Source: an uncultured Ruminococcus sp. | Lineage (GTDB): Bacteria; Bacillota; Clostridia; Oscillospirales; Acutalibacteraceae | Reading direction: 5' to 3' | Length of the DNA: 42,789 nt | Assembly (NCBI GenBank): GCA_902802795.1 | Contig: CADCNI010000024.1 | Location: 1-42,789, forward strand | In this document: positions 1-42,789 of the stretch, in pieces | Position numbering within the stretch: the first letter of the stretch is position 1 | Layout of the letters: each line of letters opens with the position of its first letter | Position numbers and translations under genes: made by a program | The notes under the pieces: generated by a model | Told to the model about the DNA's origin: nothing | Seen by the model: the letters and a program-made list of their open reading frames with translations, nothing else | Databases searched by the model: none

Positions 1-805
1 CTTTCATAAAGGCCTGTACACGATCGGGGATGGTGCCAAAGTAGTGGTCGTCCATTTGCTGGTTTTTCGCGCTCTCATGGCCCATCAGCGTGCGACCTGT
101 CATGAGCAAGTCGGGGCGGGCCGAGTAGAGCCCTTCGTCGACGAGGAAATACTCCTGTTCCCAACCGAGGTTCACCTGTACCTTACGTACATCATTATAG
201 AAATAGCTACAGACGTCGTTTGCCGCCTTCGTGACGGCCCGGATGGAGCGGAGCAAGGGCGCCTTGTAGTCGAGTGCCTCGCCCGTGTAGGCGATGAATA
301 TGGTGGGGATACAGAGTGTGTCGTCGATGATGAAGACCGGCGATGTCGGATCCCAGGCCGAGTAGCCACGCGCCTCGAAGGTGTTGCGGATGCCACCATT
401 GGGGAAGGAAGAAGCATCCGGTTCCTGCTGAACGAGCAACTTGCCACTGAAAGTCTCCATCATGCCCCCCTTGCCGTCGTGTTCGACGAAGGCATCATGC
501 TTCTCAGCCGTCCCCTCCGTGAGCGGCTGGAACCAGTGGGTGTAGTGAGTTGCCCCCATGTCCTGGGCCCATTTCTTCATGCCCTCAGCCACCGCATCAG
601 CGATGCTGCGGTCGAGCCGGGCCCCATTGTCGATGACGTCGATGAGTTTCGTATAGACCTCGGCAGGGAGGTAGCGATACATCTTCTCGCGGTTGAATAC
701 GTATTTGCCGAAATACGCAGACGGTCGTTCGGAGGGAGTCGGTACCTCCAGCGCCTTCTTCTTGAAGGCCTCTTCTACGACCTGGAATCTAAGTTGGTTT
801 GACAT
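1..805 (-). CDS. glnN: Glutamine synthetase type III, N-terminal part (cut by window edge)
   Basis: The minus-strand frame starts at an ATG at 805 (MSNQLRFQVVEEAF) and is still open at base 1, so about 268 of the usual 700-plus residues are present. The protein contains stretches typical of type III (GSIII) glutamine synthetases of Bacteroidota and some Clostridia: RPSAYFGKYVFNREKMYRYL, GATHYTHWFQPLTEGTAEKH, DAFVEHDGKGG and NLGWEQEYFLVD. These correspond to the GSIII N-terminal domain and the start of the catalytic domain with its Glu-x-Glu metal site. The family makes glutamine from glutamate, ammonia and ATP in the cytoplasm. There is no Shine-Dalgarno before the ATG, as in most genes of this half. 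The gene is complete only outside the window. Confidence 0.93.
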   Translation of the reverse strand, partial: MSNQLRFQVVEEAFKKKALEVPTPSERPSAYFGKYVFNREKMYRYLPAEVYTKLIDVIDNGARLDRSIADAVAEGMKKWAQDMGATHYTHWFQPLTEGTAEKHDAFVEHDGKGGMMETFSGKLLVQQEPDASSFPNGGIRNTFEARGYSAWDPTSPVFIIDDTLCIPTIFIAYTGEALDYKAPLLRSIRAVTKAANDVCSYFYNDVRKVQVNLGWEQEYFLVDEGLYSARPDLLMTGRTLMGHESAKNQQMDDHYFGTIPDRVQAFMK

Positions 806-833
806 ATGGTTTGTATTGGTTGTTTGTTTGCGA

Positions 834-1721
834 TCATTTATCAATATATCTGCGGAGGATATCCGTGTAGCGGTCGATGCGACGGTCGCGCAGGAACGGC
901 CACCAGCGACGAACCTGTTCGGAGCGTGCGAGGTCGATCTCGATGACGATGCTCTCCTCGTCGTCGTCACAGGCCTCGTAAAGGATCTCCCCCTGAGGCC
1001 CAGCTACGAAGGACGAGCCCCAGAACTGGATGCCCCCCGTCTGACCACTGGGATCAGGCTCGAACCCAAAGCGGTTGACAGCGATGACCGGGAGACCGTT
1101 GGCTACGGCATGACCCCGCATGACCGTCTGCCAGGCCTGGCGCTGGCGCTGCTGTTCCTCGGGCGTGTCGTTGTCGGCATAGCCGATGGCCGTCGGGTAG
1201 ATGAGCATCTCAGCCCCCTGGAGCGCCATCAGACGAGCTGCCTCGGGGTACCACTGATCCCAGCAGACCATCACCCCCAGACGACCGACGCTGGTGTCGA
1301 TGGGATGGAAGCCGAGGTCGCCCGGCGTGAAGTAGAACTTCTCGTAGTAGGCGGGGTCGTCGGGGATGTGCATCTTACGGTAGATGCCCGCTATTGAGCC
1401 GTCGCGTTCGAGGACGACAGCCGTGTTGTGATAGAGTCCGGCAGCGCGACGTTCGAAGAGTGAGGTCACGATGACCACCCCCAGTTCACGAGCCAGTTCG
1501 CCATAAAGTTGAGTCGAAGGCCCAGGGATGGGTTCTGCGAGGTCGAAGTTATCAACCTCTTCCGTCTGGCAGAAGTAGAGCGAGTTGTGCAGTTCCTGGA
1601 GGACGATGAGCTCCGCGCCACGACGGGCGAGGTCTCTGATGCCTTCGGAGAGGCGACTGATGTTGTGCGCTACGTCAGCTGAGATGCTCAGCTGCAGGAA
1701 TCCAATCTTTATCTTCTTCAT
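834..1721 (-). CDS. aguB: N-carbamoylputrescine amidase (nitrilase superfamily)
   Basis: This enzyme hydrolyses N-carbamoylputrescine to putrescine, CO2 and ammonia, the last step of the agmatine route to putrescine. The 295-residue product starting MKKIKIGFLQ carries the nitrilase triad: Glu43 in VLQELHN, Lys116 in YRKMHIPDD and Cys153 in VMVCWDQWYPE. The length matches the family. The open frame extends ten codons further upstream, but the ATG at 1721 is preferred because it matches the family N-terminus and overlaps the stop of aguA by one base (TAATG). That overlap indicates translational coupling in an aguA-aguB operon on the minus strand. Confidence in the function is high, because the gene pairs with agmatine deiminase. 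Confidence 0.95.
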   Translation of the reverse strand: MKKIKIGFLQLSISADVAHNISRLSEGIRDLARRGAELIVLQELHNSLYFCQTEEVDNFDLAEPIPGPSTQLYGELARELGVVIVTSLFERRAAGLYHNTAVVLERDGSIAGIYRKMHIPDDPAYYEKFYFTPGDLGFHPIDTSVGRLGVMVCWDQWYPEAARLMALQGAEMLIYPTAIGYADNDTPEEQQRQRQAWQTVMRGHAVANGLPVIAVNRFGFEPDPSGQTGGIQFWGSSFVAGPQGEILYEACDDDEESIVIEIDLARSEQVRRWWPFLRDRRIDRYTDILRRYIDK

Positions 1722-2731
1722 TATATCAAAGGAAATTGCATGGTACAACAATGGAGCGAGCCGTGCTGGCGGATGACGGCGCGGCAGTCGATGGGGACCA
1801 TCTCCCTGTTGGGGAAGGCCTGTGCGATGAGACGGAGCGCCTCGGCGTCGAGGTCAGGCTGGTCGTAGGTCGGGCAGAGTACTGCCCCGTTGATGACGAG
1901 GAAATTGGCGTAGGTGGCCGGGAGACGATCCCCCTTCGTGCCCAGAGCGTCATCCGTCTCGTAGATCGGTCGTGGCATGGGAAGTCGGAGCAGCCGGTAA
2001 GGACGCCCCTCGAGGGTGCGGAAAGACCTGAGTTGTTCCTCCATGAGCCTGAGTTCGGCATACTGCTCGTCGTCAGGATCGTCGCAGCCCACATATAATA
2101 AGGTGTCGTCGGGACAGATACGTACCAACGTGTCGATATGTCCGTCGGTATCATCGCCAACGAGGTTGCCATGATCAATCCAGAGGATGCGCTCGGCATG
2201 GAGTTCACGCTTCAGGCGGTCTTCAATCTCAGCCTGTGAGAGCGGTTGGTTGCGGTGAGGCGCCAACAGACAACCCGAGGTGGTGAAGACCGTGCCCCGG
2301 CCGTCGCTCTCGATGGCGCCCCCCTCGAGTACGAAGTCGAGGCAACTGACATAATCGCCAGTGAGAGTCTGCGCGTCGTAGAGCCGCCGATTGAGAGCGT
2401 TGTCGAGATCGGCGGTGAACTTCTCACCCCAGCCATTGAAACAAAAATCGAGCAGGCGGCGGTGACCTTGGTCGTCGATGAGAGAGATGAAGCCATGATC
2501 GCGCGCCCACGTGTCGTTGGAGGGTAAGGGAAGTCCCTTCTCGCCCACGACGAGGAGCCGTTCGCGACGGGCAATCTCGCGCGCCATCACCTCGTAGGTG
2601 GCAGTGATCTCATCCAGTATAGGCGCCCAGTCGGTAGCGGCGTGCGGCCAGGTCAGCTGCACCCCCTCCTGAGGCTCCCATTCAGCCGGCAGTCGCCATG
2701 CTGCCGCTGTTACACGTTGATTATTCGTCAT
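1721..2731 (-). CDS. aguA: Agmatine deiminase
   Basis: This enzyme converts agmatine to N-carbamoylputrescine plus ammonia and supplies the AguB substrate. The 336-residue product has the guanidino-group-modifying fold motifs: NDTWARDHG near residue 75, GGAIESDGRG, HGNLVGDDTDGHIDT and the C-terminal HGSLHCCTMQ, in which Cys328 is the likely nucleophile. ATG 2731 (MTNNQRV) is chosen over an in-frame TTG four codons upstream. The gene is the first of the two-gene aguA-aguB operon, with a one-base stop/start overlap. It diverges from the ABC-transporter pair that starts at 2837. No arginine decarboxylase is in view, so the agmatine source is elsewhere or external. Confidence 0.95.
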   Translation of the reverse strand: MTNNQRVTAAAWRLPAEWEPQEGVQLTWPHAATDWAPILDEITATYEVMAREIARRERLLVVGEKGLPLPSNDTWARDHGFISLIDDQGHRRLLDFCFNGWGEKFTADLDNALNRRLYDAQTLTGDYVSCLDFVLEGGAIESDGRGTVFTTSGCLLAPHRNQPLSQAEIEDRLKRELHAERILWIDHGNLVGDDTDGHIDTLVRICPDDTLLYVGCDDPDDEQYAELRLMEEQLRSFRTLEGRPYRLLRLPMPRPIYETDDALGTKGDRLPATYANFLVINGAVLCPTYDQPDLDAEALRLIAQAFPNREMVPIDCRAVIRQHGSLHCCTMQFPLI

Positions 2732-2812
2732 TTGCGGCTGCAAAATTACGAAAAATCGTGTAAAAAGCCAAATTTATTTGGCCTTTGTGTATGCAGAGTG
2801 ACGAAAAAACAC

Positions 2813-2820
2813 TATCTTTG
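2813..2820 (+). promoter_or_regulatory. Bacteroidota -7 promoter box (TATCTTTG) of the ABC pair
   Basis: TATCTTTG lies 16 bp before the ATG at 2837 and matches the Bacteroidota sigma-ABfr consensus TAnnTTTG. A TTTG at 2784-2787 is further away than the usual 19-20 bp, so the -33 element is uncertain. Confidence 0.6.
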
Positions 2821-2836
2821 CACCAAAAATACCACG

Positions 2837-3463
2837 ATGCTGGAAGTAAAAGACGTGACGATCGCCGTCGGCAACAAGGTCGTGACCACCCAGTTCTCAT
2901 TTATCGCCAGAGATGGGCAGGTGACCTGCATCACTGGACCAGAAGGTTCGGGAAAGACCGTCTTCGTCAGGACGCTGATGGGTTTTCTGCCCGTCCAGGA
3001 AGGCTTCGTCAGTGTCGATGGTGAACTGTTGACCACCCACTCCGCCTACGCCTTCCGACGGTTGATGGTGTATCTGCCGCAGGAGATCCAGGCACTCGCC
3101 CATCAGCTCGATGAACCCGAAGCCCCCAAAGGAGCGACCGACGACTATGCCGTCTGGGGACCGGTGTTACCTGAGGCTCAGGAAGTTAAGAAGCCAGCGG
3201 CGCTGTCGCCAGAAGACGTGTTCAGGCTGATGAAAGAGACGCTGCTGCGCCAGTCGGACCGGCGGATTATCATCGCTGACGACCCCCTGTCGCACCTGAC
3301 GCCAGAACTCTCACGATCGCTGCTGGAACTGTTGCGCAGACAAGCCGAGGACGGTAAGACCGTCGTGGTGACAGGCAGAGAACCCCTCCTGTTGGGACTG
3401 GACGTGCCAGTCATCACGCTAGGGGGCGAAGGAACCAACAACCAAACAGAATCAGAATCATGA
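2837..3463 (+). CDS. ABC transporter ATP-binding protein, FetA/YbbL-like but degenerate
   Basis: The 208-residue product is the ATPase partner of the FetB-like permease that follows; their start and stop overlap as ATGA. It has a perfect Walker A (GPEGSGKT, residues 34-41) and a Q-loop glutamine (YLPQ, Gln82). The rest of the ABC core is unusual. No LSGGQ signature is present between the Q-loop and Walker B; a Pro/Glu-rich stretch (about residues 90-125) fills that place. Walker B reads IIIADDP, with Asp149 in place of the catalytic Glu, and the switch His is absent (VVVTGREP). The family exports iron or supports metal/oxidative-stress tolerance. Whether this copy hydrolyses ATP normally is doubtful. 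The open frame runs further upstream, but ATG 2837 follows the promoter and fits the family. Confidence 0.82.
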   Translation: MLEVKDVTIAVGNKVVTTQFSFIARDGQVTCITGPEGSGKTVFVRTLMGFLPVQEGFVSVDGELLTTHSAYAFRRLMVYLPQEIQALAHQLDEPEAPKGATDDYAVWGPVLPEAQEVKKPAALSPEDVFRLMKETLLRQSDRRIIIADDPLSHLTPELSRSLLELLRRQAEDGKTVVVTGREPLLLGLDVPVITLGGEGTNNQTESES

Positions 3464-4212
3464 CAGGAACGATGATACTACGAATCATATTGGGGCTGCT
3501 GCTGTTGTTGATACCAGCCGGTGTGCTCTATCTGTGGGACAAGAAACTGCTGCACAGCCTCGGGCTGGGAGTGGCGAGGATGGCCGGACAGACGCTGGTG
3601 GTCTGTCTGATGGTGTGGGCGCTGCTGCGCTATGACCACGTGTGGGCCAGTCTGCTCTGGCTGGTGCTGCTCGGTGTCTATACCTCGCTCATCATCCTGA
3701 ACAAGGTGAAGGGCCGTCTGCGCCTGTTGTTGCCAGTCAGTATCGCACAGGTGGTCGGGACGCTGTTGCCAGTGAGTTATCTGTTGACGGTCCTACTGCC
3801 TGGTACAGAAGGCTTTACGGCCCGTTGGCTGGTGCCTGCCGGTGCCCTGTTGATGAGTCATATCACCGCCAGTCAGATTCGCGGTCTGAGTACCTATCTC
3901 TCCGCCATCGAGACCGATCGGGAGCAGTATGAATTCCTCGTGGGAAACGGCAAGGAACACCTGGGCGCCGTCATCCCGTTCGTGAGAAGAGCCGTGCAGG
4001 CCATCCTGTCGCCCTCAGCCGCCCAACTCGCTGTGACGGGGTTGTTTACGATGCCTCTGCTGTTGGCAGGTATGCTGTTGGCAGGCGCCGCTCCCCTGAA
4101 CGCCTTCATCGCGATGTTGCTGTTCACCTGCGGATGTCTGGCAGGGTCGGTTATCGCCCTGATTCTGAGCCTATGGCTCTGTGACCGCTACTTATTTGTT
4201 AAAAACGCTTAA
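3460..4212 (+). CDS. ABC transporter permease, FetB (UPF0014) family
   Basis: This is a 250-residue integral membrane protein with about seven hydrophobic segments. It matches the UPF0014/FetB family, for example in the cytoplasmic stretch QIRGLSTYLSAIETDREQYEFLVGNGK followed by PFVRRAVQAILSPSAAQLAVTGLFTMP. E. coli FetAB exports iron and protects against peroxide; the same role is inferred here. It starts inside the last codons of the ATPase gene (ATGA overlap), so the two are translationally coupled. A strong intrinsic terminator follows at 4223-4250. The permease looks intact, unlike its ATPase partner. Confidence 0.88.
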   Translation: MTGTMILRIILGLLLLLIPAGVLYLWDKKLLHSLGLGVARMAGQTLVVCLMVWALLRYDHVWASLLWLVLLGVYTSLIILNKVKGRLRLLLPVSIAQVVGTLLPVSYLLTVLLPGTEGFTARWLVPAGALLMSHITASQIRGLSTYLSAIETDREQYEFLVGNGKEHLGAVIPFVRRAVQAILSPSAAQLAVTGLFTMPLLLAGMLLAGAAPLNAFIAMLLFTCGCLAGSVIALILSLWLCDRYLFVKNA

Positions 4213-4222
4213 TAAATCAGGA

Positions 4223-4250
4223 GGCCGGCTGCTTATCCCGGCCTTTTTTT
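4223..4250 (+). terminator. Intrinsic terminator after the FetAB-like pair
   Basis: A GGCCGG/CCGGCC stem (4223-4228 with 4238-4243) with a nine-base loop is followed by seven T residues. It ends the ABC pair directly before the promoter of the NIF3 gene. Confidence 0.85.
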
Positions 4251-4251
4251 G

Positions 4252-4259
4252 TATCTTTG
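4252..4259 (+). promoter_or_regulatory. Bacteroidota -7 box (TATCTTTG) directly before the NIF3 gene
   Basis: TATCTTTG ends five bases before the GTG start at 4264. Transcription would therefore begin at or next to the start codon, implying a leaderless or almost leaderless mRNA. Confidence 0.6.
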
Positions 4260-4263
4260 CAGC

Positions 4264-5049
4264 GTGAAAATTAAGGAGGTATTGAGCGCCCTTGAACAAT
4301 TCGCGCCTCTGCCCCTGCAAGAGAGCTGGGATAATGCCGGCCTGCAGGTTGGACTGACAGAGACGGAGGTTTCAGGGGCATTATTGTGTCTGGACGTCAC
4401 CGAAAAGATCGTCGATGAGGCCGTCAGCAAGGGGTGCAATCTGATTGTGTCCCACCATCCGCTGTTGTTCCGCGGACTGAAGACCATCAGTGACCTGACC
4501 GACGTCCAGCGGACCGTCAGAAAGGCTGTCCGGCAAGACATCTGCGTCATCTCGATGCATACCAACATGGACAACGCGGTGGGCGGCGTGAACTACGTTA
4601 TCGCCCAGAAACTGGGTCTGACAGACGTGAGGTTCCTTGTGCCGACGAGTTCTGCCCCTACAGAAAGTGGGAGCGGTGTCGTCGGAGAGCTGACGGAGCC
4701 GATGGCTGCCGACGACTTCATCATCCAGGTGAAGCGTACCTTCGGCGTGGAATGTGCCATGTGTAACGAACTGCTGCGCCGCCCCATCAGACGCGTGGCC
4801 CTCTGCGGTGGGGCAGGAGACTTCCTGCTCGACGACGCCGTGAAGGCCGGTGCTGATGCCTTTATCACGGGCGAGATGCACTATCACCAGTACTTCGGCT
4901 ACGAACAGCAGCTGCAGATCTGCGTGATCGGTCACTACCAGAGTGAGCAGTTCACCACGGAGATCTTCGAGGAGATCATCCGGCAGGCCTGTCCTGGGGT
5001 GAAGACCCTGACGGCAGAGACCTGTACCAACCCTATCTACTATCTCTAG
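4264..5049 (+). CDS. NIF3/YbgI family dinuclear metal-binding protein (GTP cyclohydrolase I type 2 homolog)
   Basis: This is a 261-residue NIF3-family protein. Metal-binding motifs are SHHPLLF (His64, His65), MHTNMDNA (His99, Asp103) and the C-terminal GHYQSEQF, all in the usual order; the N-terminus WDNAGLQVG is diagnostic. The family forms toroidal hexamers with a two-metal site. Its cellular role is unsettled, and the label GTP cyclohydrolase type 2 is by homology only. The frame opens at a TTG at 4249, but that codon lies inside the promoter, so GTG 4264 (VKIKEVLSALE) is the likely start. The gene is followed by the zinc-ribbon coiled-coil gene, a common pairing across bacteria. Confidence 0.9.
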   Translation: MKIKEVLSALEQFAPLPLQESWDNAGLQVGLTETEVSGALLCLDVTEKIVDEAVSKGCNLIVSHHPLLFRGLKTISDLTDVQRTVRKAVRQDICVISMHTNMDNAVGGVNYVIAQKLGLTDVRFLVPTSSAPTESGSGVVGELTEPMAADDFIIQVKRTFGVECAMCNELLRRPIRRVALCGGAGDFLLDDAVKAGADAFITGEMHYHQYFGYEQQLQICVIGHYQSEQFTTEIFEEIIRQACPGVKTLTAETCTNPIYYL

Positions 5050-5114
5050 AGACCTAGGAGCATCCTAGGACGTCTAGGATATCGAATATATAAACATCAA
5101 CGAAAAAAAGAATT

Positions 5115-5963
5115 ATGGCAAAGAAAGATCCAACAGACTTGACTGTGGAAGAGAAGCTGAAGACCCTGTATCAGCTTCAGGCCGCCCTCTCGTCGATCGA
5201 CGAGAAGCGAGCACTGAGAGGCGAGTTGCCCCTCGAGGTTCAGGACCTGGAAGACGAGATTGAAGGTCTGACCACCCGTGTAGAGAAGATCAAGGCAGAA
5301 ATTGCCGACTTCCAGCGCGCTATCGCCCAGAAGAAGGGTGAGATCGTTGAGGCTGAGGCCAGCGTGGCCCGTTATAAGAACCAGCTGAACGATGTGAAGA
5401 ACAACCGTGAGTACGACACGCTGAGCAAGGAAATCGAGTTCCAGACCCTGGAGATCGAGCTCTGCAACAAGAAGATCCGTGAGGCCAACGCCCGTATCCA
5501 GGATAAGCAGGAAGAGCTGAAGGCCGCTGAGGACCTGATCGGAGAGCGTAACGGAGACCTGGAAGTGAAGAAGGCAGAACTCGAGGAGATCGTGGCCGAG
5601 ACCCGTGCCGAGGAGGACAAGTTGAAGGAGAAGGTGAAGGACCTGGAGTCACGTATCGAGACCCGTCTGCTGACCTCCTTCAAGCGTATCCGCAAGAACG
5701 CCCGCAACGGCCTTGGTGTCGTCTATGTGCAGCGTGACGCCTGTGGTGGTTGCTTCAACAAGATCCCGCCCCAGCGCCAGCTCGACATCAAGATGCACAA
5801 GAAGATCATCGTCTGCGAGTACTGCGGCCGTATCATGATCGATCCAGAACTGGCAGGTGTGAAGATCGACAAGGTGACTGGTGAGGAGAAGAAGCCGCGT
5901 AAGCGCGCTATCCGCAAGACCGCCTCGTCGAAGAAGACCACCGACGCCAGCGATATGGAGTAA
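5115..5963 (+). CDS. Coiled-coil protein with C-terminal C4 zinc ribbon (DUF164/zf-RING_7 family)
   Basis: The 282-residue protein has a long Glu/Lys-rich coiled coil (about residues 25-190) followed by a C4 zinc ribbon with pairs CGGC and CEYC, then a basic tail (KKPRKRAIRKTASSKK). This is the CT398-like DUF164 architecture, often encoded beside NIF3 as here. The molecular function is not established; nucleic-acid or protein tethering has been proposed for the family. The 65-bp gap after the NIF3 gene contains four CTAG tetramers about 9 bp apart. The stop is only 9 bp from the stop of the convergent nuclease-like gene. Confidence 0.88.
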   Translation: MAKKDPTDLTVEEKLKTLYQLQAALSSIDEKRALRGELPLEVQDLEDEIEGLTTRVEKIKAEIADFQRAIAQKKGEIVEAEASVARYKNQLNDVKNNREYDTLSKEIEFQTLEIELCNKKIREANARIQDKQEELKAAEDLIGERNGDLEVKKAELEEIVAETRAEEDKLKEKVKDLESRIETRLLTSFKRIRKNARNGLGVVYVQRDACGGCFNKIPPQRQLDIKMHKKIIVCEYCGRIMIDPELAGVKIDKVTGEEKKPRKRAIRKTASSKKTTDASDME

Positions 5964-5972
5964 GGAAAGAAG

Positions 5973-6422
5973 TCAGAGACTCCCGTAGTCGGGAATGTCC
6001 TTGAGAAACGTGTAGGACCGGTTGGAGTAGTCCATCCGGCAGACATAGTGGGAGAGGCCATTGCTGACCACCAGATAATCCACTTTCAACAGAAGATTAT
6101 AGACCGAGATCTGGTCGAACGTCTTCTGTTGGAGTGTGACGGTGGGAGCCTTATATTCGACAATCATCCGCGGTCGCGCCTCCTGATTATATAATAAGGT
6201 GTCGCAGCGGAGTTTCTTCTCTCCGACCTTCAGTTCCACCTCGTTGGCCAGCAGCGTCTTAGGATAGCCCTTCTGGGAGACGAGGAAATGGACGAAATGC
6301 TGTCGGACCCACTCCTCAGGCGTCAGCGCCACATATTTGCGGCGCAGGAAGTCGAAGATCATCTGGCGTTCACCCCTCGTGGTGATTTGCACAGGAAAGG
6401 CGGGTAAGTTTAACTGAAACAT
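5973..6422 (-). CDS. Small orphan HsdR N-terminal-domain protein (PD-(D/E)XK nuclease fold)
   Basis: The 149-residue protein begins MFQLNLPAFPVQ. It matches the stand-alone 'type I restriction enzyme R protein N-terminal domain' family that is common in Bacteroidota. The nuclease-fold signature is visible as RCDTLLYN followed by MIVEYKAP, i.e. Asp...Glu-x-Lys, preceded by EEWVRQHFVHFLV. No helicase, HsdM or HsdS gene is nearby, so it is not part of a type I restriction system here; its substrate is unknown. The open frame extends 22 codons upstream through the promoter, so ATG 6422 is chosen. It is divergent from holA, with overlapping promoter regions. Confidence 0.8.
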   Translation of the reverse strand: MFQLNLPAFPVQITTRGERQMIFDFLRRKYVALTPEEWVRQHFVHFLVSQKGYPKTLLANEVELKVGEKKLRCDTLLYNQEARPRMIVEYKAPTVTLQQKTFDQISVYNLLLKVDYLVVSNGLSHYVCRMDYSNRSYTFLKDIPDYGSL

Positions 6423-6434
6423 CTGCGATTCGGA

Positions 6435-6465
6435 TTTGACGGCGCAAAGATACAAACAATAATTG
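6435..6465 (+). promoter_or_regulatory. Possible divergent promoter for holA
   Basis: TTTG (6435-6438) and TAATTG (6460-6465) are separated by 21 bp and precede the holA ATG by 10 bp. They overlap the opposite promoter of the HsdR_N-like gene. The match is weaker than the minus-strand one. Confidence 0.35.
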
Positions 6466-6474
6466 AAAAAACAA
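6445..6474 (-). promoter_or_regulatory. Bacteroidota promoter of the HsdR_N-like gene (TTG-N19-TATCTTTG)
   Basis: On the minus strand TTG (6474-6472) is followed after exactly 19 bases by TATCTTTG (6452-6445). This is the best consensus sigma-ABfr promoter in the left half. It lies 23 bp before the ATG at 6422. Confidence 0.75.
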
Positions 6475-6475
6475 C

Positions 6476-7534
6476 ATGGCCGAAGCAAAAAATGCGAGTT
6501 TTGAGCACATCATGAAAGAGCTGGAGGCGAGGAAGTTCGTCCCCGTCTATTACCTGATGGGCGACGAATCGTACTATATAGACCGTATTGCGGACTATAT
6601 CGCCGAGCATGTGCTTCAGCCAGAAGAACGTGACTTCAACCAGACCGTGCTCTTCGGTTCCGATGTGACTGCGTCGCAGATCGTCGATGCCGCCCGTCGC
6701 TATCCGATGATGTCGGAACACCAGGTGATCATCGTCAAGGAGGCCCAGCACGTGCGCAATACAGAGGCCCTGGAACGCTATTTCAAGGCTCCTATGGCCT
6801 CTACCATCCTCGTGATGTGTCATAAGAACGGCAGTATCGACGGACGCAAGAGAGAGTACGTCAAGGCCATCCAGAGCGCTGGTGTGCTCTTTGAGAGCAA
6901 AAAACTCAAGGATAGAGAGCTGCCAGCCTTCATTGAGGGCTATCTGGGGCGGAAAAACATCGAAATAGACGCCAAATCCACCCTGATGATAGCCGAAAAC
7001 ATCGGTTCTGACCTCTCCAGGCTTACCGGAGAGCTGGACAAGCTCATTCTTTCGATATTTGGAGAAAAAGGCGCTGACGGCTCTGAAAACGCGAAAAATG
7101 GACGCATTACTCCCCAGATGGTGGAGGAACAGATAGGGGTGAGCAAGGAATTCAACGGTTATGAGCTCAGAGACGCTCTGATCAACCGAAATGTGTACAA
7201 AGCGAACCTCATCATCAAATATTTTGACGAAAATCCAAAAGCAGGTAGTCTTTACGCTTTTCTCCCGTTGCTCTTTAATTACTTCCAAAATCTGATGATC
7301 GCTTATTATGCACCGAATCATAAGAGTCAGGAAGGGGTAGCAGAGTGGTTGGATATGAAGTCACCCTGGGGTGCCAAGGACTACATGACAGGTATGCGAA
7401 ACTATACCGGATTGAAGGTGATGCAGATTATCTCCAAGATTAGGGAAATAGACGCCAAAAGTAAGGGTCTGGACAACCCAAATACCCCTCCAGGGGAGCT
7501 CATGAAGGAATTGATTTTTTACATTTTGCACTAA
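6476..7534 (+). CDS. holA: DNA polymerase III subunit delta
   Basis: The 352-residue protein matches HolA, the clamp-loader subunit that opens the beta sliding clamp. Recognisable stretches are the N-terminal PVYYLMGDESYYIDRIADYI, TILVMCHKNGSIDGRKREYV (degenerate AAA+ domain), IGSDLSRLTGELDKLIL, and VSKEFNGYELRDALINRN at the start of the C-terminal collar domain. The length is normal for the family. The 3' part of the gene is more AT-rich than the 5' part. A hairpin terminator follows at 7572. Confidence 0.92.
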   Translation: MAEAKNASFEHIMKELEARKFVPVYYLMGDESYYIDRIADYIAEHVLQPEERDFNQTVLFGSDVTASQIVDAARRYPMMSEHQVIIVKEAQHVRNTEALERYFKAPMASTILVMCHKNGSIDGRKREYVKAIQSAGVLFESKKLKDRELPAFIEGYLGRKNIEIDAKSTLMIAENIGSDLSRLTGELDKLILSIFGEKGADGSENAKNGRITPQMVEEQIGVSKEFNGYELRDALINRNVYKANLIIKYFDENPKAGSLYAFLPLLFNYFQNLMIAYYAPNHKSQEGVAEWLDMKSPWGAKDYMTGMRNYTGLKVMQIISKIREIDAKSKGLDNPNTPPGELMKELIFYILH

Positions 7535-7571
7535 AAAGTCAGTTTTTCCCGTTCTAGAATTTTCGATTTTC

Positions 7572-7595
7572 GCGCTTTTCAGAAGCGCTTTTTTT
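7572..7595 (+). terminator. Intrinsic terminator after holA
   Basis: A GCGCTT/AAGCGC stem (7572-7577 with 7583-7588) with a five-base loop is followed by seven T residues. Confidence 0.8.
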
Positions 7596-8308
7596 ATGCT
7601 GAAAACCCAATAAACAGAGGAGGTCTGGGCGATTTCAGACCCCTCAAAACTCGCGTATTTCCAGAATTCCGTCCGATGGTCCAGAATATGCGAGAAATGG
7701 CAAATTCTGGCATTTTCGAGTCGTCAGAATTCAGGTTTCACACTTATTAAGGTTTTGTTTTGGAGATTTCATTTTATAAATTGGAATTTTGAGTGGGCTG
7801 TATTTGGAATTTAAAAGGTAAAATTTGAGATTTGCAAATATATTTTGAATTTTGAATTTAAATACCGAAAGATGAAAATTTCGATTCGCTTTTCTATATA
7901 CATGAATATGCATTCTTATAATATTTGTAATAAGTAGTTAAAGACCAAGCAATTATGAAAATCTGCTTAAAAATGGTTCATATTTACAAACCCGTTTAGC
8001 CTATCAGGACTGTATAAGGTGACGGATTCCATATAGTTTTGTGTAAATACCCTATTTATAGTCAGTTTTTTACAAAAATACGCTTTATATTATCTTTGTA
8101 AAGGTTTGTTTCTATAAATTTACGTTTGTAATTACGAAGCTAAAATTTAGCTTTCTATCTCATTCGATTTGTAAATGTAAAAACGAAAATCAAAAGTTTA
8201 AAATTCTAAATTTTTGCTTCATAGTTTGCACAATTCAAAAATTTGCTTTACCTTTGTAAATCGAAACGAAACCGGTCATTTTTGGCCCTCAAACAGACTT
8301 GAAGCAAC
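7596..8308 (+). other. AT-rich intergenic region before the XRE regulator, no convincing gene
   Basis: This 0.7-kb stretch is very AT-rich. A hairpin at 7617-7645 (GGTCTG/CAGACC core extended by GAGG/CCTC) has no T-run. A second -7-like box TATCTTTG lies at 8091-8098, far from any gene on that strand. A 60-codon frame on the minus strand is low-complexity Lys/Asn/Phe and lacks a ribosome site, so it is not called. The region may be a long leader or a regulatory or partly decayed segment. Confidence 0.5.
8225..8256 (+). promoter_or_regulatory. Bacteroidota promoter of the XRE regulator (TTTG-N20-TACCTTTG)
   Basis: TTTG at 8225-8228 and TACCTTTG at 8249-8256 are separated by 20 bp. They lie about 50 bp upstream of the ATG at 8309. 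Confidence 0.65.
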
Positions 8309-8794
8309 ATGAAGGATCGAATCAGGCAAATTATGGAGTCGCAACATATGACTCAGCAGGTCTTCGCCGACTACATCGGGTTGGCCCCTGCAACCCTTAG
8401 TAGTATCTTCAACGGACGCACCCGCCCTACCCTTAATGTGGTTGAGGCGCTCAAGAGAAAAATTCCTAACATCAATTTCGACTGGCTCATGTTAGGTGTC
8501 GGACCGATGTATATCGACCAGCCGATTGATGAGGCAGCCGCAGAGCCAGCGGACGACCATCAGGAACCGAGACCCAGGATCGAAAATCCGATGCTCGATT
8601 TTGATCAGAGTCCATCGCCTACCCCGCAAAGTGCCCCTCAGCGCGTTGCTTTTGTTAATAGTGTCAGAAGTACACGTCCGGAAACCGAAAGAGAGGATTT
8701 GAAAATAATTGACAAACCACAAAGGAAGGTTATTGAAATACGCGTATTTTATGATGATCAGACGTGGGATACGTTTGTACCCGCGAAGAAATAA
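8309..8794 (+). CDS. XRE-family helix-turn-helix regulator
   Basis: The 161-residue protein has an N-terminal HTH_3/XRE domain (about residues 2-60). Its two helices read MTQQVFADYIGLAPATLSSI, with the recognition helix in APATLSSIFNGRTRP. A Pro/Asp-rich linker (about residues 70-115) follows, then a short C-terminal segment (RKVIEIRVFYDDQTWDTFVP) that may be a dimerisation or effector part. The DNA target is not known; the AT-rich upstream region and its own promoter are candidates for autoregulation. Lone regulators of this form are frequent in Prevotella. A palindrome that may terminate this transcript begins 35 bp after the stop. Confidence 0.85.
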   Translation: MKDRIRQIMESQHMTQQVFADYIGLAPATLSSIFNGRTRPTLNVVEALKRKIPNINFDWLMLGVGPMYIDQPIDEAAAEPADDHQEPRPRIENPMLDFDQSPSPTPQSAPQRVAFVNSVRSTRPETEREDLKIIDKPQRKVIEIRVFYDDQTWDTFVPAKK

Positions 8795-8807
8795 GACCCC
8801 TCATAAA

Positions 8808-8839
8808 TTTGGTTTTTCGCCCACTTATTCGTATCTTTG
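8808..8839 (+). promoter_or_regulatory. Bacteroidota promoter of pyrK-pyrD (TTTG-N20-TATCTTTG)
   Basis: TTTG at 8808-8811 and TATCTTTG at 8832-8839 are spaced by 20 bp. The -7 box sits in the left arm of a perfect palindrome (see 8830-8869). Confidence 0.7.
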
Positions 8840-8869
8840 TGCCCAAAAAGGACAAAGATACGTTTTTTT
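8830..8869 (+). terminator. Perfect 11-bp palindrome plus T7 overlapping the pyrK -7 box
   Basis: CGTATCTTTGT (8830-8840) and ACAAAGATACG (8852-8862) are perfect inverted repeats with an 11-base loop, followed by T7 and then the pyrK ATG. Read-through RNA from the upstream regulator gene would form a terminator-like hairpin. Transcripts starting from the promoter inside the left arm would lack that arm. The arrangement could isolate pyrK-pyrD from upstream transcription. Confidence 0.6.
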
Positions 8870-9643
8870 ATGAAGAAGTTTTTGCTCGATTTGAGCGTTA
8901 AATCCGTTGAACAGATCCATCAGCGCTACGTGCTCATCAAACTGACAGACGAAAAACCCCTGCCGAAGATGTTGCCGGGCCAGTTTGTCGAGGTGCGTGT
9001 CGATGGTTCTCCCGCCACATTCCTGCGTCGTCCTATCTCCATCAACTATGTCGATGAGGCCCAGAATGAGCTCTGGCTGTTGGTGGCTACCGTCGGAGAA
9101 GGCACGCGCAAAATGGCCAGTCTGAAGGCTGGTGATGTGATGAACTGCGTTTTGCCCTTGGGTAATGGTTTTACGCCCGCGAAAAACGGTGAGAAAGTGC
9201 TGTTGATAGGTGGAGGTGTCGGTGTGGCACCATTGCTCTATATGGGTGCCCAGATGCAGCAGTCAGGCCTGGAACCCACATTCCTCTTGGGTGCTCGTAC
9301 GGCAGGCGACCTGCTGATGCTCGAAGAATTTAAGCGGTACGGGCGCGTGTACGTGACGACAGAAGACGGTTCTGCAGGTGAGAAGGGATTTGTGACCCAT
9401 CACAGTCTGCTCCAGCAAGAGACCTTCGATCGCATCAGTTGTTGCGGTCCTACGCCGATGATGAAGGCCGTCGCCCGTCTGGCGCGTGAGAAAGGCATTG
9501 CCTGTGAGGTATCGTTGGAGAATCTGATGGCCTGTGGCGTAGGAGCCTGTCTCTGTTGTGTGGAGAAGACCACCGAGGGAAATTTGTGTGTATGTAAGGA
9601 CGGACCAGTGTTTAATATAGAACAATTGCTATGGCAGATTTGA
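8870..9643 (+). CDS. pyrK: Dihydroorotate dehydrogenase B, electron-transfer subunit
   Basis: The 257-residue PyrK carries FAD and a [2Fe-2S] cluster and passes electrons from PyrD to NAD+ in pyrimidine synthesis. Visible motifs are the FAD-binding FLRRPISI, the NAD-binding [27 protein letters not shown] and the C-terminal cysteine cluster CGVGACLCC...[12 protein letters not shown] 8870 ([10 protein letters not shown]) is chosen over an upstream in-frame start because that one lies in the promoter palindrome. The gene overlaps pyrD by 13 bp, giving a pyrK-pyrD operon. Confidence 0.95.
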
Positions 9644-10536
9644 ATGTGAAGATTGGCGCACTGGCGCTGAAGAATCCCGTGATGACCGCTTCAGGCACCT
9701 TCGGCTATGGGTTGGAGTTTGCCGATTTCATGCCCCTTGACGGGATTGGTGGCATCATCGTGAAAGGAACGACCCTGAAGCCCCGTGAGGGCAACGACTA
9801 TCCCCGTATGGCAGAGACCCCTTCAGGGATGCTCAACTGCGTGGGATTGCAGAACAAGGGTGTCGATTACTTCTGTGAGCATATCTATCCGCAGATTAAG
9901 GATATCGATACGAATATGATCGTCAATGTCAGCGGTTCTTCGCCAGAGGACTATGCCGAATGTGCCGCCCGCATCGACGCGTTGGACAAGATTCCCGCGA
10001 TAGAGCTGAATATCAGTTGTCCGAACGTGAAAGACGGTGGAATGGCCTTTGGTGTGACCTGTGCTGGGGCTGCGAGTGTGGTGAAGGCCGTGCGTGCCCG
10101 TTATCACAAGACGCTCATCGTGAAGCTCTCGCCCAACGTGACGGATATCCGTGAGATTGCGAAGGCCGTAGAAGGGGAGGGTGCCGATAGTGTGTCGCTC
10201 ATCAACACCCTGATGGGAATGGCTATTGATATCGAGCGTCGTAAGCCGTTGCTGAGTATCAATACAGGTGGTCTGAGTGGTCCGGCTGTGAAGCCTGTAG
10301 CCCTGCGTATGGTGTGGCAGGTGGCGAAGGCTGTGAAGATTCCCGTCGTGGGACTGGGAGGCATCTGTACGGCAGAGGATGCCATTGCCTTTATGATGGC
10401 GGGAGCGACGGCGATAGAGATCGGAACGGCGAATTTCCTGGATCCGGCTGTCTCGATTAAGGTTCGGGATGGGATTCATGAGTGGTTGGAAAATCATAAA
10501 ATCTCTTCGGTGCAAGAGATTATTGGTATAGTATAA
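9631..10536 (+). CDS. pyrD: Dihydroorotate dehydrogenase B (NAD+), catalytic subunit
   Basis: The 301-residue class 1B enzyme oxidises dihydroorotate to orotate using FMN. Diagnostic features are [13 protein letters not shown] near the N-terminus, the catalytic base Cys130 in [13 protein letters not shown] (class 1 enzymes use Cys where class 2 use Ser), [21 protein letters not shown] and the phosphate-binding [14 protein letters not shown]. The gene pairs with the overlapping upstream pyrK, as class 1B requires. Its 3' end runs into a series of hairpins before the convergent aroC. Confidence 0.96.
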
Positions 10537-10541
10537 TCTCT

Positions 10542-10764
10542 TGCAGGGTTTCACCCTGCAGGGTCACCATCAACCCCAACCCCTTCTTGTCCTTAAGAAG
10601 GGGCTTCAGACCACTCCCCAAACCCCTCGCCAATCTTTGGCAAGGGGCTTAACTGAAAATCACGGGCGACCGCTGATTTTCAGAGCTCATTAAGGTAAAA
10701 TCGACCATCAAAGGTCGATTTTTGTTTTTTTATAAAATTTGAGGGCTGCCAATCGGCAGCCCTC
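10542..10764. repeat. Array of six hairpins between convergent pyrD and aroC
   Basis: Six consecutive inverted repeats are visible: 10542-10560 (8-bp stem, TGCAGGGT), 10580-10603 (9 bp, CCCCTTCTT), 10623-10647 (10 pairs, one mismatch), 10653-10683 (10 bp, CTGAAAATCA), 10697-10722 (10 bp, AAAATCGACC) and 10741-10764 (10 bp, GAGGGCTGCC). The stems differ in sequence. The rest of the 367-bp gap (to 10903) is AT-rich with no gene. Confidence 0.75.
10697..10731 (+). terminator. Intrinsic terminator of the pyrK-pyrD operon
   Basis: A ten-base stem AAAATCGACC/GGTCGATTTT with a six-base loop runs directly into a T-rich tract. It is the most terminator-like hairpin of the array and may work in both directions. 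Confidence 0.7.
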
Positions 10765-10903
10765 AACCAACACAAAAACTAAACTAGACTTAACTAAAGC
10801 ATGTTGGGATTTTCACAAACCCCCAAATGCTGTTGCAAATATACGATATATTTTGGAAAATCCCAAAAAATATTGGAATAATTTTCCGTAAAATATGCAA
10901 ATG

Positions 10904-11980
10904 TTACCCTTTATATCCATTTTTTAACAGATAAAAGTCCAAAATCGTCATTGCAGCCATTGCTTCCACGATAGGTACGGCTCTTGGTAGTACACAGGGA
11001 TCGTGACGCCCGCGAGCTGTGAAAGTAGTGGGATTTCCCTCCAGATCGACCGTCTCCTGTTCTGTGAGAATCGTAGCCACCGGTTTGAAGGCCACGCGGA
11101 AGTAGATGTCCTGTCCGTTGGAGATGCCGCCCTGAATGCCTCCACTGTGGTTGGTGGCTGTCGTGATGCGCCCCTCCTCGCAGCGGAACACGTCGTTCTG
11201 GCTGCTGCCTTTGGCCGTGACGCCTGCGAAGCCCTCACCATATTCGAAACCCTTCACGGCGTTGATGCTGAGCATCGCCTGACCTAAGGCAGCATGGAGT
11301 TTGTCGAACTCCGGTTCGCCCAGTCCTGCGGGACAGCCCGTGACGACGCCTGTGATGATACCGCCGATGGTGTCGCCCTCAGCCTTCACCTCCTTGATCA
11401 GTGCCTCCATCTGAGCCGCTTTCTCGGGGTCAGGACAGCGCACGGCGTTCTGTTCCGTCAGCGTGAGGTCATAGTGGCGATAGTCGTGTTCCAAGGCGAT
11501 GTGCCCCACTTGTGAGGTATAAGCCTTGACGCTGATGCCCAGTTGTCGGAGGGCCAGTTTGGCCAGTGCCCCGCCCACACAGCGGCTGATGGTGATACGT
11601 GCCGACGAACGGCCGCCTCCACGATGATCACGTACGCCGTATTTCTCCTTGTAGGTGAAGTCAGCGTGAGAAGGACGGAACAGACAGCGCAGATTCTCAT
11701 AGTCCTGCGAGTGCTGATTGGTGTTACGTACGATGAATCCGATGGGACAGCCCGTCGATTTGCCTTCAAAGACACCGCTGAGCAGTTCGACCTTGTCAGC
11801 CTCCTGACGGCTGGTGGTGATGCTGCTTTGTCCTGGGCGACGACGGTCGAGTTCCTGCTGTATGAAGTCGAGATCGATGTCGATGCCAGCCGGCATACCG
11901 TCGATGACGCCTCCTACTGCAGCCCCGTGACTCTCGCCAAAGGTGGTCAGTGTGAATAGGTTACCGAATGTATTACGCAT
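10904..11980 (-). CDS. aroC: Chorismate synthase
   Basis: The 358-residue enzyme makes chorismate from 5-enolpyruvylshikimate-3-phosphate using reduced FMN, the last step of the shikimate pathway. The three family signatures are present: [18 protein letters not shown] near the N-terminus, the central [15 protein letters not shown], and the C-terminal [24 protein letters not shown]-type start residues ([19 protein letters not shown]) support ATG 11980. The slyD-like gene lies just 9 bp upstream on the same strand, so the two are probably co-transcribed. Confidence 0.97.
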
Positions 11981-11989
11981 AGTCAGAGA

Positions 11990-12610
11990 TTAGTGATGAC
12001 AGTGTCCGCAGCCGCCGCCTTTGCCATGATGACCGCAGCCTTCGCCTTCGCCATGATGTCCGCAACCCTCACCTTCACCGTGATGACCGCAGCCGCCACA
12101 GCCCTCACAACCGCCAGTCAGGTGCTTGATCAGGTGTTGTACCTCCTCGTCAGTAGCCTTGCGGTTTTCCTTGACCTCACCAGTGAAGTTCAGTCGTTTG
12201 CCAGCCAGCGGGTGGTTGGTGTCCACCGTGACGCTGTCGGCCTCTATCTTCACCACCTTTGCCATGAAGTGGTGATCGTCGTTGTCGGTGAGGGTGATGA
12301 CGGCCCCCTCATAGATATTATCGCTGTCGAACTTGCCGTTGACGGTGAAGATCTCGCGTCCGAGCTGGTGCTTTCCCTCTGGCACGTAGTCGCCGAAGGC
12401 CTCTGCCGGCTCCAGGGTGAAGTCGAAGCTGTCGCCCTTGGCGTGCTTCATGAGTTCCTCCTCGAAACGGTCGAGGGCTACGCCGAAGCCGGTGATAAAC
12501 TCAAACGGGCGCTCGTCGCCAGTCTGCTCCTCCAGTTGCTTGCTGCCATCCTGAGCGATGGTGTAAAGCTGATATACGACAGAAACGAATCTGTTTTCTG
12601 GTTTCTCCAT
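11990..12610 (-). CDS. SlyD-like FKBP-type peptidyl-prolyl isomerase with His/Cys metal tail
   Basis: The 206-residue protein has the SlyD arrangement: FKBP half-domain (GDERPFEFITGFG...LDRFEEELMKHAKGDSFDFTLEPAEAFGDY), an inserted IF chaperone domain (about residues 75-130) and the return FKBP segment DTNHPLAGKRLNFTGEV. The tail (about residues 166-206) is almost only Gly, Cys, His and Glu and contains GCGHHGEGE-type repeats, a likely nickel, zinc or copper site. In E. coli, SlyD assists folding and nickel delivery to hydrogenase; here metal storage or delivery is inferred only. The gene is followed by aroC 9 bp downstream. Confidence 0.92.
   Translation of the reverse strand: MEKPENRFVSVVYQLYTIAQDGSKQLEEQTGDERPFEFITGFGVALDRFEEELMKHAKGDSFDFTLEPAEAFGDYVPEGKHQLGREIFTVNGKFDSDNIYEGAVITLTDNDDHHFMAKVVKIEADSVTVDTNHPLAGKRLNFTGEVKENRKATDEEVQHLIKHLTGGCEGCGGCGHHGEGEGCGHHGEGEGCGHHGKGGGCGHCHH
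12014..12094 (-). repeat. 27-bp tandem repeats coding the GCGHHGEGE tail of the SlyD-like protein
   Basis: Three consecutive nine-residue units (GCGHHGEGE twice, then GCGHHGKGG) are encoded by near-identical 27-bp units, followed by a partial unit GCGHCHH. Copy number may vary between strains. Confidence 0.8.
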
Positions 12611-12644
12611 ACCTTATTATATATATATTGATTATATTTGGCCA

Positions 12645-12652
12645 CAAAGGTA
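12645..12652 (-). promoter_or_regulatory. Bacteroidota -7 box (TACCTTTG) before the slyD-like gene
   Basis: On the minus strand TACCTTTG lies 34 bp upstream of the ATG at 12610. No good -33 element is seen. It would drive slyD-like and aroC. Confidence 0.55.
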
Positions 12653-12773
12653 CATATTTTCCTTGATAAAAGGGGCGGTTTAAGGCAAAAAACTTAAAAA
12701 ATGTGTATTTTTACCGATTCTTTGACCTTTGTCAATAAATGGGCTGTTATCGCACACAATTTTCCAGAAAAGC

Positions 12774-12804
12774 TTGTGAGGTTGCAAAAATCGTCGTACC
12801 TTTG
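12774..12804 (+). promoter_or_regulatory. Bacteroidota promoter (TTG-N20-TACCTTTG) of the small secreted protein gene
   Basis: TTG at 12774-12776 and TACCTTTG at 12797-12804 are spaced by 20 bp. The promoter would produce an mRNA with a leader of about 130 bases. Confidence 0.7.
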
Positions 12805-12810
12805 CAGCGT

Positions 12811-12940
12811 CAAAACAAAACAAGAGCTGCCCGAAAGCGGGTAAGCAGCGCCAGCCAAAGAGCTGCGCAACAGGATAACATTATTAAAGTAAGAGCGGCC
12901 CAACACACCGCTCCGAGTAAAGAAAAGAAAGGGTAAAAAG
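12811..12940 (+). other. Structured 5' leader of the small secreted protein gene
   Basis: The leader between promoter and ATG contains two hairpins. One is 12826-12849 (GCTGC/GCAGC closing CCG-AAAG-CGG, with a GTAA bulge). The other is 12893-12913 (GAGCGG/CCGCTC). It ends in a purine-rich stretch before the ATG. A 65-codon frame through the promoter is not credible as a gene. Confidence 0.45.
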
Positions 12941-13303
12941 ATGAAAAAGATGTTTTTGACATTAGTAGCAATGCTGAGTATGACAACCGCATTTGCAGAA
13001 GGTGAGAACGCAGCCAGTGTTAACACTCTTGAGGCTTATGAGTTGAATGTCAATATGAATAAGCTTTCAAGCGCACTGAACCTGGCAGACGACCAGAAAG
13101 AGGCCGTTGCTGATATCCACCACACGTTTGCATCAGAACTGATGTTCGCTGCACAGTACAACAACGACGATCGCAAGGCTCTCGTGAACCGCGCTATCGA
13201 GAACGATGTCAAGTGGATGCGCTACGTGCTCAATGACAAGCAGATGCGTACTTATCTCACACTGCTCAACACAACGATCAACAATCGTGGTCTGAACAAG
13301 TAA
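12941..13303 (+). CDS. Small secreted protein of unknown function
   Basis: The 120-residue product has a clear Sec signal peptide (MKKMFLTLVAMLSMTTAFA, cleavage likely after residue 19). The mature part is a helix-rich, charged domain of about 100 residues: LEAYELNVNMNKLSSALNLADDQKEAVADIHHTF and KALVNRAIENDVKWMRYVLNDKQMRTYLTLLNTT. I do not recognise a named family. The 'L-x-L-x2-x-Q...KQ...Y' helical layout resembles small Bacteroidota periplasmic proteins with LTxxQ-like segments, but that is only an impression. It has its own promoter, a structured leader and a strong terminator, so it is probably monocistronic and well expressed. Confidence 0.8.
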   Translation: MKKMFLTLVAMLSMTTAFAEGENAASVNTLEAYELNVNMNKLSSALNLADDQKEAVADIHHTFASELMFAAQYNNDDRKALVNRAIENDVKWMRYVLNDKQMRTYLTLLNTTINNRGLNK

Positions 13304-13337
13304 GAAAATTAGTAGTAATTAGTAGTATGATTAGTAT

Positions 13338-13372
13338 GGGGGACGTTCCGGGAGGACGTCCCTCATTTTTTT
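13338..13372 (+). terminator. Intrinsic terminator after the small secreted protein gene
   Basis: GGGACGT (13340-13346) pairs with ACGTCCC (13356-13362), extendable by two pairs, and is followed by seven T residues. Confidence 0.85.
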
Positions 13373-13380
13373 GCCGAAAA

Positions 13381-13412
13381 TTTGCCAGTCTCGGATTTTT
13401 TTGCTTATTTTG
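13381..13412 (+). promoter_or_regulatory. Bacteroidota-type promoter of the M48 gene
   Basis: TTTG at 13381-13384 and TATTTTG at 13406-13412 are spaced by 21 bp. They lie 27 bp before the ATG at 13440. This is a moderate match. Confidence 0.5.
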
Positions 13413-13439
13413 CAGTCAGAAACCAATTAATTAAAAAAA

Positions 13440-14354
13440 ATGAAGCATTTTAAGATTTTCCTATTGTCGCTGGTAGCTGCCGTTCTCGTCAGTTGCGGTG
13501 GTACCATGAAGACCGTGCCCATCACAGGGCGCCAGCAGTCGCTGATGGTGAGCGATGGTGATATCCTGAGCCTATCCACCCAGCAGTATTCAGAGTTCAT
13601 GAAGAGCGCCAAGCTCTCCACCAATGCCGAGAACACGGCGATGGTGAGGCGAGTGGGGCAGAACCTGGCCACCGCAGTGACCGCCTATCTGAAAGCTGCC
13701 GGCATGCAGGACGACCTGCAGTACTATAAGTGGCAGTTCAACCTCGTGCAGAGCAATGAGGTCAATGCCTGGTGTATGCCTGGCGGACTGATCTGCGTCT
13801 ATGAGGGCATCCTGCCCGTCACCAAGGACGAGGCCTCGCTGGCCATCGTGCTCGGCCATGAGATCGCCCACGCCGTAGCCCGTCACTCTGCCGAGCAGAT
13901 GAGCACCAAGATGAAGCAGCAGTACGGTGTGCAGACACTCGGCTCGCTGGCCAGCGTCCTCGGCATCGGCAGCAGTGCCGTATCCGTCGGACAGGCCATC
14001 GCCGCCCAGGGACTGAACTTCGCCAACCTGAAGTACTCGCGCAACCATGAGAGCGAGGCCGACCACATGGGACTGATCTTCGCCGCTATGGCTGGTTACG
14101 ATCCTCAGGTAGCCGTCAGCTTCTGGCAGCGCATGTCGCAGCTCTCGGGCAACAAGCCCGCAGAGTTCCTGAGCGATCACCCCTCCGACGCCACCCGTAT
14201 CCGTCAGATCCAGGGATGGATGCCCGAGGCCCTGAAGTACTACAAGCCTGCCAAGAGCGCCACGACGACCAAGACGCTTAAGATCTCTTCGAAGAAGACG
14301 AGCACCAAGAAGTCTTCCAAGAAGCCCAGCAAAAAAGGCAAAAAGAAGAAGTAA
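13440..14354 (+). CDS. M48-family metallopeptidase lipoprotein
   Basis: The 304-residue protein is a membrane-anchored zinc protease of the M48 (Ste24/LoiP-like) family. The signal sequence ends in a lipobox (LVSC, Cys19). The zinc site is HEIAH (His140, Glu141, His144), with the third ligand in NHESEADHMG (Glu204). The N-terminal flank TMKTVPITGRQQS and VNAWCMPGGLICVYEGIL are also typical. The family degrades damaged envelope proteins. The last 35 residues are a Lys/Ser-rich tail (KKTSTKKSSKKPSKKGKKKK), an unusual addition that may bind nucleic acid or anionic envelope polymers. The gene is complete and followed by a GC hairpin. Confidence 0.92.
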   Translation: MKHFKIFLLSLVAAVLVSCGGTMKTVPITGRQQSLMVSDGDILSLSTQQYSEFMKSAKLSTNAENTAMVRRVGQNLATAVTAYLKAAGMQDDLQYYKWQFNLVQSNEVNAWCMPGGLICVYEGILPVTKDEASLAIVLGHEIAHAVARHSAEQMSTKMKQQYGVQTLGSLASVLGIGSSAVSVGQAIAAQGLNFANLKYSRNHESEADHMGLIFAAMAGYDPQVAVSFWQRMSQLSGNKPAEFLSDHPSDATRIRQIQGWMPEALKYYKPAKSATTTKTLKISSKKTSTKKSSKKPSKKGKKKK

Positions 14355-14396
14355 TATTCACACGAAAATTGAAAACTGAATAGTTACAAAGAACCA

Positions 14397-14420
14397 GGCG
14401 CCCGCGGGCGCCTTCTTTAT
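14397..14420 (+). terminator. Probable terminator after the M48 gene
   Basis: GGCGCCC (14397-14403) pairs with GGGCGCC (14406-14412), giving a very GC-rich stem with a tight loop, followed by a T-rich but interrupted tract. Confidence 0.6.
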
Positions 14421-14433
14421 TTATATTTATGAA

Positions 14434-14580
14434 ATGAAAGCTTTCATTACTGGACTTTTGAAAAATCTCACGCATCCGGCAGGAATTGCCGGGCTAGTCA
14501 TATCCCTCCTGATTCCGTTCCTTGGAACGGCGTTGGGATCGGCCTGCGTGTTCTTCATGCGCGGAAAAACAATCTCATGA
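14434..14580 (+). pseudogene. Truncated N-terminus of a ZIP-family metal transporter
   Basis: ATG 14434 opens a 48-codon frame beginning MKAFITGLLKNLTHPAG. The stretch GLVISLLIPFLGTALGSACV, continuing FFMR, matches the first membrane segment of ZIP-family zinc/iron transporters, which normally continue for about 250 residues. Here the frame runs into a stop (TGA 14578-14580) after FFMRGKTIS. The upstream region has no Shine-Dalgarno, as in the left half. The rest of the gene is missing, and the sequence changes to Clostridia-type coding in another frame. The fragment is best explained as the last Bacteroidota DNA before a chimeric join. Confidence 0.7.
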
Positions 14581-16582
14581 AGAAACTGTGACAGCATCGG
14601 ATTCGGTCATGATTCTGGATGATACCTCGCCAGTTTACAATCTGATTCTTTCGGACGAGCTGTTTGATTATATGAAAGAAAACGATATTGAAATGCTCGA
14701 CCTCATGAATGACTATTTCAATGTCATCATTAATGAAAAGATAGACGAAAACGTGGTCTATATCCGCAATGATCTGCATCAGATGAACGCGGAATTCAAT
14801 CTGGTGGACGTTTATGATCCTTCCAATAAGTTTTCCGCCATCGTCAAAATCGCGGAATATGCCAAACTGGCGGCAGGAATTCCCGAACAGAACGGCAGCA
14901 AGAAGGACGGTACGGAAAAGACCACAGCGGAAAACGAAGAAGTCAAGACAGCCAGAGAAACCGCTCTGGCGGAGATAGCGTCCGGCGCAAAAAAAATTGC
15001 GGATAAAGCCGCGTCCTATACCAAAACGGCGGTGGAAAACGATCTGCTGCAAAAAACGATCGAGATTTACGGAACTTCCATGGAAATCATGGAGGAAGCC
15101 AGCGTGAGCCCTCTGAAATACAAGGATTATTATGTCAAATTTGACGACAGCGGCATTTCCATTGTCTGCGGCTCGCTGGAAAGCGCGTCGGATGCGCTGG
15201 ATTACTTTGTTTATGAATATATTCAGACGGGACATGTCGAAGGAGACTATTTTTTGATTCATGCGCCAAAAACAGAGCTTCACGAGGGAGAGTATCTCAA
15301 GGGAAGCATTGCGGGCGTGTCCCTCGATAATTATCTGATTGAATATGTCCAGACAAAGGAGTATTATGACAGCCAGGAGATTGCCGAATATCTGGAGCAA
15401 TACTTTGTCAAAAATTTTGGTCTGGAAATGTTTGCGGATGATGCTTCACCGAAAGTCTATGAAAAAAAGCGAATCGTCATCGGGCGCACGAATCATCAGG
15501 AAAGTATTGATTTTTATGAAGCCGATCCCGCGCCTGATCTGTTTGATTATCAAATCAGACAAAGCGGAGGGAATCTTTATATATTAGGCGGTTCCGACTG
15601 GGCGATAAAGTACGCGACAGATTATCTGATCAACGAGTATTTTGCCAAGGAAAAAGAGATTCCTAAAGATTTCATTCATTCAGGAAATATCTGCGGTGAA
15701 AATCTGTTCCCAAAAATTGAGGGCGCCAATATTCGCATTATGTCCAACAATGTGTGGGAAAGGTCGTCCAATTCAAGCTCTTGGAGAGACTTGGGGGAAA
15801 ATTGCAGTTATAACGCACGTCTGCCAAAACTGGCAAAGGTGTATGCGATGTACCAGCCGGACGTTCTTTCCTTGCAGGAAATGAGCCTGTATTTTATCAA
15901 CGGACTGGTGGATTCCATCAATCAAACGTGTGAAAATGGCGGAATCAAAGCCAGATACCGTGTGGCGGATTGGCATGTGAAGGGATTGGCGCAGAGAAAT
16001 TACACACCTATCGTCTATAATCAGAATACGCTGACACTGCTGGATACCGGTTCGCATTTGTACGGATACGGTCAGAACCGCAACACCAAGTCCTACACAT
16101 GGGCATGCTTTGAAATCAAAAAGACAAAGCAGAAATTTGTGGTTTATTCCACTCATTTTTGGTGGAAGAGCGATAAGATCTACCCCAACAGTTCCACTTA
16201 CCGCAAAAGACAGATGGCCGAAATCAGTGAGGATTGGAAAAAGCGACAGGAAATCTACCATTGCCCCTGTTTTGTTATGGGCGATATGAACTGTAACTCT
16301 CAATCCAAAGAGTTTAAGTCCCTGATAGGGCTGGGATTTGTGGATTGTTACAGCGAGGCCTCCGAATTCGCCAGAAATACCAGCGGGCGGTTTATCTGCA
16401 ACGTCGAGCGTTTCAGCTACAAGGTCAACAACGGTACATACACCAAAAACGCGCTCGATCACATCGTCGCTTCCAATCTCAAAAAGAACCAGATTCTGGT
16501 GTATGACTATGTGACGCCCAATTTCTTTGGAAAGCTGTCCGATCATGCGCCGGTGTACATTGATGTAAAGATGAAAAATTAA
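14522..16582 (+). CDS. Endonuclease/exonuclease/phosphatase (EEP) family protein, own N-terminus missing
   Basis: The open frame begins at a TTG inside the ZIP fragment, so its first dozen or so residues are probably not native. True sequence likely begins near SSCAEKQSHEET (about 14,550-14,570), possibly just after a lost signal or lipobox. Residues from the start to about 395 form a charged, mostly helical then mixed region with no family I recognise. The C-terminal 290 residues are an EEP/DNase I-like domain: MSNNVW (Asn409), LSLQE (Glu453), GDMN (Asp588, Asn590), LDHI (Asp646, His647) and SDHAPVYID (Asp674, catalytic His675). All core residues are present. The substrate could be nucleic acid, phosphoinositide or another phosphodiester. 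It is followed by a strong terminator. Confidence 0.8.
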   Translation: MERRWDRPACSSCAEKQSHEETVTASDSVMILDDTSPVYNLILSDELFDYMKENDIEMLDLMNDYFNVIINEKIDENVVYIRNDLHQMNAEFNLVDVYDPSNKFSAIVKIAEYAKLAAGIPEQNGSKKDGTEKTTAENEEVKTARETALAEIASGAKKIADKAASYTKTAVENDLLQKTIEIYGTSMEIMEEASVSPLKYKDYYVKFDDSGISIVCGSLESASDALDYFVYEYIQTGHVEGDYFLIHAPKTELHEGEYLKGSIAGVSLDNYLIEYVQTKEYYDSQEIAEYLEQYFVKNFGLEMFADDASPKVYEKKRIVIGRTNHQESIDFYEADPAPDLFDYQIRQSGGNLYILGGSDWAIKYATDYLINEYFAKEKEIPKDFIHSGNICGENLFPKIEGANIRIMSNNVWERSSNSSSWRDLGENCSYNARLPKLAKVYAMYQPDVLSLQEMSLYFINGLVDSINQTCENGGIKARYRVADWHVKGLAQRNYTPIVYNQNTLTLLDTGSHLYGYGQNRNTKSYTWACFEIKKTKQKFVVYSTHFWWKSDKIYPNSSTYRKRQMAEISEDWKKRQEIYHCPCFVMGDMNCNSQSKEFKSLIGLGFVDCYSEASEFARNTSGRFICNVERFSYKVNNGTYTKNALDHIVASNLKKNQILVYDYVTPNFFGKLSDHAPVYIDVKMKN
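14550..14585. other. Probable chimeric junction between Bacteroidota and Bacillota DNA
   Basis: Upstream, genes use TAnnTTTG promoters and lack ribosome sites. Downstream, they use TTGACA/TATAAT promoters and AGGAGG-type sites. The ZIP transporter frame is lost and another protein's headless frame begins in this stretch. Confidence 0.75.
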
Positions 16583-16592
16583 TACATGGATG

Positions 16593-16639
16593 TCCGCGCC
16601 GTTTCCGGAACATTTTGCCGGAATGGCGCGGATTTTTTG
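16593..16639 (+). terminator. Intrinsic terminator after the EEP gene
   Basis: TCCGCGCC (16593-16600) pairs with GGCGCGGA (16625-16632), enclosing an inner TTCCGG/CCGGAA stem, and is followed by six T residues. Confidence 0.88.
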
Positions 16640-16713
16640 TTCGACGAATATCAAGAAAAACGTCACTTTTTTGGGCAATTGGCTGAATATGCTTTGGGAG
16701 AGGGGTTTGGAGG

Positions 16714-16742
16714 TTGACAAAGCCCTGCGGCTGCGATATAAT
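16714..16742 (+). promoter_or_regulatory. Consensus sigma-A promoter of guaB
   Basis: TTGACA (16714-16719) and TATAAT (16737-16742) with a 17-bp spacer are both perfect hexamers. The leader to 16838 is about 90 bases and includes a short AGCGG/CCGCT hairpin. I see no purine-riboswitch core in it. Confidence 0.92.
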
Positions 16743-16775
16743 TTTTGAAATAATATATTTTCGGACAAGCGGTAA

Positions 16776-18320
<1,545 letters not shown>

Positions 18321-18339
18321 TTTTTTCGGTTTTTTACGC

Positions 18340-18409
18340 AAACAAGCGGGTTTTTCTGCGGCCTTATGCGGCGCGCGGAAAAAACCGCTTGTTTCTTTCT
18401 TTTTTTTTG
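18340..18409 (+). terminator. Intrinsic terminator after guaB
   Basis: AAACAAGCGG (from 18340) pairs with CCGCTTGTTT (ending 18394). The stem is extended inward by a T-run/A-run and a GC-rich loop, and is followed by CTTTCT and a nine-base T tract. Confidence 0.88.
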
Positions 18410-18466
18410 TAACAAAAGCCGCATTCCCACGTCTCTTTTTATAGAAGGAAAGGCAGGTGAGATTTT

Positions 18467-18772
18467 ATGAATGATTTTGACGCCATATACCGTGCGTATT
18501 TTCACGATATCTATTACTATCTCAAATCGCTCAGCCGCAGCGACGATGTGGCGGAGGAACTGACGCAGCAGGTATTTTTCAAAGCGCTCGAGGCACTTGA
18601 CCGCTTTCGCGGGGACTGCGATATCCGGATATGGCTCTGCCGCATCGCCAAAAACGAATATATTTCTTATTGCCGCCGAAGCGGGAAAGAGCAGCCGTCA
18701 GAGCTGAGCGAGTGCGAAGCGCAACTAGCGAGCGAATGCGAGCGCGGGGTCCTAGGGGGCAAGGCTCCCTAG
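18467..18772 (+). pseudogene. ECF sigma factor truncated after region 2 by a repeat element
   Basis: ATG 18467 follows a ribosome site (AGGTGAG). The product (101 residues) begins like an ECF sigma-70 factor. Region 2 covers about residues 1-75 (FDAIYRAYFHDIYYYLKSLS, DVAEELTQQVFFKALE, the region 2.3/2.4-like FRGDCDIRIWLCRIAKNEYISY). Normal ECF factors continue through region 4, the -35-binding helix-turn-helix, to about 160-170 residues. Here the frame enters the repeat at 18714 after SGKEQPSELSE and soon stops, so region 4 is missing and the protein should not work as a sigma factor. The anti-sigma-like remnant lies on the far side of the repeat. Confidence 0.75.
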
Positions 18773-18900
18773 CGGGTCAAGGGCAGCGCCCTTGTGGGGA
18801 GTGGGGCAAAGCCCCACGAGTGAGGCGTAGCCGAACGAGCGGAAGATTAAGAAGGCAGTCGGGCGAATACGGATAAGCAAACTCCTCGTATTCGCCCAAC
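18714..18900 (+). repeat. Palindrome-rich repeat element, copy 1
   Basis: About 187 bp align with 39895-40089. Shared landmarks in order: GCGAAGCG, TAGCGAGCGAATGCGAGCG, a GGGGGCAAG palindrome, GCGGGTCAAGGGCAGCGCCCTT, GTGGGGAGTGGGGCAAAGCC followed by CCACGAG, a GGC...GCC hairpin, and a terminal stem GGGCGAATAC...GTATTCGCCC (18861-18870 with 18888-18897). Arms of several palindromes differ between copies but each copy stays self-complementary. It interrupts a sigma/anti-sigma pair. No transposase is seen. Confidence 0.88.
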
Positions 18901-18901
18901 C

Positions 18902-19627
18902 CCGCTGCAAAAGATCAAGCGGCAGATCAGGAAAGATAAGCGGCAGATCGCAGCCGTGGCTGTGGCGGTGATGGCGGGGATTTGTGTCTGGGCGGCGTTT
19001 TTTGTCGGTATGATAGAATTCGACATGTCCTATGGCAGCGTAAAGGACAGAATGGCGGTCGTTTCCGTCAGCGGCTTAACGTGTGATGCAGGGCAAAAGC
19101 CGGAACAGGGCGCACGCATCCTTTACAGCGGAAAGCCGGATTTTCACGGGAATGTCTGTTATGAAGTCACGGGAGAAAAAGACGGCATAAAGCAGGTCGA
19201 GGTCACGATGTATCTGTCGCGCGGCTGGTGGGATATCGCCGATTATTTCGGCAAGGTACGCGAAACAGCGGGCGATATCGACTGGAATCACCTCGGACAG
19301 CCGTATTCTTTGACGGAGCAGATCCAAAGGATGGCGGCGCAGGTGCGGGCGCTGGACGGGCTGCAAGTGATTTATGAGGTGACATCCCCGGAAAGCGGCG
19401 AGGATCATCTGCTGCTGCGGGAAGATATCCGCGAATCTTCCAACGGAAATCAGGGGAACGTAACGATGTATTATGATATCGAATCCTTTGACAAGGCGGA
19501 AGGCGGCGAGATTGTCGCGGTCTATTACGGCAAGTTTAAAGTCAACCGTGCTTCGGAAATCTCCCACAGCGGCAGCCGTCATCTGCTTTGGTCGAAAGAA
19601 GGATTTGACGGACCGATTGAAAAATAG
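18902..19627 (+). pseudogene. Remnant of a membrane-anchored anti-sigma-like protein (N-terminus lost)
   Basis: The frame is open from the end of the repeat: PLQKIKRQIRKDKRQIAAVA and then a membrane segment (about VAVAVMAGICVWAAFFVGMI), followed by an outer domain of about 190 residues. The only early start codons (GTG 18956 and nearby) fall inside the membrane segment, and no ribosome site precedes them. In Clostridia such proteins sit directly after an ECF sigma gene and begin with a zinc-binding zf-HC2 anti-sigma domain. That domain is absent here, replaced by the repeat. The outer part (e.g. MYLSRGWWDIADYFGKVRE) is not a family I can name. The anti-sigma role is inferred from position and topology. 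Confidence 0.6.
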
Positions 19628-19678
19628 TGGAAAAGCGCAAAAAAAGTGAAAAATTAAAATTTAAATTTTTCTGTTGTA

Positions 19679-19719
19679 TTGCAATTGATGTCTGCTTTTA
19701 GTATAATAAAAGCAGACAT
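19679..19719 (+). promoter_or_regulatory. Sigma-A promoter with a perfect 12-bp palindrome around the -10
   Basis: TTGCAA (19679-19684) and TATAAT (19702-19707) have a 17-bp spacer. ATGTCTGCTTTT (19688-19699) and AAAAGCAGACAT (19708-19719) are perfect inverted repeats separated by eight bases that contain the -10. A dimeric repressor bound here would block transcription of the zinc-ribbon genes. A terminator-type hairpin is the alternative reading, but the following T-run is weak. Confidence 0.72.
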
Positions 19720-19793
19720 TCTTTTATGAGGGGAGAAAAGCGGCCCTTCCCACAACGCGAACCCGGTAAATGGCAAAAGAGGCGAATTTTTTC

Positions 19794-20951
19794 ATGGTAT
19801 GTCCCCATTGCGGAAGACGCACCTTTCGAGGTGAAACAATATGCCCCAAGTGCGGCGCGGCAATGCCGCCGAAAAAAAATATGACAGAGGGAGAGAGCTA
19901 TATTATGAACGAAATGTATAACCTGAATGAAAATGCGGTGCCAGGCGAGGACGCCATGTCAGCCGAACCCGTCAAGTCTCCGCTTCCGGAGGAGCCGACG
20001 GACGAGGTCTTTGTGCCTGCCATGGAGTTTCCCACGGAGACGGCCGGTGATGCGTCGGATCTTTCATCCGATGATTTGTCATCCAGTTTCTACGGTTCCT
20101 ATGGGGAGGCCGTGGAAAATATGCCGATGACTGTGTCCGAGGTTCCCGAAGCGACTGCCGAGCCGGAGGAAAGCTCCTTTGCTGTGTCTGAACCTGTTTT
20201 GCCGTCCGACGACGGATTTGAAGATCTTGTGCTGCCGGACGATTTGCCGCCCATTCCCACACCGGCCGCGGACAACACGGTCAAAAAGAGCATGGGCTAC
20301 GAAACGACGGTGAAACTGAAAAACGCCAGGCGTGCCGACAAAAACGAAAAGCCTGTCAACGAGCCGATCAAGACGGAAAGACCCTCCTATACGCCCAAGC
20401 ACCGCGAATTTGACGGCATTGCGTCCGGAACGGCGCATGTCAGCGGAGGATTGCCGGAACTGCGGGACGATCAGATGTATGTTGCGCTGACAAATAAGGA
20501 ACTCCGGCGCCTGAAAAGCCGTCGGTTCAGGGGACTTGGCGTTTTTGCGACGCTTTGTCTGGCAATTATCGCTTCCTTCTGTATCTGGAATTATGTTCAT
20601 TCTTTTGCCGATCCGCTGGTTGGTCGCTGGAAGGGCAACATCGAATCCGCCAATCTTCCTATTGAAGCCATTCAGAGCATGAATGCAAGCAATGTGGATT
20701 CCACGTGGGAATTCGGTGGCAGCGGTTCGCTGTACCTCAACCTTGTTATCAATGAAACGCCCATCAGTCTGAGCGGCAGTTACACCGAAAAAAAGGATGA
20801 AAAAGGAGAACCGTATTTGTCGATGGAGCTGACTAATCCTATGGATTCCAACGCTTATACCTTTAATATGTACTACACCGTCACCGGAACGGTGCTGCAA
20901 TTCAATGACATGGAAGGCTTGGGCATGGAAATTGATCTGACGAAGGAATGA
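19794..20951 (+). CDS. Zinc-ribbon membrane protein with outer G-x-W beta domain (paralog A)
   Basis: The product is about 385 residues. From MVCPHCGRR the cysteines are at 3, 6, 17 and 20 (CxxC-x10-CxxC, a zinc ribbon). A long acidic Glu/Ser/Pro-rich linker (to about 170), a basic region, one membrane segment (about 248-268) and an outer domain beginning GRWKGNIES (277) follow. The outer domain resembles small lipocalin-like beta domains. An in-frame ATG eight codons upstream (19770) exists, but 19794 has a closer ribosome-like GAGGCG and matches the starts of paralogs B and C. Topology is predicted zinc ribbon in, beta domain out. Function is unknown; signal sensing across the membrane is speculation. 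It is first in a row of three such genes, only 6 bp before B. Confidence 0.75.
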   Translation: MVCPHCGRRTFRGETICPKCGAAMPPKKNMTEGESYIMNEMYNLNENAVPGEDAMSAEPVKSPLPEEPTDEVFVPAMEFPTETAGDASDLSSDDLSSSFYGSYGEAVENMPMTVSEVPEATAEPEESSFAVSEPVLPSDDGFEDLVLPDDLPPIPTPAADNTVKKSMGYETTVKLKNARRADKNEKPVNEPIKTERPSYTPKHREFDGIASGTAHVSGGLPELRDDQMYVALTNKELRRLKSRRFRGLGVFATLCLAIIASFCIWNYVHSFADPLVGRWKGNIESANLPIEAIQSMNASNVDSTWEFGGSGSLYLNLVINETPISLSGSYTEKKDEKGEPYLSMELTNPMDSNAYTFNMYYTVTGTVLQFNDMEGLGMEIDLTKE

Positions 20952-20957
20952 TAAACG

Positions 20958-21863
20958 ATGTATTGTAATCAGTGCGGAGCGAAGATCGACAGTAAAGACA
21001 AGTTCTGTCCCGGCTGCGGCAGACCCGTCCAGCCGTCCGCAGCCGGCGGAAATTCCCAGTCCGGCCAAGCCCCTTATGTGAACCAAGGCTCTCAGGCCAG
21101 ACAAGCACCTTACGCGAACCAAGGCCCCCGTCCGACGGCTCCCTCCGCCAATGCGGAACGGCAGAACAGACCCTCATCGGGGATGAGTCCGGAAAACGTC
21201 AGATATGTACAGGTGGATCCCAAGACGGGAAAAATTGCTTCACTGCCTCACGGCAAATCCCGTTCCGAATCCTTTATGCAATGGATGACGATCGCGTTTA
21301 TTGCCATCGGACTGGTGATCGTGATGGTGGCCGGTTCCATGTTTATTTCGGGATATATGGTCAAAAGCGTCTTTGCCGACAATGTGGTTTCCCGTCCCAT
21401 GGATGACTTTGTGACGACAGAGGAAGAGACGGCGGTCAGTTCCGAACAGGAACCCGTTTCGTCGGAGGAAGAAATTGTTTCGGAAACACCGGTTTCTTCG
21501 GATTATGATGTATCCTCTCAGGAAGAATCCGCCGTTCCCGAAAAACTGCGCGCCTCCTATATTCAAAGTCGTTTAAAGGGAAAATGGACTACCAGTATTC
21601 CTTATAAATCCATGTCGCTTCCGGCCACTTTTGTGTTTGACGGCAAGGGCAAGTGTAGCTGTGAAATGAAAGCATTGTTTATTACCAAGAAATTTGACGG
21701 CACTTACACGGTCAAGGATGGCGGTCAATGCGCTATTACCTTAAACGGTCTGGAAGAATATGTCAGCGACGGCAACACGCTGGAAGGCGATATTGAAATC
21801 GTCAGAGACGATAAGATTTATTTTACAGTCGGGAATGTAGTGTGGGAGTTAAACAAAGCGTAA
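20958..21863 (+). CDS. Zinc-ribbon membrane protein with outer G-x-W beta domain (paralog B)
   Basis: The 301-residue protein has the same plan as paralog A. Zinc ribbon MYCNQCG...FCPGC has cysteines at 3, 6, 17 and 20. A Gln/Pro/Gly-rich linker holds two QAPYxNQG units (about residues 38-55). One membrane segment lies at about 109-132, then a Ser/Glu-rich stalk (SSEQEPVSSEEE), then an outer domain starting GKW (208-210) with a FDGTYTVKDGG strand motif and ending in a hydrophobic strand. A ribosome site (AAGGAATG) lies in the end of paralog A, so the two genes are co-expressed. Many Bacillota encode zinc-ribbon membrane proteins of unknown role; no function can be assigned. Confidence 0.78.
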   Translation: MYCNQCGAKIDSKDKFCPGCGRPVQPSAAGGNSQSGQAPYVNQGSQARQAPYANQGPRPTAPSANAERQNRPSSGMSPENVRYVQVDPKTGKIASLPHGKSRSESFMQWMTIAFIAIGLVIVMVAGSMFISGYMVKSVFADNVVSRPMDDFVTTEEETAVSSEQEPVSSEEEIVSETPVSSDYDVSSQEESAVPEKLRASYIQSRLKGKWTTSIPYKSMSLPATFVFDGKGKCSCEMKALFITKKFDGTYTVKDGGQCAITLNGLEEYVSDGNTLEGDIEIVRDDKIYFTVGNVVWELNKA

Positions 21864-21908
21864 TTTTCAGACGCGATTTTTGGCAATATTTTGTGAGGTA
21901 GATTTGAT

Positions 21909-23120
21909 ATGAGATGTCCCAAGTGCAATCTTGAATTGAATCCGCTTTCGGAAAGATGCCCGAATTGCGGCACCTCCGCCAGACGCGCCAAGCCTGACGG
22001 GGATACGATGACCAGAGTGCGCCGACAAATTGCCGTTGTCCGGGGAGAACGTGAGGTTTCCGACGAGGATTTGTCGGACGCCTCTTTTTCTCCTGTGCTC
22101 AAATTCGATCGGCCCGACGAGAAGAAGGAACCCCAGGAAACCGCAGGGCAGCAGGAGGCGATCCCCGGCAATCCTGCGGACAATTTTGAAACTCCCGCCT
22201 TTACGCCGGTGGATATCATCGACATGGTGGAATACGACAGCGAAAGCGAAGCGCAGCGGCGGCACAGAAATCTTGCCTCCAGCATCCGCCACATCCAGCG
22301 CAACAAAGAGGACGATCTGCTGGCGGCGTATTATTTTAAGGACGGCATTTCCGATCTGGAACGGCTTCAATTGGAGCGCAGCTTTGCGGAGCTGGAAAAA
22401 GAAGAGGCCGAGAGTGCGCGGCACCAAGCATCCGAGGAAGCACCCGCGGCAGCCAATGACGCGCCGCAGGAGGAAGAAATGTCCGAAGCGGCCAAACGGC
22501 TGAGCGTATTTCCCGAAGAAAGCGGTATCGACAAGCTCCTGACCTCCGTTGGAGAAACCTATGACGCGCTGCTTCTCAAGGGAAAACAGCGCGCAGACAG
22601 GCTGGTTCACGGGCGGCTGAGAAAGATTTATGACGGATTTGATCGCCGCACCGCGCCGTTTCTGGATAAACTGCTGGAAAAGTTTTACTACGTAAAATTC
22701 AAGGATATGCGTCGCAGAAAGGCGGATGACACGGCAGAAAAAAGAAAGCTGCGCCGCCATGTGTGGAGCGTTTGCGGCGTACTGCTGGCGGTGGCAGTCT
22801 GTGGGATTTTCTTTTTTATGTCGCTGCTTTCGGAGCCGATCAACGGAAAATGGATCGTATCATATGATGTGGGCGGCGCGCCCAATATTATCATGGAATT
22901 TAAGCCGGGAGGGAGCGCCTCGATATCGGTTCGATCGGAGGACGGCTGGCATATTCATCGGCAGGGACGCTATCAGACGCAGCGCAAAAACGGACATGAC
23001 ATGCTGACCATCACCTATGAGGACGGCAGTGTGTCGCGGTTGTATTACCAGATAGACGGCAAAATCGGCACCTTTATCAATGTCGATACCAACATGGAAA
23101 ACCAATACACAAGAAAATAG
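21909..23120 (+). CDS. Zinc-ribbon membrane protein with outer G-x-W beta domain (paralog C)
   Basis: The 403-residue protein starts MRCPKCNLEL with cysteines at 3, 6, 17 and 20, exactly as in A and B. The cytoplasmic part is long and charged, with a helical stretch around 115-170 and another at about 205-285 (LLKGKQRADRLVHGRLRKIYDGFDR). One membrane segment lies at about 285-307, followed immediately by an outer domain starting NGKWIVSYD (G-K-W at 313-315) with GRYQTQRKNG and a final strand. A ribosome site GAGGT precedes ATG 21909. It is 45 bp after paralog B and probably in the same operon. Function is unknown. Confidence 0.78.
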   Translation: MRCPKCNLELNPLSERCPNCGTSARRAKPDGDTMTRVRRQIAVVRGEREVSDEDLSDASFSPVLKFDRPDEKKEPQETAGQQEAIPGNPADNFETPAFTPVDIIDMVEYDSESEAQRRHRNLASSIRHIQRNKEDDLLAAYYFKDGISDLERLQLERSFAELEKEEAESARHQASEEAPAAANDAPQEEEMSEAAKRLSVFPEESGIDKLLTSVGETYDALLLKGKQRADRLVHGRLRKIYDGFDRRTAPFLDKLLEKFYYVKFKDMRRRKADDTAEKRKLRRHVWSVCGVLLAVAVCGIFFFMSLLSEPINGKWIVSYDVGGAPNIIMEFKPGGSASISVRSEDGWHIHRQGRYQTQRKNGHDMLTITYEDGSVSRLYYQIDGKIGTFINVDTNMENQYTRK

Positions 23121-23217
23121 GTGCGGTTTTTTCATCCGGATTGGCAAGAATGCTTTTAAAATATTACAAATTGCAAATTTATGAAATAATATTACAAACC
23201 AAGAAAGGATCATGGAA

Positions 23218-23727
23218 ATGAATTTTAACGCATTCAATGGCATGGGACAACCAAGGGAGTCCACCTTTGGGGTAAACGAAAACACAGCGGCGGTGCTGAC
23301 GCTCGCAGGCACGGGCGTACTTCTTCTGGTGCCAAAGCTGTGCTGGCTGGCGTGGATTTTACCGCTGGTAGTGTTGATTGTGGAGCGGCAGAGCTTCTAT
23401 GTCAAAAAATGTGCCGCACATGGACTGGCCGCTACGCTGGTGGCTATGGCATTCATGGCGCTGTGCAGTACGCTGTTTGTAGTGTCAGGTACGATGACGG
23501 TTGGCAATCTGATTACCGTTTTGACGCAAAGCGGAGACAAAAGCGACTGGCCTGCGATCATCGGCGCGCTGCTGCTGACGGTGACAGGCATACTGTTCAT
23601 TTTGATTGTCCGGATTGTGTTTGTGGTCTTTCTGGGAATAGCGGCCTACAAGGCATGGCAGTACGGCTACATCAACATTCCGATCGCCTCCGCATTGGTC
23701 AGAAAAATCAATAAAAATTACGTATAA
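23218..23727 (+). CDS. Four-helix membrane protein (DUF4870/Tic20-like), first of a pair
   Basis: The 169-residue protein has four hydrophobic segments (about residues 24-55, 65-90, 110-125 and 125-150) and ends YINIPIASALVRKI. It resembles small DUF4870-type membrane proteins but the match is loose. The next gene is a diverged copy: both have a [ND]EN[TI]AA-start, a first helix pair ending in a VER/MEK turn and an alanine-rich third helix. ATG 23218 is preferred over the ATG two codons earlier because AAAGGA is then about 8 bases away rather than 2. No function is known. Confidence 0.7.
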   Translation: MNFNAFNGMGQPRESTFGVNENTAAVLTLAGTGVLLLVPKLCWLAWILPLVVLIVERQSFYVKKCAAHGLAATLVAMAFMALCSTLFVVSGTMTVGNLITVLTQSGDKSDWPAIIGALLLTVTGILFILIVRIVFVVFLGIAAYKAWQYGYINIPIASALVRKINKNYV

Positions 23728-23778
23728 TCATTTTTATGATAAAAATTACATTTTGTAATAAGCAAGAGGTGCAGACAG

Positions 23779-24210
23779 ATGAATACAAAAAAATCCGATT
23801 TGTTTGACTTGGATGAAAATATAGCCGCTCTTCTGGTGGCGGTTGTGCCGTTGGCTGTCAGTATGATCGGCTTTGTGAGTTATGTGGCATGGGTGGTGCC
23901 GCTGGCAGCTCTTCTGATGGAAAAGCACAGCGGACTGGTGCGCATCACGGCCGGACAGATGCTGGCGCTGACGGTAGCTATGACCGCGTGCGCGGCGTGC
24001 AGAGGCATTGTCAATGATGTCTGGGAGGGGGAAGGGTTGTTTTTCATTCCGCGGATGCTGATGGGAATGTCCTTTTCACTCGCGCAGATCGCGTGTCTGG
24101 TGCTGGGAATCGTGGTGGGCTATCATGCTTATCACGGCAGAATCTTTGAAATTCCCAGAGTGACGGCATGGATCAGAAGCCAGATTCATTCCGACGGTAC
24201 AAATTTTTAG
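23779..24210 (+). CDS. Four-helix membrane protein (DUF4870/Tic20-like), second of a pair
   Basis: The 143-residue protein is related to its upstream neighbour: FDLDENIAALLVAVVPLAV corresponds to FGVNENTAAVLTLAGTGVL, and VAWVVPLAALLMEKHSGLVR to LAWILPLVVLIVERQSFYVK. The last helix is followed by IFEIPRVTAWIRSQI, matching YINIPIASALVRKI of the first copy. A ribosome site (AAGAGGTG) precedes the ATG. It probably arose by tandem duplication. Function is unknown. The YgjP-type peptidase gene starts 19 bp after its stop. Confidence 0.7.
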   Translation: MNTKKSDLFDLDENIAALLVAVVPLAVSMIGFVSYVAWVVPLAALLMEKHSGLVRITAGQMLALTVAMTACAACRGIVNDVWEGEGLFFIPRMLMGMSFSLAQIACLVLGIVVGYHAYHGRIFEIPRVTAWIRSQIHSDGTNF

Positions 24211-24229
24211 AGATAATAAAGGAGAATGT

Positions 24230-24763
24230 ATGTTTTCCTATCAACTCATTCGCTCTAAACGAAAAACGATTTCGCTGCAAATCAACGAAAACTGTGAAGT
24301 GGTGGTGCGCGCGCCGATGCGTATGCCCCGCGAAGAAATCGACCGCATGGTGGAGCGCCACACCGACTGGATCGAGCGGCATATGCCGGCGGCAAGAGAG
24401 CGCATGGAGCGGGAACAGCGCGTGACCCCCGCGCTACTCGCGGAGCTGGCGGAACAGGCCCACCGCGATATCCCGCCGAGAGTGGCGTATTACGCCGCGT
24501 TGATGGGCGTGGAGCCGACAGGACTGAAAATCACGACCGCCCGCAAGCGCTTCGGAAGCTGCAGCGGCAAAAACAGCCTGTGCTTTTCCTGTCTGCTGAT
24601 GCTCTATCCGCCGGAAGCGGTTGACTGCGTGGTGGTTCATGAGCTGGCGCATATCCGGCATCATAATCACAGCGCGGCGTTTTATGCGTTCATCGAGCGA
24701 TTCATGCCGGACTACCGCGAGCGGGAAAAGCTGCTGCGGCAGCCGCCGGCATTTTATGCGTGA
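24230..24763 (+). CDS. YgjP-like (DUF45) zinc metallopeptidase-domain protein
   Basis: The 177-residue protein matches the DUF45/YgjP (WLM/SprT-like) family. It has an N-terminal beta half (YQLIRSKRKTISLQINENCEVVVRAP), a central KITTARKRFGSCSGKNSLCF, and the zinc motif VVHELAHIRHHNHSAAFYAF, where HELAH gives two His ligands and the downstream His a third. Members are thought to be metallopeptidases acting on protein or protein-DNA substrates, but this is unproven for most. A clear GGAG ribosome site precedes ATG 24230. The alternative in-frame starts do not fit the family beginning. Confidence 0.87.
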   Translation: MFSYQLIRSKRKTISLQINENCEVVVRAPMRMPREEIDRMVERHTDWIERHMPAARERMEREQRVTPALLAELAEQAHRDIPPRVAYYAALMGVEPTGLKITTARKRFGSCSGKNSLCFSCLLMLYPPEAVDCVVVHELAHIRHHNHSAAFYAFIERFMPDYREREKLLRQPPAFYA

Positions 24764-25029
24764 ATATTTACAAATTGCTCATGAAATAACCTTATAATTG
24801 TCATGAATCAAAGGTATAATGAAAGATACCCTAAAAATGATGTATGTACACTGTAACCTGAAAAAATGATGAGAATTCGCACGAAATCGGCGGCGGGCGG
24901 GGGTTATGACGAAATCGTAACTTCTTTTTTACAAGGTTTCTATTGACGAAACCGTGCGTTTTGATTATCATTATATTAAGTAAAGAAGAAACCCCGTTTC
25001 CGACTCAATTTTGTAAAGGGCGTGTTTTT
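24764..25029 (+). other. Intergenic region before the Ser/Glu-rich anchored proteins
   Basis: There is no gene in this 266-bp stretch. A lone TATAAT at 24815-24820 lacks a partner -35. The recognisable promoter is the one at 24943-24971. Confidence 0.5.
24943..24971 (+). promoter_or_regulatory. Sigma-A-type promoter (TTGACG-N17-TATCAT)
   Basis: TTGACG (24943-24948) and TATCAT (24966-24971) are spaced by 17 bp and lie about 60 bp before the ATG at 25030. Confidence 0.6.
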
Positions 25030-26016
25030 ATGGATCAAAAGACCAAGAGCATGTTAATTGGCGTAGGTTCCGCGTTTGCGGCGGTGCTGGTGATCGTGCT
25101 GCTGTTTTTTTCTATTTCTGGCATCGGCTCCGGCAGCGGCGACTCCAAAAGCGCCAAGGGCTCCAAAGATACTACCGTGCAGGTAGTAAGTGTGGATTCC
25201 GACGGCAACACGGTCGTGATGTTTGACGACGATGACGAAGGCAACGACACGGCGAGCGCTTCTTCCGAAGCCGAAGCGACCTCCTCCGAGGAAGCCGCCA
25301 CGCAGAATACCCAGCCGTTCGGCCGCAGCGATATCGACGGCATCACGGGCGGCATCAGCACATTCGCGCAGTTTGTGTCGGCCGTCTCTCCCGTTTCTTA
25401 CGAATGGTCGGCCCAGAAGATGGGCGCTACCGGAGAAGTGACCGTGAAGCTGATTGCTGCCGACGGCAGCTATGCCGTGATCGGCGTTCCCTATGAATCC
25501 GGCGATTACACGGTAGACGGGGAAACGCACGGACTGGGCATTGATGTGACCGACTGGACGGTATATGACAAGAGCAAAAAGGAAGAATGCCGCGTGACCG
25601 AAATCGTGTGGCTCTCCAATAAAATGAAATTCACCCTGCCCAGAGGCGTCAAGATCGGTACGGCGTACGCGGATATTACGGCGGCCTATTACAAACTGGA
25701 AAATCCCGAAAAGAGCTATTTGCTCTATGAATTTACCGATGTGGTGAGTGACGAGGCCAAGTTGAAGGCTTACAAGGGCGACAAGTCGGCGTATGTCGGC
25801 GGCAAGATCTACAAAACCACTACGCTGCTGAATTCCTACTATAAGGACAACAACGACGCGTATCCCTTTGCGACGACGAGCAAAAACGTCATCCGCTACG
25901 GCTTCAATTCGATTGTAGATACCACCGAAACCTCCGGGCAGTGGTATATTGAATACGCCACTATGAATTCAAAAGTCATGGGCGTTTACTTCCACATGTC
26001 CGGCGCGGACGATTAG
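25030..26016 (+). CDS. Anchored extracytoplasmic protein, Ser/Glu/Asp-rich stalk (paralog D)
   Basis: The 328-residue protein starts MDQKTKSMLIG with one N-terminal membrane segment (about 8-30). A Gly/Ser and then Asp/Glu/Ser-rich stalk (FDDDDEGND, ASASSEAEATSSEEAA) follows, then an outer domain of about 230 residues. That domain is shared with the next gene: YVGGKIYKTTTLLNSYY, YPF, VIRYGFNSIV and SGQWYIEYA correspond to FVGGRFYTMSNYLEKYY, FPF, VVQYGCNSIM and TGSWIMEYA. I recognise no named family. The open frame extends upstream through the promoter, so ATG 25030 is chosen. Function is unknown. Confidence 0.8.
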   Translation: MDQKTKSMLIGVGSAFAAVLVIVLLFFSISGIGSGSGDSKSAKGSKDTTVQVVSVDSDGNTVVMFDDDDEGNDTASASSEAEATSSEEAATQNTQPFGRSDIDGITGGISTFAQFVSAVSPVSYEWSAQKMGATGEVTVKLIAADGSYAVIGVPYESGDYTVDGETHGLGIDVTDWTVYDKSKKEECRVTEIVWLSNKMKFTLPRGVKIGTAYADITAAYYKLENPEKSYLLYEFTDVVSDEAKLKAYKGDKSAYVGGKIYKTTTLLNSYYKDNNDAYPFATTSKNVIRYGFNSIVDTTETSGQWYIEYATMNSKVMGVYFHMSGADD

Positions 26017-26093
26017 GAATAAAAAAGAAACATTTCAAAAGGGCCGTTGATCATCACCGCCGATCAGGGCGTAAAGAAAGGAAGTTATCAGGT

Positions 26094-27566
26094 ATGAAAT
26101 GGGAATGGAATAACCGTCTTATCAGTCGGATCATCGGGCTCAGTCTGTCGGTATCCGTTATCATGTCGGTGGCGATCGCATCGCAGATTTCCGCCATCAA
26201 GCAAAGCGTAGCCGTCAGTTCCAACATCAGATCCCGTGTCAGCCAACCGACAGAGAGCGTTGTCATTCCCTTTGACGATGTGCCTGAGTATGACCTGAGC
26301 GGAGAGGATTCCGAAAAGTTGTACAAGGTGTACAGGGAATTGGTCAAGGCGGAAAAGAAACAGAACAAGCTCGCCGAAGCAGCATCCGACGAGACGGCAG
26401 GTTCCACGACCGAAGCCACGGCTGCCTCCGTCACTTCGGAGGAAACTACCGTCACTACCACTGCGGCGACCACGACCGTCTCCGAAGCGCCCCAGAACAC
26501 AGAGACACAGTCGGAGCCGACGGTGTCCAACGGCAAAGAACCGTTCTGCTACAGCGATGTTTCCTCCATTGCCAGCCATCTGCATACGCTGGGCGATTTT
26601 GCAGACAAACTGCATCCTACCTCTTATCGCTGGGATACTTCCGAGTATGAGAAGAAGGGGTGCGTCAGCGTTTCGCTCACGTCGGAGGACGGCAGCGTGA
26701 CGCTCGACGTCAAGCCGCTGCATGCGGAGAACGCACCCTATACGATTGACAGTCAGACAAGCGGCGGAGAAAACGCGACGTCCGTCACGGAGTGGGATTG
26801 GTTTGCTCAAAACAAAGAGGCGGGCTGCAACATAGCCTCTGTCTGCTGGAAATCCTCCCGGTTTGCCATTGCTCCCGTGCGGGGTCTCGGCGTGGGAAGT
26901 TCTCTGACCGAAGTGACCGACAGTTATCTTTGTGTCAACGGCGGCGCTACCACGCTTTACAAAGCCTCCGACGTTATAAACGACCAGACCAAACTCAATA
27001 CCCTGCTGCTCATGGAAAATGCCTATACCTTTGTGGGAGGCAGATTCTACACGATGAGCAACTATCTGGAAAAATATTATGCCTCTACACCTCACGCCTT
27101 CCCGTTCTCTGACTGTGAATATGTGGTGCAGTACGGCTGCAATTCCATTATGGAACATGATTACGCTACAGGCAGTTGGATTATGGAATATGCCATTAAG
27201 GACAACGCGGTAGCGGGCATTACGTTCCTCAACAAGAGCTATTACAAGAGCGAAACCAAGACCGCTGTGAGCACCGAAGCTTCTCAAAGCGAATCGGCCG
27301 TTTCCTCTCAGACCACCGCCAGCCAGCAAACGGAGCAGCCTGTGGAAAGCGACGCGCCAAAAGAAACGGCAAGCGGCGAAACGTCCTCCGCTCTGCTGAC
27401 TTCTTCCCAAGTGAGTTCCTCGGAGGCGACTTCTTCGGAGGATGCTTCTTCGGAAGGTTCTTCCACGGAAGTGCGCAGCGGCGAGAATGCGTCGGAATCT
27501 GTCGTGAGCGTCGAATCGGCTTCCACCACCGCGACTACCGACAGCAGCGGTACCGAAGAAGAATAA
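26094..27566 (+). CDS. Anchored extracytoplasmic protein with Thr/Ser-rich stalk and C-terminal tail (paralog E)
   Basis: The 490-residue protein has an N-terminal membrane anchor or uncleaved signal (about 10-30). A Thr/Ser/Glu-rich stalk (about 95-145) is followed by the same outer domain as paralog D (about 145-385) and a very Ser/Glu/Thr-rich C-terminal tail of about 100 residues (e.g. SSQVSSSEATSSEDASSEGS). A good ribosome site (AAAGGAAG) precedes ATG 26094. It is 77 bp after paralog D, presumably the same transcript. A strong terminator follows. The low-complexity tail may be a flexible or glycosylated surface region; function is unknown. A long minus-strand frame across this gene is a shadow of the repetitive codons. 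Confidence 0.8.
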   Translation: MKWEWNNRLISRIIGLSLSVSVIMSVAIASQISAIKQSVAVSSNIRSRVSQPTESVVIPFDDVPEYDLSGEDSEKLYKVYRELVKAEKKQNKLAEAASDETAGSTTEATAASVTSEETTVTTTAATTTVSEAPQNTETQSEPTVSNGKEPFCYSDVSSIASHLHTLGDFADKLHPTSYRWDTSEYEKKGCVSVSLTSEDGSVTLDVKPLHAENAPYTIDSQTSGGENATSVTEWDWFAQNKEAGCNIASVCWKSSRFAIAPVRGLGVGSSLTEVTDSYLCVNGGATTLYKASDVINDQTKLNTLLLMENAYTFVGGRFYTMSNYLEKYYASTPHAFPFSDCEYVVQYGCNSIMEHDYATGSWIMEYAIKDNAVAGITFLNKSYYKSETKTAVSTEASQSESAVSSQTTASQQTEQPVESDAPKETASGETSSALLTSSQVSSSEATSSEDASSEGSSTEVRSGENASESVVSVESASTTATTDSSGTEEE

Positions 27567-27576
27567 CAGTAAAATA

Positions 27577-27620
27577 CCCCTGTGAATTTTTTTACGAAAC
27601 TCACAGGGGATTTTTGATTT
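27577..27620. terminator. Intrinsic terminator between convergent genes
   Basis: CCCCTGTGA (27577-27585) pairs with TCACAGGGG (27601-27609), followed by T5-GA-T5. It can serve paralog E on the plus strand and partly the convergent minus-strand gene. Confidence 0.85.
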
Positions 27621-27621
27621 T

Positions 27622-28035
27622 TCAGCCAATCAGAAGAATATCGGTGACGCGTTTTTTTTCCCAATACATTTCAAGAATGTGATCGGGAAAAATGCTGTCG
27701 CCGCAGGTGATGACCGCGCTGTAATCGGTTTCCGACGCGAGGCTGATCTCCGCGCTATAGACCTCCAGTGTGTCAAACCAGTCGTCAGGCAGTGGGGCTT
27801 TGAGAAGACCGCCATAAAAGCGAGCGGCTTCCTCTCCGCTGTTTTGCAGATCCCGCAGGTAATCCTCGACGCAGAGCAGCATGTCGGCTTGGTTGAGAGA
27901 GGCGGCAATCAATACGCTGACCTGATCGAGTTCGTCCTCCGGCATTTCATAGTGCAGCACGGTGACGGGGTTGGCGGGATGGTAACACTGATAATCCGCC
28001 AAGCTGTTTTCGAGGTCAAGGACAAAGGACCCCAT
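27622..28035 (-). CDS. Hypothetical acidic protein coupled to the SEC-C gene
   Basis: The 137-residue protein begins [16 protein letters not shown]. No known domain is recognised. It is acidic and probably cytoplasmic, with an alpha/beta look (EVYSAEISLASETDYSAVITCGDSIF). Start 28035 overlaps the TAA of the SEC-C gene by one base and has GGGAGGA as ribosome site, so translation is coupled. An in-frame ATG seven codons upstream is less well placed. The coupling suggests a role with the SEC-C protein, which cannot be named from sequence. Confidence 0.7.
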   Translation of the reverse strand: MGSFVLDLENSLADYQCYHPANPVTVLHYEMPEDELDQVSVLIAASLNQADMLLCVEDYLRDLQNSGEEAARFYGGLLKAPLPDDWFDTLEVYSAEISLASETDYSAVITCGDSIFPDHILEMYWEKKRVTDILLIG

Positions 28036-29147
28036 TACGGATTCCTCCCGCAGCACTTTTTATATTTCTTGCCGCTGCCGCAGGGACAGGGATCGTTTCT
28101 GCCGATTTTCGGTGCGATTTTGACAGGCTCCGGCTTGGCGGCGACGACTTGAATCTGCGGCATGATGATGGGAGCGGTTCCCTCCACCTCGTTGTAACGG
28201 TGTCCTTTCAGGCTTTGCCGACGGGTTTTGGCCGCCAATTCCCCCACCATGTCCAGAATGAAGTTGAACTGCTGCTGCGTAACGGTGAGCTGCGCCTGTT
28301 CGATGGCTTGCAGAAGCGACGGCATCTGACCGTCGGTGACGCACCAGTTGGCGATGAATCGCATCAGCTCATTGGCCTTGTCAAAGGTGTTTCCCGCGTT
28401 GTTGTACACCACTGTGACGATCTGGCGGTAATAGTAATCGCTTGTATCCAGCCCGTAGAAGGCGTATGCTTCGATTTCCTTGCGGAACGGCAGGTCGTAA
28501 TCAAGGTTCTCCGCCAATTCGTCGGTGGCGGCAGGCGAACCGAGGGTATAAACGGCCACACCGTTCGCGTAGGCGAATTCTTCCGCCTGTGCGCCCGACA
28601 GAAATTCTTCCGCCTGCTGTTGCGTTACATTGGCTTCATAAGCGGCGTTGACGGCGTTGGCAAGCTCTTTGGCGGTAAACGTACCGTAAATACGGGCGCA
28701 GGCCTTGGCGGTGCGGGCCAGTTCGCTCTCTTTGCTGCCGAAATAACGCGATACGCAGCGGCTCATGATTTTTCCGGCCAGTTCCGGGGGAATGACAGGA
28801 TAGAACTTGTCCTTTTTGGCGATGAGATACACGCCGCCGTCCTCAAACGGGGCGGAGGAAGCGATAGCGGCGGCGGTTTCCTCGCCGACCTCACTGTGGA
28901 GGAAACAGTTGAGCAGCAGCGCCAGCTCGTCATTGGAATATTGCTTGAGTTTGATGCTGAAATTGACTTCTATCGCCGGAGAAGCTGCCTGTATCATTTG
29001 GGGTTTGGTATTTTTATCGGAGAGTTTGAGGCCGTAACGGGAGGCAATGGATTTCAGGCGGTTCTTTTTGCTGTTTTCCAGCAGTGCCGCGAGAGAATGT
29101 TCCTCGGTTTCGTTTGTCAGGCAGGTTCTGTTGAACAACTCGTTCAT
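28035..29147 (-). CDS. SEC-C motif protein
   Basis: The 370-residue protein ends in a SEC-C zinc motif ([20 protein letters not shown], Cys-x-Cys-x8-Cys-Cys). This is the same metal-binding tail found in SecA and many stand-alone proteins. The N-terminal part includes [27 protein letters not shown], which resembles a SAP/Rho-N-type helical DNA/RNA-binding segment. The long middle is helical and without a named match. The frame opens at 29300, but [13 protein letters not shown] at 29147 is preferred because AAAGGA lies 12 bases upstream on the minus strand. It is the first gene of a two-gene unit. Function is unknown. Confidence 0.78.
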
Positions 29148-29259
29148 TATTTGGTACATTCCTTTCAAGATGCAGTGCTTTCTGCTGTTCCCCGAAGGAG
29201 AGCAGTATGAAATAAACAGAAACATATCGTTCTGTGTATGATTTAGCAAACAGTGAAAA

Positions 29260-30003
29260 TCATTCGATGGCGTCGGATTCGCTGACGTCTTCCTCTTCAT
29301 CGGAAAAACTGTTTCCGGAAGAATCGGCGTTGGATTCTATCGGAATGGAATTGACGCCGGCATACAGCTTATAAGTAAAGGGATAATAATTCAAAATCTG
29401 CTTGTCCTCGTCGGTGGAATAAAAGGTGATGACCTTATAGGCAAACTGCTTGCCGTCGGGAATCTCCACATCCCACGGATAGACGGAGTAGGTGACGATA
29501 AAATCACGCCCGTTGTCCTCGGTATGTTTGACAAATTTGGTAGGCCAGAAATGTCTGTCATACTGTGCAAAGGATTGCTTGAAGTCGTTGTATTCATCCA
29601 TGCTTTCAAAGGAATAGCTGCCGTTGAAAAGTTCGGTGTAGATGACGAGCGGCAGGAGAATAAAACCGATGAGGGCATATTTGAGAGGCGAAAAGGATAA
29701 CAGACGGAGCCAGGGAATTTTAGGATAGATCATGATGAAGATGAAGACCGTGACGATCAATATGACAATGCCGCAGCCGACGGCAATCGCCTTGTTGCCC
29801 ATCGAGATAAAGACAATGCCGTCAATGACAATGGCGGGAAATTCAAAAATAGCGAGTATGATTTCAGCGAGAATCATGAGCAGGAGCACCAGCGTCATGA
29901 TATCCGATACCCTCGGCATGTCGATGTTGACACAGTACATAAAAATACGTATGCCAAACACCAGTAAAAACAGAAGCAAAAGCAATAAGCTGAATGTGCT
30001 CAC
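29260..30003 (-). CDS. Membrane protein of unknown function, GTG start
   Basis: The 247-residue protein has four hydrophobic segments in its first 130 residues (e.g. [53 protein letters not shown]). A C-terminal soluble domain of about 115 residues follows and ends in an acidic Ser/Glu tail ([13 protein letters not shown]). The start is GTG 30003, with GGATGA as ribosome site nine bases upstream. It lies directly downstream of paralog F on the minus strand (44 bp), so they are probably co-transcribed. No named family is recognised. Confidence 0.72.
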
Positions 30004-30047
30004 GTTTTTGATTCATCCTTTCGTGTGAGGTTTCCTGTGCGGGGAGA

Positions 30048-31361
30048 TTATTTGAAAACAGCCTTTTGGTTGTTGGCTTTTTCGACAGCCCGGAAAGAGG
30101 CCGGCATCTGAGAGGCGTAATTTTTATCGTTGGTGTAATACCGCATTTCCTGGGTATCGTAAAACAGCACATAGATCTTTGCGTCGTTGGAGCAGATAAA
30201 GATCATATCGGCGGCAATGCCGCTGAGGTGCGCGTAATATTTGACAGCGTTCATCTCCGCGTCCACATTGACCTTTTTTCCGTTTTTGTCGAGGGTACGT
30301 TCGTAGGGAATGGGGGATTTCAGTCCCTTGGCCATCATTTCTTTGTAAAGGGCGTAATCCTCAGCGGAAAGGGTGGAGGAAAGCGCCTTGATCACCGCGT
30401 CGGATTGGTAGATGTTGTAATCATAGCCGCCCGTGCCCTCTTCCTTGACATACTTCGGAGTTCCCTGGGTATATTTTCCGTCGATTTCATAACTGTCGGC
30501 AATGCCGAACGCCTTGTTTTTGCCGGAATGGTAGATCGAAAGATACTGCGAACCTTGTTCCAGTGTGATGGAAGCGGCGCTTTTTTTGAAGACGGCGGTG
30601 GATTCGTCGGTAAAAAAAGCGGTTCCGGTGATAGTGGCGGACGTAGTGCCGGACCACATTTCCAGCGTGAAATCAAAGCTGTCGTCATACTGCGCATTGA
30701 CGGTGACGGTAGCTTTGCGGGACTCGTAGACGTCGGTTTTCTGCCATGTGCCAGTAAAGTTTTTGTAGTTGACGGCCGAAGAAGTCTCATCCGATTCCTC
30801 GTCCTCGTCGTCGGTGTCGTCAAAGCTAATAATGGTAGCTTGTCCGTTGTCCGAGTGGGAAACCCCCGCGGGAGTGTCGGCTTTGTTTTTACTGCCTTTG
30901 CCGAGCAGCGCCGTAGAAACCGTGATGAGAATGACAATCAAAATGACAACGGCCAGTCCCGCCAGAAGGTAAAGGGGCAGATTGCTGTCGTTTCCTTCGG
31001 GTTGCTCATCGTCGGGAGGGACATAGGAGGAACGGCGGCTATTGCCTGAGCCGCGTGTGCGCTCTGGGTAGCTTCTACCGTACCCGTCGTCCTGCGAGTA
31101 GCTTCGTCCGTACCCGTCGTCCTGCGAGTAGCTTCGTCCGTACCCGTCGTCCTGCGGATAGCTTCGCCCGTATCCGCCGTCCTGCGAGTAGCTTCGTCCG
31201 TATCCGCCGTCCTGCGGATAGCTTCGCCCGTATCCGTTATCCTGCGGATAGTCTCTTGTGTAGTCCGTATTTTGTCTGTATTGCGTTCTCGTATTCCGTG
31301 CATTTCCGGTACTTCCGGAATGTCCGGAAGTACCGTTGCGGTAGCTTCTGTTATTGTTCAA
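30048..31361 (-). CDS. Membrane protein with YxQDxGYGRS repeats and outer G-x-W domain (paralog F)
   Basis: The 437-residue protein has an N-terminal Asn/Gly/Ser/Arg-rich region containing six perfect-length ten-residue repeats (residues 38-97, YPQDGGYGRS type). One membrane segment lies at about 128-152, then an acidic stalk (DDTDDEDEESDE) and an outer domain beginning GTWQKTD (204). The G-x-W opening links it to paralogs A-C and to the lipoprotein at 34256, though it lacks the zinc ribbon. The last 130 residues look like a second domain. The start is TTG 31361 with AGGAG about a dozen bases upstream; no ATG is available nearby. Function is unknown. Confidence 0.75.
   Translation of the reverse strand: MNNNRSYRNGTSGHSGSTGNARNTRTQYRQNTDYTRDYPQDNGYGRSYPQDGGYGRSYSQDGGYGRSYPQDDGYGRSYSQDDGYGRSYSQDDGYGRSYPERTRGSGNSRRSSYVPPDDEQPEGNDSNLPLYLLAGLAVVILIVILITVSTALLGKGSKNKADTPAGVSHSDNGQATIISFDDTDDEDEESDETSSAVNYKNFTGTWQKTDVYESRKATVTVNAQYDDSFDFTLEMWSGTTSATITGTAFFTDESTAVFKKSAASITLEQGSQYLSIYHSGKNKAFGIADSYEIDGKYTQGTPKYVKEEGTGGYDYNIYQSDAVIKALSSTLSAEDYALYKEMMAKGLKSPIPYERTLDKNGKKVNVDAEMNAVKYYAHLSGIAADMIFICSNDAKIYVLFYDTQEMRYYTNDKNYASQMPASFRAVEKANNQKAVFK
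31071..31250 (-). repeat. Six 30-bp tandem repeats inside paralog F
   Basis: Six units of exactly 30 bp encode Y[PS]QD[NGD]GYGRS. Units differ only at the Pro/Ser and Asn/Gly/Asp codons. No spacers are present, so this is not a CRISPR array. Unit number could vary between strains without frame loss. Confidence 0.9.
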
Positions 31362-31394
31362 TTGACCGGACTTCTCCTTTGTTTCAGTTTCATA

Positions 31395-31426
31395 TTTTAC
31401 AATTTTACAATTTTATAATTTTATAA
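31395..31426 (-). repeat. Four tandem octamers in the promoter region of paralog F
   Basis: TTTTACAA occurs twice, then TTTTATAA twice, in perfect 8-bp register. On the minus strand the units contain TATAAA. The nearest unit gives a possible -10 (31417-31412) 16 bp after TTGCAT (31439-31434). Unit number may therefore alter the promoter. Confidence 0.65.
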
Positions 31427-31477
31427 TATATTAATGCAATCTGATAAAAATTTCAATACATGAAACGGACTATTTTA

Positions 31478-32020
31478 TTATTTTTTCATGTTTTTTTCCG
31501 CCCAAAGTTTCAAAATCAGTGTTTGTGTCTTGGCATCGGGAAGTTTGCCATCCATTACCATCTGCATGGCGGTTGCAAGCGGCAGATATTCCACCTCCAG
31601 AAATTCGCCTTCGTCGGGATGGCTTTCTCCTTCCGCGTCGATGTCGCAGGCGTAGAGACGGATGATCTCGTCGGTATAGCCGGGGGTGGGATAGAGACAT
31701 CCCATGCTCCGCCAGTTGACGCAGTGTGCGCCCACTTCCTCGGCAAATTCACGTTGTACCGCGTCAAAGGGGTCTTCGCCCTTTTCCAGCTTGCCGGCCG
31801 GCAGTTCGAGGACATTCTCCCGATAGGCGTAGCGGTACTGGCGCACAAAGGGCAGCCGTCCGTCCGGGGTGAGCGCCGCCACGCACACCCCGCCCGGGTG
31901 TTCTATAATTTCCCTGACAGATGTATTGCCGTCGGGCAGTTCCACGTCGTCCACGCGAAGATTGATGATTCTTCCTCTGAAATGATAGGTCTGTGTGAGT
32001 GTTTTTTCTTCGAGATTCAT
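31478..32020 (-). CDS. NUDIX hydrolase (ADP-ribose pyrophosphatase-like)
   Basis: The 180-residue protein has a complete NUDIX box: GKLEKGEDPFDAVQREFAEE followed by VGA, i.e. G-x5-E-x7-REFxEExG. The N-terminal part (YHFRGRIINLRVDDVELPDG, VREIIEHPGGVCVAAL, FVRQYRYAYRENVLELPAGKLE) and the YPTPGYTDEIIRLY segment are those of ADP-ribose pyrophosphatases (NudF type). It probably hydrolyses ADP-ribose to AMP and ribose-5-phosphate. A good ribosome site (AAGGAGA) precedes the start. It is divergent from the M14 peptidase gene. Confidence 0.93.
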   Translation of the reverse strand: MNLEEKTLTQTYHFRGRIINLRVDDVELPDGNTSVREIIEHPGGVCVAALTPDGRLPFVRQYRYAYRENVLELPAGKLEKGEDPFDAVQREFAEEVGAHCVNWRSMGCLYPTPGYTDEIIRLYACDIDAEGESHPDEGEFLEVEYLPLATAMQMVMDGKLPDAKTQTLILKLWAEKNMKK

Positions 32021-32121
32021 GTGCGATGTCTCCTTTTTATGTTGGAACTCACGGTGTTATGAAACGCCGTTTTTTTTCATATGATAAACTTGAATGAATG
32101 ATGGGAAAGAGGGACTGCCAA

Positions 32122-33051
32122 ATGAAAGAAAGCGAGAGAATTGTGAAGATCGAGCCGCCGGATGACGGCAGGCTGAAAATGTGGGTCGAGCGGCTGAAAG
32201 AGAACTATGGCGATTGGCTGAAAGTGTCGGTGATCGGAAACAGTCTGCTCGGACGCAGCATATGTGCGTTGCATATGGGCACAGGCAGCAGAAAGGTGCT
32301 TTACTGCGGGGGCGTGCACGGCCGGGAGTGGATTACCACGCTGCTCATGATGTATTTTGCCGAGGAACTGCTGTACGCCTGCCAAAAGAACCGGAGAATG
32401 TGCGAAATGGACGTCGGCAAGATGCTGCATACGGGAGGACTGACGATCATTCCCGCACTCAATCCGGACGGCATCGAGATTGCCATCAACGGCGGCGACT
32501 GTCCCGGCCTGCAGGATTATCTCAGCGCCGATCTTCTCAAAAGCTGCCGCAGCCGCGCGTTTTGCCGCCGATGGAAAGCCAACGCCAGGGGCGTGGATAT
32601 CAACCGTAATTTCGACGCGGGCTGGGATGAAATGCGCTCCGTCGCCATGAGCGGCGGTATCTGCGGTCCCTGTGCGGGCGGCTGGACGGGGGAATATCCC
32701 GAAAGCGAGCCGGAAACCCGCGCAGTGGTAGGGCTTTGCGAGGAAGTGAGATTTCGTCATGTGCTGGCGTTTCATTCGCAGGGAGAAGAAATTTACTGGA
32801 ATTACCGCGGTTTTACCCCGCCGCAAGCCCATCTGATGGCACGGGTGCTGTCCGTATCCTCGGGCTATGCCCTGCGCCAGCCGCAGCCCGACGCGGCCGG
32901 CGCGGGACTGAAGGACTGGTTTATGGAAAAATATCATGCCCCCGCCTTTACCGTGGAGATCGGCAGAGGAGAATGTCCCATCCCCCTGAGCTGCTTCCGT
33001 TTTCTTTACAGCCGCCTGCGTGAAATGCTGGTTCTGGGAGCCGCCATATGA
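32122..33051 (+). CDS. M14-family zinc carboxypeptidase
   Basis: The 309-residue protein is an M14 metallocarboxypeptidase of the type that includes gamma-D-glutamyl-meso-diaminopimelate peptidases. The zinc ligands are in GGVHGREWITT (His-x-x-Glu) and FRHVLAFHSQGEEIYW (third His). The catalytic Glu is in FTVEIGRGE, and substrate-binding VDINRNFDAGW is intact. There is no signal peptide, so it acts in the cytoplasm, probably in muropeptide recycling; the substrate is inferred. ATG 32122 (MKESERIVKI) is chosen because AGAGGGA lies just upstream. Two in-frame ATGs at 32098 and 32101 also exist. Confidence 0.9.
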   Translation: MKESERIVKIEPPDDGRLKMWVERLKENYGDWLKVSVIGNSLLGRSICALHMGTGSRKVLYCGGVHGREWITTLLMMYFAEELLYACQKNRRMCEMDVGKMLHTGGLTIIPALNPDGIEIAINGGDCPGLQDYLSADLLKSCRSRAFCRRWKANARGVDINRNFDAGWDEMRSVAMSGGICGPCAGGWTGEYPESEPETRAVVGLCEEVRFRHVLAFHSQGEEIYWNYRGFTPPQAHLMARVLSVSSGYALRQPQPDAAGAGLKDWFMEKYHAPAFTVEIGRGECPIPLSCFRFLYSRLREMLVLGAAI

Positions 33052-33055
33052 CGAG

Positions 33056-33077
33056 GTGATTTTACAGATAAAATCAC
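33056..33077. other. Perfect 9-bp inverted repeat after the M14 gene
   Basis: GTGATTTTA and TAAAATCAC are separated by CAGA. There is no T-run, so it is a weak terminator or a protein site. It starts five bases after the stop codon. Confidence 0.5.
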
Positions 33078-33188
33078 AGAAGAAACCGTAAAATTCCTCA
33101 TTATTATTATAGCACACTTTTCTATAGAGGACAACCGTATATTTTCCCCATTTTTCCCAAGGTACCACATCAATTCAAAAAAATCATG

Positions 33189-33216
33189 TTGTATTATTTT
33201 GTGGATGTGGTATAAT
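33189..33216 (+). promoter_or_regulatory. Sigma-A promoter of the OGG gene (TTGTAT-N16-TATAAT)
   Basis: TTGTAT (33189-33194) and TATAAT (33211-33216) are spaced by 16 bp, about 105 bp before the ATG. Confidence 0.65.
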
Positions 33217-33322
33217 AAAAGACAGGCAGTTCGCCATATGCCGGATGATTGCTGATTTTTCAACCTAAAAATTACGAACTGTATATTAATCAAAAATATT
33301 ACAATATCTGAGGTGTATCGGG

Positions 33323-34162
33323 ATGGAGAAAATGCCTTCGGTGACGGCGGAGGTTGGTACGTTTTCGGCGGCGGCCACGCTGACGAGCGGACAGTGTTTT
33401 CGCTGGACGCAGAGAGAAGGCATGCTGTGCGGCACGGCTTTGGGAAGATACGTGGAAATGCGGCAGGAGGGCAGCCGGCTCACCGTATGGGGCGCTGATC
33501 AGGAGGAATTCGACCGTCTTTGGCGCGGGTATCTCGACTTGGACCGCGATTACGAAGCCATCCGGAGGGAAGTGACCGGCCTTGAACCCCGCCTGGGGGA
33601 ATGCGCGGCCTATGCGGCAGGCGTTCATATTCTCTCGCAGGAGCCGTGGGAAGCGCTTTGTTCCTTTGTCATTTCTCAAAACAACAATATCCCCCGCATC
33701 AGGGGAATTATCGGGCGGCTTTGTCTGCGCTACGGCGCCCCCGCCTTGCGGGGCGAACGGGCAGCGGACGTAGCCGAGGGACATGCCTTTCCCACGCCGG
33801 AAGCGCTGGCCGGGGTATCCGAACAGACCTTTCGGGAGCTGGGCTGCGGCTATCGCGCCGCCTATCTGACAGAGCTGTCCCGTGCCGCGGCGGAAGGGCG
33901 TATTGATTTTGAGGCCATAAAAAAAGCCCCGATTGACGAGGCGAGAAAGGAACTGCGCTTGCTCAAAGGGGTTGGCCCCAAGGTGGCGGAATGCGTGCTG
34001 CTGTACGGATTCGGACGGCTGGAATGTTTTCCGGTAGATGTATGGATACGCCGTGCGCTTGAAACGGAGTTCACAGGCGGCACGGCGCTCATTGGCAGCG
34101 GGTTTGCCGGAGTTGCGCAGCAGTACATCTTTGAATACATCCGCCATCATCCGCCGGAGTGA
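33323..34162 (+). CDS. 8-oxoguanine DNA glycosylase (OGG1/HhH-GPD family)
   Basis: The 279-residue protein removes oxidised guanine from DNA and cleaves the strand. The N-terminal OGG domain has TLTSGQCFRWTQREG. The HhH-GPD core has FVISQNNNIPRIRGII, the helix-hairpin-helix LKGVGPKVAECVLLYG with the Schiff-base Lys220, and the catalytic Asp239 in FPVDVWIRR. The length is normal for the bacterial OGG1-like enzymes of Clostridia. A ribosome site GAGGTG precedes the ATG. It is monocistronic with its own promoter. Confidence 0.94.
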   Translation: MEKMPSVTAEVGTFSAAATLTSGQCFRWTQREGMLCGTALGRYVEMRQEGSRLTVWGADQEEFDRLWRGYLDLDRDYEAIRREVTGLEPRLGECAAYAAGVHILSQEPWEALCSFVISQNNNIPRIRGIIGRLCLRYGAPALRGERAADVAEGHAFPTPEALAGVSEQTFRELGCGYRAAYLTELSRAAAEGRIDFEAIKKAPIDEARKELRLLKGVGPKVAECVLLYGFGRLECFPVDVWIRRALETEFTGGTALIGSGFAGVAQQYIFEYIRHHPPE

Positions 34163-34255
34163 TACCGTCATCGACAAAAATAATCTTTAAATATTCCAAT
34201 ATGTAATAATTGATTTATACATAACAAAGTGAAATAGCGAAAGGCAAACATCCGT

Positions 34256-34603
34256 TTATTTCTTAAAAACCTCTTTTTCCCCATCCGGATTGGAAAGGGT
34301 GAGATGGCTGGCGTCCTTATCCGAAACGGTGGCCACGATCTTGTATTTATCGCCGTTTTTGTCGGTCAGTGTCATCACGATATTGCCTTCCTCGTCTTTT
34401 TCCCATGTGCCGTCGATGCGGAATCGGCCGTAGGTGACGCGCACCTTGCTGCCGGAAAACCGGATCCTGGTGTCGGGGTCCTTCTGGGAACGCCATGTGC
34501 CGTCCAGATCGGAGCCGCAGGAGCAAAGCAGCGCAAGAGCCGTCAGCAGGGCGACGAAAAAGACGACGATTTGATGGGGCACATGCTTCCTATGCATTAC
34601 CAT
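34256..34603 (-). CDS. Small lipoprotein with G-x-W beta domain (paralog G)
   Basis: The 115-residue protein has a signal with lipobox LCSC (Cys29) followed after six residues by GTW (35-37) and a compact all-beta domain of about 80 residues (RIRFSGSKVRVTYGRFRIDG, TWEKDEEGNIVMTLTDKNGD, KYKIVATVSDKDASHLTLSN). This looks like the minimal version of the outer domain of paralogs A, B, C and F (lipocalin-like, DUF5640-like). A ribosome site (AAGGACGG) lies nine bases before ATG 34603; a second ATG two codons later is possible. Function is unknown. Confidence 0.78.
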   Translation of the reverse strand: MVMHRKHVPHQIVVFFVALLTALALLCSCGSDLDGTWRSQKDPDTRIRFSGSKVRVTYGRFRIDGTWEKDEEGNIVMTLTDKNGDKYKIVATVSDKDASHLTLSNPDGEKEVFKK

Positions 34604-34635
34604 TATACATTACCGTCCTTTTTGGATATGATATT

Positions 34636-34664
34636 ATATTATTATGAACCGCCGTCTTTGTCAA
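34636..34664 (-). promoter_or_regulatory. Promoter of the small lipoprotein gene (TTGACA-N17-TAATAT)
   Basis: On the minus strand TTGACA (34664-34659) is followed after 17 bp by TAATAT (34641-34636). A TATAAT three bases further is the alternative -10. Confidence 0.7.
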
Positions 34665-34731
34665 TGACAGAAGATTGAATATTCAGTAAAAATAAATCCA
34701 ACATGAAACACCGACAGGGAGGAATCTTGCA

Positions 34732-35403
34732 ATGAACAGAAAAAAACCGCAGCTCAGCATGCACCTGAACAAAAACGAATCCGCACTTGACGTTCTGATC
34801 AGGGCGGATATGGAAGAGTGTGACGTCAACGGCTTTTTGTTTACCGATGAAACGGTGGAGCATCTCAATATTTCCGATGTGGAGATTTCGGGCTGCATCT
34901 TTATCAACTGCCGGTTTTACGACTGTGTTTTTGAAGGGGTGAGTTTCAGCAACTGCATTTTCAAGAACTGCGACCTTTCCTTTATGAACATGACACAAGG
35001 GTCGATTTCCTGCACCGAGATCATCGAGACCAATATTTCGGGGCTGAATCTGACATTCGGCGTGATGAATCATGTGCTGGTCAGGTCCACGGCCTGCCGT
35101 TACGTGAATTTTTCCGAAGTGCGGATGATGGAAACGGAATTTGTGGGATGTGATATGACTTCCAGCAACATTGACCGCGCACGTCTGAAAGAGACGCATT
35201 TTGTCCAGTGCGATCTGACGGGAGCGGATTTTGCGCACACCTCCCTCAAGGGAATGGATTTGCGCGGCAACCGACTGGATAAGCTCGTCTTTCTCGGCGG
35301 CGAACTGGAGGGAACCACCATCGACTATGGACAGGCGATTGCGCTGGTGAAGCTGCTGGGGATCGAAGTGGTGGATAACAGGAGCGCGGGCGGCATTTTT
35401 TAA
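34732..35403 (+). CDS. Pentapeptide-repeat protein
   Basis: The 223-residue protein is built of A(D/N)LXX-type pentapeptides in the weaker 'C/F' style: SGCIFINCRFYDCVFEGVSF, SNCIFKNCDLSFMN, then VNFSEVRMMETEFVGCDMTS and THFVQCDLTGADFAHTSLKG. Such proteins fold as a right-handed square beta helix. Some (Qnr, McbG) shield DNA gyrase, but no direct evidence here points to that role. The even spacing of Cys, Phe and Leu at the central positions supports a complete helix of about 30-35 repeats. An excellent ribosome site (GGGAGGA) precedes the ATG. Confidence 0.87.
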   Translation: MNRKKPQLSMHLNKNESALDVLIRADMEECDVNGFLFTDETVEHLNISDVEISGCIFINCRFYDCVFEGVSFSNCIFKNCDLSFMNMTQGSISCTEIIETNISGLNLTFGVMNHVLVRSTACRYVNFSEVRMMETEFVGCDMTSSNIDRARLKETHFVQCDLTGADFAHTSLKGMDLRGNRLDKLVFLGGELEGTTIDYGQAIALVKLLGIEVVDNRSAGGIF

Positions 35404-35497
35404 AGCGGGGAGAACCGCATGCGTTTCGCCATTGATAAAAATCGGTTGGATGCGCCGGGCAATGAGAGCGGATAACATTTTGCGCGGCGATGTTGTA

Positions 35498-36250
35498 TTA
35501 TTCAAACAGCATCCGGCAGGCAAAGGACTGTTTGCCGGTCGCATCGTTGATGCCGTCGATGAGCAGTTCTCCTGTTGTGACATGAGGGGTACTGCGGCGC
35601 ATGGTGAAGCTGTCGCCCAGACGGAGTTCGGATTTATAGTAAATATCCATTCTGCGCATTGCGTCGAGGCGGCGCAGTTCGTCGTCGGTCAGGGTGTCGT
35701 AGGCGAATTCGCTGTAGCGGCAGTTATTCGTGTGACCTAAGCAGTCGATGTGGCTGGGGTAGATTTTGCGGCGGTCGCAGGGCTGCATATCGGCGTTTGT
35801 GTGCAGCTTGTGGGAGGCTTCCATGACAAACTGCGGGTACGGCTGCCCGACGGAAAACGGCAGATGATCGGGACGGACGATTCTGCGCGTGTCGGTGTCC
35901 ATCAGCACAGAAAAGGTGACGGCGTGAAAGAGCGGCGTGCCGTCCGTGTCGGTGAAGGAAAAGTCCCGGCGGAAAGTCAGCCGTTCCTGCTCCGAATGCC
36001 AGGTGCGCCCGATGACGGTGGGCTGCCCCACGATGGGACGGACGATTTCAAAGGAGGAGGAGATCATCACCCATGATGTATGATACGGCGCCAGATCATC
36101 CACATTCAGGTGAAACTGCCGCAGGTGCCGTTCCGCAATCTCACAGATGAGGGTCTGGTAGCCGCAGGGCTTCATGCGACCGTCGCCGTTGAGCATATCC
36201 ATGCTTACGTCGTAGGAATAAGACCGTTCCGTTTCATTGTTCAATGTCAT
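35498..36250 (-). CDS. Acyl-ACP thioesterase (FatA/FatB-like)
   Basis: The 250-residue protein matches the acyl-ACP thioesterase family (two fused hot-dog domains), which releases free fatty acid from acyl carrier protein. The first domain holds SSFEIVRPIVGQPTVIGRTW. The second carries HIDCLGHTNNCRYSEFAYD, in the place of the catalytic Asp/Asn-His/Cys-Glu residues. The length is typical for the bacterial type. No strong ribosome site is seen before ATG 36250. It is flanked by the pentapeptide gene (convergent) and the membrane exporter (divergent). Confidence 0.9.
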   Translation of the reverse strand: MTLNNETERSYSYDVSMDMLNGDGRMKPCGYQTLICEIAERHLRQFHLNVDDLAPYHTSWVMISSSFEIVRPIVGQPTVIGRTWHSEQERLTFRRDFSFTDTDGTPLFHAVTFSVLMDTDTRRIVRPDHLPFSVGQPYPQFVMEASHKLHTNADMQPCDRRKIYPSHIDCLGHTNNCRYSEFAYDTLTDDELRRLDAMRRMDIYYKSELRLGDSFTMRRSTPHVTTGELLIDGINDATGKQSFACRMLFE

Positions 36251-36368
36251 GGTGTCACATTCTTTCTGGAAGAATCCGATTTTTTGGGTATTATACCATT
36301 CTCACGGATATTTGTCAAACGATGTTTTTCCAGTTTATATTATCTCACACAGATTCTTCAATTTCATG

Positions 36369-36397
36369 TTGAAATTCTCTGTCAAATCCTGTATAAT
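36369..36397 (+). promoter_or_regulatory. Sigma-A promoter of the small-multidrug-export gene (TTGAAA-N17-TATAAT)
   Basis: TTGAAA (36369-36374) and TATAAT (36392-36397) with a 17-bp spacer lie 43 bp before ATG 36440. Confidence 0.85.
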
Positions 36398-36439
36398 AAA
36401 AAAATCCTGAAATCTGTTAATATGGAGGAGTGTATTTCG

Positions 36440-37000
36440 ATGATCGAAGCACTGCAAACCTTTTTCCAGGAAAATTTTCCTCCGCAGCTCGCGGTCTTTT
36501 TAATCTCCATGATTCCGCTGGTAGAGTGCAGAGGCGCCATTCCCTTTGGCATCGTGGCGCTTCAGATGCCGCTGTGGGAGGTATTGCCCCTTTCCATCGC
36601 CGGCAATATCCTTCCCGTACCTTTTATTCTGCTGCTCATCCGGCCTGTCATCAACTGGTTCAAAAAGACCAAACTGCTCAGCCCTTTGGCTCACTGGATC
36701 GAGGGCAAGGCGGACAAGAAAAAGGACAAGGTACTCAAATACAGCAAGTGGGGGCTTTTCTTTTTTGTCGCTGTTCCCATTCCCGGCACAGGCGCGTGGA
36801 CAGGCGCATTGATCGCCGCGCTGCTGGATATGCGCATCAAGAACGCTTTCATCACCATTCTGTTCGGCATGATCTGCGCCGCGCTGATTATGACGCTCGG
36901 CTCCACACTGGCGGACGCGATCATCAGCGGCGAAATCTGGACATATATTGACACGGCGAAGGATTACATTATGTCTCTCACAGGCGGACAGGCCGCGTGA
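36440..37000 (+). CDS. Small multidrug export protein (COG2426 family membrane protein)
   Basis: The 186-residue membrane protein matches the COG2426/Sm_multidrug_ex family. Diagnostic stretches are SMIPLVECRGAIPFGIVAL near the N-terminus, a cytoplasmic basic loop (IEGKADKKKDKVLKYSKWGL) and VPIPGTGAWTGALIAALLDM, followed by a last membrane segment. The name comes from an early report; transport activity is not well shown. ATG 36440 is preferred because GGAGG lies about ten bases upstream; the long upstream frame is open by chance. It is 64 bp before the CapA-like gene. Confidence 0.88.
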   Translation: MIEALQTFFQENFPPQLAVFLISMIPLVECRGAIPFGIVALQMPLWEVLPLSIAGNILPVPFILLLIRPVINWFKKTKLLSPLAHWIEGKADKKKDKVLKYSKWGLFFFVAVPIPGTGAWTGALIAALLDMRIKNAFITILFGMICAALIMTLGSTLADAIISGEIWTYIDTAKDYIMSLTGGQAA

Positions 37001-37064
37001 GGAAGATTCCCCGCGGAATCCGCGGAGAATGCCGTGACAATCTGTAAAAAAAGCGGGTGTTTTT

Positions 37065-38597
37065 ATGAAGAAACTGTTCAGGGGCGTGTTGGGATTGCTG
37101 GCCCGCATCGCCGTTGTTTTCAACCGTATGTTCAACAAGGGCGACGCTGCCGCCAATCCCGCAGGCAAAGGCACCGGCAATGAAGCCCGGCCCCGCCGCA
37201 GACTGGTGGACGGTGTGGACGCGGATAGATTCACTCGGCTCTGCGTGGTTCTGGTGATCGGCTTTGTCAGTCTGCTGGGAGCGGTGCTGATCGCGGTGTC
37301 GCTGCATTCGGGCGGCAGACGCATTCCCATCGAGGAGGACGAGGCCGGCAGCGCAGCGCCTTCCGGCCGTCTGACGATTTCTTTCGGCGGCAACATCATG
37401 CCGACACAGGACATGGTGGACGCGGCGCTCACCGACAGCGGCTATCAGTTTCACAATGATCTCTCCGAGCTTTCGGAAGTGCTGGCGGGGGATATCACCG
37501 TCGCGGGACTTTGCGGACAGGTGGACGCCTACGGAAAGGACAAGGATGTGGGCGGCATTGACACCGACAAAAATTACCCCGACGCGCTGGCTTCGGCTGT
37601 GTCCGAACTGGGCGTGCAGCATATTTTCGGCGCGAATCAGCACGCCTTTGCCAACGGCTATGACGCGATGTGCGCCACCGTGACCAATCTGCATATGCAT
37701 TCGGTGGGCATGATCGGACTGACCACCACTGACCCGAAAAAGATCAATACCCGCGTGGTGCGGGTGAACGGCGTGAGCGTAGGACTGGCGGGTTACAACT
37801 GCGCCGACAGCAAGGATTACGACGCGCTGACCGACGAGCAGAAAACCTACATCGCGCAAACGCTGCCCAACGCCGACGACATCGCGGAGCGGGCGGCCGC
37901 GGATATTGCCAAGCTGAAAAACAGCGGCGCGGAATTTATTGTGGTGTGCATCACATGGGGCGGCAAAGGTACCGTCGCGCAGAGCGAACTCATGAAGCAG
38001 ACCGCTCCCAAGGTGGCGCAGGCGGGCGCGGATGTGATCGTAGGTTACGGCCCTTGCGTCACGTTGGACGCGGAGATTCTCACCCGCGAGGAAAACGGCG
38101 TGAGCAAGGAGTGTTATGTGTTTTATTCGCTGGGATGTCTCTTCGGAGACAATAGCTACAGCGGCAATCAGAAGATTCTGAGTCAGAAGGGCAAATTAAC
38201 CGACGCGCAGAAGAAATCCGTGGAAGAAGAAAAGAAAAAAATATCAAAAATCAACGCCGCCATGAAGCGCAGCATGACGGTGACGCTCAGCGTGGCGCGC
38301 GGCAAAAACGGCACGGTGTCGGTGGAAAGCGCCGGGTACAGCCCCATCTATATCATACGGAACGCAGGACAGGGAGAGGAAAACGCCCATCTGAAATATA
38401 TGGCGGTGCCGGCGGCGAAGTATGTCTCGGCGGAGGAACGCCCCGCGATTTTTGCGGACGACGCGCAGTGGAAGAGCTGCAAGGAGGCATTCACCGCCAT
38501 CTGTGCCATTGCCGACAAGACGGACGGCAGACTGGTGCTGCGTCAGTTTGACCAGAGAGAGGAAACCGCTTCCGATCCGGCGGACGGAAAAATTTAA
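37065..38597 (+). CDS. CapA-like protein with altered catalytic motifs
   Basis: The 510-residue protein has a basic N-terminus, one membrane segment (about 58-80) and an outer CapA/PgsA-type metallophosphatase-like fold (about 100-400). CapA proteins act in poly-gamma-glutamate synthesis or in other envelope steps. Here the motifs are changed. The GD metal motif reads GGNIMP (Asn110), NNH reads NQH (191-193), HWG reads TWG and the GHHPH motif reads GYGPC. Most metal ligands are therefore lost, so the protein is likely a pseudoenzyme or binding protein. A Lys/Glu-rich helical insertion (QKKSVEEEKKKISKINA) precedes the C-terminal part. Confidence 0.82.
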   Translation: MKKLFRGVLGLLARIAVVFNRMFNKGDAAANPAGKGTGNEARPRRRLVDGVDADRFTRLCVVLVIGFVSLLGAVLIAVSLHSGGRRIPIEEDEAGSAAPSGRLTISFGGNIMPTQDMVDAALTDSGYQFHNDLSELSEVLAGDITVAGLCGQVDAYGKDKDVGGIDTDKNYPDALASAVSELGVQHIFGANQHAFANGYDAMCATVTNLHMHSVGMIGLTTTDPKKINTRVVRVNGVSVGLAGYNCADSKDYDALTDEQKTYIAQTLPNADDIAERAAADIAKLKNSGAEFIVVCITWGGKGTVAQSELMKQTAPKVAQAGADVIVGYGPCVTLDAEILTREENGVSKECYVFYSLGCLFGDNSYSGNQKILSQKGKLTDAQKKSVEEEKKKISKINAAMKRSMTVTLSVARGKNGTVSVESAGYSPIYIIRNAGQGEENAHLKYMAVPAAKYVSAEERPAIFADDAQWKSCKEAFTAICAIADKTDGRLVLRQFDQREETASDPADGKI

Positions 38598-38609
38598 TTG
38601 TAATGACGG

Positions 38610-38638
38610 TTGCAGTCGTCGGTTTTGCGTGATATAAT
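38610..38638 (+). promoter_or_regulatory. Sigma-A promoter (TTGCAG-N17-TATAAT) of the ATP-grasp-like gene
   Basis: TTGCAG (38610-38615) and TATAAT (38633-38638) have a 17-bp spacer and lie 39 bp before ATG 38678. Confidence 0.75.
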
Positions 38639-38677
38639 AAGGTATAATTTAGTTTGGAGTGCCGGAGGTACGAATTT

Positions 38678-39889
38678 ATGAATGTGATTTTTATTTCGCC
38701 CAATTACCCCGAAGATCGCTGGAGATATATTCATGCGCTGCGAGGACTCGGCGTGAATGTGCTGGGCATCGGTGACGCGGTGGAGGAGAATTTTCCTCAT
38801 GGGCTGCAGGGCTGCCTGACCGATTATTACCGCGTGGATGATCTGCACGATTATGATGCGGTGTACCGTGCGGTGTCCTATCTTTCCTATCAGTACGGCC
38901 GACCGGACGGCATCGAGTCGCTCAACGACTACTGGGCGACGCTGGAGGCGAGCCTGCGCAGGGATTTCAATGTGGTGGGCTTTGATGTGGATTATGCCCG
39001 CCGCGTGTTTGACAAGGCGAGTGTGAATGACGCGGTGCGTGCCGCCGGCGTGAAGCTGATGGAGCGCGACGAAGAGGGCAATGCTGTGCTTCTCGAAGGT
39101 TCGCGCGTGATTCGCTGCTGCGGCATGGTCAACCGCTACGGCAAGGTGATGGGCGCGGCGGTTTATGAATTTTCCGATCTGCCGGAGCGCATCGCACAGA
39201 AGAAGGAGCTTCTCTCGTTTTTCAGCATTGCGCCGGAGGAATGCGGCACCGAAAGCGAGGACTTCATGGAGACGGCGCTCAAAGTGGTGGACGCGGTGCG
39301 TGTGCGGGGCGGCTTCTTTAACCTGACCTTCGCGGTGGGAAAGGATATTCTGCTGGCCGACGCGTCGTTCCTGCCGCCGGAGGAATATTTTGCCGACGTG
39401 ATGGCCTGCACGGGCAGCAGCGATGTGTGCCACCTGTGGGCGGCGGACAAGGTGGGTATGAACATGGATTACCACATTCTGCCCGAAACCACGGTCTTTG
39501 CGACCCGTCGCTTTGACCGCAGCTACCGTTATTCCCACGACAGAATCATGAGCAAGCTCAAATCCGTCATCCGTCGCTATGGCAGATGCTACACCGATTT
39601 TGACATGACGGGTGACTATTTCTATATTTTCAAAGCGGACAGCGCCGCGAAGGCACGCGAGCTGATTCAGTTTATTCAGGTGGATTACGCGGACGTCAGC
39701 CCGATTGCGCAGTTCCCCGCGCTGAAAGCGGTTGACCGCAGAAATCTCAGACAGAGCGCCATTCGGGAGCAGTCCTCGTATGACGCGAGGATGCTGCTGA
39801 ATCGTAAGGTGGAGGAGAAGATTCATCAGAGCAGCGCTTATGAGAAAGCGAAGAAAAAAGCGGGAACGGCGCAGAAAAAGAAAAAGTAA
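38678..39889 (+). CDS. ATP-grasp-type domain protein, unknown substrate
   Basis: The 403-residue protein starts MNVIFISPNYPEDRWRYIHALRGLGVNVLGIGD. This is the N-terminal pre-ATP-grasp fold of a carbamoyl-phosphate-synthase-like family found in gut Bacillota. The central part (ESLNDYWATLEASLRRDF, YARRVFDKASVNDAVRAAGV) fits an ATP-grasp ligase, but the ATP-binding lysine and Mg-site motifs are hard to pick out. GGFFNLTFAVGKDILLADAS may be the metal-site strand. The C-terminus is Lys-rich (KKKAGTAQKKKK). ATG 38678 follows a clear GGAGGT. The function cannot be assigned; a peptide- or amino-acid-ligating role is possible. The second repeat copy starts six bases after the stop. Confidence 0.75.
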   Translation: MNVIFISPNYPEDRWRYIHALRGLGVNVLGIGDAVEENFPHGLQGCLTDYYRVDDLHDYDAVYRAVSYLSYQYGRPDGIESLNDYWATLEASLRRDFNVVGFDVDYARRVFDKASVNDAVRAAGVKLMERDEEGNAVLLEGSRVIRCCGMVNRYGKVMGAAVYEFSDLPERIAQKKELLSFFSIAPEECGTESEDFMETALKVVDAVRVRGGFFNLTFAVGKDILLADASFLPPEEYFADVMACTGSSDVCHLWAADKVGMNMDYHILPETTVFATRRFDRSYRYSHDRIMSKLKSVIRRYGRCYTDFDMTGDYFYIFKADSAAKARELIQFIQVDYADVSPIAQFPALKAVDRRNLRQSAIREQSSYDARMLLNRKVEEKIHQSSAYEKAKKKAGTAQKKKK

Positions 39890-39894
39890 GAAAA

Positions 39895-40089
39895 GCGAAG
39901 CGTAATTAGCGAGCGAATGCGAGCGTGGGAATCCAAGGGGGCAAGCCCTCTTGGCGGGTCAAGGGCAGCGCCCTTGTGGGGAGTGGGGCAAAGCCCCACG
40001 AGGTCGGCATAGCCGACCGAGCGGAACGAGCTTGGATTTGCAACGGGGTCGGGCGAATACGGAGAATCTTCCGACAAAATTCGCCCGAC
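39895..40089 (+). repeat. Palindrome-rich repeat element, copy 2
   Basis: About 195 bp correspond to copy 1 at 18714-18900. It has the CCAAGGGGGC...GCCCTCTTGG palindrome, AAGGGC-AGC-GCCCTT, GTGGGGC-AAA-GCCCCAC, GGTCGGC-ATA-GCCGACC and a terminal stem GTCGGGCGAAT (40048-40058) with ATTCGCCCGAC (40079-40089). Several arms differ from copy 1 while pairing is kept. Here it sits between two intact genes. Short open frames through it are not genes. Confidence 0.88.
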
Positions 40090-40159
40090 TGCGTTTTATA
40101 TCGGGGGGCTGATCTTGCCCGCCTGCCGTCAGAGATGATGCTTGCCGTCATCGGCCGCA

Positions 40160-40225
40160 CCCCGCGCCGCCTGAAAAAAAGACGCGGCGGATGGGGCTTC
40201 GCTTTTTCTTTTTCTATTTTTTCAC
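40160..40225 (+). terminator. Terminator-like hairpin before the DUF218 gene
   Basis: CGCCGC (40165-40170) pairs with GCGGCG (40184-40189), extended by CCCC/GGGG with a bulge, and a T-rich tract follows from 40202. It could end transcription from the ATP-grasp-like gene. Confidence 0.5.
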
Positions 40226-40238
40226 TAAGGAGCCTGTT

Positions 40239-41084
40239 ATGAAAAAAATAGTTGCTTTGTTATTGTCCGCTGCCATGCTGATCGGTACGGCGGGCTGCGG
40301 CAAGCCAAAAGAACGGGGAGAAAAAGAAATCATCCGCGACATCGTCACCTATTACGGCTCTTACAGAGGGCAGTCCCGTGAGAAAGTGGAGCAGCTTCTG
40401 ACCGAGCTGGAGCAAAAGGACAGCCGGCAGGGACAGCTCTGGAAAGGCATTATGGATTATTGGGCGTATGTCGATGACGAGATGGAAATCAATACCGATA
40501 CTTTGCCGGATGATCTTTCCGATGCGAGCGGCGACCTCGCCATTGTGGTGCTGGGCTATGAACTCAACCCCGACGGCACCATGAAGAACGAGCTGCTGCA
40601 GCGCCTTGACGTGGGGCTGAAGTGCGCTTTGCAGTATGAAAATGCTTATGTGGTCTGCACGGGCGGCGGTACGGCCAGCGGTAACAAAAAAGTCACCGAA
40701 GCGGGTCTGATGGCGGAGTGGCTGAAAGATCACGGCGTAAAGGAGAACCGTCTGATTGTGGAAAATCAATCCTTTACCACCGCGCAGAACGCTTTATATT
40801 CGTATGCCCTTTTGTCGAAGCAATATCCGCAGGTGCGTTCTGTGGTCATTGTGAGCAGCGATTATCACATCCCATGGGGTTCGCTGATGTTTGAGACGGT
40901 ATTTCGTCAGGCCGCTTCGGAAGACAATGCGCCTGAACTGCATGTGGTTTCCCACTCCGCGTGCGTTGTGGAGAACCAATACGATATGCTGCCCTATGAA
41001 ACGGGCGGTATGCTCGAACTGTTGCAGGAAGGCAAGCTCGCCAATCGCTATTACAGCCATACATATTCCAAACCGAAACTATGA
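40239..41084 (+). CDS. YdcF-like (DUF218) lipoprotein
   Basis: The 281-residue protein has a lipoprotein signal (lipobox GTAGC, about residues 18-22) and a DUF218 domain: AIVVLGYELNPDGTMKNELL, YVVCTGGGTASG, a conserved ENQSFTTAQNA and VVIVSSDYHIPWGSLMFE. DUF218 proteins (YdcF, SanA, ElyC) bind nucleotide-like ligands and affect envelope integrity, but their exact activity is not settled. ATG 40239 has AAGGAG as ribosome site seven bases before; the frame opens 16 codons earlier inside the T-rich hairpin tail. The gene overlaps the YD-repeat gene by four bases (ATGA). Confidence 0.88.
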   Translation: MKKIVALLLSAAMLIGTAGCGKPKERGEKEIIRDIVTYYGSYRGQSREKVEQLLTELEQKDSRQGQLWKGIMDYWAYVDDEMEINTDTLPDDLSDASGDLAIVVLGYELNPDGTMKNELLQRLDVGLKCALQYENAYVVCTGGGTASGNKKVTEAGLMAEWLKDHGVKENRLIVENQSFTTAQNALYSYALLSKQYPQVRSVVIVSSDYHIPWGSLMFETVFRQAASEDNAPELHVVSHSACVVENQYDMLPYETGGMLELLQEGKLANRYYSHTYSKPKL

Positions 41085-42214
41085 AACATATCAAAATCAC
41101 GCAAAAAAAGATCACCTTTGCGGTGTGTATCGTTTCGCTGCTGATCGCTGTCTGTGTGCCGCCGATGATGCACCGTCGCCGCATGGAAAAGCAATGGGAA
41201 AAGGCGGGCATCTCCACCGCCTGTCCTGTGCTGTGGGAGAGCCATTATGACGAGGACAGCGTATTGACGTATTATTACCGTTACCAATACAACGAAGCGG
41301 GGCAAATACTGAGCAAGGAATATTACTCGCTGAAAAACGCGGAAGACCTCGTGCCGACCCTGAACTGGCGGCAGACCTATGTCTATGACGGTGAAGGTCG
41401 GATGCTCGCGCATATTTCCGATAACATTATCTATCGCACCGTGACCCGCTGGCAGTACGACGCACAGGGACGGATGCTGCAAAAGACGGAACAGCCATAC
41501 GGGAATGTGCGGCAAGCGTCTCTTTCTCAGACGGAAACGACCACCTGTGAATACGCGGAGGACGGGTCATCCGCCAAAGTGACAGTGACGCAGGCGGACG
41601 GTTCCGTCCGGCAGTATCAGGAGTCGTTGCTTGACGGAGACGGCAGAGAAATCCGTTGCGTTTGTTACGACAAAAATCATGTGATGACATGGACGAAGGA
41701 TCATACCTATGATGAAAAGGGGCGTCTTGTAAAAACCGATGTGGTTTACGAGGTCGGAGATGTCCCGTCTGCGTCCGGAAGTGTGTATCAATATCAATCG
41801 ACCTGTGGTGAATGGATCTACGACCGGGGCGATCATTTGCTTTCCTATGCCGTATATCAGGAGGGACGGTTTTTCTTCGGGCAGACCTATGCCTATGATG
41901 TACACGGCAGGCTTGCCAAGCTGACCTTGCAGGATGAGGACGGCGTGACGGGTTGTTATCGGTATATATATGATAAAAAGGGCAGAAGGATTGAAAGAGC
42001 GTACTATAATCCGGAAGGTCAGATGACAGGGCGGCAGCGGTACGGCGATTTCGACCGCCACGGCAACCCCCGTGAGGTGACCGAATACAAAGACGGCAGG
42101 GAAACCGGGCGTGTCGTGAGAACTTACGGCAGCCGCCCCATTCCCCAAGACCGACCTTATGGCAATCAGACGGAGGAATACATGGGAAATGCTGCCGTCA
42201 CTGACGTGCCATGA
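41081..42214 (+). CDS. YD-repeat (RHS-like) anchored protein
   Basis: The 377-residue protein has an N-terminal membrane anchor (about 10-28, KITFAVCIVSLLIAVCVPP) and a domain of at least seven YD-type repeats: YNEAGQILSKEYY, YDGEGRMLAHI, YDAQGRMLQK, YDEKGRLVKTD, YDVHGRLAKLT, YDKKGRRIER and FDRHGNPREV. This is the beta-propeller/cage motif of RHS proteins, but without the RHS core or toxin tail, so a stand-alone binding role is likely. ATG 41081 overlaps the stop of the DUF218 gene (ATGA), showing translational coupling. The two likely act in the same envelope process. Confidence 0.88.
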   Translation: MKHIKITQKKITFAVCIVSLLIAVCVPPMMHRRRMEKQWEKAGISTACPVLWESHYDEDSVLTYYYRYQYNEAGQILSKEYYSLKNAEDLVPTLNWRQTYVYDGEGRMLAHISDNIIYRTVTRWQYDAQGRMLQKTEQPYGNVRQASLSQTETTTCEYAEDGSSAKVTVTQADGSVRQYQESLLDGDGREIRCVCYDKNHVMTWTKDHTYDEKGRLVKTDVVYEVGDVPSASGSVYQYQSTCGEWIYDRGDHLLSYAVYQEGRFFFGQTYAYDVHGRLAKLTLQDEDGVTGCYRYIYDKKGRRIERAYYNPEGQMTGRQRYGDFDRHGNPREVTEYKDGRETGRVVRTYGSRPIPQDRPYGNQTEEYMGNAAVTDVP

Positions 42215-42520
42215 GTTTTTCCGAATATACATAAGATGGAAGAACAGTGTTATATTCAAATATGATGTATATAATACCTCGATTATTCCCCGAAGTTTTT
42301 AAATGTAACGCTTCCATGGGCGGCGGATACTCTCCATCCTCTTTCTCTATAAATCATGGAATACGATCAAAAAAGAATGTCTCGGTGCAAAATCAGGTGG
42401 AAAGAGGTGGAGAAAGGTGAACAAATGTGAAAAACCGTGGGCAGATTGGATATGGAAAGATGAATGAAAATGTGCAAAGCGTCAAAGATAAAAAAATCGC
42501 GAAAAAAGGCAAAAAAAGGC
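42215..42520 (+). other. Intergenic region before the rRNA-type promoters
   Basis: There is no gene in this stretch. The last 100 bp are A-rich tracts (AAAAAAA around 42490-42520) that look like UP elements of a strong promoter. Confidence 0.55.
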
Positions 42521-42549
42521 TTGACATTCGCGTGAGGGTGTGATAGAAT
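42521..42549 (+). promoter_or_regulatory. rRNA-type promoter P1 (TTGACA-N17-TAGAAT)
   Basis: TTGACA (42521-42526) and TAGAAT (42544-42549) have a 17-bp spacer, preceded by A-tracts. It is near-identical to P2 160 bp downstream. Confidence 0.85.
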
Positions 42550-42678
42550 AATCAAGCTGTCGCGGAGAAGTCCGGCGGAAAGTACGAAAAGATTTGACAA
42601 TCCGGCTTAATTTTGAAAGGGATTTCAAAAGGCCTGAAAGTTAAATGAAAAAATCTTGAAAAAAGATGAAAAAAGGAC

Positions 42679-42707
42679 TTGACAAACGGGATTCGATGTG
42701 ATAGAAT
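42679..42707 (+). promoter_or_regulatory. rRNA-type promoter P2 (TTGACA-N17-TAGAAT)
   Basis: TTGACA (42679-42684) and TAGAAT (42702-42707) have a 17-bp spacer. The leader CTTGAAAATTAAACAACG follows near the window end, as seen before 16S rRNA genes in Bacillota. The 16S gene itself is not in the window. Confidence 0.85.
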
Positions 42708-42789
42708 AGAAAAGCTCGCGAACGGAAGTGAGCGAGGACAGAACCTTGAAAATTAAACAACGTAAACTAAGAATTAACCTGTAATTCCT

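Follow-up and report, generated by a model that had tools for sequence, protein, structure and literature searches.

A Misassembled Contig Joining Prevotella DNA to a Metagenome-Assembled Genome Within a Lipoprotein Gene

The stretch of DNA analysed here (the window) is the whole of contig C24, 42,789 bp long, from G000, a metagenome-assembled genome (MAG) of 2.82 Mb in 99 contigs that is rated 98.2% complete and 1.4% contaminated. With a probability of about 0.96, this contig is a misassembly in which some 14.5 kb of DNA from a RUG108-like Prevotella is fused to about 28 kb of the true genome of the MAG, with the point of fusion within the 5' end of a lipoprotein gene. The chimeric join is thus an assembly artefact, an ordinary misassembly and not a biological feature. 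The conclusion draws on the Prevotella match of the left side, the matches of the right side to the host genus, a second aroC gene of the host kind elsewhere in the assembly, and the displacement of the expected upstream neighbour to another contig that ends in a repeat. A sequence-only reading had already proposed a chimeric join, with a switch at 14,550-14,585; the switch is real and is now placed to 13 bp, at 14,548-14,560, and each homology and synteny test supported the chimeric reading, the two sides matching different source organisms. The same reading had called the sides Bacteroidota and Bacillota, which holds for the left, as Prevotella, while the right has been shown just to belong to a genus other than the Prevotella one. 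The window can be divided as follows.

1..14324, no strand assigned: foreign fragment from a Prevotella of about the RUG108 species, with 97.0% DNA identity to a RUG108 contig over window positions 3-14,324
14325..14547, plus strand: last part of an M48 peptidase gene, whose stop lies at 14,354, a terminator-like hairpin and, from 14,434, the first part of a ZIP-like gene; taken with the left side
14548..14560, no strand assigned: join interval, GTGTTCTTCATGC, which fits both the ZIP gene and the end of the lipoprotein signal
14561..42789, no strand assigned: DNA of the MAG's own genus, from colinearity with the congener G003, guaB, the last long ORF and tetranucleotides
14561..16582, plus strand: lipoprotein gene with an Exo_endo_phos domain (PF03372, Pfam), its start lost

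Two sources in one contig

The left side is colinear, at the identity given above, with a single contig (C57 of genome G030, OMZO01000043.1) of the rumen Prevotella MAG RUG108, a match near the species level. For the M48 peptidase that adjoins the join (13,440-14,354; PF01435, Pfam), no match was found in any of the other 29 genomes around G000, which include 17 from the same genus. The best relative of this peptidase in the genome collection belongs to uncultured Prevotella sp. RUG108, at 97% amino-acid identity, and rumen Prevotella MAGs stood on top among the best 80 of 241 stretches encoding relatives. Pfam confirmed guaB for the right side and, for the left, aroC, pyrD and an ABC/UPF0014 pair; the left-side matches were to chorismate synthase, dihydroorotate dehydrogenase with its Fe-S partner, NIF3, DNA polymerase III delta, and an ABC ATPase followed by a UPF0014 protein. 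G000 contains two copies of aroC: that of the window, 99% identical to the RUG108 gene, and one on contig C59 that is 39% identical to it. The gene is single in all five congeners asked, these likewise standing at 39%, and the C59 copy is of the congener kind.

An intergenic Prevotella repeat lies between pyrD and aroC (10537-10740). Further copies, all partial, occur in RUG108 contig C57, where one stands at the contig's very end, as well as in locus L024 and at both ends of locus L021. The latter (L021:1-3530), filed under the Desulfovibrio MAG RGIG6612, carries a Prevotella-type M48 peptidase (77%) along with this repeat, and is probably a mis-binned contig.

The two close relatives of G000 among its congeners, G003 and G017, both begin to match the DNA of the right side exactly at 14,548, with identities to the two of 87.6% and 85.1% from that position. 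G003 remains colinear at 85-88% up to 28,680, where the compared G003 stretch ends, with a gap at 18,722-18,901. The word at the join, GTGTTCTTCATGC, occurs once in the window; G003 has the identical word at the corresponding position, and G017 differs from it by one mismatch. G000 has a single guaB gene, which shares 99% identity with the G003 gene; the last long ORF of the window is 96% identical in G017 and had no full-length match in five other congeners asked. A 79-bp match (85%) at 39858-39935 to the end of G017 contig C51, distant from the part of the window that is colinear with C51, is perhaps another dispersed repeat or a rearrangement.

The lipoprotein gene itself was matched in all 17 other genomes of the same genus, with 81% amino-acid identity in both G003 and G017; of 12 genomes at greater distance, one gave a weak match. 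The right-hand protein had been suspected of lacking its native start, and the relatives bear this out: in G003 and G017 the signal sequence ends in CMCSSC, and the window retains this end only, with about 68 bp of coding start absent relative to G003 (gene start at 5,550, homology from 5,618). The truncation of the ZIP transporter, previously put at about 43 codons, was likewise recovered, the ZIP-like start being cut after about 44 codons. The abrupt join therefore breaks two genes, both of them within 13 bp.

The displaced neighbour and a proposed mechanism

In 12 of 14 loci from relatives (L004-L017), the lipoprotein gene is immediately preceded, on the same strand, by a flotillin-like gene with a Band_7 domain (PF01145, Pfam). 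The exceptions are L009 (genome G008), where the two genes are apart, and L017, which has no flotillin-like gene in the stretch examined; these two loci count against the explanation favoured here. In G000, the flotillin-like gene is found on contig C62 (12,575-13,969) and is 99% identical to that of G003. C62 is 14,297 bp long and follows G003 as far as 14,147, within the stretch that precedes the lipoprotein gene. By synteny with the congeners, the true neighbour of the right side is thus located elsewhere in the assembly, at the end of C62.

The last 98 bp of C62 (L181:14200-14297) are a repeat present at 19 places in G000, C62 included, with copies near-identical over 83-99 bp. The repeat is MITE-like, with inverted ends (TATGCAGAA...TTCTGCATA), lies also at the start of contigs C30 and C51, and had no copy in the loci of other genomes with which it was compared. 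In the six continuing copies that were examined, the common sequence stops at the last base of C62 and gives way to unrelated DNA. Because C62 ends at a repeat whose copies diverge at that point, the native path was probably lost there. The window contains no C62 suffix of at least 12 bp, and C62 and the window have no common 11-mer near the join; the original connection between them is thus one drawn from synteny, and the absence of overlap fits a contig that ends in a repeat.

These observations are consistent with a sequence of events in which the assembler would have lost the native path at the dispersed repeat that ends C62, the loose right-hand end would have been joined to the ZIP gene through a short common word (GTGTTCTTCATGC, 13 bp or slightly more), and binning would then have gone with the larger, host part of C24. 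Loss of the native junction at the repeat, followed by joining of the loose end to Prevotella-side DNA through this 13-mer, is the probable course. A common word of 13 bp is shorter than the k-mers that assemblers usually use, so that the true common word or the exact mechanism is uncertain.

Problems of this general kind have been described. A passage of the MetaVelvet-DL paper explains that multi-species graphs must be cut where species have sequence in common (PMC8171044), and the two situations are alike in that sequence common to two species connects their paths. That passage concerns evolutionarily similar species (PMC8171044), whereas in C24 the match, of 13 bp or slightly longer, would link genes that are unrelated and come from unrelated organisms. 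In its treatment of contigs, the GUNC paper regards those assembled from fragments of two sources within a MAG as misassemblies, and describes such chimeric misassemblies as relatively rare in comparison with mis-binning (PMC8201837). As far as that definition goes, C24 is the same, combining fragments of two sources in one MAG contig, with no difference in kind.

Composition, promoter style and alternative origins

A comparison of tetranucleotide composition across the switch, which the sequence-only reading had recommended, separated the two sides. The left side correlates with the two halves of the right side at 0.45 and 0.51, while the halves correlate with each other at 0.82. Against 11 sampled stretches of G000, the right halves reach 0.78-0.87 and the left side 0.33-0.56; against its matching RUG108 contig, the left side reaches 0.94. 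Three other RUG108 stretches gave 0.56-0.75 with the left side and 0.56-0.69 with the right halves. Tetranucleotides were rejected as proof of Prevotella origin, being weak for this purpose when other RUG108 stretches reach only 0.56-0.75 with the left side. They show that the left side does not fit G000, and the assignment to Prevotella rests on alignment.

A change of promoter style, from TAnnTTTG on the left to TTGACA/TATAAT on the right, had also been reported and agrees with site counts: six full Bacteroidota-type TTG-N17-21-TAnnTTTG sites on the left (0.3 expected) and two on the right (1.1 expected), and no sigma-70 pairs on the left and four on the right (0.3 expected). The accompanying claim that AGGAGG sites are a trait of the right side failed, with 16 such sites on the left and 13 on the right. 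Shine-Dalgarno-like sites precede two of 15 long ORFs on the left and six of 24 on the right, in a crude ORF set. Ribosome-site style was accordingly discarded as evidence for the join, AGGAGG being no commoner on the right and the Shine-Dalgarno-like sites differing only weakly.

The switch in promoter style at the same place is one of several observations that argue against a genuine recent horizontal transfer, by which at least 14.5 kb of Prevotella DNA would have been placed upstream of the lipoprotein gene. DNA transfers between gut bacteria are known, and the assembled sequence is continuous. The foreign part, however, reaches the end of the contig (its match starts at window position 3) without a return to host DNA, so that the host flanks on both sides expected of a genomic island are not seen within the contig. 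Its content is ordinary chromosomal material (aroC, pyrD, a holA-like gene, NIF3), with colinearity to RUG108 over 14.3 kb; the boundary interrupts two genes, and a Pfam scan of 13 complete left-hand proteins showed no mobility gene among them. Recent transfer is therefore very improbable, and its more specific form, in which at least 14.5 kb of housekeeping DNA from Prevotella would have moved very recently into a gut bacterium unrelated to it and landed in the lipoprotein gene, is slightly more improbable still.

The short stretch at 14,325-14,547, taken here to go with the left side, raises a different question. When its DNA was compared with the fetched loci besides that of the window itself, only short pieces matched. 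The 45-residue ZIP piece by itself gave no Pfam match, and the name of the cut gene rests on a relative: a full ORF that matches Pfam Zip (PF02535) and whose start shares 69% identity with the piece over 26 residues. No close relatives of the ZIP start were listed among 12 Prevotella-side genomes, 30 genomes around and including G000, or 299 genomes of the RUG108 genus. Among the matches listed for these 299, the best by E-value was 53% identical over 36 residues and the highest identity was 77% over 26 residues.

Such results would suit an arrangement of three pieces: Prevotella DNA to about 14,324-14,433, a short ZIP piece from a third organism, and then the host. After the M48 gene the RUG108 sequence differs from the window, and RUG108 has its ZIP-like gene on another contig, with 54% identity over 26 residues. 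A match of 75% over 20 residues comes from a genome of the host family. Against this, six Prevotella loci show five different neighbours downstream of M48, making strain variation an easy reading of the stretch, and the Lys-rich tail of the M48 protein and its stop codon run on past 14,324. One misjoin is also likelier than two within 250 bp. A third source is consequently unlikely, yet it deserves considerably more weight than transfer does, and a single misjoin is preferred.

Consequences for use of the genome

The case of C24 is a warning about data quality, in that a single contig of a well-rated MAG includes about 14 kb from an unrelated organism. C24 should be divided at 14,548-14,560 and its left part removed from the bin. 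Left in place, the Prevotella part, with its second aroC and Prevotella pyrD, could be mistaken for horizontal transfer or for additional metabolism.
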